DNA from: Lysinibacter cavernae
GTDB lineage: Bacteria; Actinomycetota; Actinomycetes; Actinomycetales; Microbacteriaceae
Assembly (NCBI RefSeq): GCF_011758565.1
Contig: NZ_JAAMOX010000001.1
Coordinates: 1,713,838 to 1,777,837 of the forward strand
Direction of reading: 5' to 3'
Length of the DNA stretch: 64,000 nucleotides
Shown piece after piece: positions 1 through 64,000 of the stretch. The stretch's first letter is position 1. Each line of letters opens with the position of its first letter. Made by a program: the position numbers and the translations under genes. The notes under the pieces are model-generated. The model did no database searches, was not told where the DNA came from, and saw only the letters and a program-made list of their open reading frames with translations.

Positions 1-3000
1 GTCTCAGGTTCACGCTGGGCATGGGTAGCGGATGCCGTTCCAAGCGTTGCGGTTGGTGCCTTGGTATCGGCCACCACGAGCATGCCGTCAGCGGTGAACG
101 TGTTTCCGTAGGAGTCGGTCGCGGTGAAACGCACAACGTAGCCAGCTGCCGTCGGCGTGGTCGCATCGACCGCGCTGCTGTTCGCGGTGAGCGAGACGAG
201 AGTGGTTCCCGGCGCGGTTGACGCGGTGGCCTCAAACAGCTCGACCCACTCGGCAGAGTTCGCTGGCAGGGTGTCGCCCATCTCGTAGGTGGCAGGAGTG
301 TTCCCAAGCAGCACGGAAGGAGACCCGGCGAAGGCGACCGTGTAGGTCACCGTCTGTGTCGCGGTGTTGCCAGCCGAGTCCGTAGCGGTAAACGTCACCG
401 CATACGCACCGGCGCGGTTGTAGTCCACCGCAGCGGCGTCGACGCTGAAGCTCGCGATTCCAGAACCCGAATCGGTCGCAACGGCCCCAAACGCGGCAAT
501 CATCGCGGCGTTATCCGTGAGTTGCGCGTCGCCTTCCACGTAGGTGATCGACTCAGTCGTGACGCTTATCTGCGGCGCAATCGTGTCTCGAACGGTCAGG
601 GTGCCCGTGACCTCGGCCGTGTACCCGAGCGAATCGGTCACCGTAAATACCACCGGATAGCTGCCGAGAACCGAATACTCAACGTCGCCGGTCGAAACCG
701 TGACGCTCGCGACGCTCGCTCCCCCACTCGCAGCAGTTGTCACTCCGCCAAACAGGGTTTTCACCGCTGCCTCGTCCGTTGGCGTTGCCGAGCCAAGCTC
801 GTGAAACGCGGTAGTGGCGCCAAGGACGATCGTCGGATCGGCAACATACGCGACAACATACTCCGCCTCGAAAGCGGTTGAGGTATTACCAGCGGCATCC
901 GTCGCCGTGAACGTCACGGTGTACGTGCCTGCGACCGTTTGGTCGACGCTCGACGCGTCGACAGTGATCCCATCGGAGACGGGGAGGCCGGAGCCTCCGT
1001 CCTGCGCGGTCACCGCAAAGAGGTCAATCCATCCCTGGGAACCGGTGGGAGCCGGCTCGTCACCCTTCGCAAAGGTGACGGATGTCTCCCCTGACAGGAC
1101 GGGAGCCGTGCGGTCAATCGCATATCCGCTGATCGCTGGGGCAGAAACGTTCCCGACCAGGTCAGTCGCGGTCACCGAAAGCGTGTACGCGCCATCGGCA
1201 AGCGAACCCGGCAAAGTTATCCGCTGCGTGCCATCGCTACCGGCAACTGCGGTTCCGGTCGCGACGCTCGCTGCAGCAGCATCAAGCACGGTCCAGGTGT
1301 AACCGGTGATCGTGGTGCCAACGTCGCTTCCGGCGAGCGCGGCGGACTGTGGGTTGTAGCGAAGCGACGCCACGGTTACCCCGCCGCTGAGCGCAGGCTC
1401 GGTTGCCACTGGAGCGGCTGTATCCGTGTAGTACAGAGCGATTCCTGCCGCGCCGGTTCCCGGATGCAGCGCAACAAGCTGGTACTCGGCATCTTCTCCC
1501 GGCAACGTGGCACCGCTAAAAACGGCGCCGTTGTTGAGTGGGGAAGCGACAAGGTCGCGACCGCTTGGCGCCGAAATCGCGAGGGTGTAATCACCCTTGG
1601 CAAGATCGGGGATGCTCAACAGCGAAAAGGCGCCGGCCGCGTTGGTTGTGGTTGAGGCAATCGTGCTGCCACCTTTCATGAGCGCGACCGTGAAGTCGGT
1701 CACATAGGGGGCTGCCGCCGAGCCTGCCCCAGCAACAATCGGCGTGATCGATGTATCGGTGAGCTGCAGGCTTCCCGAGACCGTGGTTTTGGCAACGAGC
1801 GGTACCCGAAGGTCTCGAATCCATTTGGTCACCCCGACCTTGTCTCCAACGGTAAACGACGACGACCCAACATACTGCGAGGTGTCTTCTGAACCGTTTG
1901 CCGTTGCGTCAGAGACTGCCGAGTACCGCAGGAATCCATCAGCGTCGAGGGCCGAATCGGCAACCGTAATATTGCCGTTGGTTGAGATCGGCTTGACCTT
2001 ATACGTGAGGTTTGGCTCAAGCCCGATGAAGGCGAAGACCCCCTCAACGCCACCGTCGGTGTTTGGGGTCACCGGAGCGCCGACAGCAACGGGGGTTCCC
2101 GAGACCATCTTGTAGAGCTGAAGCGAAACCCCTGCCCCGTTGATGCCCTGTGCGGCGCTCCCGCCCGCAAGGTCAAGAACGGTGATGCCAGACAGCTCCG
2201 TGTCCCCCGCCGGTGCCGAGGATTTTACGGGGACGGCTGGCGTCTCCGCGGCGATCCAGCTGCCTGCCCCTGCCTGAAAACGATAGGCAACCGTGTTGTT
2301 GGCGGTTGAGCCGTCACGAGGCGCCGACGACGCAACGGTGGCATCAAACGACAGCGTAATCTTGTCTCCTGGCTGAAACTTCATGCCACTCGCAAGCGTC
2401 ACCCTGATGGCTTTCGCCCCGGCTGCCGTTCCGGTGTAAGGCGTCCAGGCATCCCCGGCAACGTCATTTCCTGCGCTGTCGAAGCGAGCCGGTGTTGGCG
2501 ATGACGTGATCTCGACCACGGCGCCTGAGCACGGCGCCCCATTGATCAGCACCTTGACGTTGCCAGAAAGCTTCACGTCAAAGGCCGAGCCGCGCGGAAC
2601 GCCGGGGTTGAGGGTAAAGCCATCGCCGATGGAAGGAAGCACATCGATGAACTGAAAGTTCTGGTAGTCGAGTGAACCCGTGTTTGAGACATCAACCGTG
2701 TAGCTCACCGAGCCACCGGGGCGAGCGGTCGCCGTACCGGAACCCTGCACAATGCCGGAGGCATCCTCTGAGCCCTTAATCGTGGTCACCGAACCAACGG
2801 AGGTCGAGGGCGAAACAGCAAACGAGCGTTCGCCCATGACGGCGCTGTCGGCAGTGATGCCAAGGCCTCGGAGGGCTGCGCTTGCCTCGCTTCCAACGGC
2901 TTGGTAGCTTCCAAAGGAGCCACTGTCGGTAAGCGACCTGAGCGTGTCTGAGCCACTGATCAGCGCGGATGGGGACAGCCCGTTCTGCGCGGTTGACCCC

Positions 3001-5009
3001 ATGCCAACAAGCACGTTGTGCTGACCGCTCAGCGCGTTCAACAGTTGGAGCTGCAGCTGGGCGTGCAGCACCGAAAGGCCAGCTTTGCCACCGCTCAGCT
3101 GGCCGGAGGTCGCCTTTGCGTAGGTCAGCACCGACCCGTCGGCGAGGGTCGTTGAGCCAGTGACATACGCGCTCTGTGGGTAGGTCTGCGGGATGCCGTA
3201 CGTGCAGCCGTTGACGTTCAGCCAGTTGTAGGGAGAGCAGTTGGCAAGCGAGCCAAGCGTTGCTTTCGTTCCCTTCGGCGAAATAACAAACAGGTACGGG
3301 AGCTCGATGGGGTTCTGCCCATCCGAACCAACGTAGAGCTTAGACAGGAGCGAGTTGCCGTTGGTGAACGTTTTGCCAAAGTCGCTCCCGCTGTATCCGG
3401 CGTCGCCGACGCCACCGGCGAGGCTCGGCGCGGCAGCGCTGTTGGCAACGACCGGCACTGAGCGGCCAAAAGCAGGCCCGACCATGAGGCTTGTTGCCCC
3501 GGAGACAGGGTCTAGATAGCTCACGTCGCTCACGCCAACTTGAATGACGCTTCCAGCCGCAACGTCAGCTTTTGCTTCGAGGGTCAGGCTCATGCCGTAA
3601 TAGTTGAGCGTCATCTGCTGCGTGATATCAGTAATGACGTATCTGACAGCGGTGATGGTTGTCGGGTCTGCTAGCGTCACGGCACCCTTCGTTCCGCCGT
3701 TCAGGGGAAGGGTTTGCCAGGTGGCTGCCGCGAGGTCAGTCGCAGTTGTGTATTCGACTTTCTTGATGCCGTTGCTGCTGCTCGGGCCGCCAAACGCCCC
3801 GCCGACTCCCCTCAGGATGACGGTGGAGGGAATGGGTGCGGTCACGGTGAGATTCTGGATCGGGCCGGCGGGAACGCTTGTTGCAACCGATTGGGTCCAG
3901 TCAAAGACTTTGCCCTGGCCGACGCTTGCGGAGCCCTGGTTTGCGGTGAATGTCATCGTGACGGGATCTGGAACGGGGACAACAACGGTGAAGATGCCTG
4001 AGAAGACAACGGTCGTTACCAGGCCTGCCTCGTCGGTAACATCAACCACGCGGTAGGGCACAGAATAGGTGCCGGGTGTTGCGGTGGCCGGCACACTGGC
4101 TCGAAACTGGAGCTGCGTATCCGCGTTCCATGCACCGTAGGCGTAAATGCTCGCGATGTCATCGTTTTGCACGACGGTCTTGCTGGCCTTTTCGTTGAGG
4201 TTCGCAACGAGGTCTGGACCGAGTGTGGCCCAGGTTCGCGGGAGCGGCAGATCGGCTCCGCTCGTGACGCCCCAGTTGGTGACCACCTGCAGGTTGGTAA
4301 AACTTGTTCGTTCGCCAACCGGCCGAAAAAAAGGATAGCTGGCGTTGGACTGGGTGCCAGGGTAGACCCGCAGCTTGTCTCCGCCGACGCCGCTCGCCCA
4401 GCTCCCAGGATGGGCTGCCTTCAGTTCAAGAGGAATGGTGTTCCCCGTCACGGTGAGTGGCGTACTCGATTCCGTCTGCACGAGCGGGGTGCCGTCGAGC
4501 GCAAAACCTGTTGTGGTGGCAGTTGCCTGATACGTGTCAGAAACCGTTGCAATCGCGGAGGGAACCGCGTTGATGCTTGACGAATACACAGACCCCGCGG
4601 TGAGCGCACCCCACGTCACGGTGAGGGTGTTGTGCTGTTCGTCCCAGGTTTGCGCCGTTGCGCCGGTTGGGAGTTGGCCGTTGTTGGTGCGTTTGAGGGA
4701 GCGATCGAGCACGAGCCGTGTCACAGCCCCCGCCTTAACCGCTGTGCCGGATGGGAGCGAGAGCTGCACCTCAAACGACACAACATCCGTATACGTAGAG
4801 ATCGTGGTCAAGCCACCGTTTTGCACGGCAAGCCCAAAGGGATTTGCGGTCGCGGCCGCTGGGCTCGCGGGAAGGGTGCCGAAGGCGAGCGCGGCTACGA
4901 GGACCATCGCAAGCGTCGACCAGCGCGCACTCGCAGTCCGTCTGGCGTTGCCCTCGTTTGATGGGCCGGTAGCTCCTTCGAGCCTGCCCCTAGTTTTCCT
5001 CGTTACCAC
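1..5009 (-). CDS. Giant secreted surface protein with DUF11-like and bacterial Ig-like repeats (partial, C-terminus outside window)
   Basis: An open frame on the minus strand runs from a GTG at 5009 off the left edge (1669 residues seen). The GTG is chosen because AAGGGG lies 8 nt upstream. Residues 1-55 are a long export signal: a basic n-region with arginines, a hydrophobic stretch near 33-45 (LAMVLVAALAFG) and an AAATA cleavage region. Next come beta-rich adhesin modules. A DUF11-type stretch (VSYTVDVSNTGSLDYQNF) is followed by SdrD-B/Cna-B-like modules ending in patterns such as DADGFLRYS and TNAAGAFSL. After these, repeated Ig/HYR-type units carry the recurring YTVTFTATDAAGNT motif, spaced about 85-90 residues apart. 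Such repeats usually form a stalk. The anchor cannot be seen, so wall attachment is inferred. It is not an obvious member of the paralogue array at 30-56 kb. No neighbouring sigma fusion is visible. Confidence 0.85.
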   Translation of the reverse strand, partial: MVTRKTRGRLEGATGPSNEGNARRTASARWSTLAMVLVAALAFGTLPASPAAATANPFGLAVQNGGLTTISTYTDVVSFEVQLSLPSGTAVKAGAVTRLVLDRSLKRTNNGQLPTGATAQTWDEQHNTLTVTWGALTAGSVYSSSINAVPSAIATVSDTYQATATTTGFALDGTPLVQTESSTPLTVTGNTIPLELKAAHPGSWASGVGGDKLRVYPGTQSNASYPFFRPVGERTSFTNLQVVTNWGVTSGADLPLPRTWATLGPDLVANLNEKASKTVVQNDDIASIYAYGAWNADTQLQFRASVPATATPGTYSVPYRVVDVTDEAGLVTTVVFSGIFTVVVPVPDPVTMTFTANQGSASVGQGKVFDWTQSVATSVPAGPIQNLTVTAPIPSTVILRGVGGAFGGPSSSNGIKKVEYTTATDLAAATWQTLPLNGGTKGAVTLADPTTITAVRYVITDITQQMTLNYYGMSLTLEAKADVAAGSVIQVGVSDVSYLDPVSGATSLMVGPAFGRSVPVVANSAAAPSLAGGVGDAGYSGSDFGKTFTNGNSLLSKLYVGSDGQNPIELPYLFVISPKGTKATLGSLANCSPYNWLNVNGCTYGIPQTYPQSAYVTGSTTLADGSVLTYAKATSGQLSGGKAGLSVLHAQLQLQLLNALSGQHNVLVGMGSTAQNGLSPSALISGSDTLRSLTDSGSFGSYQAVGSEASAALRGLGITADSAVMGERSFAVSPSTSVGSVTTIKGSEDASGIVQGSGTATARPGGSVSYTVDVSNTGSLDYQNFQFIDVLPSIGDGFTLNPGVPRGSAFDVKLSGNVKVLINGAPCSGAVVEITSSPTPARFDSAGNDVAGDAWTPYTGTAAGAKAIRVTLASGMKFQPGDKITLSFDATVASSAPRDGSTANNTVAYRFQAGAGSWIAAETPAVPVKSSAPAGDTELSGITVLDLAGGSAAQGINGAGVSLQLYKMVSGTPVAVGAPVTPNTDGGVEGVFAFIGLEPNLTYKVKPISTNGNITVADSALDADGFLRYSAVSDATANGSEDTSQYVGSSSFTVGDKVGVTKWIRDLRVPLVAKTTVSGSLQLTDTSITPIVAGAGSAAAPYVTDFTVALMKGGSTIASTTTNAAGAFSLLSIPDLAKGDYTLAISAPSGRDLVASPLNNGAVFSGATLPGEDAEYQLVALHPGTGAAGIALYYTDTAAPVATEPALSGGVTVASLRYNPQSAALAGSDVGTTITGYTWTVLDAAAASVATGTAVAGSDGTQRITLPGSLADGAYTLSVTATDLVGNVSAPAISGYAIDRTAPVLSGETSVTFAKGDEPAPTGSQGWIDLFAVTAQDGGSGLPVSDGITVDASSVDQTVAGTYTVTFTATDAAGNTSTAFEAEYVVAYVADPTIVLGATTAFHELGSATPTDEAAVKTLFGGVTTAASGGASVASVTVSTGDVEYSVLGSYPVVFTVTDSLGYTAEVTGTLTVRDTIAPQISVTTESITYVEGDAQLTDNAAMIAAFGAVATDSGSGIASFSVDAAAVDYNRAGAYAVTFTATDSAGNTATQTVTYTVAFAGSPSVLLGNTPATYEMGDTLPANSAEWVELFEATASTAPGTTLVSLTANSSAVDATTPTAAGYVVRFTATDSYGNTFTADGMLVVADTKAPTATLGTASATHAQREPE

Positions 5010-5533
5010 GGTTGTATCCCCTTAGTTCGCTGCGAGTTGCGGCACCCGCTCGACCGGCGCTGACCCAAGTGAGGCCACCGGCTATCCGCTGTGGAGCACC
5101 CCCAAAGTGCTGCCCCAGTTTGTCCTATCTCCGTTAAGAGACGCAGACCTACTCGCAGAATTGCACGCGTTCGAGAATTTCTTTCTGATGGTTCCCCAAC
5201 ACATCAGTTTGGCGACGCTGCGGTTCTCGTATTCCCCTGCGAGATCCGCGTTCGTTCATCGTGTCACACGTTAAAGAATACGAGACAAAGCTGACCTTTT
5301 TATGCATCAACATTTTTAGCCGCCCGTACGCCGGCGGGATCCGCTTGCGTCCTCGCGCTGACCGGCAAAGGTCGTTCGTCTCATCGCCGTCATCAGAGGC
5401 GGCGTGTGCGGAACACACCCGGCGTGACACGGGCGTAATATTTTCGCTCGTTTGACGTCTTATCTGGTGTGGCCGGCAGAGAGTTGAAACGCTGTGCCGG
5501 CCACCACGCCGCCACCGGTTTGCAGGTTCCAAA
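5010..5533. other. Intergenic region upstream of the left-edge surface gene
   Basis: No convincing gene was found; the open frames here have no family resemblance and no ribosome site. The stretch 5260-5320 and the bases near 5435-5455 are AT-rich compared with the surroundings, so the promoter of the surface gene starting at 5009 probably lies in this interval. The short AAGGGG ribosome site sits next to 5017-5022. Confidence 0.5.
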
Positions 5534-6073
5534 CTACTTCTGGTGGCGGCGCGCACGGTGCCTGCGCACTGCCGCTCGGTTGGCGCAGCGGACGGAGCAG
5601 TACCGCTGGCGCCCGTTGCGCGTCACGTCCACAATAACGTTGCGACACGGATCCCCGGCTGTGAATCCAGCGGCGCAACGGCCGAGTCGCTGCATCCCTC
5701 GCGTCGTCAGGTGGAGCGCCGTACCGACGCTGAAGACGGCCCGCAAGACGTGAGCGAGGGTCTGATTCTGATCGCGATAGTGCAGGTGCCAGCCCTCGTC
5801 ATCGTGGTCAGTAAGCCGAGGATAGGCCGCTGCCGCTGCCATCTGCGTGTTGAGGATCTCAGCCCGGCGCTGTGGGTCTGCGGCGTCCACAACCGTCAGC
5901 CAGTCGTTCACTGCTGCTGTGACGAGCGCGTGGTCCCCTGGTTCCGGCACGAAGCTCATGGTCATGCCAAAGGTGCGGGTGCGCGCAATGATCTCCGCCC
6001 GATCGGCAGGAGGATCGTTGGCGAGGGATGCCGCGAGCAGCACGGCATACTCGCCGTAAGGGTTGAGTTGCAT
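5534..6073 (-). CDS. CGNR-type zinc-finger protein with ABATE-like N-terminal domain
   Basis: A 179-residue protein. The C-terminal part carries C-x7-C then C-x3-C (AAGFTAGDPCRNVIVD, then QRYCSVRCANRAAVRRHR), which is the CGNR zinc finger in a CANR variant; the basic end fits DNA binding. The N-terminal part, starting MQLNPYGEYAVLLAASLAN, matches the ABATE-type (stress-induced transcription regulator) domain usually paired with this finger. Such proteins are common in actinobacteria and are thought to act as transcription regulators; the target is unknown. It is divergent from the small gene starting at 6100 with only 26 bp between them, so the two likely share a promoter region. Confidence 0.85.
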   Translation of the reverse strand: MQLNPYGEYAVLLAASLANDPPADRAEIIARTRTFGMTMSFVPEPGDHALVTAAVNDWLTVVDAADPQRRAEILNTQMAAAAAYPRLTDHDDEGWHLHYRDQNQTLAHVLRAVFSVGTALHLTTRGMQRLGRCAAGFTAGDPCRNVIVDVTRNGRQRYCSVRCANRAAVRRHRARRHQK

Positions 6074-6099
6074 AAGACCATTACATCAGAGTTGTCCCT

Positions 6100-6336
6100 A
6101 TGACACCTCACACCTCAGAATGCGCCCTCACCACCGATGATTCAGATACCTTCCACGAACACCGCTGGCAAACCGAATCATCCCATCCCACCTCACAGGG
6201 TCTCGTGGTGTACTACAGATGCACCTCATCGTGCCAGGCACGGCGCGTTCAACTCGTCGCCTCAGCAGTTTCTTCTGCCTCAGAGCGTCCTCACAGGCCA
6301 GCCGACGTAAGTAATCGAGCAAGAACCACTCCTTAA
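6100..6336 (+). CDS. Small conserved Cys/His-containing protein
   Basis: A 78-residue frame. The central stretch HRWQTESSHPTSQGLVVYYRC followed by a second Cys and ARRVQL resembles short actinobacterial proteins of unknown function with a TSEG-VVY-RC-C-RRV core; the pattern suggests a small metal-binding ribbon. The reading frame is divergent from the CGNR gene, a common setting for real small genes. The start is uncertain because no strong ribosome site precedes the ATG. The resemblance is from memory of the pattern, so this is a moderate-confidence gene with no assigned function. Confidence 0.55.
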   Translation: MTPHTSECALTTDDSDTFHEHRWQTESSHPTSQGLVVYYRCTSSCQARRVQLVASAVSSASERPHRPADVSNRARTTP

Positions 6337-6427
6337 CGGATGCGGGCACAGAATCTCAGCCCTGCTTCCGTCTTCTTCCCGACCCAATGCTGCCTCACGG
6401 CAGCGGCCATCAGAAAGCCCGCAACTC

Positions 6428-7468
6428 GTGAACACCACAACAGCACTCATCTGGCCCGCAATCATCGCGGTCCAGTTCATTGTGCTTGCCCGATACTGGT
6501 CAAAGCGAAAGGCCGCGGCTGCCAACCCCCTTGCGCCTGTGCCGATCCGCGTCGGCGGCTCACGACCAAACCAGGTCACTGAACTGAGCCTTGTCTACCG
6601 AACGGAGAATTTCCAGTTCACGGATCTGCGACGTTTTCCAAACCTCGTCACGCTCGACCTCTGGGAGACGCGCGTTTCCAGTCTTGGCTCATTGAAGGAA
6701 CTCGTCAAGCTACAAAAGCTCTACCTCGGCAACACCAAGGTGAGTGACCTCACGCCCATTTCGGGCCTCACCGAACTGACCGAGCTTGTTGTGTCTGGCA
6801 CACTCGTGAACGAGCTTTCAGCGATAACCGGACTCAAGCAGCTCCGTCGGCTTGAGCTCAGCACCACAGAGGTGGCCAACGTCACTCCACTCGCGGGGCT
6901 ACAGAATCTCCAGAACCTCAATCTGGACCGCACCCAGGTGCGGAGCATTGAACCGCTTGCAAAACTCCGCAACCTCCGCACGCTCAGCGTGTCTGGCACG
7001 CTCCTCACGAACTTGTGGCCCCTCGCGCACCTCCCGCAGCTTGACTTCCTCCACCTGAACGAGAGCACCGTCACAGATCTCGAACCGCTACGAGAGCTTG
7101 TCTCGCTCAGGGGTCTCTCCGCTGTGAACACCCGCATCAACGATCTTGGACCCCTTACACAGCTCAGCGAGCTCAACTGGTTGGATCTGAGCGAGACACC
7201 CGTAGAAGATCTGCGGCCGATTGCGGGGCTCACAAAGCTCAACTCGCTCGACCTCAGCTTCACAAATGTCACCGACCTCACCCCACTCGCCGAACTGACC
7301 AACCTCGACTGGCTCGACCTCTCCGGAACCCCCATCACCGACCTCACCCCACTCGCCGAACTGACCAACCTCGACTGGCTCGACCTCTCCGGAACCCCCA
7401 TCACCGACCTCAGCCCGCTCGCTCACCTCCATATTGTGAACAACCCAGACACCTTCTTCCGACCGTGA
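6428..7468 (+). CDS. Membrane-anchored leucine-rich repeat protein
   Basis: A 346-residue protein starting at GTG. Residues about 7-22 (LIWPAIIAVQFIVLAR) form one membrane segment followed by basic residues (YWSKRK). From about residue 55 to the end it is made of roughly twelve 22-residue leucine-rich repeats with the internalin-like pattern LxxLTNLDWLDLSGTPITDLTP. Such repeats form curved protein-binding scaffolds. No LPxTG motif or catalytic domain is present, so a binding role is inferred. With the N-terminal anchor the repeats could face either side; the positive residues follow the segment, which favours the repeats being inside. The stop overlaps the start of the following lipoprotein gene. 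Two of the repeats are identical at DNA level. Confidence 0.8.
   Translation: MNTTTALIWPAIIAVQFIVLARYWSKRKAAAANPLAPVPIRVGGSRPNQVTELSLVYRTENFQFTDLRRFPNLVTLDLWETRVSSLGSLKELVKLQKLYLGNTKVSDLTPISGLTELTELVVSGTLVNELSAITGLKQLRRLELSTTEVANVTPLAGLQNLQNLNLDRTQVRSIEPLAKLRNLRTLSVSGTLLTNLWPLAHLPQLDFLHLNESTVTDLEPLRELVSLRGLSAVNTRINDLGPLTQLSELNWLDLSETPVEDLRPIAGLTKLNSLDLSFTNVTDLTPLAELTNLDWLDLSGTPITDLTPLAELTNLDWLDLSGTPITDLSPLAHLHIVNNPDTFFRP
7271..7402 (+). repeat. Perfect 66-bp tandem duplication inside the LRR gene
   Basis: Bases 7271-7336 and 7337-7402 are identical and each encodes exactly one 22-residue leucine-rich repeat (starting TDLTPLAELTNLDWL). Other repeats in the gene are diverged, so this is a recent in-frame expansion, probably by slipped replication or unequal exchange. 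Confidence 0.95.
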
Positions 7469-8205
7469 CCGCCAAGATAAGGCCTGCCCACGTCCGGCTA
7501 GGGCTCGCGGCTGTCGCACTGACCGCGCTCGTTTCCGGCTGCGCTGGCCAGGGCACAGCTACACCAAGCATCCCGGCAGAGGTTGTTGATCGGGATTGGC
7601 GAGATTGCATCCAGGAAGCGCTCCTCGATCATCCGGAAGTCACCGATGTGCAGCAACTCACGAGCCTCACCTGTCATTCGATGACGGTCTACTCCTTCGA
7701 CGATCTGTCGGTGCTGAGCGGATTAGAATCGCTCACGGTAAACCAATCAGCGCTGACAACACTCGCGGGGCTTCAAGCGCTGCCCAATCTCACGACACTC
7801 AATGTCGCCGAATCGCATGTTGTTGTGTTTGATGATCTTGCAAAAGCCACCACTCTTGAGAGCCTCCAGCTTGATGACGTGAACTTGACAACGTTAAGCC
7901 CGATATACAGCCTCACAAACCTCACTCACCTCACTTTCTGGAAAACGGGAGTCACCAGCCTCACCCCGCTCAGGAACCTCACCAGCCTTGAGCAACTCAG
8001 CTTCTTCAGCACGCCCGTTGCCGATCTCTCGCCTCTCGCGGGGCTGGCGAACCTCACCAAGGTGATCCTTTCCGACACCGCGGTGACCGACCTGACGCCG
8101 CTCATCGGGTTGCCGAAGTTGACTGATCTCTCTATCAACAGCGACCTTGCGTCCACGCTTCCGCCGGAGCTTCTGAGAGACGACCTGCTCATCAGGAGTG
8201 ACTGA
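7465..8205 (+). CDS. Leucine-rich repeat lipoprotein
   Basis: A 246-residue protein starting at GTG 7465, overlapping the previous stop in a GTGA arrangement, which implies translational coupling. The N-terminus has a basic start (MTAKIRPAHVR), a hydrophobic core and a lipobox LVSG|C at about residues 23-27, so it is predicted to be exported and lipid-anchored. The rest contains about six internalin-like 22-residue leucine-rich repeats (for example LTPLRNLTSLEQLSFFSTPV). It may be an extracellular partner of the membrane LRR protein encoded just upstream, but this is inference. Confidence 0.8.
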   Translation: MTAKIRPAHVRLGLAAVALTALVSGCAGQGTATPSIPAEVVDRDWRDCIQEALLDHPEVTDVQQLTSLTCHSMTVYSFDDLSVLSGLESLTVNQSALTTLAGLQALPNLTTLNVAESHVVVFDDLAKATTLESLQLDDVNLTTLSPIYSLTNLTHLTFWKTGVTSLTPLRNLTSLEQLSFFSTPVADLSPLAGLANLTKVILSDTAVTDLTPLIGLPKLTDLSINSDLASTLPPELLRDDLLIRSD

Positions 8206-8280
8206 CAGGGCAACACGCACACGCACACAGGATCAGTGTCGATTCCGGCGTCGAGGTGAGCCTGCACGTAGAATTTTGGC

Positions 8281-8769
8281 ATGGCCGTCTTTGTTCCCAA
8301 ATGGACCCAGTTGCAGGTCTCGCTCACTGATCTGCTCGATTGGGGGCCTGACGGTGATGCTGACGTTCCCACCGCGTCGACCAACCTTCATCAGCTCGCG
8401 TCCGCCCTTGGCCTCCCCCACGATCTTGATCGTTTTGCCAGAGCACACCTCGATTCCTCCCCTCGCGCCGGTACGGGAGACGTATATCTCTTGCGCCAGC
8501 CGCATGGCCCTCAGCTGCTGGCATTCGATCTCTTTCACGACCACACCGACCAGCTCAGCATCATCCGGCTGAGTTATCGCTGCGGTGATGAAACGTATGC
8601 ATCGGCATTGCGTGCCGCGAGAATGCTCTTCGACGGGGCAGAGTATCCGGTTACGTTTGAGCAGGCCCATGTGCTGGATGCTTCCAGGATCGCGAGCGAA
8701 CCGAGCAGCTTTCCGCGTGACAGGCACGGCTACCTGCAGCAACTCCACGAGGTCGAGCCCGCGCGGTAA
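8281..8769 (+). CDS. Protein of unknown function
   Basis: A 162-residue protein beginning MAVFVPKWTQLQVSLTDLL. It is acidic to neutral and looks soluble, with no signal peptide, membrane segment or motif I recognise. Codon use matches the neighbours. It lies 75 bp after the LRR lipoprotein and is convergent with the gene ending at 8803. No function is proposed. Confidence 0.6.
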   Translation: MAVFVPKWTQLQVSLTDLLDWGPDGDADVPTASTNLHQLASALGLPHDLDRFARAHLDSSPRAGTGDVYLLRQPHGPQLLAFDLFHDHTDQLSIIRLSYRCGDETYASALRAARMLFDGAEYPVTFEQAHVLDASRIASEPSSFPRDRHGYLQQLHEVEPAR

Positions 8770-8802
8770 GTCGGGTCAGCGTGTCGTGCCTGCACGGTGT
8801 CC

Positions 8803-9210
8803 CTACACCCGCTGCCAACCGCCGTCGACCGGGCGAAATACGGCGACAAACTCTGAGTTCACGTGGTCACCGTAATAACCGATTTCGAGGGAGCCGTCCT
8901 CACCGAGCGTGAGATTCGCAGGAGTAAAGACAAAATTTGCCGGCGCGAGGAGACTCTCGCTTGCGGTTGCTTCGAGTTCAGCCTGCAGAACATTGTCGAG
9001 TTCGTTGAGGGCACCAAGCGCGGTCTCAACTCCGGCCAACAACGGCCGCCCCTCTTCGTCTGGAGTAAAGGGAAACCAAACTTCAAGCTCAAACGTCATG
9101 ATCTCTGCCCAACACACGTCGTCTTCACGGGCGATCTCGGCAGTTCGCAGCTCGTCGAGAGCGCCGTGGACGTTCAGGTAACGATCTCGTGGCCACGTCA
9201 CATCTGTCAT
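8803..9210 (-). CDS. Protein of unknown function
   Basis: A 135-residue acidic, soluble protein starting MTDVTWPRDRYLNVHG. The C-terminal half (LEIGYYGDHVNSEFVAVF) resembles small uncharacterised bacterial proteins predicted to be alpha/beta folds, but I cannot name the family. No export signal is present. It is transcribed away from the acid-sugar operon, whose promoter lies between the two start codons. Confidence 0.6.
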   Translation of the reverse strand: MTDVTWPRDRYLNVHGALDELRTAEIAREDDVCWAEIMTFELEVWFPFTPDEEGRPLLAGVETALGALNELDNVLQAELEATASESLLAPANFVFTPANLTLGEDGSLEIGYYGDHVNSEFVAVFRPVDGGWQRV

Positions 9211-9251
9211 GGGGCAAGTATGCCACGGCCTATCCGCCTCGCTTCGGCAGT

Positions 9252-9299
9252 TTGACAGTCGAATCTCCTGATATATGCTATCTGATAGCTGATATCAGG
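9252..9299 (+). promoter_or_regulatory. Promoter and dyad operator of the acid-sugar operon
   Basis: TTGACA at 9252-9257 and TATGCT at 9274-9279 are separated by 16 bp, a good sigma-70-type promoter. A 33-bp dyad centred on 9283 overlaps the -10 element: CCTGATAT (9267-9274) pairs with ATATCAGG (9292-9299), and GCTATC (9277-9282) pairs with GATAGC (9284-9289), 14 of 16 positions paired. The position fits repression; the FCD-family GntR protein encoded at the end of the operon is the natural candidate ligand (inference). Confidence 0.7.
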
Positions 9300-9331
9300 C
9301 AGGCTAGGCAAAAGGCAACAAAGGAGTTCAC

Positions 9332-10759
9332 ATGAACGAACAGCAAGCACTCGCAGGGTACCCGGAGGCAGTTCAACTGTCGGCGGATGACGTGCGCAAC
9401 GCCCAGCCAGCCAACGCCCCCATTCTGATTGTCCTCGACGACGACCCAACGGGCACCCAATCGGTGGCAAACCTCCCAGTACTGACCCACTGGGACGAAG
9501 CCGACTTCGACTGGGCGCTTGCCCAAAACGCACCAGCCGTCTACGTGCTCACCAACACCCGCAGCCTCGACGAGACGGATGCGGCCCGCTGCAACCAAGA
9601 GATCGTCGCGAACGCAACGGCATCCGCCGAACGCAGCGGCGCTGCCCTCATCTTCGTCAGCCGAAGCGACTCAACCCTTCGCGGGCACTACCCCCTCGAA
9701 ACCGACGTCATCGCGCAGACCCTCGCCGACACGTCTGGCACCCACATCGACGGTGTTGTCATCGTCCCAGCGTTCCCGGATGCGGGCCGCGTCACTATCG
9801 GCGGCATCCACTACATGCGCTCTGGCGAGACCCTCACGCCAGTTGCCGGAACGGAGTTCGCGAAGGACGCGACGTTTGGCTATGCCTCGTCGTCACTCCC
9901 CGATTGGGTACAGGAAAAATCGGAGGGACGGTTCCAATCGGAGCAGGTCATCCAGCTCACGCTCGACATCATCCGCGGCGGCACACATCTCATCGCTGAG
10001 GCCATCAGCGAAGCAACCGATTCGACACCAATCGTGGCTGACGCCGTGAGCGAGGATGATCTTCGCTTGCTCTCCCTCGGCCTCATCGAGGCGGAATCCC
10101 GGGGCAAGAAACTGCTCTACCGCGTCGGCCCACCGTTTGTTCGCGCACGCATTGGCCAGGACGTCAAGGCTCCCCTCCTTCGCGAGGAGATCTACCCCGC
10201 CGATGCCGCAGCTCCCGCCTCGGCTGGTGGGCTCATCGTTGTTGGCTCGCACGTTGGCGTCACCACCCGCCAGCTTGCCAAGCTCACGGCGGAGCGCCCC
10301 GACGCAACAACCATCGAGATTGACGTCGAGCAGGTGCTGGCAACCGAAACGGCCGAGGCCTACCTCGCCGACGTATCCCACACGGTTTCCTCGCAGCTCC
10401 TCAACGGCGATGTCATCGTGCACACGAGCAGGACGCTCAAGCGGACCGACGATCCAGACGAGAGCCTCAGCATCTCGCGCCGGGTCTCCGCTGCCCTCAT
10501 CTCGGTTGTTCAGCACACCCTTGCAGCGCAGCCGCCTCGGTTTGTGATCGCGAAGGGCGGCATCACCTCAAGCGACGTCGCAACGCACGGCCTCGGCATC
10601 CGGCACGCAATCGTCCGCGGACCAATGCTGCCTGGCATCGTCTCGCTGTGGGAGCCAGTTGACGGACCTGCCATCGGCATCCCATACATCGTCTTCGCCG
10701 GAAACGTTGGTGACGACAATTCCCTCGCGGCCGTTGTCACAACCCTGACCGCACCCTAG
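9332..10759 (+). CDS. Four-carbon acid-sugar kinase family protein (DUF1537/OtnK-like)
   Basis: A 475-residue protein with a typical two-domain DUF1537 layout. The N-terminal substrate domain has ILIVLDDDPTGTQSVANLPVL (about 30-50) and SRSDSTLRGHYPLE (about 110-123). The C-terminal nucleotide-binding domain has VIAKGGITSSDVA (about 408-420) and IVFAGNVGDDNSL near the end. Family members phosphorylate acid sugars or their oxo forms at O4: 3-oxo-tetronate (OtnK), D-threonate or D-erythronate (DtnK/DenK) and 3-oxo-isoapionate (OiaK). It is the first gene of an operon with a HIBADH-type dehydrogenase, GntP permease and aldolase. The exact substrate cannot be read from sequence. ATG 9332 follows AAAGGAGTTCAC. 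Confidence 0.88.
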   Translation: MNEQQALAGYPEAVQLSADDVRNAQPANAPILIVLDDDPTGTQSVANLPVLTHWDEADFDWALAQNAPAVYVLTNTRSLDETDAARCNQEIVANATASAERSGAALIFVSRSDSTLRGHYPLETDVIAQTLADTSGTHIDGVVIVPAFPDAGRVTIGGIHYMRSGETLTPVAGTEFAKDATFGYASSSLPDWVQEKSEGRFQSEQVIQLTLDIIRGGTHLIAEAISEATDSTPIVADAVSEDDLRLLSLGLIEAESRGKKLLYRVGPPFVRARIGQDVKAPLLREEIYPADAAAPASAGGLIVVGSHVGVTTRQLAKLTAERPDATTIEIDVEQVLATETAEAYLADVSHTVSSQLLNGDVIVHTSRTLKRTDDPDESLSISRRVSAALISVVQHTLAAQPPRFVIAKGGITSSDVATHGLGIRHAIVRGPMLPGIVSLWEPVDGPAIGIPYIVFAGNVGDDNSLAAVVTTLTAP

Positions 10760-10794
10760 TTCTGACCATACGCACACCACCAAGGAGAACACCT

Positions 10795-11691
10795 ATGTCT
10801 ACGTATAAAGTCGCCGTCCTCGGCCTCGGCGCGATGGGGCTGCCAATGGCGACCCGGCTCACGAGCCAGCTCACCGTTCACGGCTTCGACATCGCGCAGC
10901 CGCGACTCGATCTGGCCGTCGAAGCCGGCGTGCTGCCCTTCACCTCTGCCGTTGATGCCGTCGCCGGAGTCGATGCGGTGCTGCTCGCGGTTCGCGACGG
11001 CGCGCAACTTGAGGATGTCCTGTTTGGTGCGGCTGGAATTGCCGGTTCCCTCGCGGCTGGCTCGGTTGTTATTCTCACCAGCACGGTGGGAATGGATGGC
11101 ATCACCTCTGTCGCCTCGCGCCTCGCAGCGTCGAATGTTGAACTCGTTGACGCCCCGCTCAGCGGCGGACCGGTCCGCGCGGGCGAGGGCGACCTCTTGA
11201 TCGTGGTTGGGGCGTCTCCCGCCGCACGCGCAACGGCAGCACCGGTGCTTGAGTTGCTCGCATCAACCCTCACGGTTGTTGGGGACAAGGCCGGCGACGG
11301 CCAGGCACTCAAGACCGTCAACCAGCTGCTCTGCGGCGTGCACATCGCTGCGGCGGCCGAAGCCCTTGCGCTTGCGGAATCGCTCGGACTCGACCCAGCA
11401 GCAACCCTCGACGCCCTCATGTCGGGCGCGGCCGCATCCTTCATGCTTGGCAACCGCGGACCCCGCATGTTGCAGGCCTACGACGAAGACGGAGCCGAGG
11501 TGCTCAGCCGACTTGATATCTTCGTCAAAGACATGGGAATCGTTGGGAAGGCCGCACGCGCTGCCGGACTTGCTACCCCGGTTGCCGCTGCGGCCGAACA
11601 GCTCTACCTCATCGGGAAGGCTCAGGGACTCTCCGCGAAGGACGACTCCGCCGTCATTACCGCCATCGCCCCACACACCACCAACAACTAA
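10795..11691 (+). CDS. NAD(P)-dependent 3-hydroxyisobutyrate dehydrogenase-family protein (L-threonate dehydrogenase-like)
   Basis: A 298-residue protein. The Rossmann motif VLGLGAMGLPMATRL sits at residues 8-22; the substrate loop DAPLSGGPVRAGEGDL at about 119-134; the catalytic lysine is in KTVNQLLCGVHIAAAAEA at about 170. The C-terminal FVKDMGIV stretch completes the beta-hydroxyacid dehydrogenase pattern. Next to a DUF1537 kinase the best match is LtnD, which oxidises L-threonate or D-erythronate at C2 to 2-oxo-tetronate; tartronate semialdehyde reductase is the main alternative. It lies 35 bp after the kinase with a clear AAGGAGAACACCT ribosome site. Confidence 0.85.
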   Translation: MSTYKVAVLGLGAMGLPMATRLTSQLTVHGFDIAQPRLDLAVEAGVLPFTSAVDAVAGVDAVLLAVRDGAQLEDVLFGAAGIAGSLAAGSVVILTSTVGMDGITSVASRLAASNVELVDAPLSGGPVRAGEGDLLIVVGASPAARATAAPVLELLASTLTVVGDKAGDGQALKTVNQLLCGVHIAAAAEALALAESLGLDPAATLDALMSGAAASFMLGNRGPRMLQAYDEDGAEVLSRLDIFVKDMGIVGKAARAAGLATPVAAAAEQLYLIGKAQGLSAKDDSAVITAIAPHTTNN

Positions 11692-11717
11692 CCAGGCCGC
11701 GGCCAGGAGACTCCCCC

Positions 11718-13166
11718 ATGAACAGCATCATTTCGCGCTTCGCAGAAGCAGCGCCAATTGCGCCAACCACCCAGCTCGAAACGGGATGGCTTCTTGCCAT
11801 CGCCGCCGCCGGCATCGCCGTGCTCCTCGTTCTGATCATCCGCTTTCGGATTCACGCCTTCGTCTCGTTGCTGTTTGTCAGCATCCTCGTTGCCGTCTCG
11901 ACGAACATCTCGCTCGTTGACGTCTTCCCGCTGATTGCGAGCGGCGTCGGTTCCACAATGGGCAAGGTGATGATCATCATCGCCCTCGGCGCGATCCTCG
12001 GCCGACTCATTGAGGTGTCTGGCGGCGTGCAGAGCCTCGCCGACCACTTCACGACCATGTTTGGGCCAAAGCGCGTCGCTGTCGCCCTCACGATTGTTGC
12101 CTTCTTAGTCGCAATCCCCGTGTTCTTTGAGGTTGGCGTCATCGTGATGGTCCCCATCATTTACGCATTCAGCAAGATCGCCGGTTTCAGCCCGATTAAA
12201 TTTGGTCTTCCCATGTTTGGTCTCATGCTCACGGTGCACGTCGTCGTTCCGCCTCACCCCGGAATCGTCGCTGGCTCTGGCCTGTTTGGTGCCGACATCG
12301 GGCTCGTAACCGTTGTTGCGCTGCCGATCTGTGCGGTGCTTGGATTCCTCTGCTACTGGGTCTCCAGCATCATGAACCGTCGCGACTACGATCTTGCCCC
12401 AAGCGTGGCCGCTCAGATGAACGAATTTGGCACCGCGAGCACGATGATCACCACAACAGACAAGACCGGCAATGTGATCGCTCCTCCGCGCCCACGCGTC
12501 ATCATCTCGTTGATCGCCATCCCAATCGTGCAAATCCTTGTTGGAACGGTCCTCTCACTCACCCTGCCAACCGGCACGTTTGCGAATGACCTTGCCGTGT
12601 TCATCGGAACCCCAGTCTGTGCCCTGCTCGTCGCCGTGGCAATCGCCTTCTTCGCGCTTCCGGTCCGCAGGGGCTGGGGACTGCAGCGCACCAACGAGGT
12701 CTTCGAATCGGCGTTCCCGCCCATCGCTTCTATCCTGCTCGTTGTTGCCGGCGGTGGGGTCTTTGGAGCCGTCCTCCAGACCAGCGGGATTGGCACGGCC
12801 CTCGCGACCGCGCTTGACGGCCTTGGCGTGCCGCTCATCCTCCTCGGCTTTGTGCTCACCCTCATTCTCCGCGCCGCTCAGGGCTCAGCAACGGTCGCAA
12901 TCGTGACCACCGCAAGCCTGCTGGCCGCCGCGGTTGAGGCGGGCGGCTACACGCCGTTCCAGGTTGCGCTCATTACAGTCGCCGTCGGCTTTGGTGGCCT
13001 CGGCCTTTCGATGGTCACGGATGCGGGATTCTGGATTGTCACCCGGTACCTCGGCCTGACGGTCGCAGACGGTCTGCGCACGTGGACGGTACTCACAACG
13101 ATCCTCGGTCTGGCGGGCTTCCTGATTACCTGGGTCATCTTCCTCCTCACCGGAGGCGGGCTGTGA
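11718..13166 (+). CDS. GntP-family sugar-acid:H+ symporter
   Basis: A 482-residue integral membrane protein with about 12-14 hydrophobic segments. The GntP/Gnt family signature is visible in GKVMIIIALGAILGRLIEVSGG (about 90-111), in IPVFFEVGVIVMVPIIYAF and in the LTVHVVVPPHPGIVAGSGLFGAD loop (about 172-195). Family members take up gluconate, idonate or related acids with protons; here the neighbouring enzymes point to a tetronate-type acid. It lies 26 bp downstream of the dehydrogenase and its stop overlaps the aldolase start (GTGA), so all are translated from one message. Confidence 0.9.
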   Translation: MNSIISRFAEAAPIAPTTQLETGWLLAIAAAGIAVLLVLIIRFRIHAFVSLLFVSILVAVSTNISLVDVFPLIASGVGSTMGKVMIIIALGAILGRLIEVSGGVQSLADHFTTMFGPKRVAVALTIVAFLVAIPVFFEVGVIVMVPIIYAFSKIAGFSPIKFGLPMFGLMLTVHVVVPPHPGIVAGSGLFGADIGLVTVVALPICAVLGFLCYWVSSIMNRRDYDLAPSVAAQMNEFGTASTMITTTDKTGNVIAPPRPRVIISLIAIPIVQILVGTVLSLTLPTGTFANDLAVFIGTPVCALLVAVAIAFFALPVRRGWGLQRTNEVFESAFPPIASILLVVAGGGVFGAVLQTSGIGTALATALDGLGVPLILLGFVLTLILRAAQGSATVAIVTTASLLAAAVEAGGYTPFQVALITVAVGFGGLGLSMVTDAGFWIVTRYLGLTVADGLRTWTVLTTILGLAGFLITWVIFLLTGGGL

Positions 13167-14008
13167 GAACCAACCTCGATGACCTCGTCCGCACCCGCCT
13201 AGCCGAGGGCGCGGCGGTTCCCGCGCTCACCTGCTACGACTTCACAACGGCACAGGGCGTTGTTGCCGGGGCAGAAGCGTTTGGGCACGGCGTCATCCTG
13301 CTTGTCACACCAAAGACCGCTGCTACCTCCTCCGGGCTGCGATTTATCGCGGCTCTCCGTACCCTCGCCGACGCGGCAACCGTGCCAGTCTCCGTGCAAC
13401 TCGATCACGCTACCGACCTCAACGTCATCCTGAGCGCGGTCGATGTGGGAGTTGACTCCGTTCTTGCTGACGGTTCACAACTCGGTATGGAAGAGAACGC
13501 GGAATTTGTCGCAACGGTCCGAAGGGCAACCGAGGGCTCCGGAATTGTCCTCGAGGCAGAACTTGGCAGCATCGAGGGCGACGAAGATCGATCATTCGAG
13601 GTCGAATCGGTTGGTAAGACGGATGCCGCGCTCGTCGCCCCATTTATGGCAGCATCCGGCGCCCACCTGCTCGCAGCATCCGTTGGCAACGTGCACGGGC
13701 ACTACAAAGGGGAACCACAGCTGGACTGGGAGCTCATCGCCAGCATCCGGTCACTGACCCCCGCGCCGTTGTCGCTGCACGGTGCGTCGGGGCTGCCGGC
13801 AAGCGACCTTGAGCGAGCGGCAAGCGAAGGCATCGGCAAGGTCAATATCAACACCGAGCTGCGCGCCACGGTGCTTGCCACGCTCGGGGCACAGCTTGAG
13901 CAGTCGAAGCTCGACGGCAACAATGTGTTTGCGCTCGAAGAACGCTGGCGCGCGGCCGTCACGGCCTTCACCGTCGACGCGCTCGCGCGGCTCGACAGCC
14001 GCGCCTAA
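13163..14008 (+). CDS. Class II fructose-bisphosphate aldolase-family protein
   Basis: The GTG at 13163 overlaps the permease stop and gives 281 residues; a longer in-frame start at 13082 lies inside the permease gene and is unlikely. Zinc and catalytic residues of the class II FBA/KbaY/GatY family are present: SVQLDHATD (Asp and His, about 72-80), VGNVHGHYKG (His, about 175-184) and LSLHGASGLP (His, about 204-213), followed by VNINTELR, the phosphate and DHAP site. Family members split ketose bisphosphates to DHAP plus an aldehyde. In this operon it replaces the AraD-like OtnC decarboxylase usually found beside OtnK, so its real reaction is open. Length and motifs are normal. Confidence 0.85.
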   Translation: MRTNLDDLVRTRLAEGAAVPALTCYDFTTAQGVVAGAEAFGHGVILLVTPKTAATSSGLRFIAALRTLADAATVPVSVQLDHATDLNVILSAVDVGVDSVLADGSQLGMEENAEFVATVRRATEGSGIVLEAELGSIEGDEDRSFEVESVGKTDAALVAPFMAASGAHLLAASVGNVHGHYKGEPQLDWELIASIRSLTPAPLSLHGASGLPASDLERAASEGIGKVNINTELRATVLATLGAQLEQSKLDGNNVFALEERWRAAVTAFTVDALARLDSRA

Positions 14009-14029
14009 GCCGCACGACGACGGGGGTGG

Positions 14030-14057
14030 GCGCGCATCCGCAGTTTTGGATGCGCGC
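14030..14057. terminator. Stem-loop after the aldolase gene
   Basis: GCGCGCATCC (14030-14039) pairs perfectly with GGATGCGCGC (14048-14057) around an 8-nt loop. There is no downstream T-run, so it may be an L-shaped terminator or a processing/attenuation hairpin that separates the metabolic genes from the GntR gene. Confidence 0.5.
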
Positions 14058-14122
14058 TCACCGACGCGCTACATTCGTACTGTGCGCCGGGCATCGGCAC
14101 ATGGCATTCCTGAGGAGATACT

Positions 14123-14839
14123 GTGGCCCGAAAATCGCTTGTCACGGAAATCGTCAATGCGATCCTTGACGACATCGTCAACGGCGTTCTCCCCAGCGAG
14201 GCTGGCCTCCCGAGCGAGGCCGAAATCGCAGAGGCCCACGATGTGAGCCGCCTGACAGCACGAGAGGCCATCCGCACGCTGCAGGCCCAGGGCATCATCC
14301 GGGTCGAAACGGGCAAGGGTTCGTTTGTGAACCCGGTCTCGGAGTGGGAGTCGCTGGATGCCGTACTCCGCGTCTCCGCAGCGGGGACGAGCGACGCTGA
14401 GGTCGCGATCCAGCTGCTTGAGCTCCGCCAAATCTTTGAGACGGGGGCAGCCGGGCTTGCCGCCGTTCGCCGGTCTGACGAGGACATTGCCCAGCTGAAG
14501 GCTAATCTCGCAGAGATGCAGCAGGCCCACCTTGACGGCGACGTGGGCACGTTTGTGCGTGCCGACCTTGCGTTCCACGACATCATCCTGAAGGCGTCCC
14601 GCAACGTCTTCCTCGGCGTCATGTTTGAACCGCTCACGAGGATCCTCACGCAGCGCCGCGCGCAAACGTCTCGTGTCCACGACATCCAGGCCCACGCGAT
14701 TGTTGAGCATCGCGGCATCCTTGAGGCCCTGACCACTGGTGACCCCGATTTGGCGAAGAACGCGATGGACAGCCATATGCGCCAGACCCTTGAGGATTTG
14801 CAGACCTACGTACTCTCGGCAGCGCCCGCGCAGCGCTAG
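14123..14839 (+). CDS. GntR-family transcriptional regulator, FCD subfamily
   Basis: A 238-residue protein starting at GTG. Residues about 5-70 are a winged helix-turn-helix of the GntR type: LPSEAEIAEAHDVSRLTAREAIRTLQAQGIIRVETGKGSFV. Residues about 90-230 are an all-helical FCD effector domain with metal-ligand-like positions (D in RADLAFHDIIL, and the late H positions in VEHRGILEAL and DSHMRQTLEDL). FCD proteins bind sugar acids or other organic acids and usually repress the adjacent catabolic genes. The dyad over the 9274 promoter is the likely operator. It is separated from the aldolase by 114 bp with a hairpin. Confidence 0.9.
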   Translation: MARKSLVTEIVNAILDDIVNGVLPSEAGLPSEAEIAEAHDVSRLTAREAIRTLQAQGIIRVETGKGSFVNPVSEWESLDAVLRVSAAGTSDAEVAIQLLELRQIFETGAAGLAAVRRSDEDIAQLKANLAEMQQAHLDGDVGTFVRADLAFHDIILKASRNVFLGVMFEPLTRILTQRRAQTSRVHDIQAHAIVEHRGILEALTTGDPDLAKNAMDSHMRQTLEDLQTYVLSAAPAQR

Positions 14840-14879
14840 CGTCCTGCGCTTCCGCGTTCGCGTATCCCTCCCCCACAAG

Positions 14880-14948
14880 CCGCATGTATTTGCGACTTTC
14901 TGCGGGCAGATCGCGGTTTCACCCGCAAAAAGTCGCAAACAGATGCGG
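14880..14948. repeat. Intergenic long inverted repeat, copy 1
   Basis: Two 27-bp arms (14880-14906 and 14922-14948) pair at 24 of 27 positions around a 15-bp spacer. The left arm contains the core TATTTGCGACTTTCTGCG. A second element with almost the same core lies at 63788-63859, so this is a dispersed family rather than a simple terminator. No gene is visible between 14840 and 15009. Confidence 0.8.
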
Positions 14949-15009
14949 TTGAGGGCCCGCGTGTGAGGGGTGGTGGGTGAGGGGTGTGTGAGAGGAGTTT
15001 GGGTGGGCT

Positions 15010-16224
15010 TTAGCGCCGCCGACGGTCAAGCAGCACGCTGACGGTCGCGAAGAACAGGCCACCTATTGCGAGCACCACGCCAACCCAAATGGGCGAGATG
15101 AACCCATAGCCTGCAGCGATGACCACGCCGCCAAGGTACGCGCCGGCTGCGTTACCAATATTGAACGCCGAATGGTTGAGCGCTGCAGCAATCGATTGTG
15201 AGTCTTTTGCCACATCCATCAGGCGGGTCTGGATGGTCGGCCCAAGCGCCTGCGTCGTAATACCAACCGCAAACACGCCGATCAGCAGCCCGGGCAAGCT
15301 CTGCACGAGGAACGCCAGCCCAATAAGCGACGCAATCACCAAGACGAAGGACACGATCATGGTGCGCGAGACACTGAGGTCAGCAAATCGCCCGCCAAGC
15401 ATCGTGCCAAACGTCATGCCAACGCCCATGGTTGCAAGCACCCACGGAACGACCTCTTGTCCGGCACCGGTGACCTCGGTTGTGAGCGGCGACACGTAGG
15501 TGTACACCGCAAAGAACCCGCCGAAGCCGATGGCCCCGATGAGCATCGCAAGCCATACCTGCGAGTTGCCAAAGACCTTCAGCTCTCGGCGGACCGTTGC
15601 CCCCGGGTCGCCCTCCATCTTGGGAACAACACACCACACGGCGACAAAGGTCAGCGCAAAGATGAGGGCAACAACGAGGTAGGCAACGCGCCAACCGAGC
15701 GACTGCCCAACGAAGGTAATGAGGGGAACGCCAATCACGTTAGAGATGGTGAGCCCAAGCATGACGAGCGACACCGCCCTGCCCCTCCTGCCCATTCCGA
15801 GCAGGGACGCGGCAACGAGCGACGCAATGCCAAAATACGCGCCGTGCGGAAGGCCAGCGATAAACCGGGCCGCGAGCACAAGGCCAAACGACGGGAGCAC
15901 GGCCGTGGCAACGGTTGACAGCGCAAACGCCCCAAGGAGCCAAAGCAGCAGCGTCTTGCGCGGCAGGCGTGCGCCGATTGCCGCGATGGTTGGCGCACCG
16001 ACCACAACGCCGAGGGCGTAAACGGTGATCATCCAGCCGGCATTCGCGAGGGCGGCATCCTGATTCCCCGAGTACAGCGCAGGGTCAAGGTCGCGCGCAA
16101 TGTCGGGAAGCAAGCCCATCGCCACAAACTCGGTGGTTCCGATGGCAAATCCGCCCATTGCGAGGGCAAAAATAGCGGCCCGAGCGCGGGCAGGGGTAAG
16201 TACCCCCGAGTTAGGTGGATTCAC
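15010..16224 (-). CDS. MFS transporter, DHA1 family (AraJ/CmlA-like)
   Basis: A 404-residue protein with 12 predicted membrane segments. The first segment carries FAIGTTEFVAMGLLPDIA, typical of the DHA1 drug:H+ antiporter group that includes arabinose- and chloramphenicol-export proteins. The region ARFIAGLPHGAYFGIASLVAA is the conserved motif C-like fifth helix region of this group. It probably exports a small molecule; the substrate is unknown. It is divergent from the next MFS gene with 100 bp between the starts. Confidence 0.85.
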   Translation of the reverse strand: MNPPNSGVLTPARARAAIFALAMGGFAIGTTEFVAMGLLPDIARDLDPALYSGNQDAALANAGWMITVYALGVVVGAPTIAAIGARLPRKTLLLWLLGAFALSTVATAVLPSFGLVLAARFIAGLPHGAYFGIASLVAASLLGMGRRGRAVSLVMLGLTISNVIGVPLITFVGQSLGWRVAYLVVALIFALTFVAVWCVVPKMEGDPGATVRRELKVFGNSQVWLAMLIGAIGFGGFFAVYTYVSPLTTEVTGAGQEVVPWVLATMGVGMTFGTMLGGRFADLSVSRTMIVSFVLVIASLIGLAFLVQSLPGLLIGVFAVGITTQALGPTIQTRLMDVAKDSQSIAAALNHSAFNIGNAAGAYLGGVVIAAGYGFISPIWVGVVLAIGGLFFATVSVLLDRRRR

Positions 16225-16324
16225 TTGGCAATCTTATGCCCTTCGCCGGGCTTCGACAGCGTTTCTGCCCGCTATCCGCGCGGAATATGTCGCCTTTTTG
16301 GCCGGGGACCGACAGAATAGCTTC

Positions 16325-17734
16325 GTGACTCAAACTCCCGCACACCACGGCGCCGCCGGCCCTACCCAAACCCGCCGCCAGCGCCTCGACGCGCTGCCGT
16401 TTACCAAGAAGCACCGCCAGTTACTCGTTGGCTCAGGTGCTGGCTGGGCGCTCGACGCAATGGATGTTGGCCTCATCTCCTACATCGTCGCCGCGCTCAC
16501 GGTGCAGTGGGCGCTCACACCGGGAGAGGCCTCCTGGATCGTGTCGGCTGGCTTCATCGGGATGGCGGTCGGTGCCGCCCTCGGCGGGATGCTCGCAGAC
16601 CGCCTCGGCCGGCGAACGGTGTTTGCCATCACGCTCATCGTGTTTGGCGTCGCAACGGGGCTTGCCGCCTTTGCCTGGTCCGTTGGTACCCTCATCGCGC
16701 TTCGTGTGTTCATCGGCCTCGGCCTCGGCGCGGAGCTTCCCGTGGCGTCAACGCTGGTCAGCGAGTTCGCGCCGTCGCGCATCCGAGGCCGCGTCATCGT
16801 TATTTTGGAGGCGTTCTGGGCCGTTGGCTGGACACTCGCCGCGATCATTGGCTTCCTTGTGGTGCCGTCAAGCGAGATTGGCTGGCGCGTTGCCCTGCTC
16901 GTTGGGGCGGTTCCTGCGGTGTTTGCGGCCGTCGTTCGGTTCCGCCTGCCAGAATCGGTGAGCTTCCTTGAGTCGAGGGGCAGATTTGCCGAGGCGGAAG
17001 CGACGGTTCGTCAGTTTGAGGAATCCGCAGGGGTCCCGTCACCGGCAGACGCGCCGCTTGCCGACGAGCAGCCAACGGACGGTATCCAGCCAGCAGCACT
17101 CGGGGCCCGCGCCCGCTTCTTCGGCCTGTGGGCAGCCCCGCACCGACGCAACACGGCGGCGCTGTGGACCGTGTGGTTCTGCGTGAATTTTGCCTACTAC
17201 GGGGCCTTCATCTGGATTCCGTCGCTGCTCGTTGCCGCGGGTTTCGACCTTGTTCGGTCGTTTGGCTACACGCTCATCATTACCCTCGCGCAGCTGCCAG
17301 GCTATGCCGTATCGGCCTGGCTCATTGAGGCGTGGGGGCGAAGGAGCACGCTTGCAACGTTCCTGGTTGGCTCCGCAGTCTCGGCCTTCTTTTTTGGCAC
17401 GGCCTCTGACACAACTCAAATCATTGCGTGGGGCATGCTGCTGAGCTTTTTCAACCTTGGTGCCTGGGGCGCGCTCTACGCGGTGACTCCCGAGCTGTAT
17501 CCGTCGGTGCTGAGGGGCACGGGGGCCGGATGGGCTGCCGGATTCGGCAGGGTTGCCTCAATCGTCGCCCCGCTTCTGGTTCCCCTCATCCGCGAGCTTG
17601 GCGGCACTTCACTCTTGTTTGGCATTTTTGCGGCGTTCTTTGCCGTTGCGACGGTTGGGGCGCTCCTGCTCGCTGAGAAACGGGGGCGCGCGCTCGATGA
17701 TGACGCGGCCGTCGGCTTGCCGGTGCGGACCTGA
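16325..17734 (+). CDS. MFS transporter of the NiaP/aromatic acid:H+ symporter group
   Basis: The GTG at 16325 gives 469 residues; the longer frame from 16100 would overlap the divergent MFS gene and is rejected. Twelve membrane segments are seen. GAGWALDAMDVGLISYIVAAL in helix 1, GMLADRLGRRTVFAI in loop 2-3, and RVFIGLGLGAELPVASTLVSEFAPSRIRGR match the metabolite:H+ symporter group, especially the niacin transporter NiaP. A large cytoplasmic loop lies between helices 6 and 7. Import of niacin or another small carboxylic acid is likely; NnrD, an NAD(P)-repair enzyme, is encoded 0.85 kb away, which is suggestive only. Confidence 0.8.
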   Translation: MTQTPAHHGAAGPTQTRRQRLDALPFTKKHRQLLVGSGAGWALDAMDVGLISYIVAALTVQWALTPGEASWIVSAGFIGMAVGAALGGMLADRLGRRTVFAITLIVFGVATGLAAFAWSVGTLIALRVFIGLGLGAELPVASTLVSEFAPSRIRGRVIVILEAFWAVGWTLAAIIGFLVVPSSEIGWRVALLVGAVPAVFAAVVRFRLPESVSFLESRGRFAEAEATVRQFEESAGVPSPADAPLADEQPTDGIQPAALGARARFFGLWAAPHRRNTAALWTVWFCVNFAYYGAFIWIPSLLVAAGFDLVRSFGYTLIITLAQLPGYAVSAWLIEAWGRRSTLATFLVGSAVSAFFFGTASDTTQIIAWGMLLSFFNLGAWGALYAVTPELYPSVLRGTGAGWAAGFGRVASIVAPLLVPLIRELGGTSLLFGIFAAFFAVATVGALLLAEKRGRALDDDAAVGLPVRT

Positions 17735-17893
17735 TATTCGCACCATTCGACGGGCGAAAGGTCAGCGGTCTCACACCTCCTTCCCAACTGCCAGCAGTAC
17801 TCTAAACCTCAGAACCACCAACTCACTTCGCGCCTGTTTTTGCGTAGAAGCGTTGGCACCAACGAAGCAACCAAGTCAGCGAGAGGAGCTGCG

Positions 17894-18565
17894 GTGACCC
17901 ACCGAATGCGTGCAACGCTCGTTGCGCTTGTCATTTGCTTCTTGCTCATCATCGCGGTCCTCGTTGCAGCACTCACGATTTTCACGACGAGGGTTGGCTC
18001 GCCCGAGGGCAGCGCCGCCGCGAGCGCGTCAGGCTCACATATTGTTGCCGACGACCACGATGTTCTTTCTGCGCCAGAGCCGGTGCGTTACGAGGCAACA
18101 AGCAATTCCGCCGACCTCATCACCCTGCAGATTGGCTCGGGCCTCACAAGCACCATTAGCGTTGCCGCCACCACGAGCGGCGACCTCGAAATCACCGACG
18201 ACATGCTGACGCAAGCGTCGCTCGATATCACCGCAGAGGGATACCCGGCGGTGAGCTTTGTGCTGACCGAGCCGTGCTATCTCGGCCGGGGTGCCGTCAC
18301 TGGTGACGCGGGTTCAACGGCCGTCGGTACGCTGTACGTCAACGGCAACGCGTATCCAGCATCGGTACTCATCTCCACGGATTTCAGCGATTCGACGGGA
18401 ACCGTACACGGCAGCGCAACCATCCCTGCTGAGGCTCTTGCCGGCGTTGATCTTGGGTTCTCCAACACCAATTTGTCGAGCGGCAATGACACGTTTGCGC
18501 TGCCTGACCCCGCATCTGGCACGATCGAGTTCACCCTCACCGCCGAGCGCTTCGGCACCAAGTAG
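17894..18565 (+). CDS. Membrane-anchored or secreted protein of unknown function
   Basis: The start is set at GTG 17894 because AGGAG lies 5 nt upstream; a longer frame from 17840 lacks this. The 223-residue product has one hydrophobic segment at about residues 7-30 (TLVALVICFLLIIAVLVAALTIF), followed by a Ser/Ala-rich linker and a roughly 180-residue extracytoplasmic beta-rich domain with one visible cysteine (TEPCYLGRG). I do not recognise the family. It is convergent with nnrD. Confidence 0.65.
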   Translation: MTHRMRATLVALVICFLLIIAVLVAALTIFTTRVGSPEGSAAASASGSHIVADDHDVLSAPEPVRYEATSNSADLITLQIGSGLTSTISVAATTSGDLEITDDMLTQASLDITAEGYPAVSFVLTEPCYLGRGAVTGDAGSTAVGTLYVNGNAYPASVLISTDFSDSTGTVHGSATIPAEALAGVDLGFSNTNLSSGNDTFALPDPASGTIEFTLTAERFGTK

Positions 18566-18580
18566 CTGGCTTTCCGCCGG

Positions 18581-19444
18581 TTATTGCGGCGCGGTGAGAA
18601 TGTGCCGCACTGCGTCACCCGCCAGCTTGGCCACGTCAAACGCAACGAGCGGCCCTCCCCCGCTCGACAGTGTTGCCGCGAGCGAATGAACGGTTACGGC
18701 CGCTGCGGCGATTGGCACGAGCGTTTCGGGGTCGTCGCGGATGCGCTGGGCATTGGTCGCAACGAGGGCCCCGAGGATGCCTGCCAACACGTCGCCTGTT
18801 CCCGCGGTGGCAAGCCACGACGGAGCGGCTGGCATCCGGTAGTCGAGCCCTCCTGGGCTGCAGATCGTGGTGTTGCTGCCATTGAGCAGCACCGTGCATC
18901 CGGTCGCACTGGCGGCGAGCGATGCCGCGGCTGCCGGCTCCCCGAGCACTTGCTCAACGGAGACATCGTGTCCGAGCGCGCCAAGAAGACGGCTCAGCTC
19001 ACGCCCGTGTGGCGTCAGGATTCCGGGGCCCCGCAATTCGCCAACCCTTCCGAGTGCGCCAGCATCAAGCACGCAGGGGATTCCGGAGGCGAGGGCTGAC
19101 GACATCGCCTCGTCTTGCCAGAGGTCGAGGTGTGCGGGGTCTATTCCAGACCCAAGCAACCACGCCGACGAGCGGCCGGCCCCAATGACGATCTCTGGTC
19201 GCTTGGCCAGCACCGCTTCGCCGACGGCAGCTGGGCCACAGTAGCGCAGCATCCCGAGTCCGGTTCGGAGCGCCGCTTCGACCCCGAGAACCGCGGCCCC
19301 CGGGTACTGAGTCGAGCCGGTGACCACTCCGAGCACGCCTCGCGAGTATTTATCGTCGGTCGCGGACGGGATGACAATCGAGTCAGCCGCGTTCGCGAGC
19401 TCGGCGAGCGGCCCAGTTGCGGTGTGAATCGTTCCGAGTGTCAT
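18581..19444 (-). CDS. nnrD: ADP-dependent (S)-NAD(P)H-hydrate dehydratase
   Basis: A 287-residue protein of the ribokinase-like YjeF C-terminal family. KYSRGVLGVVTGSTQYPGAAVLG (about 32-54) and the anion-hole loop ATAGTGDVLAGILGAL (about 213-228, catalytic Asp) are diagnostic; LTPHGRELSRLLG in the middle also fits. The enzyme repairs hydrated NADH and NADPH using ADP. In many bacteria it is fused to the NnrE epimerase; here it stands alone, and no epimerase domain is visible. Confidence 0.9.
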   Translation of the reverse strand: MTLGTIHTATGPLAELANAADSIVIPSATDDKYSRGVLGVVTGSTQYPGAAVLGVEAALRTGLGMLRYCGPAAVGEAVLAKRPEIVIGAGRSSAWLLGSGIDPAHLDLWQDEAMSSALASGIPCVLDAGALGRVGELRGPGILTPHGRELSRLLGALGHDVSVEQVLGEPAAAASLAASATGCTVLLNGSNTTICSPGGLDYRMPAAPSWLATAGTGDVLAGILGALVATNAQRIRDDPETLVPIAAAAVTVHSLAATLSSGGGPLVAFDVAKLAGDAVRHILTAPQ

Positions 19445-19767
19445 TGGCGGCGCCGGTCAGTCATGTTCAGAGCCTAGCCGCCGCGATCACAGCTGACCAG
19501 ATTTGTGCGCGAGGAGAGCGTCGACTGAGCCGCGGAAAAACAGGTTTTTTTACGGTTTTTAAAACAAAACAAAGGCATGTGAATTATTGGGACGATCGTC
19601 CTAAACCTGTGTTATTGTTTTCGCAGAGCGGCGAAGATGACTTCGTCGTGTTAGGGAAGCGCCAGCAGAACACGCGGCGCAACGATCGTCATACGAACGG
19701 CAGTATCGCTTAGGGGCATCTGCCGGGGTTCGTTTGGCGCGCAATTTTGCGGAAACGAGGGACTGCG
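19445..19767 (+). promoter_or_regulatory. Upstream control region of the pilus operon
   Basis: No gene is evident in these 323 bp. The part 19540-19625 is very AT-rich for this genome. A perfect 12-bp palindrome GGACGATCGTCC lies at 19590-19601 and its 8-bp core ACGATCGT recurs at 19682-19689, 90 bp downstream. These could be paired operator sites, for example for the TetR protein encoded after the sortase (inference). The gene starts after CGAGGGACTGCG. Confidence 0.4.
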
Positions 19768-22700
19768 GTGGCCAAACGGGCCTTGACTCGCGCGAGCTTT
19801 GCCAAGCACCAGGCAGCCGTGCCGCAATTTGGCTGGCGTTCGTTCAGCCGACTCGCAGTACCCTTCCTCTCGCTCCTTGGAGTTCTCGCGCTCCTCGTTG
19901 TCACCGTGCCACCAACGCAGGCAGCAATGGGCGATTACTCGGTCAGCATCACGGCCCCCGAAACGGCGCTCCTCAGCGAAGGCGTAACCTATACCGTCAC
20001 CACCGTGGCTGAGGCAACCACGATAAATCCCGCCGCAGGGGTTGTCCTCACCTCTGTGCTCAGCGAAGGACTCACCTTCGATCCAACCTCCGTTGAAACG
20101 GGCAGCAGCTCTCCGGTCCAATCGGTGAGCTACGACGAGGGCACCCGGACCGTGACCTTTGTCATGAAGCCACTGGCCCAGCCAATCACCTCATTTTCGT
20201 TCGCAACGCTCGCCGTCGACAACACAACAAAGAGCGATGCGACGGTTCTGACAACGACGATTCGGGGCTCCGCCTCGACAAATGGGGTTTCGCCCCCGGA
20301 CGACTCAGCAGCAACCAAGGTAACGGGCAATTACGACTACTCCCCCATCAAATACGCCTCGTCGCTCATCAACTCCGACAACCGGCTCGTCACCTACACG
20401 TTCAACGTTCGGACCGAGATCTCGCACGGAGGGGTGAATACCTTCTCAACAACGGCCCAACGTATCATGGATACCCTGCCAGCCGGGAGCCAGCTCGTCG
20501 CCACGTCGTCCGGCTTCGGAACGTGGACAACCGACATCGCAACCGGCGCGACGGCATCCTCAGACTGGACCGCAACCTGGCAACACGACGGTAACTACGG
20601 CCCCGACCGCTTCCTGCTCGCCCCAATAAACACCATCTGGTTACAGGTCCGCTACCCAGACACGGCCGAGTTCCCAGAGGGAAGCAGGCCTCCCGTTAAC
20701 ACCGCGGAACTGTTCACGCTCCCCGTCGACGGCATAGCCACAGACCCGCTCGCCTGGCGTCAACACACGATCGAGGCATCCAGATATGCAAGCGACCAGG
20801 GGCCGCAGTTTGGCACGGTAGACGCTCCCGTCTTTGGCCTGCTCAAAGTGTCGGGGCAGGACACCTCATCCGCAGGCGACCTGTATCGCGAATACAGCAC
20901 CATCGCGTCCTTTGCCGACGGCGGAACCGGCGAGCAACTCGCAAGCTGGACGATCGAAGACTCCGCGTCCAAACACGGCAACGCCGAGTTCTGGGGACAC
21001 ATGGAGGTGCGCAGAGTAGCGGTCGAACCAAACCCAGCCCTCGAAGCCGCCAACGTTCCGTACACCGTGGAATATCGCACTGCGCCAGTGAGCAATCCTG
21101 TGGGTGAAAGCGCATGGAAGACCGTTGGCCAGGGCCTGAGCGGCTCTGGCACTCCACAAACGTTCAATTCCGGCAGCGGCAACGTCGAGGTGCTCTTCAA
21201 CGTTGACGGTTCCCTTTACTACGACGATCCGGGATGGGTGATCGAGACGATTCCCGTTGGCACCGTCATCACCGGATGGCGTGTGCAGCTCGGCTCGACA
21301 TCGGCCACCGTGAGCAGCGGTTCGCAAGCGAGCATCCGCACCTCCTACATCCCCACCTATACGTCCTTTGTTGACGGCTCAACATCCGCGGAGCCGCTCA
21401 CCAATATCGCGACCGCAAACGGCATCCTCGCCAACGGCATCGCGGTTGACACCATCGAGTCGGCAATGAAACAGACCTTCATCGACTCCGCCTACGTCGT
21501 GACCAACATCTGGGCGCCGCCGTCGCTCCGCGTCAACGGTTCTGGCGAATATATCGCCGGCATCTCAAACATGAACACCAATACCACCTACCACGGGGGA
21601 ACGCTCTCGGTTGTGCTGCCGTACGGGGTCCTCTACGACGCGGATACCGGCGTGACCAGGCACAACGACACCGTCTCAGTGACGGGCGACCCTGTCCCCA
21701 ACATCGGAAGCGGAGCAACGGTGACAACGTCGTGGGTTCCAGGCCCATTTGGAGACCAGCAGGTGGTGACCATCACCGTTGACGAACTGCCAAGTATGAG
21801 GCCGGTCGGCGAAGCGAGCAACCGTTGGATCGAGCACGGCGGGTTCCAATACGTCATCCCCGTTGTCGCCATCGTGGATGCCTACCGAGAAGACGATACG
21901 GTCGTTGAGGTCGAGAGCTGGGCGTTCGCAAACGACCCTGCCCACGCCGGAGCCCCTGCAATCGGCTACGCGCCCAAGTTCAGCGCCGACGTCCACGATT
22001 TTGACCCAAACCGCACGTCGATCGCGAAGGCGGTTGCCAATAGCCAGATCACGATTGCCGGCGATTTGATCATCTCGAAGACCTCAGGAGCCACAAACGA
22101 CCCCGCCGGTCACTGGGGCCTTGGCACAACCGTGCCGGTTGGCACCGCCGCGTACTGGAAAATCGCGGTGCAGAATATCCTCCCCGACGCCGTGACCTCA
22201 GCGGTCTTCTTTGACCGGCTCCCCCACGTTGCCGATTCGCGAGGTTCGGAGTTTAACACAACGCTTGCCGGGCCAATTCAGGGGTTGCCTCCCGGGGCCA
22301 CCGCCCAGTATTCGAAGGATGCCACAACCGCGTCCAACGGGACCTGGAGCAACGACCCAACAGACGCGGTCGCCTTCAAGATACTGCTTGGCAAGCTCGC
22401 CGAATCCGAATCTTTTGAGGTGATCGTTCCGACCTCGGTGCCGCGAGGGACAGCCGACGGCGCAATCATCACAAACGACGTTTCGGCTACCGCGAACTAC
22501 CACGGCGACATCATCCCGTTCCACTCGAATGAAGCACAAATCAACGCGGTTGACGCGAGCATTACGCTTGCCAAGACGGGTACGCTCGTTGGCTCGCTGA
22601 CCGAAAACCCGCTGGTCCGCTGGACGTTCACGGTTACCAATACCGGTGTCCACCAGCTGTCCTCGCTTGAAATCATCGACAGCCTTCCCGGCATCGGGCC

Positions 22701-23670
22701 AATAGCGTGGGGCACGTGGCCGGGCGCAGCCGATGCCCTCGACCCTGGCGAATCGGTGACCGCCACGGCGGACTCGCTGCTGACCGAGGCCCAGATCGCC
22801 GACGGCACCCTGCGAAACACCGCGACGGCTGCTGGAACAACCGCAGACGGAATTCGTGTCGTTTCAGAGGAAGCCACCGCCGTTGTCAGTTGGAAATCAA
22901 CGCTGACGCTCGTCAAACAGGTCTCGTTCGGCTCAGCATCGCCAACCGATTGGACCCTCAGCGCCTCAGGGGTGGCCGGTGCCCTCGCCGGTCCAAGCGG
23001 CACAACCGGTTCTCCAGAGGCGAGCGCTTCGGTGACGCCAGGCACCACCTATTCGCTGTCAGAGCAGGGAAGCCAAAACACCTACCAACAGGTCGGAGCG
23101 TGGGCCTGCGCCGATAGCCTCGGAAATACCGTCGCCGTGGCAAGCGGCGTTGTGACCATCCCAATGCAACGCGATGTCACCTGCACCGTGACAAACGCGA
23201 CCGCGCAGCTCATCCTGCTCAAGCACGTCGCCGATGCCAAGCTCGACCCCGCCGATTGGCAGATCGTAGCGACCCCACGGGCGAACGCCGTCGGGCTGCC
23301 AACCGTCGCGGCCATTGGTGCAGAACACAACGCGCTGACCAACACGTTCGAGGTACTCCCCGGTCATCCGTATGACCTCACCGAGGAATCAATTCACCCC
23401 TCCGGCACGATTGCCTATCGCATGCTGTCTCTCGAGCGTCAAAACCCGGATGGCAGCTGGAGCCAGGTCGACCCTGGCCAGCCAGCAGTCGTTTCGGTTG
23501 GCACAACGGAGGTGTACCGCTTTGTCAACGACACCATCCCATCGGTCACACTCCCCCTCACGGGAGGCGCGAGTGTTGACGCGTTCCTGATCGCAGGTGC
23601 CGGCATCCTCGCGTCCGCAATCACCGCAGCGCTTGTGTATCAGCGGCGACGACGGATGCCACGTTCCTAA
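19768..23670 (+). CDS. Large LPxTG-anchored surface protein, probable pilus tip/ancillary protein
   Basis: GTG 19768 is preferred over TTG 19747 because GAGGGA lies 5 nt upstream; 1300 residues. A basic n-region is followed by a hydrophobic export segment (LAVPFLSLLGVLALLVVTV) cleaved after a TQA-A site. The long middle consists of beta-rich DUF11/isopeptide-type domains. Near residue 940-1060 a DUF11 unit reads ASITLAKTGTLVGSL; then two prealbumin-like units (STLTLVKQVSFGSAS, AQLILLKHVADAKLD) contain cysteines. The C-terminus is a full sorting signal: LPLTG, hydrophobic helix, then QRRRRMPRS. It precedes the major pilin by 54 bp and shares its operon, so a tip adhesin joined to the pilus by the class C sortase is the best reading. 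Confidence 0.85.
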   Translation: MAKRALTRASFAKHQAAVPQFGWRSFSRLAVPFLSLLGVLALLVVTVPPTQAAMGDYSVSITAPETALLSEGVTYTVTTVAEATTINPAAGVVLTSVLSEGLTFDPTSVETGSSSPVQSVSYDEGTRTVTFVMKPLAQPITSFSFATLAVDNTTKSDATVLTTTIRGSASTNGVSPPDDSAATKVTGNYDYSPIKYASSLINSDNRLVTYTFNVRTEISHGGVNTFSTTAQRIMDTLPAGSQLVATSSGFGTWTTDIATGATASSDWTATWQHDGNYGPDRFLLAPINTIWLQVRYPDTAEFPEGSRPPVNTAELFTLPVDGIATDPLAWRQHTIEASRYASDQGPQFGTVDAPVFGLLKVSGQDTSSAGDLYREYSTIASFADGGTGEQLASWTIEDSASKHGNAEFWGHMEVRRVAVEPNPALEAANVPYTVEYRTAPVSNPVGESAWKTVGQGLSGSGTPQTFNSGSGNVEVLFNVDGSLYYDDPGWVIETIPVGTVITGWRVQLGSTSATVSSGSQASIRTSYIPTYTSFVDGSTSAEPLTNIATANGILANGIAVDTIESAMKQTFIDSAYVVTNIWAPPSLRVNGSGEYIAGISNMNTNTTYHGGTLSVVLPYGVLYDADTGVTRHNDTVSVTGDPVPNIGSGATVTTSWVPGPFGDQQVVTITVDELPSMRPVGEASNRWIEHGGFQYVIPVVAIVDAYREDDTVVEVESWAFANDPAHAGAPAIGYAPKFSADVHDFDPNRTSIAKAVANSQITIAGDLIISKTSGATNDPAGHWGLGTTVPVGTAAYWKIAVQNILPDAVTSAVFFDRLPHVADSRGSEFNTTLAGPIQGLPPGATAQYSKDATTASNGTWSNDPTDAVAFKILLGKLAESESFEVIVPTSVPRGTADGAIITNDVSATANYHGDIIPFHSNEAQINAVDASITLAKTGTLVGSLTENPLVRWTFTVTNTGVHQLSSLEIIDSLPGIGPIAWGTWPGAADALDPGESVTATADSLLTEAQIADGTLRNTATAAGTTADGIRVVSEEATAVVSWKSTLTLVKQVSFGSASPTDWTLSASGVAGALAGPSGTTGSPEASASVTPGTTYSLSEQGSQNTYQQVGAWACADSLGNTVAVASGVVTIPMQRDVTCTVTNATAQLILLKHVADAKLDPADWQIVATPRANAVGLPTVAAIGAEHNALTNTFEVLPGHPYDLTEESIHPSGTIAYRMLSLERQNPDGSWSQVDPGQPAVVSVGTTEVYRFVNDTIPSVTLPLTGGASVDAFLIAGAGILASAITAALVYQRRRRMPRS

Positions 23671-23724
23671 CCAGTTTTGTCCCCCATCCATACCCTCCAC
23701 CCCCTCTTAAGGAGAAGGAAAATA

Positions 23725-25140
23725 ATGAAAAAAACGATCACACGGCGCATAACCGCCGTCATCGGTGCCACGGCGCTCGGCGTCTTGAGCGCGGTGTCGC
23801 TCGCTCTTCCGGCCTCTGCCGTTGGTCCGGATCTTGACCCAAACGCCTCTGGTTCAATCACCATTCACAAGTACGAGCAGCCACTCACCAATGGCGCTCC
23901 TGCCGATGGTACGGAGCAGACGGTTCCTGCAACCCACGTCCCGATTGACGGCGTTGTGTTTAGCATCACGCCGGTAACTGGCGTCGACCTGACAACTAAC
24001 GCCGGCTGGACAACGGCGAAGACCCTGTCTGAGGCGCTTGCCGCAGACCCTCTCGCGCTGCCAACGCCGCTTGGTACGCCGCAGACGCTCCCGGCCACGG
24101 TTGGTGGCGACACCACGATTGGCAGCCTCCCCCTCGGCCTCTACCTGGTGCAAGAGGTATCGGCACCCGCCAACGTCGTATCAAAGGCAGCCCCGTTCCT
24201 CGTCACGGTTCCGCTCCCAACAACCGGCGCTGCTGCAGACTGGAACTACAACATCCACGTCTACCCGAAGAACGCTGTTGCTGGCACGCCAACAAAGTCG
24301 GTTGACGACAGCGGCAAATTTGCCCTCGGCTCAACCGTGACCTGGACCGTTGGTTCAACCGTTCCGGTCTTCGCAGATCGCGCAGAGCTCGTGTCATACG
24401 TCATCACGGATACGCTCGACAGCCGTCTGAGCTACACAGCCCCCGCGCGCATCTCGCTCGACGGAACCGCGCTGTCGGCGGCCGATGTGACCATTTCGAC
24501 GACCAACCCCGTCACTGTCACCTTCACCCCCACCGGCCTCGACAAGCTCATGGCCGCACCAAACGGTGCGCTCTCGCTCGAAATCGATACGGTTGTCACC
24601 GGCACCGGCTCGATCGTGAACACCGCCCTCGTGAACGTAAACGGCATCGAGTCCGAAACCAACCCGGCAACAACATCTTGGGTTCCCGTAGAAATCACCA
24701 AGGTTGACGGCGACAACCAGGCGCCCCTCGCCGGTGCCGTCTTCGCCGTCTACACCACACAGACCGGCGGAACGGCCTTGAGCTTCCCCGGTGGCATCAC
24801 CGAGTTCACGAGCGACTCAACCGGAAAAATCACGATTCCCGGCCTCAAGGCCGGCGAGGTGTACTGGCTCGAAGAGGTCACCGCCCCGACCGGCTACTTC
24901 GGTCTCGGCGAGCGCGTTCGTGTCCCAGGTTCTGGAACGCTGGCAGCGGTTCCCGGAGTGAACACCGGCGAACTTGTGACCTACACGCAGACCGTCGCCA
25001 ACGACAAGATCCCAGCGTGGATGCTTCCGCTCACCGGTAGCACGGGAACGCTGCTCTTCGCCCTCGGCGGAGGCGCTCTCGTCGCGGTAGCCATTGGCGC
25101 TGCGCTGGTTGTGAGCCGCAAGAAGAAGGCTCTTGCGTAA
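23725..25140 (+). CDS. SpaH/EbpB-family LPxTG-anchored major pilin
   Basis: ATG 23725 follows AAGGAGAAGGAAA; an upstream in-frame ATG at 23677 is ignored. The 471-residue protein has a signal peptide (1-32, LPASA), a pilin motif with the polymerising lysine (NIHVYPKN, 176-183, Lys182), an E-box (YWLEEVTAPTGY, 380-391) whose glutamate promotes isopeptide bond formation, and the sorting signal LPLTG at 434-438 followed by a hydrophobic helix and SRKKKALA. This is the classic backbone pilin of Gram-positive sortase-assembled pili: sortase links the threonine of LPLTG to the lysine of the next subunit. The pilin is followed by a hairpin and the class C sortase. Confidence 0.95.
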   Translation: MKKTITRRITAVIGATALGVLSAVSLALPASAVGPDLDPNASGSITIHKYEQPLTNGAPADGTEQTVPATHVPIDGVVFSITPVTGVDLTTNAGWTTAKTLSEALAADPLALPTPLGTPQTLPATVGGDTTIGSLPLGLYLVQEVSAPANVVSKAAPFLVTVPLPTTGAAADWNYNIHVYPKNAVAGTPTKSVDDSGKFALGSTVTWTVGSTVPVFADRAELVSYVITDTLDSRLSYTAPARISLDGTALSAADVTISTTNPVTVTFTPTGLDKLMAAPNGALSLEIDTVVTGTGSIVNTALVNVNGIESETNPATTSWVPVEITKVDGDNQAPLAGAVFAVYTTQTGGTALSFPGGITEFTSDSTGKITIPGLKAGEVYWLEEVTAPTGYFGLGERVRVPGSGTLAAVPGVNTGELVTYTQTVANDKIPAWMLPLTGSTGTLLFALGGGALVAVAIGAALVVSRKKKALA

Positions 25141-25178
25141 CTCACACTGAGTCCCATGGCGTCTGCGATGGGCTCCTG

Positions 25179-25216
25179 AGGGTGGTGGAATCGACGGTTG
25201 TCGGTTCCACCACCCT
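25179..25216 (+). terminator. Strong hairpin between major pilin and sortase genes
   Basis: AGGGTGGTGGAA (25179-25190) pairs perfectly with TTCCACCACCCT (25205-25216). The 14-nt loop holds an inner CGAC/GTCG stem. No T-run follows. It may cut transcription partly, or protect the 3' end of the pilin message, so that pilin is made in excess of sortase (inference). Confidence 0.6.
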
Positions 25217-25252
25217 TCAGTACGTTCAACACTTCAACAGGATCGAAGAACC

Positions 25253-26470
25253 GTGACCGCAACGGAAGCGCTGGCCACCTCAGCGGTGAGCGCAGGGCGT
25301 CGAGCGCGTTGGCGTTTCCCAGTAGGCCCCAGCGTGATCGCGGCGATATGCCTCCTTGGCGTCGCCGTCCTGCTCTACCCAACAGCCGCGTCTTGGCTGA
25401 CGCAGTATGAACAGTCCCAGCGCATCGTGGCGCTGTCTGACCAGGTTCGCAACATGTCTCCCGAAAACCGTTCACAGGCCGTCGAGAAGGCCGTTGCGTA
25501 TAACGCGTCGCTCAACGGCAGCGCCGCGGTTACCGCTGGCGAACGACTGCCGCAGGCCGAGTCGCCCGGCGACCCTGAAGATCAGAACTACAACGAGCTG
25601 CTTGCCGCTGACGCAAGCGGGCTCATCGGAAGAATCAAAATCCCCGTCATTGATGCCGACCTTCCGATCTATCACGGAACAAGCGATCAGACCCTCCGCG
25701 AGGGCATCGGTCATTTACAGGGAACCGCCCTCCCCGTTGGCGGCGAGAGCACCCACTCGGTCCTCACCGGTCACCGAGGGCTCGCCGACGCGACGATGTT
25801 TACTCACCTTGACCAGGTCGCCGAGGGTGACACCTTCACAATCGAGGTGTTTGGCGAGGTGCTCACCTACCAAGTCGTCACAACGCAGGTTGTTGAACCG
25901 GAAGAGACGGAAACACTTCATGCTCAGCGAGGCAAAGACCTCATCACGCTCGTCACGTGCACACCGCTTGGCATCAATAGTCACCGTATCTTGGTCACTG
26001 GCGAACGGATTGAGCCGACTCCCCCAGAGGATCTCGCACAGGCAGGGAAGCGGCCCGACGTTCCAGGCTTCGCCTGGTGGGTAGTTGGCCTTGCCGGAGC
26101 GCTCCTGCTCACCGGTGGGTACGTTTGGTACTCTGGGCGGCCGGTTAGCCCGGGGCGCAAAGCAAACCATTCCAAAGGTTTCATTCCCGATGACCTAGGA
26201 ATGTCCAGCCGCGACGGCCATAATGAGGATGATGACTACCTCGGACCCTCTCGGCGGACGCCGACCACAGCAGGTCAGGGCGCAGCGCACCAGGCAGCGG
26301 ATCATCGCAGCGGCAGCCTCAGCATTCGCAACGAACGGCTACGCAGGAGCGAGCATCGGGGCTATCGCCGATTCACTTGGGATGACCAAAGGCGCGCTTG
26401 GGTACCACTTCGCGACGAAGGAGCTCCTCGCTCAAGCGGTAGCGAACGAAGCGCTGCACGAGATGAGTGA
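25253..26470 (+). CDS. Class C sortase (pilin polymerase) with unusually long C-terminal tail
   Basis: A 405-residue protein. Membrane segments lie at about 24-43 and 274-293, the two-anchor layout of class C pilus sortases. The catalytic triad is visible: His174 (LTGHRG), Cys236 (TLVTCTPLG) and Arg245 (NSHRILVTG). A DPED segment near 107-110 may be the lid. Its substrates should be the LPLTG proteins encoded upstream. The odd part is the tail of about 112 residues after the second membrane segment; from residue about 324 it is read in a different frame through the first 80 codons of the TetR gene. The stop codon of the ancestral gene may have been lost. Confidence 0.92.
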   Translation: MTATEALATSAVSAGRRARWRFPVGPSVIAAICLLGVAVLLYPTAASWLTQYEQSQRIVALSDQVRNMSPENRSQAVEKAVAYNASLNGSAAVTAGERLPQAESPGDPEDQNYNELLAADASGLIGRIKIPVIDADLPIYHGTSDQTLREGIGHLQGTALPVGGESTHSVLTGHRGLADATMFTHLDQVAEGDTFTIEVFGEVLTYQVVTTQVVEPEETETLHAQRGKDLITLVTCTPLGINSHRILVTGERIEPTPPEDLAQAGKRPDVPGFAWWVVGLAGALLLTGGYVWYSGRPVSPGRKANHSKGFIPDDLGMSSRDGHNEDDDYLGPSRRTPTTAGQGAAHQAADHRSGSLSIRNERLRRSEHRGYRRFTWDDQRRAWVPLRDEGAPRSSGSERSAARDE

Positions 26471-26933
26471 CATCGCCAGCCAGGGATTCGACACAGCCGC
26501 GACTGCCGTCGTCGTCTCCCCAGACGACCCGCTCGCCACGATCGTCAGATTTGCGCTCAGCGTTGGGTACCGGTACATCCACGATGTGCCAACACGCGCG
26601 GTCAACCGGCTGCTCGACGAATCGATTCACCTTCCGCTCGGCATCCCGGCGCCCTACGTCGATTGGATTCAGCTTGCCGAGCATTTGCTGCGTCAGGCGA
26701 TCGCCCTCGGGCAGCTTCACAACACCATCGACCCCGCAAAGCAGGCTGTGACACTCGTGGCAGGGATGACGGGCATCCAGCGCCTCTCGGAGCTCCTCGA
26801 CGAACGCGACCTCGTCTTGGAACGCGTCGCCGAAATGCTCACCGTCGTGTTCTCAGGGATGGGCGCGGCAAACGCCAACGACCTCGTCGGTCGCGTCGCC
26901 GCCGAACCCGGTCCTGCTCAGTTGCTTCGCTGA
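26223..26933 (+). CDS. TetR-family transcriptional regulator
   Basis: The N-terminal helix-turn-helix is clear: RQRIIAAAASAFATNGYAGASIGAIADSLGMTKGALGYHFATKELLAQAV. The remainder is a helical ligand domain; the pattern is closest to the actinobacterial ScbR/ArpA-like (gamma-butyrolactone receptor) branch, but the ligand is unknown. Three ATGs in frame (26223, 26229, 26232) are possible starts and none has a strong ribosome site. The 5' 248 bases overlap the sortase frame in another phase, so translation may depend on sortase translation. A role in control of the pilus locus is plausible from position only. It is convergent with the CNNM genes, 24 bp away. Confidence 0.85.
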   Translation: MRMMTTSDPLGGRRPQQVRAQRTRQRIIAAAASAFATNGYAGASIGAIADSLGMTKGALGYHFATKELLAQAVANEALHEMSDIASQGFDTAATAVVVSPDDPLATIVRFALSVGYRYIHDVPTRAVNRLLDESIHLPLGIPAPYVDWIQLAEHLLRQAIALGQLHNTIDPAKQAVTLVAGMTGIQRLSELLDERDLVLERVAEMLTVVFSGMGAANANDLVGRVAAEPGPAQLLR

Positions 26934-26957
26934 GCTGCGGACCGCCCTGAGCCACCG

Positions 26958-28007
26958 CTACGCGAAGCGCCCTCGCCGAGTCGCATCGTGCACTTCGCCA
27001 ACGAGTTCCTCCACGATGTCTTCGAGGAAGAGCACACCCTTCGTATTGCCCTCAGCGTCAAACGAGCGGGCAAGGTGTGCACCGGTGCGCTGCATCTTGG
27101 CAAGCGCATCCTCGAGGTCGGTCGACTCGTAGAGCGACACCATCTGCCGGACGCGCTTGGCGGGGATGGGGTCGTCGAGCTCGTCCTCGTCAAGGTCGAT
27201 GATGTCTTTCAGGTGCACGTAGCCGCTCGGCTCACCCTCGGCGTCAACCAGCACGTAGCGTGAGAAACCGTGCTTGGTGACCGCGTTTTCGACGTCGCGG
27301 GGCGTTGCCGTTTGCTCTGGCAGCGTCACGAGCGCACCGAGCGAAAGCGCAACATCGGCCACCGACTTCTCGGTGAACTCAAACGCGGCGGTCAGCGCGC
27401 CAGTGGTGTCCTCAAGCACGCCCTCCCTCGTTGACTGGTTCACAATCGTTGCGACCTCGTCGAGGGTGTAGGTGCTCGTCGCCTCATCTTTCGGCTCAAC
27501 CTTGAAGAGGCGAAGGATGCTGTTGGCAATCCAGTTGAGCATCACGATGACGGGCTTAAACACGTTGGCAACAAACACAAGCGGCGGCGCGAGCAGCAGC
27601 ACCGCGCGGTCGGGAAGCGAGAACGACATGTTCTTCGGGATCATCTCACCAAACACCACGTGCAGGTACGAGACCGCAAGCAGCGTAATGATGAAGGCCA
27701 CCGTGCTGACGACCTCAACCGACCAGCCGGTGAGCTCAAGCGGCACCGCGAGCAGGTGGTGGATAGCCGGCTCCGAAACGTTCAGGATGAGCAGCGAACA
27801 CACCGTGATGCCAAGCTGACTCGTCGCGAGCATCAGAGTGGCGTGCTCCATGGCGTACAGCGCCGTTTTGGCGCTTCGCTTTCCGGCCTCGGCGAGTGGC
27901 TCGATCTGCGAGCGGCGTGCAGAGATCACGGCGAACTCGGCACCAACAAAGAAGGCGTTTGCGATAAGCAGCACAAACAGCCACGCTATTCCGGCCCAAT
28001 CACTCAT
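26958..28007 (-). CDS. CNNM/CorC-type hemolysin-family transporter (DUF21 + CBS)
   Basis: A 349-residue protein. Residues about 1-190 form the DUF21/CNNM membrane domain with four hydrophobic segments and the conserved FFVGAEFAVISARRSQIE and FGEMIPKNMSFS motifs. Residues about 210-340 hold a CBS pair (YVLVDAEGEPSGYVHLKDIID and FLEDIVEELVGEVHD). No C-terminal CorC_HlyC domain remains, unlike the upstream paralogue. The family is linked to Mg2+ or other divalent cation export; the old name hemolysin is misleading. Its start overlaps the upstream paralogue's stop by 8 nt, so the two are co-translated and may form a heteromer. Confidence 0.9.
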   Translation of the reverse strand: MSDWAGIAWLFVLLIANAFFVGAEFAVISARRSQIEPLAEAGKRSAKTALYAMEHATLMLATSQLGITVCSLLILNVSEPAIHHLLAVPLELTGWSVEVVSTVAFIITLLAVSYLHVVFGEMIPKNMSFSLPDRAVLLLAPPLVFVANVFKPVIVMLNWIANSILRLFKVEPKDEATSTYTLDEVATIVNQSTREGVLEDTTGALTAAFEFTEKSVADVALSLGALVTLPEQTATPRDVENAVTKHGFSRYVLVDAEGEPSGYVHLKDIIDLDEDELDDPIPAKRVRQMVSLYESTDLEDALAKMQRTGAHLARSFDAEGNTKGVLFLEDIVEELVGEVHDATRRGRFA

Positions 28008-29319
28008 GGGTGTCCACCTCCTCGATCAGCGAAGGCGTGAATCTCAGCCGGTCGATGCGGCGGCCGTCAAGACGCTCCACCCGCAATTCACCGCCAGGAA
28101 GCTGGATGCTGTCGCCAACAACGGGGAGACGCCCGATCTCGCTGATCACGTAACCAGCCACCGTTTCAAAGGGTCCTTCTTCTGGCACCTTCACACCGGT
28201 GCGGTCAAATAATTCGTCGGGACGGAGCGCCCCTGGGAACGTAAAGGAGTCGCGACCCCGCACGACGTCGGCGCGAGCCCTATCGTGCTCATCAGCGACC
28301 TCGCCAATGAGTTCCTCAACGAGGTCCTCAAGAGTCGCGATGCCGGCGGTTCCACCGTATTCATCAACAACAACGGCCATCTGGTACCCGCGACCACGCA
28401 GCTCTTCGAGTAGCACGTCGAGTTTCATGGTTTCTGGTACCCGAAGGGCTTCTTCCTGCAGCGCACCGGTTGGCACCTCCGAGCGTTTTTCGCGCGGAAG
28501 AGAGATGGCCTGCTTCACGTGGACGATGCCAACAACGTCGTCCTGGTCAGCATCGATAACGGGGAAACGAGAGAAACCCGTCTTGCGCGCGGCCTCAAGC
28601 ACGCTTTCGGCGGGATCGTCGCGATGCACGGCAACAAGGCGCATGCGCGGCGTCATGACGTCTGCCGCCGTGTGCTCGCTAAAGCGAAGCGTGCGACTGA
28701 GGAGCGTCGCGGTGTCTTCCTCAAGCATCCCGGCAAGCGCGGAGCGACGAACAAGCGACGAGAGTTCCTCGGCGCTTCTGGCCCCAGACAGCTCTTCTTT
28801 TGGCTCGATTCCGAGCATCCGAAGGACGCCGTTTGCGCTGTTATTCAGCAGCGTCACTGCTGGCTTGAATACGGCAGTGAACACCACCTGGAACGGCACA
28901 ACAACCTTGGCGGTTGCCGTTGGCTTTGCGAGGGCCATGTTCTTTGGCACAAGTTCGCCGATGATCATCGAGAGCAGCGTGGCAACAAGGATCGCGATGG
29001 TTGCCGAAACGGGCCGGAGCGCAGCCTCTGGCAGCCCAATCGCGCTCAGCGGCCCAGAGAGCATCCGGCTGAGGGCCGGCTCCATGGTGTATCCGGTGAG
29101 CAGCGTGGTGAGCGTAATTCCCAGCTGCGCGCTCGACAGGTGAGTCGACGTAATTTTGAGCGCGGAAATAGTCGTGCCAAGACCGGTCTCTCCGCGTGTT
29201 TGGCGTGCTTCAAGATCGGCCCGGTCAAGATTGACGAGCGCAAACTCCGAAGCAACAAAGAAACCTGTTCCTACGGTGAGGAGAAGGCCGAGGCAGAGAA
29301 GCAGTATGTCAGCGAGCAC
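28000..29319 (-). CDS. CNNM/CorC-type hemolysin-family transporter (DUF21 + CBS + CorC_HlyC)
   Basis: A 439-residue protein with the full architecture: DUF21 membrane domain with GFFVASEFALVNLDRADLE at about 20-38 and IIGELVPKNMALAKP at about 120-134, CBS pair at about 215-335 (MTPRMRLVAVHRDDPAES, VVDEYGGTAGIATLEDLVEELIG), and a C-terminal CorC_HlyC domain (DSFTFPGALRPDELFDRTG onwards). It is likely a divalent-cation (Mg2+ or Co2+) transporter. It is the first gene of a two-gene operon with its shorter paralogue. Confidence 0.92.
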   Translation of the reverse strand: MLADILLLCLGLLLTVGTGFFVASEFALVNLDRADLEARQTRGETGLGTTISALKITSTHLSSAQLGITLTTLLTGYTMEPALSRMLSGPLSAIGLPEAALRPVSATIAILVATLLSMIIGELVPKNMALAKPTATAKVVVPFQVVFTAVFKPAVTLLNNSANGVLRMLGIEPKEELSGARSAEELSSLVRRSALAGMLEEDTATLLSRTLRFSEHTAADVMTPRMRLVAVHRDDPAESVLEAARKTGFSRFPVIDADQDDVVGIVHVKQAISLPREKRSEVPTGALQEEALRVPETMKLDVLLEELRGRGYQMAVVVDEYGGTAGIATLEDLVEELIGEVADEHDRARADVVRGRDSFTFPGALRPDELFDRTGVKVPEEGPFETVAGYVISEIGRLPVVGDSIQLPGGELRVERLDGRRIDRLRFTPSLIEEVDTHE

Positions 29320-29448
29320 CGGTTACACCACGCTCCGTTGAATAACGTGTGCGAATGAAACCGGTCTATGAGAAGGAGGGTCGTCCATAATTCGATTAAT
29401 CATAACGACTCTTGCTGAAAGAAACCACGTGCAACCCCGCATGAAGCC

Positions 29449-30711
29449 TTATGGGGTAATCACAACCCACGATTCGGTCTCATCATCCTCGTCAACGGGC
29501 GGGGCTGGCGGTGCTGGCGGGGCAACCTCAACAGGAGCGGCTGGCGCTGGCGGCGCCGCGACGGGTGCCTCTGCTGCCGGCTCGGAGGGCGGAACGTACG
29601 CTGGCTCCGGCTGTGCCTCGTCAACGGGGGCAGGCTCCGGTTCAACAACCGGTTCAGGAGCGGGAGCCGGATGCTCAGCCACAGGAACGGTCTCCACCAC
29701 GGTCGGTTCCTCAGACACCGTGGACACCACAGGATCCGGTGACGGCGAATACAGCAGCCCAGCGGTAAGGCCGGCAATGGCGACAACCGCGGCTCCCCCT
29801 GCTATGGCAACCTTCGCTCCAATACCAACCTTGCCTGCCGCCACGACAGAGGCCGCTGACGCACCGCTCGAAGCGCTCGTGGTTCCCCACGCGAGGCCGG
29901 CGATTCCTGATCCGCCAAGAATGAGCGGCGCAACGATGGAGCGCATCTGCTGCCCAATGTCGCTCATCCATTCAAACGATTGGCGGCAGTCAAGACACGT
30001 CTCAAGATGCGCGGCTACCCGGTCGGCATCGCGCTTACCGGCTTTGCGACGCACGGTTTTTGCCATGATCGACGAAACCGATTTGCATTCTTCGGAGTTC
30101 GTGCGCTCGACGTGGAGTTGCAGGTAGGCCGTCCTGAGGCCTTCCCTCGCCCGCGACGCGAGTTGCGCAACAGCGTTTGCCTTGATTCCGAGGCGGTCGC
30201 CGATGGCGTTGAGGTCGTAGCCGTCGATCTCAAGGAGCCAGAGCACCTGCTGCCAGCGCTCAGGAAGCTCGGTGAAGGCCGTGTAGACAAGCGAGCGCTC
30301 ACCGAGCCCCGCATTCACATCCGCCTCGTGAAGCTGCTCAAGAAAGCTGTCGGCATCCTCATCCAACGGAACCGTTTTGGTCTTTTTTGCCTGGTTCTTC
30401 GTGAGGTTCGCAAGCACCATGTACAGGTAGCCCCTGAACGACTCGGTTGGGCCCATCCCCCGCCTCAAGACGTCAAGGATGCTCGCAAACGCGTCGCTCA
30501 GTAAATCTTCTGCTTCTGGGCGTTTGCCCACCAGGTGCAGTGCCTGTTTAATGCCAGCGTCGTGGTGCCGAGCATAGAGCTCAGCAAACGCGGTCTGGTC
30601 GCCCCTACGCACCAGATCGCACAGTTCAGCATCGCTCGCGACGTCGTCATTCACGATGTCGTCATTCACGATGTCGTCGACAAATGTGTCGTGTTCTTCG
30701 TTTCCCCTCAC
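29449..30711 (-). CDS. ECF sigma factor fused to zinc anti-sigma-like domain, membrane segment and Pro-rich tail (copy 1)
   Basis: GTG 30711 is chosen (GAGGGGG 5 nt upstream; a longer frame to 30774 lacks this). Of 420 residues, about 26-108 are sigma region 2 (LCDLVRRGDQTAFAELYARH ... ESFRGYLYMVLANLTKN), and 142-200 are region 4 (YTAFTELPERWQQVLWLLEIDGYDLNAIGDRLGIK). Cys209, His235, Cys239 and Cys242 fit the C-x25-H-x3-C-x2-C zinc site of ZAS anti-sigma factors. A membrane helix is predicted at 301-321, then a 99-residue Pro/Glu/Ala-rich tail ending ETESWVVITP. A weaker hydrophobic stretch at 258-276 leaves topology uncertain; lysines between the two favour one span and an outside tail. It lies 87 bp after the adhesin gene ending at 30799. 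The N-terminus has a short repeat (VDDIVNDDIVNDDV). Confidence 0.88.
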   Translation of the reverse strand: MRGNEEHDTFVDDIVNDDIVNDDVASDAELCDLVRRGDQTAFAELYARHHDAGIKQALHLVGKRPEAEDLLSDAFASILDVLRRGMGPTESFRGYLYMVLANLTKNQAKKTKTVPLDEDADSFLEQLHEADVNAGLGERSLVYTAFTELPERWQQVLWLLEIDGYDLNAIGDRLGIKANAVAQLASRAREGLRTAYLQLHVERTNSEECKSVSSIMAKTVRRKAGKRDADRVAAHLETCLDCRQSFEWMSDIGQQMRSIVAPLILGGSGIAGLAWGTTSASSGASAASVVAAGKVGIGAKVAIAGGAAVVAIAGLTAGLLYSPSPDPVVSTVSEEPTVVETVPVAEHPAPAPEPVVEPEPAPVDEAQPEPAYVPPSEPAAEAPVAAPPAPAAPVEVAPPAPPAPPVDEDDETESWVVITP

Positions 30712-30798
30712 AGCTGCCCCCTCGGCATGTTGTGTATCGGTGTGCCGGGCCCCGTCGGGAGCCCGGCACACCAATGATGTGTTGTGTTCAGTTATGTG

Positions 30799-33700
30799 TT
30801 ATTTCGTTGAGGCGTTGTGGTCTGTCACACCGGAAACTACTTCCCGGCCGCGACGGCGACGCATAAACAACGCACCCAGCATGAGCGCCATGAGCGCGGC
30901 AACCACAGCGAGCGTAGAGCCCTCTGCGCCTGTCATGGTCAGCCCGCCAGCCCCAGCGGCGTTTCCACCGTTCGTTCCGTTCGGAACGGTCGGGTCCTCT
31001 GGGTCCTTCGGGTCAACCGGCGGCACCACAATCGTCGACTCGTCAAACGTGTTGACCACGGTGATGGCGAGTGCCTGAAGCTGGTCAGGCGTGCCATCGG
31101 TAATCACGGCCGCGTTATCGTATGAGTCGAAGTCAACCGTGTGGCTCACGGCTACTCCGGCATCCGTCTCTTCCGCGTAGCAGTGTGTTCCGATTGGGAG
31201 ACGGCGAGCGCCACCCTGGTCGTCAGCAAGCTGCTTCGTCTGCCCTGCCTTGATCTTGACGGTTCCCGAATACACGGTTGCGATTGTGTCGTCGCCCCCG
31301 GGAACGGTAACCGGGACGGCACAGGTCACCAGCACCTCGAACGCTTTACCCTCAGCCTGAGTGAGCGCCAGCGGCGTTCCTTCAACCTGCTTGGTGAGGC
31401 TGAGCGTGCCAGCCGAGTAGTAGTTCGTGAGCGATGCAAGCACCGTGTTGGCTGGCAGGTCCGCCGTCGCGGCGGAAGGAACGACCGTCACCGTCACGGC
31501 ATCAGCAGCGGCGTCTGCCGACCCCTTATCCGTCTCGGTAATCGAACACTCCGTGCCAAGCGGCAGACCGGTGATGACCTCGGACGTCACAGTTGTGGCG
31601 TCGTCGGAGACCGTCAATACAACGTCGTCAACGGGGATGTCCTCGTTGCCAACCTTGCAGGCAAGGGCGAAGGTCAGGCTGTTTCCGCCGGCGAACGTCT
31701 GCACGCCCTCACCAGAGAGCTGCTTGGTGATCTTGATTCCACCGAGCGCCTCAACCGCGAGGTCAAGCGTCATGTTGGTGAAGTCATCCCCCGTGAGACG
31801 GTTGGTCACCATCTTGGCAACGTCGTCACCAAGGGGCTCGTCACCGGTCACGTTTGGCGGGTCAACCGTTGCAGAGAGCGTCATGAGACCCGCGCTGCGC
31901 AGTCCGCCGTCGGCAAGCAGCTCGTTGTTGTTGTCAACGTCCTCGTTTGCGTCGGTGTTTGGGTCCGTCTGGATGCCGTTGCGCGAAGCTCCGTATCCAA
32001 ACAGCGGCCCACCCTCGGCAAACTGGTCTGCCGGCACGAGCACGTAGTAGTCGCCGGAGTCGAGCTTATTCGCGACCCAACGACCCTGGTCGTTTGTTGT
32101 GGTCTCGGCAACCATGTTCTCGCTGCCGTCTGACTCAACCTTGTAGACCTGAACCTTGACACCAGCTGGAACGCCGGCATCAACTGCTGGGTCATACACG
32201 CCGTTTTGGTCGTTGTCCTGCCAGATGAGGTCGCCGAGGCTAAACCCAAGCACCTGCACGTAAGGCTCATTCGATACAACAGGCTGCGTCGCGAAGGTCT
32301 CAGACCACACGCCAAACGATCCGATGTAGAGGTCGGCGGCTACGTTGTCGGCAGCCTGCAGCGGCACGTTCACCGTGATCTGCGTCTGCGACGTCAGGTT
32401 GCCATCTTGGATGAAGCGAACTGCCGTGACGTCGTCGAAGGATGCCGGGCATCCAGCCGAGCCGAAATCGGCTTCCGTGCACCACTTGGTGGAGCCAGAG
32501 GCGAGATCGTTTGAGGCGTCGTTTGCGCGCTGCGAAACCGACTTGGCGTCTGCGGAGGTGTAGTACCACGTTCCAGCGACGTCTCCGGTTGCACCGCCAG
32601 AGGCGGTTGGGGCTGGCAGCGCACCGGTCAGGTGCAACGTTCCCGAGTACTCAGAACCGTAGGTACGACGCTTTGCCGCAAAGTCATCCCCGTCATCACC
32701 GTTCGTTGGGAAGACATAAATTGCCTGGCTTGGCATAATGTCGGCGCCAATTGCGGTGTTTGCCCAGGTAAGCGACCAGTTCTGCAGCGAATCGGTGAAG
32801 TTGATCCGCTGATCAACGCCCATTTGCACGCGGAGGCCCTCGGTCGCGTAGGTGTTGACCGATTTGGTTGCCTGGTGCTGGTTCTTGTTGTACGTGACAT
32901 TATCTGCCCTGACATCAACCGTGTTGACGAGCGTCGTTCCTGCGGGAAGCAGCTGTGAGGCAGACGTGCAGATGTCGATGACGGGCAGCGTGTCCGTCGC
33001 AAGTCGGTCACCAAAGTTCCAGGTCAGGGTTGTTCGTCCTTGTGCGTCAACTCCAATGATCGGCCCGCCCACGCCCGACGGGGTGACGGTGCACGAATCT
33101 TCGTAGAGCAGCCCAGCAGGAAGCGTGTCAGTCACCGTCAGGTTACGAGCCGTGGCGTCTGCCAACGGCGAGGTCAGCGTCGGGGTGAGGCTCCAGGTAA
33201 ACATGTCACCAACGTTGGTCACCTTCAACAGGTCGTCGCCAGACGTCACCTTGTCAGCTGTCTTCTTGACGCCGATGCTCACGCTTTGAACGGTCAGGCG
33301 GTCACCGCGCATTCCGGCACCAAGGTGAGTATTGGGGTCATAGGTAATTGGCGACTTGTAGCCGTTATTCCATTTGTACCCAACAAGGTTGGCTGCAATG
33401 ACACCGTCGATAATTCGCTCGCCGGCGTTGGGTCCTCCATAGAATGACTCACGGGTCGTGAGTTTTGCCCGTGCAATCAGGGAGGTACCCGCGTCAAGTT
33501 TTCCATCCTTGCCGGTCACCCGGATGATGTTGACGTCTTCGAGGTTCCAGCCATCGGCGATTGGGTCAGTACTGAAGACCATGTCACCCTTGCTCTGAGC
33601 GCTCGTTCCGCAGTCCTGGCCTGCCGCAAGTTGAGGGGTCCAGTCGCCTGTGTAACGACCGGTGTTGGCGTCAAGGCTCTGCTCGAGCGAGTTGCCCCAC

Positions 33701-33888
33701 GATCCACCGGCAGCAAGCTTTCCGTATTCAACGGTAATACCCCCGGCTGGCGGGGTCGAAAGCGTCAAACTGCTCGCCCGTTCCCGAAATCGAGTATGAG
33801 AGCGACGTGAGCAGGCCCGCAGACGGGCCGCCGCTGAACGCGCCAAGCGTTTGAACGGAGTTATCCCACACGTCACACACCTGGGCAT
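30799..33888 (-). CDS. C-terminal part of a frameshifted giant surface protein (SdrD-B, two DUF5979 domains, LTMTG anchor)
   Basis: This frame continues the protein of the upstream frame (33728-35935). The homologous sequence starts at about 33745 with GGITVEYGKLAAGGSW, matching SQGIEVTYGRLVGGGSW in the paralogue ending at 37476; residues before that in this frame are not homologous. Further on come a DUF11-type region (TVTDTLPAGLLYEDSC), an SdrD-B unit with Ca2+-loop-like residues (LGDLIWQDNDQNGVYDP) and two DUF5979-type units (IKITKQLSGEG and LSLTKQVEGTP, each with paired cysteines). The end is LTMTG, hydrophobic helix, then MRRRRGR. Whether this half is made depends on a frameshift repair; see findings. 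Confidence 0.8.
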   Translation of the reverse strand: MPRCVTCGITPFKRLARSAAARLRACSRRSHTRFRERASSLTLSTPPAGGITVEYGKLAAGGSWGNSLEQSLDANTGRYTGDWTPQLAAGQDCGTSAQSKGDMVFSTDPIADGWNLEDVNIIRVTGKDGKLDAGTSLIARAKLTTRESFYGGPNAGERIIDGVIAANLVGYKWNNGYKSPITYDPNTHLGAGMRGDRLTVQSVSIGVKKTADKVTSGDDLLKVTNVGDMFTWSLTPTLTSPLADATARNLTVTDTLPAGLLYEDSCTVTPSGVGGPIIGVDAQGRTTLTWNFGDRLATDTLPVIDICTSASQLLPAGTTLVNTVDVRADNVTYNKNQHQATKSVNTYATEGLRVQMGVDQRINFTDSLQNWSLTWANTAIGADIMPSQAIYVFPTNGDDGDDFAAKRRTYGSEYSGTLHLTGALPAPTASGGATGDVAGTWYYTSADAKSVSQRANDASNDLASGSTKWCTEADFGSAGCPASFDDVTAVRFIQDGNLTSQTQITVNVPLQAADNVAADLYIGSFGVWSETFATQPVVSNEPYVQVLGFSLGDLIWQDNDQNGVYDPAVDAGVPAGVKVQVYKVESDGSENMVAETTTNDQGRWVANKLDSGDYYVLVPADQFAEGGPLFGYGASRNGIQTDPNTDANEDVDNNNELLADGGLRSAGLMTLSATVDPPNVTGDEPLGDDVAKMVTNRLTGDDFTNMTLDLAVEALGGIKITKQLSGEGVQTFAGGNSLTFALACKVGNEDIPVDDVVLTVSDDATTVTSEVITGLPLGTECSITETDKGSADAAADAVTVTVVPSAATADLPANTVLASLTNYYSAGTLSLTKQVEGTPLALTQAEGKAFEVLVTCAVPVTVPGGDDTIATVYSGTVKIKAGQTKQLADDQGGARRLPIGTHCYAEETDAGVAVSHTVDFDSYDNAAVITDGTPDQLQALAITVVNTFDESTIVVPPVDPKDPEDPTVPNGTNGGNAAGAGGLTMTGAEGSTLAVVAALMALMLGALFMRRRRGREVVSGVTDHNASTK

Positions 33889-35935
33889 CTGGCAGGGCCA
33901 GCGTTCCCGCCGTGTTATTGATACCGACGTAGGTATACATTTCTTCGTCCATCGTGGTCATACCATCGCCGGATCCCCAGCTGGAGCGACTCGTGGGGAT
34001 GATGGTGCTTGGCGCACCAAGGCTCTCGGTTGGCGCACCAATGGACTGCTCCGTGAGCGGATCGCCAGAGGCCGGAATCTTTCCGTACGACTTCACTACG
34101 GAGCCGTTAGCCGCGATAACAATCTGGTGCGTCTGGCAGTTGTCTCCTGACGCGGTCGTTCCGTCCCATCCTGGCTCGAAGCCGGCACCAAAGTTGCTCA
34201 CGCCACCCGATGATGACGGGTCAAAATTGGTGTAGCAGTTGGTAACCGGGTATTTGTCTCCAACAATGGGGTCTCCGTCTTTCCAGCCGGGAATGTTGGC
34301 CTTCATGATTGCGGAGATTGGGTAGACAACCGTGACGACACCGGCGCTGACAAGGCGGTGTGGCTCCATATTAATCTTGCCGTCGTACGACTTCTGCGGA
34401 ACGTACTGCAGGCTCGAATCCATGCCAGAGACGTTCACCTTGAACTCACCCGTTGCCTGGTTGAAGCCGTTGCACGAATACGTTCCCGACCTCATCTGGT
34501 TGTTCCCAGGAACCGTGCTGCTGCTGACAAAACTCGGGAGACCGAATTTCCCGGCATAGTACGTTGTCATTTCGCGACAGCGATTATCTCCGCTTGACGG
34601 AGCCGGCGCTGCACCGTATTGGGCGTAACGAGGGTCGATCTTGTCGGTAAAGCTCACGTTTGGGGTCAACGACTGCTGCCCGCGGACGTCAGCGCTTGCC
34701 GCCTCGATAACCGCGGTATAGGCAACAACGATGGAATCCTCAACCTTGCCGGTCACCGGGTTCAGCATGGGGACGACTCCACCAATTGGCTGGTTTCCAC
34801 CTGAAGGGTCACCCGCACCATCCGAACGCTTTGCAAGGTTAAACCGTGGCGCGGCACTTACCTCGAACGGCCCAACATCAAACTGCTCGCTGGGGATCGC
34901 ATCGTTGATCGCGGAGTAGGCAACTGCCGATGCCGTAAAGGTCGAGCCGTTTGGCGAGGCAGCACTCGGCACGAGGTTCAGCGTGTACTTTGAGTTTCCG
35001 CCCTGGGTAATGAGACCGACGTTACAGATGAGACGTACGTCACCGTTTGCCTCGGTGATGATCTGCGATTTGACCGACCGGTCCTGACGACAGGCCGTCG
35101 GGATGTTGTTCACACCGTTAACCTCGAAGGTTGGAACTGCGCCGTCAGTGCTGTGCAGGAGCACCTCAAGGATGACATCACCAACGGGCTCGATAGCGCT
35201 GCCAGCGCCTTCCTGCATACTCGTCGTGTTGATCGAGTAGTTCACGGTCACCGTATCGTTCGTTGCAACGCGGTTATCGGTCCGCGAGCAGTCATTTCCT
35301 GGCTCGTCAACGGGGCAGATACCGTTGGGGTCAAGAGGCTTTGAACCGGTTAATATCCCCTGGACACCTGGTGTATTTGGGTCGGTGTCATAGAGATCGA
35401 CCGAGAATGCCGGAATCGGGCGAAGCCCGCCGTTGGCCGACGGCGACTGACCACCGGTCACGGTGACGGGCGCGAGCGCCGTGTGCAGCGCTGGCGGAGC
35501 CTCGGCCTGCCCAACAAAGTCGGAGTGCGACGTGCTCGGCATGATCCAGCGGTAGTTCAGTGAGGGCGAGATCGCGCGAACGGTGTAGTTGCCGTCGGCA
35601 AGGCCGGCGAAGGTGTACGCACCAGTGGCATCCGTGGTCGTTTCCGCGACGATTGCTCCAGAGCCGTCAAGCAGAGCGATTTTCACGCCGGCGCGACCGG
35701 CCGATTCGTTCCCGGCTCCCGCCACGTTTGGGTCGCCAAAATCACCTGTGGTTCCCATAACGTTGTCGTTCTGGGCGCCGTCTCCGTTGAGGTCGATCCA
35801 CACGGTTCCGTGCACTCCGTCAGCGACTTCGCCAGGCACAACAGCGCCAAGAGGGCTGATTGTTGGTTCTTCGGCAGAGGCAGCCGTAACTGCGGGCAGC
35901 GTCATCATCGATGCAATGAGTCCTACGCTCAGCAT
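33728..35935 (-). CDS. N-terminal part of the frameshifted giant surface protein
   Basis: A 735-residue frame that stops 21 nt after FDPAS, where its paralogue at 37476-42035 continues without a break. It has the end of a signal peptide (SVGLIASMMTLPAVTAASAEE), an SdrD-B domain (VHGTVWIDLNGDGAQND ... GAYTFAGLADGNYTV), and the N-terminal adhesin core shared with the array (TNDTVTVNYSI, APRFNLAK, VSFTDKIDPRYAQYG, MEPHRLVSAGVVTVVYPI). The start is unsure: ATG 35935 has no ribosome site and would give a signal peptide without positive charge. In-frame codons upstream encode a fitting basic region (RRPARGRIALST) but no ATG or GTG. An out-of-frame ATG at 35988 has AGAGAG upstream. Confidence 0.75.
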   Translation of the reverse strand: MLSVGLIASMMTLPAVTAASAEEPTISPLGAVVPGEVADGVHGTVWIDLNGDGAQNDNVMGTTGDFGDPNVAGAGNESAGRAGVKIALLDGSGAIVAETTTDATGAYTFAGLADGNYTVRAISPSLNYRWIMPSTSHSDFVGQAEAPPALHTALAPVTVTGGQSPSANGGLRPIPAFSVDLYDTDPNTPGVQGILTGSKPLDPNGICPVDEPGNDCSRTDNRVATNDTVTVNYSINTTSMQEGAGSAIEPVGDVILEVLLHSTDGAVPTFEVNGVNNIPTACRQDRSVKSQIITEANGDVRLICNVGLITQGGNSKYTLNLVPSAASPNGSTFTASAVAYSAINDAIPSEQFDVGPFEVSAAPRFNLAKRSDGAGDPSGGNQPIGGVVPMLNPVTGKVEDSIVVAYTAVIEAASADVRGQQSLTPNVSFTDKIDPRYAQYGAAPAPSSGDNRCREMTTYYAGKFGLPSFVSSSTVPGNNQMRSGTYSCNGFNQATGEFKVNVSGMDSSLQYVPQKSYDGKINMEPHRLVSAGVVTVVYPISAIMKANIPGWKDGDPIVGDKYPVTNCYTNFDPSSSGGVSNFGAGFEPGWDGTTASGDNCQTHQIVIAANGSVVKSYGKIPASGDPLTEQSIGAPTESLGAPSTIIPTSRSSWGSGDGMTTMDEEMYTYVGINNTAGTLALPDAQVCDVWDNSVQTLGAFSGGPSAGLLTSLSYSISGTGEQFDAFDPASRGYYR

Positions 35936-36289
35936 CGTTGACAGCGCGATGCGTCCCCGCGCTGGCCGTCTCGGCGCGCGAGTTGCATTGAACTCTCTCG
36001 TACTTCTATTCCCTAAGATTTTTTCCTCCGTGGCACATCATGAAGCCCCCCGACCAAGCCGGAATGCTTTTGGGCAGCACAACTAGCAATGTCGTACATC
36101 GGCGGTTAAAGACAACCCACTGACACGTCGCTTACGCGCACAACAGAATTAGTTTCTGCTCAGATGAGTCCACGAGCGTTCCCCAAAAACGTTCTCGCGA
36201 CAACAGTTTATCGCAAAAACATACTTCTAACTGGGTTCGTGGCTGGCAAAAAGATGAGCATTTCACGAGACACGCACGAGGGAATCGAC
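35936..36289. other. Intergenic region between the sigma fusion and the next adhesin gene
   Basis: No separate gene is seen. It should hold the promoter of the adhesin gene starting near 35935-35990. On the minus strand GGAGGAAAAAATC at about 36011-36023 looks like a ribosome site but is followed by no standard start in frame, and TTAGGGAA is shared with the leader of the paralogue at 42036-42060. A GGGGGG run lies near 36050. Confidence 0.45.
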
Positions 36290-37483
36290 CTACTCGTCGA
36301 CCACTACCCAGCCTTCGGTTTCTCCGTCGAGGGAATCCGTGCCGTGGTCATCCGACTGCACCGGCCCAGGAGCCGAAGGGGTTTCCTGTTCCCCACCCTG
36401 CTCAACCGGCGTTGGGTCGTCAGCGCCCGGCGTCTCGGGGATCGACGTGGTTTCCGGTACGACCGGACGCTCATGGCCATCGTCCGCACCAGAGCCGACT
36501 CCCGCGAGCGCAAGCACAATCGCGACAGTTGCTCCGATAAGCACGGCACCGATGAGCGCAACGCCAGCCTTCTGACTCAGTATTCCGCCGAGTTTCAGGG
36601 CGAGCACACGACTCGCAGCGCTTGCCGCGGGAACGTCACCAAACAACCACGCGGTGAGGCCCGTCGGCGCGGCGAGCAAGAAGATCGGCGCGACGATCCC
36701 GCGCATGTGTTGGCCAACATCCTTGAGCTGCGACAGCACCGCCTTGCAGTCTTCGCAGGTCTCAAGGTGCTCCTGAACGCGCTGCTTATCCTGGGGGCCG
36801 ATGCGCTGGTCGCGCCCGTACCGGATGAGCTTTGGGCGAATCTTGGCACACGAGGCCGCCGCGGCCTCGTCAATATGCTCGGCGAGATAGGCGAGTCTGA
36901 GCCCCTCGCGAGCACGAAACGCAAGTTGCAGCACCGCGTTCGAGTTGAGGTTCATCCGGCGTCCGATAATTTCTGGGCTGAGGCCATCCACCTCGTTCAG
37001 CCACAGCACCCGCTGCCATTTTTCGGGCAGTGATTGAAACGCGCGATGCAGCACGTTTCCCTCGGCGATGTGCTCGGTTTCGTCGTCAACCGCAAGCTCG
37101 TCAAAATACTCATCCGCATGCTCAAACAGCTGCATGTCATTGTGGTTGATTCGGCTTCGGTACTTATTCGAAATCGTCGTGAACAGGTATCCGCGAAACG
37201 TTTCCTTTGGCCCGAGGCCGCGTTGCAGCGTGCTCAGGATGCTCGCGAAGGCTTCGGCTACAAGATCCTCGGCCTGCTGCGAGTCTCCCGTCACGTAATA
37301 CGCGTGCCGAAGCGCGGCCTCGTTGTGACGAGCGTAGAGCGTTGCGTAGGCGTCGAGATTCCCCTCTCGAACGGCGTTGCTCAGCTCCGCGTCACTCCGA
37401 TCGCCCTCGACTCGCTCAGCGTGGCGGAGGGCGGCAACATCCACGGTTGTGCCGTCATCGTCAAGGTGGGCGTTATCAGGCAT
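36290..37483 (-). CDS. ECF sigma factor fused to zinc anti-sigma-like domain, membrane segment and acidic tail (copy 2)
   Basis: ATG 37483 is chosen: it overlaps the adhesin stop by 8 nt (ATGCCTGA) and GGGGGAGG lies 5 nt upstream. Of 397 residues, about 33-112 are sigma region 2 (ELSNAVREGNLDAYATLYARH ... ETFRGYLFTTISNKYRS) and 146-204 are region 4 (RAFQSLPEKWQRVLWLNEVDGLSPEIIGRRMNLNSN). Cys212, His239, Cys243 and Cys246 form a likely zinc site. One strong membrane helix is at 306-329; a weaker hydrophobic segment lies at 263-281. The tail is acidic and Pro-rich and ends ETEGWVVVDE, echoing copy 1. Fusion of sigma and anti-sigma in one chain suggests release by proteolysis or a conformational change after a membrane signal (inference). 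Confidence 0.88.
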   Translation of the reverse strand: MPDNAHLDDDGTTVDVAALRHAERVEGDRSDAELSNAVREGNLDAYATLYARHNEAALRHAYYVTGDSQQAEDLVAEAFASILSTLQRGLGPKETFRGYLFTTISNKYRSRINHNDMQLFEHADEYFDELAVDDETEHIAEGNVLHRAFQSLPEKWQRVLWLNEVDGLSPEIIGRRMNLNSNAVLQLAFRAREGLRLAYLAEHIDEAAAASCAKIRPKLIRYGRDQRIGPQDKQRVQEHLETCEDCKAVLSQLKDVGQHMRGIVAPIFLLAAPTGLTAWLFGDVPAASAASRVLALKLGGILSQKAGVALIGAVLIGATVAIVLALAGVGSGADDGHERPVVPETTSIPETPGADDPTPVEQGGEQETPSAPGPVQSDDHGTDSLDGETEGWVVVDE

Positions 37484-40400
37484 TGGTGCCTCCCCCGTGC
37501 GATGCATGCCGCCTGGCGGGCAACCGCAGCAACAGCAGGACAATTCCGGCGAGCGCAAGCACAAGCCAGCTGACGCGTCCTGCATCACCTGATGTGCCCG
37601 TTACCGCGAGGGCAGCTGGGGTACCGCCGTTGGCCCCAATTCCCGGTTTGTTGCCGGTGGCTTTGGAAGCACCCTCTGGCTGCTTCCCACTCGACGCGCC
37701 GCCCTGCGTGCTTAGCTCCGTGCCTGCGCTCACCACTCGGAGGTCTCGCTCAATTGTGACGCGGATGGGCTGCAGCTCGGCCGGGTTCCCCTCGGTCACC
37801 ACCGCGGCCTCCCGATAGCTGTTGTAGTCAACGGCGCTGGCGGAATCCATGGCCCGTGGCGTCGCAAAGCAGTGCGTTCCAACGGGGAGTGCCCTTGGGG
37901 ACCCTTCGTTCGTGACCATCTGCTTCGTCTGGCTGCCAACCATCTTCACGGCACCGGAGTAGAGCGTTGCGTTGACGCTCGTACCGTTGGCAAGCGTTTC
38001 CGTGAGCTGACAGGTCACAACCACGGTATTCACGGACGTTGGCTGACGGTCAGCGGCTCCCCCGAACTCACGCTGGGTCAGCTTCAGAGTGCCAGCAGCG
38101 ACATACCGGGTGAGCGAGGCAACAACGGTGTTCGCGGCAAACTCGTCGGTGGCCGGGCTCTCGACGACCGCAACCTGCACCGGTTCGGCACCTGCTGCCC
38201 CGCTAATGCTGCATTCTGAGCCAAGAGGAAGATTGGTGATGGGGCTGCTGAGCACGGACGCGCTTCCCGCAGCAGCAACCGTGAGTGGTTCGTCAGCAAC
38301 GATGCCGCCCTGAAACTGGCAAGACACCTGGTACGTGCTCAGGCTGCCGTTGGTGAGTGTGGCCTCGGCGTCAACCCCGACGCCCTCAAGCAGCTGCGAG
38401 ACGATGAGCGTGCCAACAGGGACAACAGCGAGGTGCATGCTGTTATTAGCGAAGCCGTTGCCGTCAGGGCCGTTGCCAATAAGCGTCGACCCAACTCTGG
38501 TCGCGGCAAAGACCACGTCCTCGCTCCGAAGCGCACCCGACGCATCCGGCGCGCCCGCCGACGGGGCGAAGCCGTCAAGCTGCATCCCCTTGCCAAAGCG
38601 GTCGGCCACAATCCTCGCCGCATACGTGCCGGAGTCAAGATTGCTTGCGTGCCAGCGCCCGTCAGCATCGGTTGTCACCGTCTGCACGACGGTTTCTTCG
38701 CCTCCGGCACCAACCGCAAGAATTTCGATCGGAACGCCGGCTGGCCCCTGCCGGTCGATACCAGCGGTGAACGTTCCGTCGCGGTCAACATCCGTCCACA
38801 AACGATCGCCAAGCGTAAATCCGAGCACCCTCGTGACGGCGGCGTTTGAGACAACCTGTTGGCCGCCGAAGGTCGCCGACCACGCGCCAAAGGATGCCAC
38901 GTAGCTGTCTCCCGCGCCACTGCCGACCGGGAGGATACCAACGGTTGCGAGCACCACTGAGGCCGCGGCGAGCGAATCCGTCTGCACAAAGCGAGCGGCG
39001 GTAACGGATGCGAGCGAGGCGGGGCAGTTGTCGCCTACCTCGGCTGCCGTGCACCAGGTCACTCCTGCCGACGCAGCCCGCGAGGTGCTCTTTCCCAAGA
39101 CCGCTGCGGGGGCCGCCGAGGTGTAGAGCCACTGACCCGCGACCGTTGCTCCGGTCGCCTCTACCGTCGGGGCGGCAAGCCAATCACCAAGCCCAACGGT
39201 TCCGGCAAACTGCGAGCCGTTGGCGTCACCAGGTGCGGGCAGCACAAAGAGTACATCCGGTGCCGCGATGCTGGTGCGGCTTGAGGTGTTGGCCCAGCGC
39301 AGATTCCACTGTTGTGGGCTGTCCTTCTGCTCGATCGTCGTCCCAACGCTGAGCTCAGTACGAAGGCCCTCCGTTGCAAACACGGCGATCGAATCGCTGC
39401 CGGCGTTCATGGACGGGGTGAAGAGCAGGTTCTCGGCACGCAACTCGGCCGTAACCGAAAGCGTCGTACCGGCCGCAACAAGATGGGAAACGGTGGTGCA
39501 GAGCGACAACTTCGGAAGACCGGAGGCATCGGCAAGGTCGCCAAGGCTCCAGGTAACGGTTGTGAGCCCCGCCGCATCCTGGCCAACAACCGGCGCGTTT
39601 TCCTGCCAAGCGGCGCACGCAGCATCCACAAGCAGTCCGTCGGGGAGCGTCGCGACGACGGTCGCCCCGCGCACGGCCTCGCCGACGGGGTTTGGGGCAA
39701 AGCTCGGCGTGAGGGTCCAAGCGAGTTCGCGGCCAGCGTCCACGAGCGAATCGGCATCCGCGTCGGCCTTGACCTCAAGGTGGGCAATAGCGTGCTGCAC
39801 GGTCATCCGGTCGCCCTGCTCTGAGGAGACCAAGGGCTGGTTTGGGTTGTAGTTGAGTGGTTTGGTGTACCCGTTGTCCCACCCTTGGCCGCTGAACAGG
39901 GCGATAACCGATCCGCTTGGAATCGTTGCGCCGTCATGTGGGCCGCCGTAAAACGTCTCGCGGGTCTCTAGCTTTGGGCGAATAGTGATGCTCTGGGCAG
40001 GGTCGAGCGTGGCGTCTGGGGCCGTCAACCGAACCATGAGGATGTCGTCAACGTTCCAACCGTCGGCGACCGGATCTGCGCTGAACTCCAGCAGGCCGCT
40101 GGCCGCAGCTGCACGGCCACAGTCGTTTGCCGTGCTGCGCTGCGCGCTCCAGTCGCCACGATAGCGATGAGATGTTGCATCCAACGACTGCAAGACGTCT
40201 TGCGCCCACGAGCCTCCGCCAACGAGTCGCCCGTAGGTCACCTCGATGCCCTGACTTGCAGGGTCAAAGCCCGTCAGCGGTTTCACGACCGTCGCCAGCT
40301 TGAGGCTCAGCGAAACAAATTGCCCGGCAGACGCGCCCGTTGTGTACGGCGTCAGGACCTGCTGCGAGTTATCCCACACGGCGCAGGCCTGCGCTTGCTC

Positions 40401-42035
40401 AAGCGGGAGCACGCCGTGCGCGTTGTTAATAGACAGGTAGCCGTACTGGGCCTCGCCTGGCGTTGTCATGCCGGCCCCATCGTGACGTGCAACAACACCG
40501 GTTGGGACGAGCGGGCGACCGGACGTGTTCTCTGGATGCGGGGAGCCGTAGGCGTCCCCGGCAAGCGGGTCACCCGACGCCGGAACCTTGCCATAAAGTG
40601 TCGACGCGATGCCCCTCGCATCAATGATGAGCGGAAAGCTGCGGCAATTCTCGCCGCTCGGGTCCACGCCGTCCCAGCCTGGCTCAAACTCGCCAGCGTA
40701 ATTGTGTTGACCGTCACGGCTGGTCGGCTCAAAATCGGTGAAGCAGCTTGACACAGAGTAGGTGCCAGCAACGATCGGGTCCCCGTTCTCCCACAGGCTG
40801 CCGTCTGGGTTTCGCGCCTCGTTTGCTTTGAGCACGGCCGAAATCGGGTAGCTGATAGCGATTCGGCCAAGAGCAACCAGCGTGGCCCCGCCGAGGCTCT
40901 GGCCGTTGATCGCCGTTGACGGAACGTGTTGTCCGGACGTATCGAGCCCCTCCAGCGCGACGGAAAAGTAGCCGGTAGCCGGATCGTATGCGGTCGGATC
41001 GCATACGAACGACCCAGACTCGAACCGGTTCTCGCTTGGCGGGTTAGTGCCGGACGCTCGACCTGGCACTTTCCAACGCCCCGCCCAGTAGTCGTCCATC
41101 GCCTTACATTCAACAGGCGCAGCGCCGAAAGTCGCGAGGCGTTGGTCGATGCTCACACCAAAACGTGCGGTCGATCCGATCGAGGCCATTCCTTTTACCC
41201 CGTCTGGAGCCTCGATCGCCGCGGAATAGTTCACTACGATGGCGGCCTCAGTCTCCCCTGTGACCGGGTTGACGACGTAGGCACGCCCGGCATCGTCGGC
41301 AACGCCGCCGGGGGTTCCACCGTTTACGAGGTCAAACCGAGGCGTCGCAGACACCTCAACTGGGCCAAACGCTACCGACTCGCTTGTCGCGGCGCCGTCG
41401 GAGGAGGCCACCCCCGTCAGCTCATACGTCGAACCGTTTGCGGAGTTTCCCGTCGCAACCACATCGAGCGGAACCGCCCGAACGCCGCTGCTCTCGACCC
41501 TGCCGATATTGCAAACCAGCACGGAGGTGCCGTCCGCATCCGTTGTAATACTGGATGCTGGCACACGCCCCGTCTCGCATGCCGCAGGAAGTCCGGTCTG
41601 CGGCAGCGTCACAAATCTGACCTCCGCGCCACCGCGCTGAACGAGCGTCGCTTCTACAACCGCGTCCTCGATGACGGTGATTGCTTCTTGCCCGGATTCC
41701 TTTGCAATTGAAACGGCGAAAAATGCGGATGACACATCGTTGGTGAGCACACGCGCGTCGTCGGTGGCGCAGTCGTTCCCCGCGGCGACAGCAGGGCAGT
41801 CTGCGCCGGGGTCGGCAAGCGGCAGCGTGCCCGTCTGGAGGCCGTTTGCTCCGGCTTCTGGCGAGCCCGCGTATGTGCCAAGTTGAAGTTGGACGTCCGA
41901 GATATCCGTCGTCGGATCTGGCTGCGCATCTGTTGCCGATGCCGGTTCAACGGCCGTCATCGGCAGTCCAGCAAGCAGGACAAGCCCGGCAAGTGTTGCC
42001 CCAAAAAACCGCTCCCGGCGGTGACGTCTTAACAT
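37476..42035 (-). CDS. Giant surface adhesin, intact member of the sigma-linked subtype (LAVTG anchor)
   Basis: A 1519-residue protein with ATG 42035 preceded by AGGGA. The signal peptide has a basic start (MLRRHRRERFF), hydrophobic core and ASA cleavage near residue 34. The N-terminal core shared by the array follows (LTNDVSSAFFAVSI, ATPRFDLV, ARFGVSIDQRLATFG, VALGRIAISYPI). Next come DUF11-like units, an SdrD-B unit (LGDRLWTDVDRDGTFTAG) and two DUF5979-type units (LIVSQLLEGVG, LKLTQREFGGA) with cysteine pairs. The end is LAVTG, a hydrophobic helix and PARRHASHGGGTNA. The anchor motif lacks the proline of LPxTG, so a class E-like sortase encoded elsewhere is a possible partner. Its stop overlaps the sigma-fusion start. 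Confidence 0.88.
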   Translation of the reverse strand: MLRRHRRERFFGATLAGLVLLAGLPMTAVEPASATDAQPDPTTDISDVQLQLGTYAGSPEAGANGLQTGTLPLADPGADCPAVAAGNDCATDDARVLTNDVSSAFFAVSIAKESGQEAITVIEDAVVEATLVQRGGAEVRFVTLPQTGLPAACETGRVPASSITTDADGTSVLVCNIGRVESSGVRAVPLDVVATGNSANGSTYELTGVASSDGAATSESVAFGPVEVSATPRFDLVNGGTPGGVADDAGRAYVVNPVTGETEAAIVVNYSAAIEAPDGVKGMASIGSTARFGVSIDQRLATFGAAPVECKAMDDYWAGRWKVPGRASGTNPPSENRFESGSFVCDPTAYDPATGYFSVALEGLDTSGQHVPSTAINGQSLGGATLVALGRIAISYPISAVLKANEARNPDGSLWENGDPIVAGTYSVSSCFTDFEPTSRDGQHNYAGEFEPGWDGVDPSGENCRSFPLIIDARGIASTLYGKVPASGDPLAGDAYGSPHPENTSGRPLVPTGVVARHDGAGMTTPGEAQYGYLSINNAHGVLPLEQAQACAVWDNSQQVLTPYTTGASAGQFVSLSLKLATVVKPLTGFDPASQGIEVTYGRLVGGGSWAQDVLQSLDATSHRYRGDWSAQRSTANDCGRAAAASGLLEFSADPVADGWNVDDILMVRLTAPDATLDPAQSITIRPKLETRETFYGGPHDGATIPSGSVIALFSGQGWDNGYTKPLNYNPNQPLVSSEQGDRMTVQHAIAHLEVKADADADSLVDAGRELAWTLTPSFAPNPVGEAVRGATVVATLPDGLLVDAACAAWQENAPVVGQDAAGLTTVTWSLGDLADASGLPKLSLCTTVSHLVAAGTTLSVTAELRAENLLFTPSMNAGSDSIAVFATEGLRTELSVGTTIEQKDSPQQWNLRWANTSSRTSIAAPDVLFVLPAPGDANGSQFAGTVGLGDWLAAPTVEATGATVAGQWLYTSAAPAAVLGKSTSRAASAGVTWCTAAEVGDNCPASLASVTAARFVQTDSLAAASVVLATVGILPVGSGAGDSYVASFGAWSATFGGQQVVSNAAVTRVLGFTLGDRLWTDVDRDGTFTAGIDRQGPAGVPIEILAVGAGGEETVVQTVTTDADGRWHASNLDSGTYAARIVADRFGKGMQLDGFAPSAGAPDASGALRSEDVVFAATRVGSTLIGNGPDGNGFANNSMHLAVVPVGTLIVSQLLEGVGVDAEATLTNGSLSTYQVSCQFQGGIVADEPLTVAAAGSASVLSSPITNLPLGSECSISGAAGAEPVQVAVVESPATDEFAANTVVASLTRYVAAGTLKLTQREFGGAADRQPTSVNTVVVTCQLTETLANGTSVNATLYSGAVKMVGSQTKQMVTNEGSPRALPVGTHCFATPRAMDSASAVDYNSYREAAVVTEGNPAELQPIRVTIERDLRVVSAGTELSTQGGASSGKQPEGASKATGNKPGIGANGGTPAALAVTGTSGDAGRVSWLVLALAGIVLLLLRLPARRHASHGGGTNA

Positions 42036-42133
42036 TCAGGTGTTCCCTAATCCCCTTGTAACTCCGCGCCCCCTGCGCAGAGAAATCCCCCACAGCATCC
42101 GCTCCCCAGCAGATACCGCATCAAACGTGTTGT

Positions 42134-42167
42134 GACCGCGGCAGCACAGTTCTGTGCTGCCGCGGTC
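42134..42167 (-). terminator. Perfect stem-loop terminator
   Basis: GACCGCGGCAGCACA (42134-42148) pairs perfectly with 42153-42167 around a 4-nt loop. It lies just past the stop of the adhesin gene ending at 42187 and before the next adhesin start at 42035. No T-run is seen, so it would be an L-shaped terminator, common in actinobacteria. Confidence 0.75.
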
Positions 42168-42186
42168 GGCTACGACGCCAGTTGGC

Positions 42187-45100
42187 CTAGCTCAGGTCAA
42201 CTGATTTGCGTCGCCTGATCATCATTCCGGCTCCGAGGATCAGCAGCAGCGCGCCGCCAAGCGCACCCCAGCCGAACTCGGTTCCGGTGACTACAAGACC
42301 GCCAGGTTTGCTCTGCTCATCCGCAGGCTTCTGCGGAGGAACGATAGCCTCAACCGGTGCTTTCTCAACGGCCTGAACAACCGTGGACGTTGCACTTGTC
42401 ACCAGCGGATTTGCTGCGTCGACCGGGTGACCGGTCGCAAAAGCGGTGTTGATGACCTCGCGAGCTTGTTCATCCCCCTCGGTGATGACGTACGTTGCGG
42501 TGCAGTGAACGGTGTCACCCGGCGCAATCGTCGCCAGAGAGTCTTTGCAGGTAATTGCAGAGAGCCCCTCCAAGCCGTCATCAATAATAACATCGTGCAT
42601 CGACAGGTTTCCTGTGTTTGTGATGTCAAACCCGAAGGTTACAGTGTCGCCGGCGTCAACGTATCCGTCGCTGTCAGCATCCGTCACCTCATCGATCGTT
42701 TTGATCAGTTCGAGCGACGGCCGGGCGTCGAGCGGCTGGAGGACGGTGTCTTCAAGGCTCTCAACGGCATCACCAGACGGGTTCTTGCCAGTCGCATAGG
42801 CGTCATTCACGATCTCCTCTGCGTACACGTCCTGCTCGGTCACCGTGTAGGTGGCTTCACAGACCATGGTTGCGCCGGCAGCAAGCACACCGTCGGTCAC
42901 GTCGCAGTCGAGCGCGCTGAGGCCCTTGAGGCTGTCAACGATCTCCACATCGGTGAGCTCAACGTTGCTCGTGTTCTGAACCGTCAGCTGGTAGGTGATG
43001 ATGTCGCCTGCGTCGTTGAGGCCGTTGCCGTCCTCATCGCTCATGCCGGTGATCTCCTTCTTCAGGTCAAGCCCGAGGATGAGGTTCGTGTTGACCGTGA
43101 CGGAGTCATCGTCAGCAACAACAACGTCGTTCGGGTCAACGGACGTGACCTCAGCCGTGTTGTCCACCGAGCCGTTCATCACGTCGTCAACCGTGACGTC
43201 AACGGTCGCGCGGCACTCGAAGCCCTCACCTGGCAGGAGCTCTGCGATGCTTGGGTCTCCCGTGGCGGTGTCACAGGTCAGCGCGCTCAGACCGGCGAGG
43301 TCGTCGCTCAGGTCAACATTCAGCAGCCTCGTGTTTCCCGTGTTCTCGACGGTAAAGAGGTAGTGAATGACGCTGCCCTCGTCAACAAGCTGATCGGCAT
43401 CGGTGTCGACGCTTTCAACCGTCTTGACCAGCGAGATCGTGCGGACCGCGTCAAGCGGAACGGTAACCTCGGCAGGGTTCGAATCAACCGGGCGACCGAG
43501 TGCATCGGTTGCGCTTGCCGTTGCCTCGTTGGTGAGGGTCTCCGCCAGCTGGTCTGCCTCGGTCACGGTGTAGGTGGCCGAGCAGGTGGTGGATGCCCCA
43601 GCAGCAAGTGTGGTCGCCGCACAGGTCACGGCGCTCACACCGGGAAGGACGTCGGTGATCCCGAGGCCCGTGACGGTGTCGTTTCCGGTATTGGTTACGG
43701 TGAAGCCGTACGTGAGTACGTCTCCCTCGTCACGCAGCGTGTTCGAGTTGCTGTCGGCCCATGCCGTCTCGCTCTTGACGAGCGTCAGGACGGGAAGCAC
43801 CTCGAGCACACCGAAGTTGACGTTGACCGGGTCGCTGCTTCTCGCGAGTCCGAGGTCGAAGGTCTGAACGGGAACCGGGTTGGCCGCAGGATCGGCGGTC
43901 AGACGCCATCCCATCGCCGCGAGGTCGTCCGTCATCGTCACGGAGTACGAGCCGGAGTGCAGGCCGTCGAAGGAATAGGCACCCTGCGCATCCGTTGTGG
44001 TGGTCATCGAGACGGCTTCGTCGTCACCAGCGCCACCGTCGTCAACACCGTCAGGCCCAAACGAGTAGCCAGAGAGTTCCATCGTGATTCCGGGAACCCC
44101 GGCTTCGCCGCTGTCGTGCACGCCGTTGGCGTTGGCATCGTTCCACACGATGTTGCCGATCGAGGATGCCGTGACCTTGGTCGTCGTGCGCCCAGCCTCG
44201 CCAATAATCAGCGAGAGGCCTTCGATCTTGGTGCTCGCAATCGAGTTCTTCAGCAGGTCACCCTTGAGCGAGTTGTCTGCGTCAAAGTTGAGGTCGATGT
44301 ATCCAAAGCCACCGGGGACAACGGGGATCGTCCGCACCTTGATTGCGGTCGCGTCGGCGAGCGGGGTTGCACTCCACACAATGCTTGCGCTGTGCGGGTC
44401 AGCCTGCAGGTCCGCGAGAGGAGCGTTGGTAAACCACAGTGACTCAACGCCAAGCGAGCCGGTTGTTTCGAGGTAGGTGAAGTCACCGGTGAAGGTGGTT
44501 CCACGTCCATCGGCTGCGTTTGGCAAAATGTCGACGAGTTCGGCAGAGCCGACCGGTGCCGCGAGGCGGTTTGCCCATGACAGTCGGTACGGAACCGGGT
44601 CGCCAACCTCGATCTCGGCTGGTGCACGCTTGGCGACGGCGAATTCGCTGAAGCCGTTAACCGCGATACCCGAGGTAGAGGTTCGGTATGACTCAAGCGA
44701 GGAGTCGTCCGGCGACGAGATCACGGCTGACGAGAGCAGGGTCGCAGGAACAGGAGCGTTCACCGGAACCTGGGCCTCGTATGTCAGTACCGGCAGCGGG
44801 TCACCCACTGGCCAGTCGCCAAGTACCCAGGTCAGGGTGGAGACGTTATTGGCATCGTCAGCGGTGCACGAGACGCCGTCTGGGCCGGGATCGGCCGCAA
44901 CAAATACCGGGTCTACGCCGTTAATCGCGATGGCCGAGCCAGACAGGTATTCGAGGCAGGAAGGAATGTTCACCACGATCTGAACGTCGTGGACAGTTGG
45001 TGACTGCGACGAAAGGGTCAGGGTTGAAGCCACTTCAAACTTCACCGGCGCACCGGGAGCAGCGCTCGAGACGCCTGGTGACGAGATAGACGTGCGGACA

Positions 45101-46938
45101 AGCGAGCTCGCCTGGTTCACGCGGTCACCGCCATAACCAGAGTGATCTGCAGAAACGTAGGTTCCTGTTGCCCAGTTGGTGCGGCCATCCCAATTCGAAA
45201 CGAGGTAAGCGGGCAACACCGTTGCGGGCGGGTTCGACAGCGCCTTCATCGGAAGGAAGAAGCGCATCGATCCACCGGGAGCAATGTCGTTGTGGAAGCT
45301 CACGCGCACGGTGGTCACGGCTTCTGCACCACCGGCTACCGCGGCCATCGAGGATTCCCACGGCCCGGCGTCACACTGATTGCCACGCAGTTCGGCCTCG
45401 GAGGCGTAACTCTGCGAGCTGAACTCAATCGTGGCCTCCGTCAGCGGGCGAGGGTTGCCGCCAGAAAGCAGCACAAACGGCCGGGTCTCGTCAAAGATCA
45501 ACAGGCTCGGGTCAATCCGGAGGCACAGCTGGCCATTGGTCAGCGGCGCTGCGCCGGTGTTCCCGAGGCCAGAACGCAAGTAGAAGGTCTCGTCCGTTCC
45601 GACGACACCCTCACCCGATTGGTATTTTGCCTGTGCGTTCACCATGTTTGCGGAGGTCGTATCAAGCGTCGGATTACGTACAAAACCGATGTCACTCTGT
45701 CCGGCACGCGCGGTCAGGCGAACGGTGTAACAGTTGTCGTTTCCAACCGTTGCGTACGCGCCCGCAGGCGTGTTGCTACACGGTACAAATCCGGGTTCGC
45801 TTCCCTGTTCGAAGTTGACGCCGTAGTTTGACTGTCCACTGATCGAGTTCGGGTCAAAGCCACCGATACGCATTTTAATGATCTTCTCGCCAGTCGGCTG
45901 AAGATCGCTGAGGGGAAGCCACACCGCGACGTATCCGGCTGCAATGTACCCACGCTCTGAAGAAATATCGGATCCACCGATTGTCTTCTGTGGCTGGCTC
46001 GTCACGGAGGTGTCTGCGCCCGTTACCGAAACGGTAATGGGGTCTCCGGGAGCGGCCTGCGAGCAGGTCCAGGTTCCACTGTTTGTCGCAGAGTTCAGGG
46101 CCGTTGCCGCGCCGGTTATTCCGGTGCGTCCGTATGGCAGTCCGTTTGTCTGCTGTCCCTGACCGTTCACGCCACAGGCGCTCGAGCCCCAGCTCCAGAG
46201 ACGCGCGTTTGACGAAATCTCGTCCGCGTACTGCTGGAACGAGAAATCGGATTCGATAGGCTCGTTGCCTTTTGCCTTATTTGTGTTGTTGGAGACGACG
46301 CCGGTGTAGATGGCGTAGACGTATCCGTCAACACCTTCTGGCGAGGTGCTCGCGCCAATACCTGCCACGGCAGGAATCATCAGGTCAACGCGGGGCTGCG
46401 CAACAACCGTCGTTGAGACCGTCGGTGTTGTCTCGACGGTTGAATCCTCAAGCGTTGTGGTGAGCGAGGTTGTGAGCACCGTGCCGCGAGGAGCCGTGTT
46501 ACTCACATTGGCGATAACGGTGTACGAGCTTGACGCATCGGCCCCAAGGTCGAGCACACACGTCAGCATCGCGCCGGCTTCCGTGATCGCACAGTCGGCA
46601 TTTGCCATGCCGGAATCCCACGTCATACCGGCGGGAAGTCGCTGCTCGAACTGAACGTTATTGACCGGCTGGTTACCCGTGCGGATTCCCCAGTTATACG
46701 AAACGGTATCGTTGGTGCGAACAATACCGTTAGTCTGTCCGTTCGCATCCGTGTCAAGGTCGTCCCATGCCGGGCTTCCGTCGGCAAGCACCGACAACGT
46801 AATGTCAACACCGTTGGCGGCCTGCGCCACGGATGCTGTGCCAACGCTTGCCCCCATAGCAAGCGCGGCGATAATAGCGACTGAAAGACCCCTGAGCGGA
46901 TTAAACCGCCGGGGTGGTCGCAAGGTTTCCTGAACCAA
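42187..46938 (-). CDS. Giant surface adhesin with SdrD-B and four Ca2+-loop DUF11 repeats (LVVTG anchor)
   Basis: TTG 46938 is preferred (AGGAG 5 nt upstream); frames to GTG 47010 are longer but lack a site. Length 1583. The signal peptide (LRGLSVAIIAALAMGASVGTASVAQAA) is followed by the array's shared core (IVRTNDTVSYNWGI, FQQYADEISSNARLW, AGYVAVWLPLSDL). Then come an SdrD-B unit (IGNIVWNDANANGVHDSGE) and four repeats of about 115 residues, each opening with L.L.K and an acidic loop such as DTDADQLVDEG or DADSDGYVDAGD, and each with two cysteines (LTC, TTCSATY). The end is LVVTG, a hydrophobic helix and IRRRKSVDLS. A wall-anchored stalked adhesin is the likely role. Confidence 0.88.
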   Translation of the reverse strand: MVQETLRPPRRFNPLRGLSVAIIAALAMGASVGTASVAQAANGVDITLSVLADGSPAWDDLDTDANGQTNGIVRTNDTVSYNWGIRTGNQPVNNVQFEQRLPAGMTWDSGMANADCAITEAGAMLTCVLDLGADASSSYTVIANVSNTAPRGTVLTTSLTTTLEDSTVETTPTVSTTVVAQPRVDLMIPAVAGIGASTSPEGVDGYVYAIYTGVVSNNTNKAKGNEPIESDFSFQQYADEISSNARLWSWGSSACGVNGQGQQTNGLPYGRTGITGAATALNSATNSGTWTCSQAAPGDPITVSVTGADTSVTSQPQKTIGGSDISSERGYIAAGYVAVWLPLSDLQPTGEKIIKMRIGGFDPNSISGQSNYGVNFEQGSEPGFVPCSNTPAGAYATVGNDNCYTVRLTARAGQSDIGFVRNPTLDTTSANMVNAQAKYQSGEGVVGTDETFYLRSGLGNTGAAPLTNGQLCLRIDPSLLIFDETRPFVLLSGGNPRPLTEATIEFSSQSYASEAELRGNQCDAGPWESSMAAVAGGAEAVTTVRVSFHNDIAPGGSMRFFLPMKALSNPPATVLPAYLVSNWDGRTNWATGTYVSADHSGYGGDRVNQASSLVRTSISSPGVSSAAPGAPVKFEVASTLTLSSQSPTVHDVQIVVNIPSCLEYLSGSAIAINGVDPVFVAADPGPDGVSCTADDANNVSTLTWVLGDWPVGDPLPVLTYEAQVPVNAPVPATLLSSAVISSPDDSSLESYRTSTSGIAVNGFSEFAVAKRAPAEIEVGDPVPYRLSWANRLAAPVGSAELVDILPNAADGRGTTFTGDFTYLETTGSLGVESLWFTNAPLADLQADPHSASIVWSATPLADATAIKVRTIPVVPGGFGYIDLNFDADNSLKGDLLKNSIASTKIEGLSLIIGEAGRTTTKVTASSIGNIVWNDANANGVHDSGEAGVPGITMELSGYSFGPDGVDDGGAGDDEAVSMTTTTDAQGAYSFDGLHSGSYSVTMTDDLAAMGWRLTADPAANPVPVQTFDLGLARSSDPVNVNFGVLEVLPVLTLVKSETAWADSNSNTLRDEGDVLTYGFTVTNTGNDTVTGLGITDVLPGVSAVTCAATTLAAGASTTCSATYTVTEADQLAETLTNEATASATDALGRPVDSNPAEVTVPLDAVRTISLVKTVESVDTDADQLVDEGSVIHYLFTVENTGNTRLLNVDLSDDLAGLSALTCDTATGDPSIAELLPGEGFECRATVDVTVDDVMNGSVDNTAEVTSVDPNDVVVADDDSVTVNTNLILGLDLKKEITGMSDEDGNGLNDAGDIITYQLTVQNTSNVELTDVEIVDSLKGLSALDCDVTDGVLAAGATMVCEATYTVTEQDVYAEEIVNDAYATGKNPSGDAVESLEDTVLQPLDARPSLELIKTIDEVTDADSDGYVDAGDTVTFGFDITNTGNLSMHDVIIDDGLEGLSAITCKDSLATIAPGDTVHCTATYVITEGDEQAREVINTAFATGHPVDAANPLVTSATSTVVQAVEKAPVEAIVPPQKPADEQSKPGGLVVTGTEFGWGALGGALLLILGAGMMIRRRKSVDLS

Positions 46939-47121
46939 TCGAACTCCTAGAATCATCTGTATGGACCGTCCCACACGCGCACGTGATTCTTGCCCGAGGG
47001 GTGGCTTCACAGGGTTACGACTGATTCGTTAACGCTCAATTACGAAAGATGCTGACGATTTTTCGCTTTTTCTTCTTCCTCAGGACGAGGGTTCTGTCGG
47101 GACGGTAAGCCCAAAACCGAC

Positions 47122-47695
47122 CCGTGGATATGGGGATGCCCCCGCCCCAAGCAAACACGCAAGGACGAGGGCACCCACTCACACACCGCTACGACGAAGC
47201 AGCAACCCTCCGACGACGAAGCAGCAGCAACCCACCAGCAACCATCAGCAACAACACCGCAGCAACCATGCCACCAAGCGACACACCAGTGAGCGTCAAC
47301 CCACCAGGAGCAGCACCAGCAACCACAGGAGCAAGCACAGACGACTCAGCAACAACCGAATCACCACTCACCGTCTCACCAGAAGCAACAGCAGTATTAC
47401 TCAAATTGCCACCACGATCCGCAGCGGTCACCACATACGTTCCCGTAAAGACCGTCTGCTCACCAGGAGCCAACGACCCACTGAAACCATCAGCAGCCGT
47501 CGGGCCACTCGTCAACGACAACTGCTGACCAGCCTCATTCGTAAACGACTTCTCATTGACCGCCACACCGTTCAACGGCATGTTGCCAACGTTGCGCACC
47601 GTAAAGGCATAATTCACGGTATCCCCAACAGCAAACGACCCACCAACCGGCACATTTGTCACCGTCTTCGCCAAACTCAACGCAGGCGCAGGATC
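47122..47695. repeat. 574-bp identical block, copy 1
   Basis: Bases 47122-47695 read identically to 51244-51817 by eye. The block covers the last DUF11 repeat, the LTLTG anchor, the stop codon and 67 bp beyond it of the adhesin gene ending at 47189. Its base use is peculiar (CA-rich on the plus strand, with GTT and GCT codons in the gene) compared with the rest of the gene. Confidence 0.9.
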
Positions 47696-50600
47696 ACCCA
47701 TGTTCACCGATACGTCGCTGTCGTCGCTCACCGGCGAACCCGTTGGCGGGTTACCAGAGGTGGTTGCAACGTTGGTCAGTTGACCACCGGCGTCAGCGTC
47801 GGCCTGCGTGACCACGTAGGTCGCGCCGAAGGTCACGCTCTCGCCCGGCGCAAGCGTGCCGTCGAAGTCGGTAGGGTCGCTCAACGTGATCGGCGTGCTC
47901 AAGGCAAGCTGGTCCCCTGCCCCGTTCACAAAGCTGCTCTCGTCAACCGTCACGTCGGTCAGCGGAACATCGCCGTCGTTGGTCGCAACGAACTGGTAGT
48001 TCACGGTTTCACCAACTGCAAACTGTTCGCCATTGGCCGGAGCCGAGGCACTCTTGACAAGCGCGATCGACGGCACCTCTGGAACCTCAGACACCATGCG
48101 CGTGGTCACGGTGTTTGAAACCACGCCGAGTGCGGATGGAGCGGTACGGAACGTTGCGTTATTGGCGAAGTATCCACCCTCAAGCCCCGAAAGGTGGGTG
48201 AGGGTGTACCGGAACTTCTCAGTCGTTACCGGGGCCATATCTGGCAAGTGCACCCGAATCGCGGTGACATCCTGAAGGTGCGACTGCACGGCCGCAAACG
48301 ACTGCCAAGTCACGGCTGCACCAAAGCTTGAGCCCTGGCCAGAGCCGATGGTCTGCGAAGCCTGCACTGCGGCAGAAGGGTCAGTTGAATAGTCAACCGT
48401 CGCTCCGGCAGGCACCGTCGGCTCACCGGCAAGGGTGAACTTCGATCCATTATCCGTTGCGGGAACACGGCTCACCGTTCCAGCAGCGCCGTCCCCAATA
48501 AAGGGGAACACATCGATCACGGTCGAGCCAGTTTGGGTCACCGATTGCGAACCGTTTGCCGTGGTGATCTCAAACGAAAAGTCCTCGCCAGCCGAGATAA
48601 ACGGGTTCAGCACGGTCTTGCTCACAGCGATTCCGGCAACACCGTCAACCCCGATGTTCGCGGATGAGCGGTGCGGGTCGGTTGTTGACGCCGCGAAGTC
48701 CGTCACGGCAGGCGACTGCGAGTCGTCTGGCGAGCGGATGATGGCAGTATTCACAAAGTCGCCGCGGCTCGTCGAGTCGGCCTGCACCCAGTACACAATC
48801 GTCGGCAGGTTACCGGTCGACATCTCGTCAAAGGTCCAGACCACTTCGGTGGTGCCGTCGGGCAGCACCGTTACCGAGGTTGGCGTAAAGTTTGGCGCGG
48901 TCACGGCCTGGCCGTCAACGTTGCCATCGTCAAGCAGCATCGACAGACCGGCCGGAATGCGGTCGGTCACCGTGACATCGTGTGCGGTGAAGGGGCCGGG
49001 ACGGCCAACGGTGCGGAAGGTCGGGGTGATCGTAAACTGCGCGGCGGCACCGGCGGCCACACGCGGGGCTACCGTTGACGGGCTGGTGACCGCCTTCGAC
49101 AGCGCGAGCGGAGCCTGAACGGCGATCAGACGGTCCCCGGTCTTGGGCAGAGCGCCAGAGGCCATCCGCCCCGTCTCAGGAATATAGTTCGGAGCTTGGT
49201 ACGCCCCAGCTTTTAACTCCGGTACTTTCCAGCCGGCCATGTTAGCTACGATTTGTCCCTCGGGAATCGCGGTTTTGGCCTCAAGGTTCACCAGCATGAC
49301 AACGAGCTCACCTGCGGGGATCGGCTGGTCAGCTACCCAGCGCACGGCGCTCACGGCACCAAGATCAAACGATGGGTCGGCAAGCGCTGCGTCCTGGGTC
49401 GTCCAGGTTCCAGCGGCATCAGCACAGGTGAAGGTCCGAATCAGCTGCCAACGCTCTGCATCGGTTCCGGACAGGGTGTAGCCGGTCAGGTATTCAAAAT
49501 GACCTTTTCCAGCGGCCTCACCGGTCGCGCTGGTCGGGTTACCGTCAGGGTTCCCCCAGCTCACACGGAGTTTTTCATTGTATTTCGCCAGGCTCAAATA
49601 CTTCGAATCCCACATATCACACACGGTTGCCGCACTGAATTGCCCGTCTGAAGACGTGTTATTCAGTGTGATCATGCTCTGCACCTGCTGACCCTGCGTG
49701 AGGGTTCCGTTTCCAGAGCGGTCGGTGATCATTCCGTCAACGAGGAACGGCGTGTTTGAACTGTTGATCACGTCGGCAAAGTTCTTGGTGAACTCGCCAG
49801 CTGCCTGTCGAATCAGGTCCTGATTCTGGCGGTTATCGGCGGGGTTCTCGCCCACGTTGGCAACGGTTGATCCGTCAAAATGTGGGCCGGTCGGTGCAAA
49901 ATCGGTCACCAGGTTGCTGATGGGGAGGCTGCCCTCACCGTTCGCGTCAACAGCTACGTCGGTGAGTGGCACAAAGATGAACACCTTTCCGAAGGTCAAA
50001 TATCCCTTATCAACGATCGGCAAGTCGCCCCGGTTGAGTGTTGGGATGTGGTTTGCCGTCAGGTCTGCACCGGTGATGGTGACCGTTACCTTCTGGTTTG
50101 CCTGATCGGGTGTTGCCGTCCACACACCACCGTTGTTAATGGCGTTTGGCAGGTTGAGGCCCGCCGTGCTGAACTGCGGAAGCTCACGGTGGTTCGTGAC
50201 CGCGCCGGTTTCAACCTTCACAAACTGTGCGTTTGGGCTGATCTGCGAGAAGTCATCGGTAAAGGTGAGCGGGCCAGTTGGCTCAAGGTAGCCCTTTCGC
50301 CCTTTGCCCTGCAGATCTGGGATGGAAAAGGTCACGCCGTATTCCAGCATCCAGCCGCGGGTTACCCCGTCGGGGCCAAGCTGATTTTTGGCCACAAACG
50401 GCACGAGCTTGGTCATATTGATGTTGGGTGCGCCAGAGCTGATGAGCGAATCAGGGGTAAGCGTCACGGCAGGCGTCGTCACGTTATCCGTCGAAAAGCT
50501 CACGGCATCCGGAGCAAAGTCCAGAGGCGTCCCATTTGGCAGGTTTGCCGCGACTGCGCTCAGCGCAATGCTTCGCGACGATCCAATTGGAATGTCGCCG

Positions 50601-51013
50601 ATGTTACACGTCGCGGTGCGACCGTCAGCGCTGATGCCTGAGGCCGGGGTGCCGGTGGTCACACACGTTCCGGGAAGCGTGTTCCAGGTAAGCCCCACCG
50701 GAAGGGTGAAGGTAAAGGTCGAGTTGCTGGCAACTCCCGTTGCGCCAACGGTGGTGTTCACCGATGCCTCAAGCTCGTACGTGACAGAGTCGAACGAGCG
50801 CACAATAGTATTCGTTGGCCCAGAGTCGTTGCCTGGTCCGTCGTCGGCGTCGAAGTTGCCAGAGCCGGTTGCAACCGAGCCGATGGCGAGTTCGTAGGCG
50901 AGCTCCGGATCGGCAGCTTGAGCGCTGGTTGGAATCGCAAGACCCGCCAAAACGGCAAGCCCCGTTCCTAACGCCGCAAGACGTCGAATATGTTTTTTGG
51001 TCGCGAAAGACAC
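47189..51013 (-). CDS. Giant surface adhesin with two DUF11 repeats (LTLTG anchor)
   Basis: GTG 51013 is chosen: GGGGGGA lies 8 nt upstream, and the aligned paralogue at 55897 starts at the same codon (VSFATKKHIRRL against VFFATQKRMRRI). ATG 51046 is in frame but would start upstream of the ribosome site. The 1274-residue protein has a signal peptide ending SAQAA, the array's shared core (TNTIVRSFDSVTYEL, FTDDFSQISPNAQFV, KGYLTFGKVFIFVPLTDV), a long beta-rich middle, then two DUF11 repeats (PSIALVKSASAPANG and PALSLAKTVTNVPVG). The end is LTLTG, a hydrophobic helix and LRRRRVAASS. It is very similar along its whole length to the gene at 51311-55897, a recent tandem duplicate. Confidence 0.9.
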   Translation of the reverse strand: MSFATKKHIRRLAALGTGLAVLAGLAIPTSAQAADPELAYELAIGSVATGSGNFDADDGPGNDSGPTNTIVRSFDSVTYELEASVNTTVGATGVASNSTFTFTLPVGLTWNTLPGTCVTTGTPASGISADGRTATCNIGDIPIGSSRSIALSAVAANLPNGTPLDFAPDAVSFSTDNVTTPAVTLTPDSLISSGAPNINMTKLVPFVAKNQLGPDGVTRGWMLEYGVTFSIPDLQGKGRKGYLEPTGPLTFTDDFSQISPNAQFVKVETGAVTNHRELPQFSTAGLNLPNAINNGGVWTATPDQANQKVTVTITGADLTANHIPTLNRGDLPIVDKGYLTFGKVFIFVPLTDVAVDANGEGSLPISNLVTDFAPTGPHFDGSTVANVGENPADNRQNQDLIRQAAGEFTKNFADVINSSNTPFLVDGMITDRSGNGTLTQGQQVQSMITLNNTSSDGQFSAATVCDMWDSKYLSLAKYNEKLRVSWGNPDGNPTSATGEAAGKGHFEYLTGYTLSGTDAERWQLIRTFTCADAAGTWTTQDAALADPSFDLGAVSAVRWVADQPIPAGELVVMLVNLEAKTAIPEGQIVANMAGWKVPELKAGAYQAPNYIPETGRMASGALPKTGDRLIAVQAPLALSKAVTSPSTVAPRVAAGAAAQFTITPTFRTVGRPGPFTAHDVTVTDRIPAGLSMLLDDGNVDGQAVTAPNFTPTSVTVLPDGTTEVVWTFDEMSTGNLPTIVYWVQADSTSRGDFVNTAIIRSPDDSQSPAVTDFAASTTDPHRSSANIGVDGVAGIAVSKTVLNPFISAGEDFSFEITTANGSQSVTQTGSTVIDVFPFIGDGAAGTVSRVPATDNGSKFTLAGEPTVPAGATVDYSTDPSAAVQASQTIGSGQGSSFGAAVTWQSFAAVQSHLQDVTAIRVHLPDMAPVTTEKFRYTLTHLSGLEGGYFANNATFRTAPSALGVVSNTVTTRMVSEVPEVPSIALVKSASAPANGEQFAVGETVNYQFVATNDGDVPLTDVTVDESSFVNGAGDQLALSTPITLSDPTDFDGTLAPGESVTFGATYVVTQADADAGGQLTNVATTSGNPPTGSPVSDDSDVSVNMGDPAPALSLAKTVTNVPVGGSFAVGDTVNYAFTVRNVGNMPLNGVAVNEKSFTNEAGQQLSLTSGPTAADGFSGSLAPGEQTVFTGTYVVTAADRGGNLSNTAVASGETVSGDSVVAESSVLAPVVAGAAPGGLTLTGVSLGGMVAAVLLLMVAGGLLLLRRRRVAASS

Positions 51014-51159
51014 GATTTGAATCCCCCCATTGATGTAGATGCTCAATCCATACGCAACTGTCCTGCAGCGCGTTGACCCCCAAGGTTTGATTGAGCGAGC
51101 TTTAGAGTAACTGCCCTAGCTTAAAAGTTGCCGTGCAACCTAAACATTTCGTCGCAAAC
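51014..51159 (-). promoter_or_regulatory. Leader with elements shared with the 55.9-kb paralogue
   Basis: On the minus strand GTTTGCGACGAAATGTTTAGG (51139-51159) lies about 126 nt before the start, and TTGGGGGT plus a GGGGGGA ribosome site lie closer in. The paralogue starting at 55897 has GTTTGCGGTGAAATTATAAGG at about 131 nt and the same TTGGGGGT and GGGGGGA. This is probably a promoter and untranslated leader kept after duplication. Confidence 0.5.
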
Positions 51160-51243
51160 GACGACGCACACGAGTCGGTTTTGTGGAGTCCGACAAATCT
51201 GACCGACTCCCGTAATGGGAGGGCGTCAACGGTCTATCGGCGG

Positions 51244-51817
51244 CCGTGGATATGGGGATGCCCCCGCCCCAAGCAAACACGCAAGGACGAGGGCACCCAC
51301 TCACACACCGCTACGACGAAGCAGCAACCCTCCGACGACGAAGCAGCAGCAACCCACCAGCAACCATCAGCAACAACACCGCAGCAACCATGCCACCAAG
51401 CGACACACCAGTGAGCGTCAACCCACCAGGAGCAGCACCAGCAACCACAGGAGCAAGCACAGACGACTCAGCAACAACCGAATCACCACTCACCGTCTCA
51501 CCAGAAGCAACAGCAGTATTACTCAAATTGCCACCACGATCCGCAGCGGTCACCACATACGTTCCCGTAAAGACCGTCTGCTCACCAGGAGCCAACGACC
51601 CACTGAAACCATCAGCAGCCGTCGGGCCACTCGTCAACGACAACTGCTGACCAGCCTCATTCGTAAACGACTTCTCATTGACCGCCACACCGTTCAACGG
51701 CATGTTGCCAACGTTGCGCACCGTAAAGGCATAATTCACGGTATCCCCAACAGCAAACGACCCACCAACCGGCACATTTGTCACCGTCTTCGCCAAACTC
51801 AACGCAGGCGCAGGATC
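51244..51817. repeat. 574-bp identical block, copy 2
   Basis: Same sequence as 47122-47695, at an offset of 4122 bp, covering the 3' end and 67 bp of flank of the adhesin gene ending at 51311. The match stops sharply on both sides (a single differing base at 47121/51243 and divergence after 51817). Confidence 0.9.
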
Positions 51818-54800
51818 GTCGATATTGACCGCAACGTCGCTCTCATCAGTCACGGGGACACCAACCGTCGGAGTTCCAGTCACGAGCGCGCTGTTCGCGA
51901 TGCTGCCACCAGCGGCCACATCGGCCTTGGTCACGAGATACGTCGCGGTGTAGGTCACGCTGTCTCCAACGGCCAGGGTCCCGTCAAAGTCGCTCGGGTC
52001 GGACGCGGTTGGGCCGTCGGTGAGCGTCAGCTCGCTTCCGGCACCGTTTGTGAAGCTCAGCTCGTCCAACGTCACGTCGTGCAGCGTCACTGCCCCCGTG
52101 TTTGTCGCGACAAACGTATACGTCACCGTCTCACCAGGCTGGAACGCAAGACCGTTTGGCGCGGCCGAAGCGCTCTTGACCAGCTCGATGGCGGACACCG
52201 CTGTTCCGGTACTTGTCGTGACGGTGTCGTCATCGTCAACATCGGTGCCGAACGGGTCGGTACCGCTTGCCGTTGCGTTATTGGTGATCACGCCGGCGGC
52301 GTCAATATCCGCCTGGGTAAAGGTGTACGTTCCGGTGAACACCACCTGCTCGCCTGGGCTCAGCTGCCCGGTGAAGCCAGCAGGCGCGGTCGGGCCGCTG
52401 TCCAGCTGGAGGCTGTCACCAGCACCGTTTGTGAAGTCGCCCTCGGCAACGGTCACATCGCTGAGCGTGACGTTTCCTTCGTTGCGAACGGTGAAGGAGT
52501 ATTCAAGCGTTTCACCAACGACAAAACCGGTTCCGTTCGCTGGCTCCGTTTCGGCCCGCTTGATGAGCGAAATCCCTGGGTTGGGGTCGCCCATGCTGAC
52601 GGAAACGTCGCTCTCGTCTGTCACAGGGGCGCCAGTCGGCGGGTTGCCGGATGTGGTCGCAACGTTCGTCAGCTGACCGCCAGCATCCTCATCGGCCTGC
52701 GTCACGAGGTATGAGGCTTCGAAGGTTGCGCTCTCACCCGGCGCAAGGGTGCCGTCAAAGTCGCTCGGGTCGGTCACGGTTATTGGGGTGGTCAGCGAAA
52801 GCGGATCGCCGGCGCCGTTCACAAAACTGCTCTCATCAACGGTCACTCCTGTGAGCGGAACGACCCCGGTATTTGTGACCACAAACTGGTAGTTCACGGT
52901 CTCGCCAACCTCAAACTGCTCGCCGTCAGCAGGCGTCGAGGCGCTCTTATTCAACGTAATCGACGGCTGCTCTGGCAGCATCCTGGTGGTTACGGTGTTT
53001 GAGACAACACCGAGCGCTGCAGGGGTGGTGCGGAACGTTGCGTTGTTGGCGAAGTAACCGCCCTCAACACCGTCGAGATGAGTGAGGGTGTACCGGAACT
53101 TCTGAGTCGACACCGGCGGCATGTCTGGCAGGTGCACCCGAATTGCGGTGACATCCTCAAGATGCGTCTGCACCGCGGCAAACGACTGCCACGTTACGCC
53201 AGCGCCAAAGGTTGGGCCCTGACCAGAACCAATCGTCTGTGACGCCTGCACCGTGGCCGACGGGTCAGTCGTGTAGTCCACGGTCGCACCGGCAGGAACC
53301 GTTGGCTCACCGGCAAGGGTGAACTGCGAACCGTTGTCCGTCGCAGGAACACGACTTACCGTTCCTGCAGCGCCATCACCGATGAATGGGAAGACGTCAA
53401 TGACCGTCGAACCGGTCTGCGTCACCGCCTGCGAACCGTTCGCTGTGGTGATCTCAAATGAGAAATCGTCTCCGGCCGAGATGAACGGGTTGAGCACGGT
53501 CTTGCTCACGGCGATACCGGCCACACCGTCAATACCAAGGTTTGCGGATGAGCGGTGGGGATCCGTTGGTGAGGCAGCAACGTCAGTCACATCCGGCGAC
53601 TGAGAGTCGTCAGGAGAGCGGATGATCGCGGTATTCACAAAATCGCCGCGGCTCGTCGACTCCGTCTGGACCCAATACACAATAGACGGCAGGTTGCCAG
53701 TCGACAGCTCGTCAAACGTCCACACAACTTCGGTCGTTCCGTCGGGAAGCACCGTGACTGAGGTCGGAGCGAAATTTGGTGGCGTCACGGCCTGGCCGTC
53801 AACGTTGCCAGCATCTAACACAAGCGACATCCCCGCAGGGATTCGGTCGGTCACCGTGACGTCGGTCGCTGTGAACGGTCCAGGTCGACCAACGGTACGG
53901 AACGATGGTGTGATCGTGAACTGTGCTGCACCACCTGCGACAACGCGCGGCGTCGTCGCTACGGGATCGGTCACCGATTTGGTCAGCGCGAGCGGAGCCC
54001 GAACTGCCGTGAGCCGGTCACCTGCGCTCGGGGTAAAGCCGCTGGCAGTCTTCCCGGTCTCCGGCACGTAATTGGGGAAATGGTAGACGCCATTCCCAAT
54101 TTCAGGTGCTGACCAACCAGCCATATTTGCAACAATCTGCCCCTCGGGAATCGCTGTTTTTGCTTCGAGGTTCACGAGCATCGTCGCGGTTTCCCCTGCG
54201 GGGATTGGCTGGTCGGCCACAAAGCGAACGGCGGTCACCTGGGTGAGGTCAAAGGAGGGGTTCGCAAGCGCATCCGCCTGGGTTGTCCAGGTTCCGGCGC
54301 CGTCGGCGCACGAGAAGGACCGCATCTGCTGCCAGCGCTGGGCATCGGTTCCTGTGAGGGTGAATCCGGTGAGGTATTCAAAATGTCCTCTGGCCGCGGC
54401 AGGGCCCGTTGCGCTTGTTGGGTTTCCGTTGGGGTTTTCCCAGCGCGCAGCAGGCGTTACCGAGTATTTGGCAAGGTTGAGGTATCTGGAGTCCCACATA
54501 TCGCAGACGGTAGCCGCCGAGTATTCCCCGTCTGACGAGGTGTTTGTCAGGCTCATGAAGCTCTGAACCTGCTGGCCCTGCGTCAGGGTTCCGTTTCCGG
54601 AACGGTCAGTGACCATACCCTCTACGAGGTACGGGGTGTTCGAGCTATTGATGACGTCCGCAAACCGCTTGGAGAACTCTCCGTTTGCCTGGCGAATGAG
54701 GTCCTGCGTCTGACGGTTGTCAGCCGGATTCTCACCAACGTTTGGCACGGTCGAACCGTCAGCCTGTGGGCCGGTTGGCGCAAAATCCGTGACCAGGTTG

Positions 54801-55897
54801 CTGATGGACAGCGTTCCCTCGCCATTTTCGTCAACGGGGACATCGGTCAGCGGAACAAAGATGACAACTTTACCAAACGTCAGGTAGCCCTTATCGGTGA
54901 TCGCTTGGCCACCACGGCTGACGGTTGGGATGTGATTGGCCGTCAGGTCGGCACCTGTCACGGTTACCGTCACCTTTTGATTGGCCTGATCCGGGGTTGC
55001 CGTCCAGACGCCACCATTATTAATGGCGTTCGGCAGGTTCAAGTTCGCAGTGCTGAACTGCGGGAGTTCCTGGTGGTTCGTCACCGCACCGGTCTCGACC
55101 CGCACAAACTGCGCGTTTGGGCTGATCTGCGAGAAGTCGTCGGTGAAGCTAATCGGACCGGTTGGCGTCAGGTATCCCTTGCGACCCTTCCCTTGCAGGT
55201 CGGGAATCGAGAAGGTCACGCCGTACTGCAAGAGCCAGCCGCGAGTTACCCCATCTGGTCCAAGTTGGTTCTTGGCCACGTAGGGCAGCAGCTTCGTCAT
55301 GTTGACGTTGGGCGCACCTGAGCTCACAAGCGAGTCGGGGGTAACCGACACCGCTGGCGTTGTCACGTTATCCGTTGCAAAGCTCACGGCATCCGGCGCA
55401 AAGTCGAGCGGCGTCTGGTTTGGCAGGTTTGCAACAGAAGCGCTGAGCGCAATGGTGCGAGCCGAACCGATCGGGATGTCCCCGATGTTACACACCGCGG
55501 TGCGTCCGTCTGAGCTGATGGACGAGGCGGGAGTCCCCGTCGCCAAACAGGTTCCAGGAAGCGTGTTCCAGGTCATCCCAACAGGAAGGGTGAAGGTGAA
55601 GGTCGAGTTACTCGCAACCCCCGTAGCCCCAACTGTGGTGTTCACCGAAGCATCAAGTTCGTAGGTGACCGAGTCGAACGAGCGCACGATGTTATTCGTT
55701 GGCCCCGAGTCGTTGCCGGGTCCGTCGTCCGCGTCAAAGTTGCCAGAGCCGGTTGTGACCGAGCCGATGGCGAGGTCGTAGGCGAGCTCCGGATCCGCTG
55801 CCTGGGCGACTGATGGAATTGCCAGCCCCGCGAGCACGGCTACGCCGGCCCCGAGCGCGGCGATCCTGCGCATTCGTTTTTGCGTCGCAAAAAACAC
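51311..55897 (-). CDS. Giant surface adhesin with four DUF11 repeats (LTLTG anchor)
   Basis: A 1528-residue protein with GTG 55897 preceded by GGGGGGAAG. The signal peptide ends SVAQAA near residue 34. The shared core (TNNIVRSFDSVTYEL, FTDDFSQISPNAQFV, KGYLTFGKVVIFVPLTDV) and middle are close to the gene at 47189-51013. The stalk has four DUF11 repeats (ITLNKSASTPADG, ISLIKRAETEPANG, IELVKSASAAPNG, LSLAKTVTNVPVG) against two in the neighbour. The end is LTLTG at residues 1493-1497, a hydrophobic helix and LRRRRVAASS, identical to the neighbour. It is the promoter-distal end (first transcribed) of the minus-strand adhesin array. Confidence 0.9.
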   Translation of the reverse strand: MFFATQKRMRRIAALGAGVAVLAGLAIPSVAQAADPELAYDLAIGSVTTGSGNFDADDGPGNDSGPTNNIVRSFDSVTYELDASVNTTVGATGVASNSTFTFTLPVGMTWNTLPGTCLATGTPASSISSDGRTAVCNIGDIPIGSARTIALSASVANLPNQTPLDFAPDAVSFATDNVTTPAVSVTPDSLVSSGAPNVNMTKLLPYVAKNQLGPDGVTRGWLLQYGVTFSIPDLQGKGRKGYLTPTGPISFTDDFSQISPNAQFVRVETGAVTNHQELPQFSTANLNLPNAINNGGVWTATPDQANQKVTVTVTGADLTANHIPTVSRGGQAITDKGYLTFGKVVIFVPLTDVPVDENGEGTLSISNLVTDFAPTGPQADGSTVPNVGENPADNRQTQDLIRQANGEFSKRFADVINSSNTPYLVEGMVTDRSGNGTLTQGQQVQSFMSLTNTSSDGEYSAATVCDMWDSRYLNLAKYSVTPAARWENPNGNPTSATGPAAARGHFEYLTGFTLTGTDAQRWQQMRSFSCADGAGTWTTQADALANPSFDLTQVTAVRFVADQPIPAGETATMLVNLEAKTAIPEGQIVANMAGWSAPEIGNGVYHFPNYVPETGKTASGFTPSAGDRLTAVRAPLALTKSVTDPVATTPRVVAGGAAQFTITPSFRTVGRPGPFTATDVTVTDRIPAGMSLVLDAGNVDGQAVTPPNFAPTSVTVLPDGTTEVVWTFDELSTGNLPSIVYWVQTESTSRGDFVNTAIIRSPDDSQSPDVTDVAASPTDPHRSSANLGIDGVAGIAVSKTVLNPFISAGDDFSFEITTANGSQAVTQTGSTVIDVFPFIGDGAAGTVSRVPATDNGSQFTLAGEPTVPAGATVDYTTDPSATVQASQTIGSGQGPTFGAGVTWQSFAAVQTHLEDVTAIRVHLPDMPPVSTQKFRYTLTHLDGVEGGYFANNATFRTTPAALGVVSNTVTTRMLPEQPSITLNKSASTPADGEQFEVGETVNYQFVVTNTGVVPLTGVTVDESSFVNGAGDPLSLTTPITVTDPSDFDGTLAPGESATFEASYLVTQADEDAGGQLTNVATTSGNPPTGAPVTDESDVSVSMGDPNPGISLIKRAETEPANGTGFVVGETLEYSFTVRNEGNVTLSDVTVAEGDFTNGAGDSLQLDSGPTAPAGFTGQLSPGEQVVFTGTYTFTQADIDAAGVITNNATASGTDPFGTDVDDDDTVTTSTGTAVSAIELVKSASAAPNGLAFQPGETVTYTFVATNTGAVTLHDVTLDELSFTNGAGSELTLTDGPTASDPSDFDGTLAVGDSVTYTATYLVTKADVAAGGSIANSALVTGTPTVGVPVTDESDVAVNIDDPAPALSLAKTVTNVPVGGSFAVGDTVNYAFTVRNVGNMPLNGVAVNEKSFTNEAGQQLSLTSGPTAADGFSGSLAPGEQTVFTGTYVVTAADRGGNLSNTAVASGETVSGDSVVAESSVLAPVVAGAAPGGLTLTGVSLGGMVAAVLLLMVAGGLLLLRRRRVAASS

Positions 55898-56047
55898 TGT
55901 GTTACTTCCCCCCGATGTGAATTTGTACTCGATCCTTCATCGCAGCAGTTGCCCACTGCGCTTACCCCCAATGGATATGTCGAGCAGGTTTCACAATACG
56001 ATCGGAACTGAAAAAAACCCTGTGAGCCCTTATAATTTCACCGCAAA
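55898..56047 (-). promoter_or_regulatory. Leader and probable promoter of the first array gene
   Basis: Carries the GTTTGCGG...GAAATTATAAGG element (56028-56047), TTGGGGGT (near 55965-55973) and the GGGGGGAAG ribosome site shared with the paralogue's leader. The remaining bases up to 56163 are AT-rich and hold no gene. Confidence 0.45.
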
Positions 56048-56163
56048 CCACCAAACGCAAGGCTTCTGTTTATTTCCATCCACAATTTTTTCCGAGCCGC
56101 GTAATACGACCCATGCTTTGTTGTCAGTAGGAGTGGCAACTGCCATACGTGTTTAGATCAGCC

Positions 56164-57420
56164 CTAGGCATCTGCGAGCGTGATGGCCTCAGCCTCCACG
56201 AGCTCAGATTCGACGTCGCCGTTCACCCGGGCCAACGCGTTCCTTCCGAACAACACAACGATAAGCGCGAGTCCGACGCTCGCCGCGGCAAAGACATAAG
56301 GAATGCTCGCATTGAACATCTTGGCTAGCTCCGCAGCAACGGGAGGCGCAATCGCACCGCCGAGAAACCGAACGGCCGAGTACGAGCTCGACGCAATCGA
56401 ACGCGGCAGATCAGTTGCCTCCATGACGCACTCCGTGAGCACGGTGTTGAGGATTCCGAGCACAAGACCGCCAACCACAACGCAAACGACAAGACCGGCG
56501 GCGCTGTTCACAAAGAACGCAGCGGCAAGCAGGTCAACAGCTAGCAGCGGAAGCGCCAACTGAATGACGCGGGTTCGAGGCATCCGCTTGGTGAGCAGAG
56601 GTGCAACAAAGACGCTCGTGATGGCAAGTCCAACGCCCCAGCCAAAGAACGTGAGGCCGAGCCCGATGGCGTCAAACCCAAGAGGAAATGGGGTGTAAGC
56701 CAGTAGCACGAAGAAGCCAATGTTATAGAAAAATGCCGCAGCAGCGAGGACACCGAGGGCAGGAACGCGGAGCGCCCGAATCGGGGCAAGAATATGCGTT
56801 GGCTCTCGTTTTGCCGTCTCGCGTTGCAACAGCACAACGATGGCGATAAATCCGATCGCCATGAGAGCGGCGGTGCCAAAAAACGGCCCCCTCCAGCTCA
56901 TATTTCCGAGCAATCCCCCAAGCAGCGGGCCAATCGCAATGCCGAGCCCAAGGGCGGCTTCGTACAGAATAATCGCCGACGACGTGCCACCGCTTGCCGC
57001 ACCAACAATGGTTGCGAGCGCTGTAGAGATGAACAGCGCGTTGCCAAGCCCCCATCCAGCGCGGAATCCAATGATCGCCTCAACGCTTTCGGAGAATCCG
57101 GCCAAGAGCGCAAACACCACGATCAGACCGAGCCCGATGAGCAGCGTACGCTTTGCTCCGATGCGACTTGAGAGCCAGCTCGTAAAAAGCATCGCGATTC
57201 CCGTCACTAAGAGATAGCTGGTGAAAAGCAACTCAGTTTCGGTTGGAGTCGCTTTGAGGCTTTCGGCGATCGCCGGCAAAATTGGGTCAACGAGGCCGAT
57301 CCCCATAAAGGCGATGACGCAGGCGAAGGCTACCGCCCAGACGGCTTTTGGCTGCTTAAGGATTGAGGGTTGTTCGTGCTGGGTGTCTACGGTCGCTGTT
57401 GAATTGGCGGAAGGTTTCAC
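56164..57420 (-). CDS. MFS transporter (drug-efflux type)
   Basis: GTG 57420 is set by AAAGGAGGT 5 nt upstream; the longer frame from 57477 has no such site. The product is 418 residues with about 12 membrane segments. GIGLVDPILPAIAESLKAT in helix 1, TSWLSSRIGAKRTLLIGLG (motif A) and ALGLGIAIGPLLGGLLGNMSWRGPF (motif C) are those of 12- or 14-segment drug:H+ antiporters. It lies 114 bp downstream of the MarR gene on the same strand, a usual arrangement for inducible efflux; the substrate is unknown. Confidence 0.87.
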   Translation of the reverse strand: MKPSANSTATVDTQHEQPSILKQPKAVWAVAFACVIAFMGIGLVDPILPAIAESLKATPTETELLFTSYLLVTGIAMLFTSWLSSRIGAKRTLLIGLGLIVVFALLAGFSESVEAIIGFRAGWGLGNALFISTALATIVGAASGGTSSAIILYEAALGLGIAIGPLLGGLLGNMSWRGPFFGTAALMAIGFIAIVVLLQRETAKREPTHILAPIRALRVPALGVLAAAAFFYNIGFFVLLAYTPFPLGFDAIGLGLTFFGWGVGLAITSVFVAPLLTKRMPRTRVIQLALPLLAVDLLAAAFFVNSAAGLVVCVVVGGLVLGILNTVLTECVMEATDLPRSIASSSYSAVRFLGGAIAPPVAAELAKMFNASIPYVFAAASVGLALIVVLFGRNALARVNGDVESELVEAEAITLADA

Positions 57421-57534
57421 TCTGCACCTCCTTTCGGTTCGAGACTGGCTACTGTCGAGTAGTCGCGTTTGGCGCACGGACCCGCCCCCACAAGGCAGAG
57501 CGGATGACCGGGTTCGGCGTGAGCGCCCGCGAGT

Positions 57535-57969
57535 TCACGGGTCGATGTGGTCCCTGATGATCTGCACGGCTCCACTCAACGTGGCGATCTCCGCCTGACT
57601 GAGATCAGCGAAGAGGGGCACAAGCGCGCTCGCAAGCTCACTTCGCCAGCGCAACAGGTTGTTGACCCCGGATGCGGTGATGCCAATAAGCGATGCTCTC
57701 GCGTCAGCGGGATCCGGTATCCGCTCAAGTTGCCCACTTTCCACGAGGCCAGAAACGAGCTTGGTCATGGTTGGCTGCGCAACCCTGCTGAGCGCGGCGA
57801 GGTCGCCGAGCCGCATCGGATGAGCGCCGTTGAGCGCAGAGAGGGTGCGCCACATGGCAGGGGAATCTGTATTGCCCGTTGCCTGCGCTGCCACCCGCGT
57901 GAGGCGGTGATTTGTCTGCACGAGGTCGGCAAGTACCGCTTTCAGCTCGCTCTGCTCTAATTCACTCAC
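57535..57969 (-). CDS. MarR-family transcriptional regulator
   Basis: A 144-residue protein from GTG 57969. The winged helix-turn-helix reads MRLGDLAALSRVAQPTMTKLVSGLVESGQLERIPDPADARASLIGITASG (DPADARAS is the wing), flanked by dimerisation helices. The upstream frame to 58098 runs through the promoter and is rejected; ATG 57984 is an alternative. The promoter elements place the transcription start close to GTG 57969, so the message may be leaderless. It probably represses itself and the downstream MFS gene through the palindrome at 57982-57996. Confidence 0.87.
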   Translation of the reverse strand: MSELEQSELKAVLADLVQTNHRLTRVAAQATGNTDSPAMWRTLSALNGAHPMRLGDLAALSRVAQPTMTKLVSGLVESGQLERIPDPADARASLIGITASGVNNLLRWRSELASALVPLFADLSQAEIATLSGAVQIIRDHIDP

Positions 57970-57975
57970 TCGGCA

Positions 57976-58005
57976 AGAATACATAGCCTGGCTATGCAAT
58001 GTCAA
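57976..58005 (-). promoter_or_regulatory. Promoter with overlapping MarR-type operator
   Basis: On the minus strand TTGACA (58005-58000) and TATTCT (57981-57976) are 18 bp apart. Between them CATAGCC-A-GGCTATG (57996-57982) is a perfect 15-bp palindrome, the size and placement of a MarR operator. Binding there would block polymerase. Confidence 0.65.
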
Positions 58006-58056
58006 AGAACAACGGGACGCCCGCGCCAGCGCTGCTCCCCGGTCACCACAAACACC

Positions 58057-58118
58057 AATCGACCTGACCCAAATGTGTCTATAAACGACTTCATACACAC
58101 ATTTGCGTCAGGTCGATT
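58057..58118. repeat. Intergenic long inverted repeat of a second type
   Basis: The left arm starts AATCGACCTGACCCAAATGT and the right arm ends with its near-exact complement (TTTGCGTCAGGTCGATT). Over the outer 25 bp only two positions mismatch. The sequence differs from the 14880/63788 family but the size is similar. It lies upstream of the marR promoter. Confidence 0.75.
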
Positions 58119-58204
58119 CTCCAAGCGGGGTGTAGTCCCCCGCGTGTGAGCGAGCGGGGCTTGAGCACGCGAGGTTGCCAGGGCGGGGAGTTGCTTGCTC
58201 GCAA

Positions 58205-58405
58205 AACCACCAGCGCCCGGGACTCCACGCACGAGGCCCCCAACTCGCAAACCCACCGGCGCCGAGGCTCCCAACTCGCGAAAGCCACCAGCGCCCGGGA
58301 CTCCACGCACGAGGCTCCAGCTCGCGGAAGCCGCCAGCGCCAAGACTCCACGCACGAGACCCCAACTCGCGGAAATCAAGAGCGCCCGAAAACTACCAGC
58401 TCGCG
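58205..58405. repeat. Degenerate tandem repeats of about 45 bp
   Basis: Four to five imperfect copies share CCACCAGCGCCCGGGACTCC, then ACGCACGAGG and an AACTCGCG end. The array abuts and slightly enters the 3' end of guaB1 (stop at 58393). Copies vary in length and there are no conserved spacers, so it is not CRISPR. The long frame through it (58002-58427, minus) just translates the repeats. Nothing else is seen between 57970 and 58392. Confidence 0.65.
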
Positions 58406-59826
58406 GGAAGCGGCTTTCCCTCTTCATATCCCGCGGCCGATTGGATGCCTACGCGGGCACGATCGTGGAACTCCTCCAGGGTCCTGGCCCCCGCATACGT
58501 GAACGAACTGCGCACGCCGGACGTAATCATGTCGAGCAGGTCCTCAACCGAGGGCCGCTCAGGATCAATATAAATGGTGCTGCCACTGATGCCTTCGGCA
58601 AACAGTGTCTTGCGGGCCAGATCAAAGGGGTCGAGCCGACCAAAACGCCCCTCAACGGCCTTTGTTGAGGCCATGCCCCAGCTCTCCTTATAGTGCCGGC
58701 CGTCCTCATCGGTCATGATGCGGCCTGGCGCCTCAATTGTCCCGGCAAACCAGGAACCGATCATGACGCTCGCGGCTCCGGCTGCAAGTGCAAGCGCAAC
58801 ATCCCGGGGGTAGCGAACCCCGCCATCCGCCCACACGTGGGCGCCAAGCTCACGAGCACGCTCGGCAGTTTCAAGCACCGCCGAGAATTGCGGACGACCG
58901 ACCGCCGTCATCATTCGAGTCGTGCACATGGCACCGGGACCAACGCCAACCTTGAGGATGTCTGCCCCGGCCTGCACCAAATCGGTCACGCCATCCTTGG
59001 TCACCACGTTGCCGGCAACAATCGGTATCCCAAGGTCAAGTGCCTTGACCCGCTCAAGTGCGCCGATCATGCTCTCTTGGTGACCGTGGGCAGTATCAAC
59101 AACAAGTACGTCAACCCCGGCATCACCAAGCGCCCGCGCTTTTGCTTCAATGTCGCCGTTAATACCGAGCGCCGCGGCAACCGCAAGCGAACCGTTTGAG
59201 TCAAGGTTTGGGTGGTAGATGGTCGAGCGGAGGGCTGACTTTCGCGAGACTGTTCCAATGACCTTGCCGTGATCAAGCACGGGCGCAAAATGCACTCCAG
59301 CCGCCACAAGCGCGTCAAACGCGGCACGCCCGTCGGTGAAGTCGTCAGCGGCGAGCGCAACCCACTGCTTCCGCAGGATGTCACCCAGCCGGGTGGCAGG
59401 CTCAGCCTCCGCGAGCGCGAGAGCCGGCACAACGCCCTGATACTCGCCGTTAAACACCACAACACCGTGCTCGATACTCGGCGGCAGCAGCTCCCTAGCC
59501 TCGGCAACGGTTGCCGTCGGCGGCAGGATGATGGCCGTATCAAACAGCGTCGGCTGCGCCTTGACCCAACGGATAGCGTCTGCCAGCTCCTGCAACGGCA
59601 TGTCCTGCGGAATGACACCAAGCCCTCCCCTGCGAGCAAGGGTCGCCGCAAGGCGCGGACCGGTCACAGAGTTCATGTTCGCAGCAACAATAGGAATGGT
59701 GGCTGCGGTTCCGTCAGTCGCGTTCAACGAGACGGCGAGCCTGCTCGTGACGTCGGAATGACGGGGAACCAAAAAGACATCGGAGTACGTTAGGTCGTGT
59801 GCGGGGCCCTCACCAATAAAGTCCAT
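58393..59826 (-). CDS. guaB1: GuaB1-family IMP dehydrogenase-related protein (GMP reductase)
   Basis: A 477-residue TIM-barrel enzyme of the IMPDH/GMPR superfamily. The active-site loop KVGVGPGAMCTTR carries Cys301; DTAHGHQ (245-251) and WADGGVRYPRDVALALAAGA fit substrate binding. A CBS region inserts at about 95-205. In actinobacteria GuaB1 is distinct from true IMPDH (GuaB2); the mycobacterial GuaB1 was shown to work as a GMP reductase, converting GMP to IMP with NADPH. The same role is inferred here. It stands alone, divergent from kgd with 110 bp between starts. Confidence 0.9.
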   Translation of the reverse strand: MDFIGEGPAHDLTYSDVFLVPRHSDVTSRLAVSLNATDGTAATIPIVAANMNSVTGPRLAATLARRGGLGVIPQDMPLQELADAIRWVKAQPTLFDTAIILPPTATVAEARELLPPSIEHGVVVFNGEYQGVVPALALAEAEPATRLGDILRKQWVALAADDFTDGRAAFDALVAAGVHFAPVLDHGKVIGTVSRKSALRSTIYHPNLDSNGSLAVAAALGINGDIEAKARALGDAGVDVLVVDTAHGHQESMIGALERVKALDLGIPIVAGNVVTKDGVTDLVQAGADILKVGVGPGAMCTTRMMTAVGRPQFSAVLETAERARELGAHVWADGGVRYPRDVALALAAGAASVMIGSWFAGTIEAPGRIMTDEDGRHYKESWGMASTKAVEGRFGRLDPFDLARKTLFAEGISGSTIYIDPERPSVEDLLDMITSGVRSSFTYAGARTLEEFHDRARVGIQSAAGYEEGKPLPASW

Positions 59827-59936
59827 AACGATAAGGCTACCCCGCCCCGTTATGGAGCGTCCGTACAGAATTTTCGCACTAGGCTAGAAGCACTGTAAAT
59901 GCGCAAAGACGCACTAAACATTTCAGCTATATCTGT

Positions 59937-62900
59937 GTGAACACAAGAGAGTGGGCGATCGGCTTGAACAGCCAAACAACGGGGAGCGGAACCTCGGATG
60001 GATCATCAAACGATTTTGGAGCCAATGAATGGCTCGTCGAGGAACTGCATAAACAATATGTAGTTGATAAAAACCTCGTAGATTCATCGTGGTGGCCCAT
60101 CCTTGAAAAGTACTCTCCCACTACCCCCCAAACGCCAAGCAACCCGGAACCAGCTGCCGCACCGGCAGCATCCGCAGCCCCGGCTCCCGCAGCAGCGGCC
60201 CAGGCAGCGCCAGCAGCATCCAGCGCAACGCCCCCAACAACTCCAATTGCCAAAACAACGGCAACAGCACCAAAGCCTCAGCCGATTCCGGCCGATGCCC
60301 CGGTCACCGGCTCTCTCACCACCGCCTCTGAAGAGCCAAAAGACGCAGAGCCAAAAGACCAAATCACCCCGCTCCGTGGAATGGCCAAAACGCTCTCGGT
60401 CAACATGGATGCCAGCCTCACCATCCCGACCGCGACAAGCGTTCGAACCATCCCGGCAAAGTTGCTGATCGACAACCGAATTGTCATCAACAACCACATG
60501 AAGCGCAGCCGTGGCGGAAAGGTCTCGTTCACCCACCTCATCGGTTGGGCGCTCATCCAGACCCTCAGCGAGTTCCGCAGCCAGAACGTCTACTACGACG
60601 AAATCGACGGCAAGCCGTCGGTTGTGGCTCCTGCCCACGTCAACCTCGGCATCGCAATCGACCTGCCAAAACCAGACGGAACGCGCGCGCTCATGGTGCC
60701 AAGCATCAAGCGCGCAGACACCCTCACGTTTGCCGAGTACCTCGCGGCTTACGAAGACCTCGTCAAGCGTGCGCGCAACAATAAGCTCACGGCCGCCGAC
60801 TTCGCTGGCACGACCGTGTCGCTCACCAACCCGGGTGGCATCGGAACCGTTCACTCGGTTCCTCGCCTCATGAAGGGGCAGGGCTGCATTATCGGCGCCG
60901 GCGCCCTCGACTACCCAGCCGAGTTCCAAGGATCATCGCAGCAGACGCTCGACAACCTTGCCATCGGCAAGACGATCACGCTGACAAGCACCTACGACCA
61001 CCGTGTCATCCAGGGTGCAGGCTCAGGCGAGTTCCTCAAGATTGTGCACGAGCGTCTCATTGGTCGCCACAGCTTCTACGAGCAGATTTTCGCTGCGGTG
61101 CGCATCCCGTACCAGCCCATCCAGTGGGCACCAGACATCAGCGTTGACCTGTCCGACGCGGTCAGCAAGACCGCCCGCGTGCAGGAGCTCATCAACTCCT
61201 ACCGCGTGCGTGGCCACCTCATGGCAGACATTGACCCGCTCGAATACGTTCAGCGCTCGCACCCTGACCTCGAAATCGAGTCGCACGGGCTCACCTTCTG
61301 GGATCTCGACCGCGAATTTGTCACCGGCGGCATTGGCAACAAGCGCACCGCAAAGCTTCGCGACATCCTCGGCGTGCTGCGCGACTCGTACTGCCGCAAA
61401 ACCGGCGTTGAGTACATGCACATCCAAGACCCGGTCCAGCGCCGCTGGTTCCAGGAAAAAATCGAGGTGCCCTACGTCAAGCCAACGCACGACGAGCAGA
61501 TCCGCATCCTCGAGAAGCTCAACGAGGCCGAGGCCTTCGAAACCTTCCTGCAGACCAAGTTTGTTGGGCAGAAACGCTTCAGCCTTGAGGGCGGCGAGTC
61601 AACCATCGCGTTGCTCGACGAGATCCTGCAGGGTGCCGCTGACGACGACCTCGACGGCGTCGCAATCGGCATGGCCCACCGCGGCCGCCTGAGCGTGCTT
61701 GCCAACATCGCTGGCAAGACCTACGGCCAGATCTTCCGCGAGTTCGAAGGAACCCAGTCGGTTGGCAAGGCCGGCGGCTCCGGAGACGTCAAGTACCACC
61801 TCGGCACCGAGGGCACGTTTAAGGGAATCAACGGCAAGCAGATCCCGGTCTACCTCGCCGCCAACCCGTCACACCTCGAAGCCGCCAACGGCGTGCTCGA
61901 GGGCATCGTCCGCGCCCGCCAAGACCGCAAGCCAATCGGCAGCTTCTCGCACCTCCCCATCCTCATTCACGGCGATGCCGCGATGGCGGGGCAGGGCGTT
62001 GTTTACGAGACACTGCAGATGTCGCAGCTGCGCGGATACCGCACCGGCGGAACCATCCACGTTGTAGTCAACAACCAGGTTGGCTTCACCACGCTGCCGC
62101 GCGACTCGCGCACCTCGGTGTACTCAACCGACATTGGCAAGGCCATCCAGGCCCCCATCTTCCACGTCAACGGAGATGACCCAGAGTCGGTCGTGCACGT
62201 GGCGCGCCTCGCCTACGAATACCGCCAAGAGTTCAAGCGCGACGTCATCATCGACCTCGTCTGCTACCGCCGACGCGGCCACAACGAGGGAGACGACCCC
62301 TCGATGACTCAGCCACTCATGTACAACCTCATCGAAGCCAAGCGCTCGGTGCGACGCCTGTACACCGAGTCGCTTGTCGGACGTGGAGACATCACCGAAG
62401 AAGAGTACGAGCTGTCGAAGAAAAACTTCCAAGACCAGCTTGAGCGCGCCTTCGCCGACACCCACGCAGCGCAGACGGCAGCTATCCCGGTTACGCTGCC
62501 GGTTGGCAACGAGGAAGACCCAGCGCACGCCTCGGCTCAGCAGATCGGGACGGCCGTCCCAGCCTCCGTCATCCACACGGTTGGCGATGCCTACGGCAAC
62601 AAGCCAGCCGGCTTCACGGTGCACGCCAAGCTGCAACAGCTCATCAACAAGCGCGTCGACATGAGCCGCAACGGCAACATCGACTGGGGCTTCGGCGAGA
62701 TTCTCGCACTTGGCTCGCTGCTCGTTGACGGCACCCCCGTTCGCTTTGCAGGACAGGATGCCCGCCGCGGCACGTTTGTGCAGCGCCACGCCGTATTCCA
62801 CGACCGTGAAAACGGTCAAGAGTGGCTGCCGCTCATGAACCTCACGGAAGACCAGGCACGGTTCTGGATCTACGACTCGCTGCTCAGCGAGTACGCCGCG

Positions 62901-63704
62901 ATGGCCTACGAATACGGATACTCGGTCGAGAACGAAGACGCGCTTGTGCTCTGGGAAGCCCAGTTTGGTGACTTCGCCAACGGCGCACAGACCGTTATCG
63001 ACGAGTTCATCTCGTCGGCCGAGCAGAAGTGGGGCCAGCACTCAAGCGTTGTGCTCCTGCTGCCGCACGGCTACGAAGGCCAGGGCCCAGACCACTCGTC
63101 GGCACGCATCGAGCGTTACCTGCAACTGTGCGCAGAAGACAACATGATTGTTGCCCGCCCATCGACGCCTGCGTCGTACTTCCACCTGCTGCGCCGCCAG
63201 GCACAGGCCCGCCCACGCAAGCCGCTCATCGTCTTCACCCCGAAGGCCATGCTGCGTCTGCGCGGAGCCACGAGCTCGGTTGAAGACTTCACCACCGGAG
63301 GCTTCGAGCCGGTTATCGACGACGCCCGCGTCACCGATAAGGCCGCGATCAAGCGCGTTGTGATGGTCTCAGGCAAGACGTACTACGACCTGCTGCACGA
63401 GCTCGAAAAGAACCCGAACGACAAGGTCGCCCTCGTCCGCATCGAACAGTACTACCCTGCACCGGTTGTGGAACTCACCGAGGTGCTCGACAGCTACCCC
63501 AACGCAGAACTCGTTTGGGTGCAGGACGAGCCAGAGAACCAGGGTGCGTGGCCGTTCATCAGCATGGAGGTCAGCAAGCAGGAGAACCCGGGACGCGCGT
63601 TCTCGGTTGTCTCTCGCCCGGCATCCGCTTCGCCGTCAACCGGCTCGGCTAAGCGTCACGCGATTGAGCAGGCAGAGCTTATCGCTCGCGCGCTCGACGT
63701 CTAG
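59937..63704 (+). CDS. kgd: Multifunctional 2-oxoglutarate dehydrogenase/decarboxylase with fused E2 succinyltransferase domain
   Basis: A 1255-residue fused E1o/E2 protein of the actinobacterial type. N-terminal helix: FGANEWLVEELHKQYV. An Ala/Pro-rich linker (about 65-110) is followed by an acyltransferase domain (about 140-375) ending TSTYDHRVIQGAGSGEFL. The thiamine-diphosphate dehydrogenase part follows: GMAHRGRLSVLANIAGK, AANPSHLEAANGVLEGIVRARQ, HGDAAMAGQGVVYET, HVNGDDPESVVHVARLA, then the transketolase-like C-terminal domain (YEGQGPDHSSARIERYLQL). No lipoyl domain is present, as usual for this class; a separate lipoyl E2 would be needed. It acts in the TCA cycle. GTG 59937 is the listed start; a TTG 24 nt later is possible. 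Confidence 0.95.
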   Translation: MNTREWAIGLNSQTTGSGTSDGSSNDFGANEWLVEELHKQYVVDKNLVDSSWWPILEKYSPTTPQTPSNPEPAAAPAASAAPAPAAAAQAAPAASSATPPTTPIAKTTATAPKPQPIPADAPVTGSLTTASEEPKDAEPKDQITPLRGMAKTLSVNMDASLTIPTATSVRTIPAKLLIDNRIVINNHMKRSRGGKVSFTHLIGWALIQTLSEFRSQNVYYDEIDGKPSVVAPAHVNLGIAIDLPKPDGTRALMVPSIKRADTLTFAEYLAAYEDLVKRARNNKLTAADFAGTTVSLTNPGGIGTVHSVPRLMKGQGCIIGAGALDYPAEFQGSSQQTLDNLAIGKTITLTSTYDHRVIQGAGSGEFLKIVHERLIGRHSFYEQIFAAVRIPYQPIQWAPDISVDLSDAVSKTARVQELINSYRVRGHLMADIDPLEYVQRSHPDLEIESHGLTFWDLDREFVTGGIGNKRTAKLRDILGVLRDSYCRKTGVEYMHIQDPVQRRWFQEKIEVPYVKPTHDEQIRILEKLNEAEAFETFLQTKFVGQKRFSLEGGESTIALLDEILQGAADDDLDGVAIGMAHRGRLSVLANIAGKTYGQIFREFEGTQSVGKAGGSGDVKYHLGTEGTFKGINGKQIPVYLAANPSHLEAANGVLEGIVRARQDRKPIGSFSHLPILIHGDAAMAGQGVVYETLQMSQLRGYRTGGTIHVVVNNQVGFTTLPRDSRTSVYSTDIGKAIQAPIFHVNGDDPESVVHVARLAYEYRQEFKRDVIIDLVCYRRRGHNEGDDPSMTQPLMYNLIEAKRSVRRLYTESLVGRGDITEEEYELSKKNFQDQLERAFADTHAAQTAAIPVTLPVGNEEDPAHASAQQIGTAVPASVIHTVGDAYGNKPAGFTVHAKLQQLINKRVDMSRNGNIDWGFGEILALGSLLVDGTPVRFAGQDARRGTFVQRHAVFHDRENGQEWLPLMNLTEDQARFWIYDSLLSEYAAMAYEYGYSVENEDALVLWEAQFGDFANGAQTVIDEFISSAEQKWGQHSSVVLLLPHGYEGQGPDHSSARIERYLQLCAEDNMIVARPSTPASYFHLLRRQAQARPRKPLIVFTPKAMLRLRGATSSVEDFTTGGFEPVIDDARVTDKAAIKRVVMVSGKTYYDLLHELEKNPNDKVALVRIEQYYPAPVVELTEVLDSYPNAELVWVQDEPENQGAWPFISMEVSKQENPGRAFSVVSRPASASPSTGSAKRHAIEQAELIARALDV

Positions 63705-63714
63705 GCAGCTGCAT

Positions 63715-63756
63715 GCAGAAGGGCCCCCGTTCCATCCGGAACGGGGGCCCTTCTGC
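63715..63756 (+). terminator. Intrinsic terminator of kgd
   Basis: A perfect 19-bp stem (arm 63715-63733, matching arm 63738-63756) with a 4-nt loop ATCC, very GC-rich, 10 bp after the kgd stop. The palindrome starts GCAGAAGGGCCCCCGTTCC. It may work in both directions for the convergent rsrA-like gene. Confidence 0.9.
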
Positions 63757-63787
63757 ATAAGACTCGCGCCCATCCCGCCCGCTACGA

Positions 63788-63859
63788 ACCTGCATCTATT
63801 TGTGACTTTCTGCGCAGAATTCGGGATTCTTCGACAGAAACTCGCAAATAGATGCAGGT
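63788..63859. repeat. Intergenic long inverted repeat, copy 2
   Basis: Arms 63788-63814 and 63833-63859 pair at 23 of 27 positions. The left arm, ACCTGCATCTATTTGTGACT then TTCTGCG, matches copy 1 at 14880 apart from a few bases. It lies between kgd and the rsrA-like gene. Confidence 0.8.
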
Positions 63860-63902
63860 ACCGAGCCCGCGAGTTCGGGGCTTGCAGGGGGTGGATGCGC
63901 GG

Positions 63903-64000
63903 TTAGGCGTGTTCTGCCTGGATGGAGCGCAGCTTCGCCATGACCTGGGCGCGCAGGTCTTCAGGCGCGGCCTCTTTGCAGGCACGCTGAACGGCCTCGC
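63903..64000 (-). CDS. rsrA: 3' end of a probable mycothiol-system anti-sigma factor (RsrA-like), partial
   Basis: The last 32 residues of a minus-strand gene entering from the right edge: EAVQRACKEAAPEDLRAQVM and then AKLRSIQAEHA before a TAA. The RAC-x-EAPE-LRA-V pattern is the usual C-terminus of actinobacterial RsrA-type zinc anti-sigma factors, which hold the oxidative-stress factor SigR/SigH. The zinc-binding part lies outside the window, so the call is provisional. Confidence 0.55.
   Translation of the reverse strand, partial: EAVQRACKEAAPEDLRAQVMAKLRSIQAEHA

Follow-up and report, generated by a model that had tools for sequence, protein, structure and literature searches.

How a Gram-positive bacterium becomes aware of the state of its own anchored adhesins is largely an open question. 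In a window of 64,000 nucleotides from Lysinibacter cavernae (NZ_JAAMOX010000001.1:1713838-1777837), two giant adhesin genes are each followed by a gene encoding an ECF sigma factor fused to a zinc anti-sigma domain, a predicted membrane helix and a long tail. This locus raises the question of whether adhesin and sigma factor work as a pair and, further, whether the adhesin could act as the sensor for the sigma factor encoded beside it.

Architecture and descent of the two modules

All four module genes lie on the minus strand, and the features of the region are as follows.

42134-42167, minus strand: perfect hairpin separating adhesin 1 from the next adhesin upstream (42187-47010); the stretch scores z -5.3
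37476-42035, minus strand: adhesin 1, 1519 aa, with an unknown N-terminal region, SdrD_B, two DUF5979-like units, an LAVTG sorting signal, a membrane helix and a basic end
37774-38126, minus strand: U2 variant, the second, wall-proximal DUF5979 unit of adhesin 1 (154.7 bits); proposed receptor for the sigma tag
36290-37588, minus strand: sigma fusion 1, with an ECF sigma factor (regions r2 and r4_2), a zinc anti-sigma domain, a hydrophobic helix and an acidic, Pro-rich tail
36293-36328, minus strand: C-terminal tag of sigma fusion 1, DGETEGWVVVDE
36107-36112, minus strand: TCTTTA word, lying 177 nt upstream of adhesin 2; a candidate promoter element in the tagged clade
33728-35935, minus strand: N-terminal ORF of adhesin 2, 735 aa, with a signal peptide and an N-terminal SdrD_B; stops at a frameshift
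30799-33888, minus strand: C-terminal ORF of adhesin 2, 1029 aa, with a DUF11-like domain, SdrD_B, two DUF5979 units and the sorting signal LTMTG
31078-31443, minus strand: U2 DUF5979 unit of adhesin 2 (179.5 bits)
29449-30774, minus strand: sigma fusion 2, with the architecture of sigma fusion 1
29452-29487, minus strand: C-terminal tag of sigma fusion 2, DDETESWVVITP

The hairpin upstream of adhesin 1 is probably a transcription terminator, setting the module apart. Sigma fusion 1 likely starts at 37483, overlapping the stop of adhesin 1 by 8 nt, and sigma fusion 2 probably starts at 30711, 87 nt past adhesin 2. Adhesin 2 has no single open frame; it is read in two overlapping ORFs (35935-33728 and 33888-30799) that are in different frames. 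The frameshift falls close to a GGGGG run at about 33740-33770 (~33.75 kb) and may be a sequencing error, decay or phase variation. Compared with adhesin 1, adhesin 2 possesses one extra N-terminal SdrD_B domain. A locally built profile recognized two DUF5979-like units in each adhesin; Pfam alone detected both units in adhesin 2 and gave one sub-threshold match in adhesin 1. The signal peptide, LxxTG motif, hydrophobic helix and basic end of sortase-anchored (LPXTG-like) proteins were all found, with the anchor assigned from LAVTG in adhesin 1 and from a TIGR01167 match of 16.4 bits (cut-off 15.9) in the C-terminal ORF of adhesin 2.

Both sigma proteins matched Sigma70_r2 and Sigma70_r4_2 above the Pfam cut-off as well as TIGR02937 above its own, which places them among the ECF sigma factors. 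Pfam also matched zf-HC2 in both, below the cut-off in copy 2. The zinc motif C...HxxxCxxC (C209, H235, C239, C242) is invariant across 22 aligned paralogues and, together with the helices of the AlphaFold model and the position of the domain after the sigma part, identifies a zinc anti-sigma (ZAS) domain. In the model, the helices of the sigma and anti-sigma parts mostly exceed pLDDT 85 and the tail is disordered, and the best PDB matches by Foldseek include the sigma chains of the SigE-RseA and SigW-RsiW structures. The membrane helix is weakly predicted by hydropathy. Some paralogues have two hydrophobic segments, which would leave the tail inside. The tails of other clades contain exactly two Cys or Big_13 Ig-like domains, one paralogue (C1:1969907) carries its own terminal LTLTG sorting signal, and positive charge tends to precede rather than follow the last helix; on these grounds the sigma tail is presumably located outside the cell.

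The first-pass annotation had described giant adhesins of one subtype (SdrD_B plus two DUF5979 units), each followed by an ECF sigma factor with its own zinc anti-sigma-like domain, helix and long tail. Both descriptions are confirmed, and so is the adhesin-then-sigma order in both copies, adhesin 2 being split by its frameshift. The modules had also been called tandemly duplicated, which is true of their position but not of their descent. Sigma fusion 2 shares 54% identity with the copy at C1:1239 kb, ~500 kb distant, compared with 41% for sigma fusion 1, and the adhesins agree with this. In the tree, sigma fusion 2 groups with the C1:1239 kb copy and locus L196 of genome G475, and sigma fusion 1 groups with L195 of G475 and L097 of Leucobacter coleopterorum. 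Each module has its closest relatives elsewhere, not in its neighbour, and a simple local tandem duplication is ruled out by the tree and the identities. Between the window's genome and G475, one orthologous module shows 63% identity for the sigma factor and 65% for the adhesin, and another 58% and 81%. L. coleopterorum also has an orthologous module, in which a DUF7507-type adhesin, a DUF5979 adhesin and the sigma fusion follow the window's order, with the adhesin frames broken.

Pairing of sigma fusions with surface proteins

The window's own genome contains 26 sigma-fusion paralogues (E<1e-20). Its family relatives mostly have 0-4 copies, and Leucobacter genomes have 0-6 as a rule, with 12 and 21 in two of them. 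A Microbacteriaceae search that scored 3 candidates per genome contributes nothing to these copy numbers. Reading the neighbours individually, a giant surface protein adjoins 23 of the 26 own-genome paralogues, usually immediately upstream, where the two genes overlap by 4-11 nt or leave a short gap, and sometimes divergent or downstream. The three unpaired copies are C2:249416, C1:874997 (truncated, without the helix) and C1:1969907, the one with its own LTLTG signal. An automated test for anchored-protein neighbours, with the other genes of the same regions as background, returned 18/24 against 11/128 (p 3e-11) in this genome; reading the misses raised 18/24 to 22/24 in that set, and the count becomes 23/26 when every paralogue at E<1e-20 is included. 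The same automated test gave 15/19 versus 8/94 (p 8e-10) in G475, 19/28 versus 30/340 (9%; p 2e-12) in other Leucobacter and, in a small sample, 5/7 versus 8/43 (p 0.009) in Klugiella. These background rates are if anything too high, since the regions were chosen for containing a sigma fusion.

Across other genera, adhesin neighbours were not significantly enriched (4/84 versus 24/856, 3%), and mostly core genes adjoin the sigma fusion. Family-wide pairing is ruled out, as genera other than Leucobacter, Klugiella and that of the window show no enrichment, and pairing with adhesins is a derived trait of particular clades. The count of adhesin neighbours that the first-pass annotation had proposed for the sigma-fusion family thus bore out a preference in these three groups but not in the other genera.

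Within the window's genome, sigma-core identity is correlated with adhesin similarity (Mantel r 0.65, p 1e-4, n 24), and the nearest relatives by sigma and by adhesin agree in 13 of 24 cases. Related loci were collected with a profile built from three clade members, as a profile from all 22 paralogues was too diverse. The partner architectures differ by clade, comprising SdrD_B/DUF5979, Big_9/cadherin-like, 17 Big_6 plus GEVED, RCC1 plus Ig, and SpaA/DUF7927 proteins. Adjacent genes duplicate together, so co-phylogeny alone would be expected if duplicating adhesin islands simply carried along a functionally unlinked sigma gene. This hitch-hiking is already disfavoured and appears very improbable, because the pairs are scattered across the genome and maintained at 30-60% identity, the pairing recurs across adhesins of different architecture (SdrD_B/DUF5979, Big_9/cadherin, 17x Big_6, RCC1 + Ig, SpaA), and the gene order is reversed between clades with the partners retained. 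Based on adjacency, co-phylogeny, orthologous modules and the partnership of tag and domain described below, functional pairing within Leucobacter and the window's genus is strongly supported, and the two genes very probably work as a dedicated pair. The surface-sensing unit first suggested for this locus is thus supported in part, as a functional pairing in certain clades; the proposed signalling loop, its direction and the switching of array genes are inferences.

The C-terminal tag, the U2 unit and the upstream word

In the window clade and its sister Leucobacter clade, the sigma tail is a Cys-free, Pro-rich and poorly conserved linker that terminates in the tag [DE][DG]x[TS][PDE]xW. This tag ends 20 of 3105 called proteins, namely 18 flagged sigma fusions and two further proteins (L194 and L220), which are duplicate copies of sigma fusions. 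Among sigma fusions with a surface neighbour, a DUF5979 protein adjoins 16/16 tagged and 6/48 untagged ones (p 1.5e-10, which is no true probability because the sequences are related). The adhesin gene precedes the sigma gene in the window's clade and follows it in the sister clade, and the partners are kept.

The adhesins next to tagged sigma fusions are marked by a single DUF5979 variant, U2. In the fetched set, U2 scores fall either above 105 bits or below 17 bits, with a gap between. Against the bias of fetched loci, a whole-genome U2 search independent of the sigma factor was run. Across 54 Leucobacter genomes, a sigma fusion lies no more than 5.3 kb from 27 of the 30 strong U2 matches and from none of the 10 weak ones; since tag and U2 have shared ancestry in a single clade, the counts are not independent. 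Three of the four U2 matches in the window's genome are near a sigma fusion, the one without being C3:299059. In G084, which belongs to another genus, a U2 adhesin is followed by a sigma fusion ending in DEDDTPRWVVVTE. For the last U2 loci neighbours were judged by coordinate search, and five genomes (G305, G182, G173, G225 and G177) hold U2-like units of intermediate score with no sigma fusion nearby by this search. A PDB search with the DUF5979 pair returned weak matches to pilin-like beta-sandwiches only. The pairing, together with the link between tag and U2, suggests that each adhesin may be sensed and controlled individually.

The 26 paralogues with divergent sigma cores, the operon shared by adhesin and sigma with overlapping gene ends and the G-run frameshift in adhesin 2 would all suit a stochastic on/off switch, whereby an autoregulated sigma factor within an adhesin operon becomes bistable and few adhesins are made at once, leading to antigenic or adhesive variation. 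The conserved tail domains and the tag suggest an input from outside, however, and mutual exclusion is without evidence; we consider such a switch improbable.

The motif [TC]CTTTA was noticed and tested on overlapping data. In the 300 nt preceding the gene, it is present for 11/16 adhesins of tagged modules, compared with 3/41 for untagged modules and 29/538 for other genes. TCTTTA itself is found in 9 of the tagged upstream regions and its best permutation in 4; the distance from the word to any -10 box is irregular, and neither adhesin 1 nor its orthologue in G475 is preceded by it. K-mer and TTAGGGGA-type searches for a universal upstream motif of all modules yielded nothing convincing, the shared word being confined to the tagged clade. 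That a promoter-like word specific to the clade precedes the adhesin makes regulation of the own adhesin likelier, and TCTTTA is regarded as a lead for autoregulation, not proof.

The word is also compatible with the adhesin being an output only, where the sigma fusion would sense another envelope cue (wall damage, polysaccharide, sortase or secretion load) and the tag would be read by a protease or wall enzyme. This account draws on the ECF52 protein SCO4117, which has a carbohydrate-binding tail and appears autoregulated (PMC5826349), and on the relatives in other genera, which keep the architecture without an adhesin neighbour, so that the ancestral signal was probably not an adhesin. Taken alone it leaves unexplained the link between the tag and the DUF5979 variant, which persists through the reversal of gene order and into a further genus, as well as the clade-wise differences among tails that track the adhesin type, and it is possible but rather unlikely. 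The alternative reading, that a sortase-anchored adhesin senses on behalf of its own tethered sigma factor through contact between tag and U2, with more than 20 such channels in parallel in one genome and other pairs of tail domain and adhesin in other clades, is put forward tentatively, at a little short of an even chance.

A proposed signalling module and its known relatives

Adhesin sensing of this kind would take the form of a two-gene cell-surface signalling module, for which we infer docking, proteolysis, a direction of control and control of the own adhesin. The sigma half would be inactive in the cytoplasm, held by its own zinc anti-sigma domain, with the membrane helix as tether and the disordered Pro-rich tail reaching into the wall with the conserved tag at its tip. 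There the tag would dock onto U2, the cognate adhesin's wall-proximal DUF5979 unit. A change in the state of the adhesin, such as its presence, anchoring, ligand binding or tension, would alter the occupancy of the tag and expose the tether to regulated proteolysis, and the freed sigma factor would then direct transcription of its own adhesin. The complete chain, from tag docking through proteolysis to release of the sigma factor onto its own adhesin, is about as probable as its negation.

Among known systems, SigI-RsgI of Bacillus and Clostridium resembles the module in having a membrane-bound anti-sigma factor, varied extracellular sensing domains and several paralogues. It differs in that sigma and anti-sigma factor are separate proteins and SigI is no ECF sigma factor with a ZAS domain. 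The fused proteins of groups ECF52 (SCO4117), ECF53 and ECF48 are similar in that a single chain combines an ECF sigma factor, a zinc anti-sigma domain, a membrane helix and a long extension rich in Pro (PMC5826349, PMC8999054), and regulation by proteolysis is expected for such sigma-ZAS-TM fusions (PMC8999054, PMC5826349). The window proteins likewise have the zinc finger, the transmembrane region (by hydropathy only) and the Pro-rich extension after the sigma part; the C-terminal carbohydrate-binding module of ECF52 is absent from them, and the tail consists of a disordered linker and the tag. Unlike these groups, the tail is terminated by a DDxTPxW tag, and up to 26 copies occur per genome, nearly all adjoining anchored adhesins, compared with a single ECF52 in S. 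coelicolor (PMC5826349).

The outline also recalls the Gram-negative FecI-FecR-FecA and IutY systems, in which a receptor gene adjoins the sigma/anti-sigma gene and a surface receptor is the sensor. IutY is a fused sigma and anti-sigma factor activated by proteolysis (PMC8999054), and a TonB-dependent transducer of Pseudomonas is reported to bind and protect its anti-sigma factor (PMC11637429). In contrast to the FecIRA type, the present module is without an outer membrane or TonB-dependent receptor; its partner is a sortase-anchored Gram-positive adhesin, and the receptors are unrelated. By analogy, the best-supported reading is that the module may be a Gram-positive counterpart of cell-surface signalling, in which the adhesin takes the part of the TonB-dependent transducer. 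No description of adhesin-paired ECF fusions appeared in the literature searched, which took in few subscription journals.

The locus offers a compact, testable system composed of two adjacent genes, a tag of 7-12 residues, and one candidate each for the receptor domain and the promoter word. This system is repeated many times in one genome and conserved between species, and it would also hint at what can be sensed through the extensions of fused ECF sigma factors in actinobacteria.

Surface-protein genes around the sigma-paired adhesins

The short gap 5' of adhesin 1 (42092-42167) contains two strong hairpins: one is likely a terminator, and the other, the second, directly precedes the adhesin start. 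Upstream, three more giant anchored adhesins without a sigma factor of their own occupy 42187-55897. The last 30 residues are identical between the adhesins at 47189-51046 and 51311-55897, pointing to recent duplication or conversion. Another region, 19747-26470, is read from the sequence as a likely sortase pilus cluster, with the following putative members:

Within 19747-26470: anchored protein, 1300 aa
Within 19747-26470: pilin-like protein with LPLTG, assigned by reading
Within 19747-26470: class C-like sortase, assigned by reading

Interrupted reading frames

Adhesin 2 is split by a frameshift at 33700-33900, at or near a GGGGG run, which may represent a true break, phase variation or a sequencing error. 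In Leucobacter coleopterorum HDW9A (L097, L194 and other loci), frames are broken in many adhesin genes and some sigma genes of the family, and these may be real decay or assembly indels.

Sigma-fusion paralogues and separate U2 proteins

The sigma-fusion paralogue at L040:9396-10931, which has no adhesin neighbour, ends in a sorting signal of its own (LTLTG, helix, RRRR) and may be anchored in both membrane and wall. At L042:7153-10980, the sigma fusion is paired with an anchored RCC1-propeller and Ig protein of 635 aa, and this module is conserved with the Leucobacter genome G475 at the sigma level. Surface proteins bearing U2, the wall-proximal DUF5979 variant, were found without a nearby sigma fusion in L. 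cavernae (G000:C3:299059) and G475 (C1:2059381); they are possibly orphans sharing the putative tag receptor.

What the first reader, a model, noticed from the sequence alone, without database searches (positions are those of the whole stretch)
33728..33888. Adhesin gene split by one base at a G5 run
The upstream frame ends FDPASRGYYR-stop while the downstream frame continues GGITVEYGKLAAGGSW, exactly where the intact paralogue reads FDPASQGIEVTYGRLVGGGSW. Removing one G from the run at 33740-33744 (CGG GGG T on the coding strand) restores SRGITVEYG. It could be a true null mutation, a sequencing error, on/off variation of the run, or a +1 ribosomal shift at CGG-GGG. All the downstream 1000 residues, including anchor, keep normal codon use, which argues for recent or reversible loss.
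Basis: seen in the sequence. Interest (0 to 1): 0.65.

Follow-up and report, generated by a model that had tools for sequence, protein, structure and literature searches.

The report
Recently broken bacterial surface adhesin gene
A large gene for a cell-surface adhesion protein in an actinobacterium is cut in two by a one-base reading-frame slip, and probably lacks a normal start signal too, so it looks like an ordinary, recently inactivated gene and not an on/off switch.

Summary
Window 33728-35935 (-) and 30799-33888 (-) are two halves of one wall-anchored adhesin whose frames differ by one base, with the switch at the run 33740-33744. Together they cover an intact same-genome paralogue (L024, 1733 aa) with no residues lost. 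The genome is not generally error-ridden: by eye no other mid-gene shift was found in 860 kb (23% of it), by a scan that recovers 103 of 120 implanted indels. The 3' half keeps coding character and has no stop, which only limits the loss to less than about 3.7% neutral change.

New here: the 5' end also looks defective. No ATG, GTG or TTG precedes the signal-peptide core, unlike the sister adhesin genes. Two lesions favour a genuine recent null over one base-call error or a reversible switch. A five-base run is short for phase variation, and nothing supports programmed frameshifting.

Side result: the gene is one of 18 adhesins just upstream of a membrane-type ECF sigma gene (18 of 28 such sigma genes; 17 of 261 sampled genes). 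Only this adhesin of the 18 is split. Read data would settle error versus mutation.

The parts
33728..36037 (-). 5' half of the split adhesin gene (open frame; first ATG at 35935): signal-peptide core, SdrD-B-like domain, N-terminal adhesin region; ends at a premature stop
30799..33741 (-). 3' half in the other frame: DUF11-like, SdrD-B and DUF5979 domains, TG-type sorting signal, membrane span, RRRR tail; open from the run to its stop at 30799 (mechanical ORF reaches back to 33888)
33740..33744 (-). G5 run (C5 on +) where the reading frame switches by one base
35936..36016 (-). 5' end: a TTAGGGAA block shared with both intact paralogues, then no ATG/GTG/TTG in frame before the signal-peptide core; probable second lesion
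29449..30774 (-). intact ECF-type sigma gene directly downstream (sigma70 r2/r4; HLxxCxxC zinc-finger-like segment, membrane span and proline-rich tail read from the sequence)
37476..42035 (-). intact tandem paralogue (1519 aa, 38% identity), same kind of unit
36290..37588 (-). sigma gene of the tandem unit (432 aa)

Best explanation
This is a recently inactivated (pseudo)gene for a wall-anchored fibrillar adhesin. Shown: a one-base length change at a short G run puts the last ~980 codons, including the wall-anchoring signal, out of frame. Shown: no ATG, GTG or TTG precedes the signal-peptide core in the upstream frame. Inferred: the change arose by replication slippage in the cell's DNA. Inferred: translation would give at most a ~735-residue exported fragment without anchor and, from internal starts, a fragment without signal peptide, so the anchored adhesin is not made. 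Inferred: intact paralogues cover the function, and the downstream sigma gene is left without its usual partner protein.
For: Split and homology to intact copies. Frame switch found blind by codon model. Assembly otherwise clean: in 859,739 bases (22.9% of the genome) the scan flagged 22 sites in the 400-kb sample, 3 in the window, 1 in L024, 0 in L025, 10 in 274.9 kb of adhesin-bearing stretches and 11 in further stretches, two of them repeats. All but this one look like gene ends or ordinary gene boundaries by eye. Power 103 of 120. In the 400-kb sample 370 G or C runs of five or more lie in coding sequence, and no mid-gene shift was seen there. Second defect: both intact paralogues start 5-8 nt after a shared TTAGGGAA block, whereas the split gene has no start codon there. 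Of 61 anchored-protein rows 55 have a canonical start with two or more K/R before the signal core; the split gene's 5' piece has a well-placed core and no canonical start before it (the one other such row, L184, has its core misplaced at residue 0). Recent.
Against: No reads and no second strain could be examined; the genus holds one genome. The start-codon argument is not certain: GGAGG lies 5 nt before an ATC, which table 11 lists as a rare start (recalled), and which codon is ancestral is ambiguous. A weak start at ATG 35935 is possible. No stop or further indel has accumulated in either half, so decay itself is not shown. In one search the signal core was not found in one intact gene (L093), was placed at the very first residues of two more (L184, L185), and one gene has only one K/R before it (L073).
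Confidence: 0.62

Rival explanations
1. Assembly or base-calling error: the gene is intact in the cell and the consensus mis-counts the G run.
For: Single-base indels at homopolymers are the typical residual error of long-read assemblies (general knowledge); this genome is in 4 contigs. The 3' half shows no decay. A related record, Leucobacter coleopterorum NZ_CP049933 (L111), shows what indel-rich sequence looks like: 8 flagged sites in 14.7 kb, the orthologue of the tandem paralogue in four frame segments, and flags in genes beyond it.
Against: No other clear mid-gene shift in 860 kb of this genome at 86% detection power. It does not explain the missing start codon.
Confidence: 0.22
2. Reversible on/off (phase-variable) run: slippage at the G run switches the adhesin in a fraction of cells.
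For: Surface adhesins are classic phase-variable genes (general knowledge), and G/C tracts are nearly all of the variable tracts in Propionibacterium acnes, also an actinobacterium (PMC4746626, abstract and passages). The break lies exactly on the run.
Against: Five bases only; that study counted runs longer than six. 370 similar G/C runs in sampled genes show no shift. 17 of the 18 sigma-linked adhesins are single open frames. Both paralogues have other codons at this site, and a start defect would keep the gene off in either phase.
Confidence: 0.1
3. Programmed +1 ribosomal frameshift or transcript slippage makes the full protein from the split gene.
For: The frames overlap and the offset is of the right sign; a paused CGG-GGG could slip in principle.
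Against: No stop directly at the slip site (it is four codons later), no unusual RNA structure (z -1.23, 21 of 200 shuffles fold as well), not conserved: both paralogues are single frames with other codons there. Homologues of the following domain in G019, G304, G180 and G288 lie in single open frames.
Confidence: 0.03
4. Natural gene fission: two separate functional proteins.
For: Both halves are long and open.
Against: The cut is inside a stretch conserved in the paralogues (FDPAS to GITVEYG); the 3' half has no signal peptide although it carries a wall-anchoring tail.
Confidence: 0.02

Closest known systems
Frameshifted pseudogenes in bacterial surface-protein families
   Same: Single-base frame shift at a short homopolymer, anchor lost, intact paralogues present
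   Different: Nothing notable; two lesions are likely but no advanced decay
Homopolymer-tract variable surface genes (e.g. the variable G/C tracts of Propionibacterium acnes, PMC4746626, passages)
   Same: G run inside a coding gene for a surface protein
   Different: Run of five only, no length variation shown, only one of 18 sister adhesins affected
Sortase-anchored fibrillar adhesins with SdrD-B, DUF11 and DUF5979 domains
   Same: PF17210 and PF19407 above cut-off, PF01345 below it; TG-type sorting signal
   Different: No named NCBIfam adhesin family above its cut-off
ECF48/ECF52/ECF53-type sigma factors with fused zinc-finger anti-sigma and membrane span (PMC8999054 passages, PMC5826349 abstract and passages)
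   Same: Sigma domains, zinc-finger-like segment, membrane span, proline-rich tail in the downstream gene
   Different: No carbohydrate-binding module reported by Pfam in the tail; gene sits behind an anchored adhesin; ECF group not assigned

Membership tests
Recently inactivated gene (pseudogene) | Open homologue exists and this copy cannot make the full product by normal decoding | tested here: met
Recently inactivated gene (pseudogene) | Lesion present in the organism's DNA, not only in the assembly | not testable with these tools
   no reads; indirect support from the error-rate control
Recently inactivated gene (pseudogene) | More than one lesion or signs of decay | tested here: inconclusive
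   no canonical start before the signal core, but an ATC with a good ribosome site exists; no stops in the 3' half
Phase-variable homopolymer locus | Long hypermutable run | tested here: not met
   five bases; 171 G runs of five or more in 355 kb coding sequence
Phase-variable homopolymer locus | Run length varies between cells or strains | not testable with these tools
   one genome in the genus
Programmed +1 frameshift site | Slip site and stimulators, conserved in homologues | tested here: not met
Sortase-anchored fibrillar adhesin | Signal peptide, Ig-like or SdrD-B-type domains, sorting signal with membrane span and basic tail | tested here: met
   the signal core is present although its start is doubtful; sortase attachment itself not tested

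The most novel reading that the evidence does not exclude
Each of 18 wall-anchored adhesins in this genome is the partner of its own membrane-tethered ECF sigma factor, whose outer tail could sense the adhesin. This unit, with adhesin off and sigma intact, would then be a natural knockout in which the orphaned sigma stays permanently on or off and re-routes adhesin expression, so that loss of one adhesin is itself a regulatory state.
Probability: 0.07. Interest if true: 0.65.

Novelty: new member of a known kind. Interest (0 to 1): 0.25.

Why it matters
The split itself is ordinary: one adhesin of a large family lost recently. It matters as a caution that a short G run in an adhesin is not evidence of phase variation, and because checking it exposed a large set of adhesin and sigma-factor gene pairs in one genome that may each form a sensing unit.

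Tried and rejected
Closest strains: the genus search returned only the window's own genome; a first scan of genome contigs with the 3' half found nothing; a second with three paralogues found five relatives, the best Leucobacter coleopterorum at 39%. There the orthologue of the tandem paralogue is itself frame-broken, as are flagged genes beyond it, so it says nothing about the window's run. Four homologous loci from three unnamed family members were read for context: single open frames, no HMM shift.

RNA structure at the junction: ordinary. Internal starts for the 3' half exist (ATG 33888 and others) but give no signal peptide. A reading in which the start is an ATG 20 nt after the TTAGGGAA block, in another frame (stop after 19 codons), was considered; it would also need a frame break near the 5' end, and I could not choose between it and a lost start codon.

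Flagged frameshift sites elsewhere were judged by eye, not by homology. The least clear are L061:18856, L073:17080 and window 26300 (a class C sortase whose tail overlaps a TetR-type gene); I read them as gene ends or overlaps. An earlier count said 11 flagged; the count is 10.

Full report
What is there. On the minus strand, ORF 33728-35935 (735 aa from its first ATG, open back to 36037) and ORF 30799-33888 overlap in different frames. The upstream one carries an SdrD-B-like domain; the downstream one DUF11-like (below cut-off), SdrD-B and DUF5979 domains and a TG-type sorting signal with membrane span and RRRR tail. The genome has an intact homologue elsewhere (L024:4570-9771, 1733 aa) and one in tandem (window 37476-42035, 1519 aa). 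BLASTP puts the end of the first half at paralogue residue 763 and the start of the second at 759, at 56% and 61% identity, so the halves are one gene cut by a one-base frame offset at the run 33740-33744.

Is the shift real DNA? I could see no reads. As a control I trained a codon-usage HMM on 20 evenly spread 20-kb stretches and let it place frameshifts. It flagged 22 sites in the 400 kb, 3 in the window, 1 in L024 and 0 in L025. I inspected each: apart from 33748 they look like gene ends or boundaries, many with a start codon overlapping the previous stop. In 18 adhesin-bearing stretches (274.9 kb) it flagged 10, and in 11 further stretches 11, again ends or boundaries by eye. The detector found 103 of 120 random implanted indels. 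Altogether 859,739 distinct bases, 22.9% of the genome, were examined. In the 400-kb sample 370 G or C runs of five or more lie in coding sequence. The assembly is thus not indel-rich, unlike the L. coleopterorum record (8 flags in 14.7 kb). One isolated error remains possible.

How old? The 3' half has 2,943 nt without a stop in its frame before its end, and codon log-odds like its paralogues (0.268; paralogue 3' part 0.241). About 109 random substitutions, 3.7% divergence, would be needed for a 95% chance of a stop. So 'recent' is a loose bound.

A second defect. A block TTAGGGAA precedes the start of both intact paralogues (ATG 7 nt later in the tandem copy; TTG 5 or 8 nt later in L024). 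It is present at 36016 in the split gene, but no start codon stands at those distances, and no ATG, GTG or TTG follows in that frame until 35935, inside the hydrophobic core. In a control of 61 anchored-protein rows, which include both halves of the split gene, 55 had a canonical start with two or more K/R before the core. Of the six others, one is the 3' half; one is the split gene's 5' half, with a well-placed core and no canonical start before it; one has a single K/R (L073); in one no core was found (L093); and in L184 and L185 the core was placed at the very first residues, which I take as misplacement. Caveat: GGAGG lies 5 nt before an ATC, a rare start in table 11 (recalled), so I call the start defect probable. 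If it is real, a single homopolymer error does not explain the gene, and flipping the run would not switch it on.

Alternatives. Phase variation needs a hypermutable run; five G's are common here (156 G5 and 15 G6 in the sample). A 90-genome study of Propionibacterium acnes searched runs longer than six and found 54 variable tracts (PMC4746626, abstract and passages). A programmed +1 shift has no support (paralogues differ at the site). Literature was seen as search listings, with passages or outlines of PMC5826349, PMC4746626, PMC2831843 and PMC8999054.

Context. The split gene is followed by an intact sigma gene with sigma70 regions 2 and 4, a HLxxCxxC segment, a membrane span and a proline-rich tail. 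The genome has 28 such genes by profile (30 rows, two being tails of others); of 58 other genomes searched with the same model at a stricter cut-off, 17 have 1 to 7 each and 41 none. With 1.5-kb flanks, 18 of 28 lie just downstream, same strand, of a gene with a sorting-signal-like tail, against 17 of 261 sampled genes by the same loose test (many of those 17 look like plain membrane proteins; Fisher 1.8e-12) and 4 of 27 loci of relatives. The profile was partly built from sigma genes found beside adhesins, and one of the 18 is 435 nt away. All 18 upstream genes but this one are single open frames (one was seen in two overlapping pieces, L094 and window 3-5009). The published ECF48/52/53 groups have this sigma, zinc-finger and membrane layout (PMC8999054 passages). 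In the listings I saw no title or abstract on adhesin-sigma pairs; I do not claim there is none.

Verdict. Observation confirmed. Most likely a genuine recent null of one adhesin in a large family (0.62), next an isolated assembly error (0.22), then phase variation (0.10). Ordinary in kind.

Noticed in passing
window 29449-30774, 36290-37588; L024:3281-4561; L123-L150: 28 ECF-type sigma genes of one architecture in this genome, 18 of them directly downstream of a gene with a cell-wall sorting-signal-like tail (17 of 261 background); possible adhesin-sensing sigma pairs, strongly expanded here.
   Followed up: partly
window 29449-30774, 36290-37588; L024:3281-4561; L111:8570-10078: The outer tails of these four sigma proteins end in a short W-containing motif (for example ETEGWVVVDE, ETESWVVITP); unexplained.
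   Followed up: no
window 25253-26470 and 26223-26933: A class C sortase whose C-terminal tail overlaps the start of a TetR-type gene (named from its sequence, not from a search) by about 245 nt, next to an SpaH-type pilin gene at 23677-25140.
   Followed up: no
L111 (Leucobacter coleopterorum NZ_CP049933.1, 185364-200024): The order adhesin like window 42187-47010, tandem-paralogue orthologue (66%), sigma gene is shared with the window; the second adhesin there is in four frame segments and genes beyond it are flagged too, so the record may hold many indels.
   Followed up: partly
window 47189-51046 and 51311-55897: Two further giant adhesins in tandem that share near-identical N-terminal regions and an identical C-terminal stretch, suggesting recent duplication or gene conversion.
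   Followed up: no
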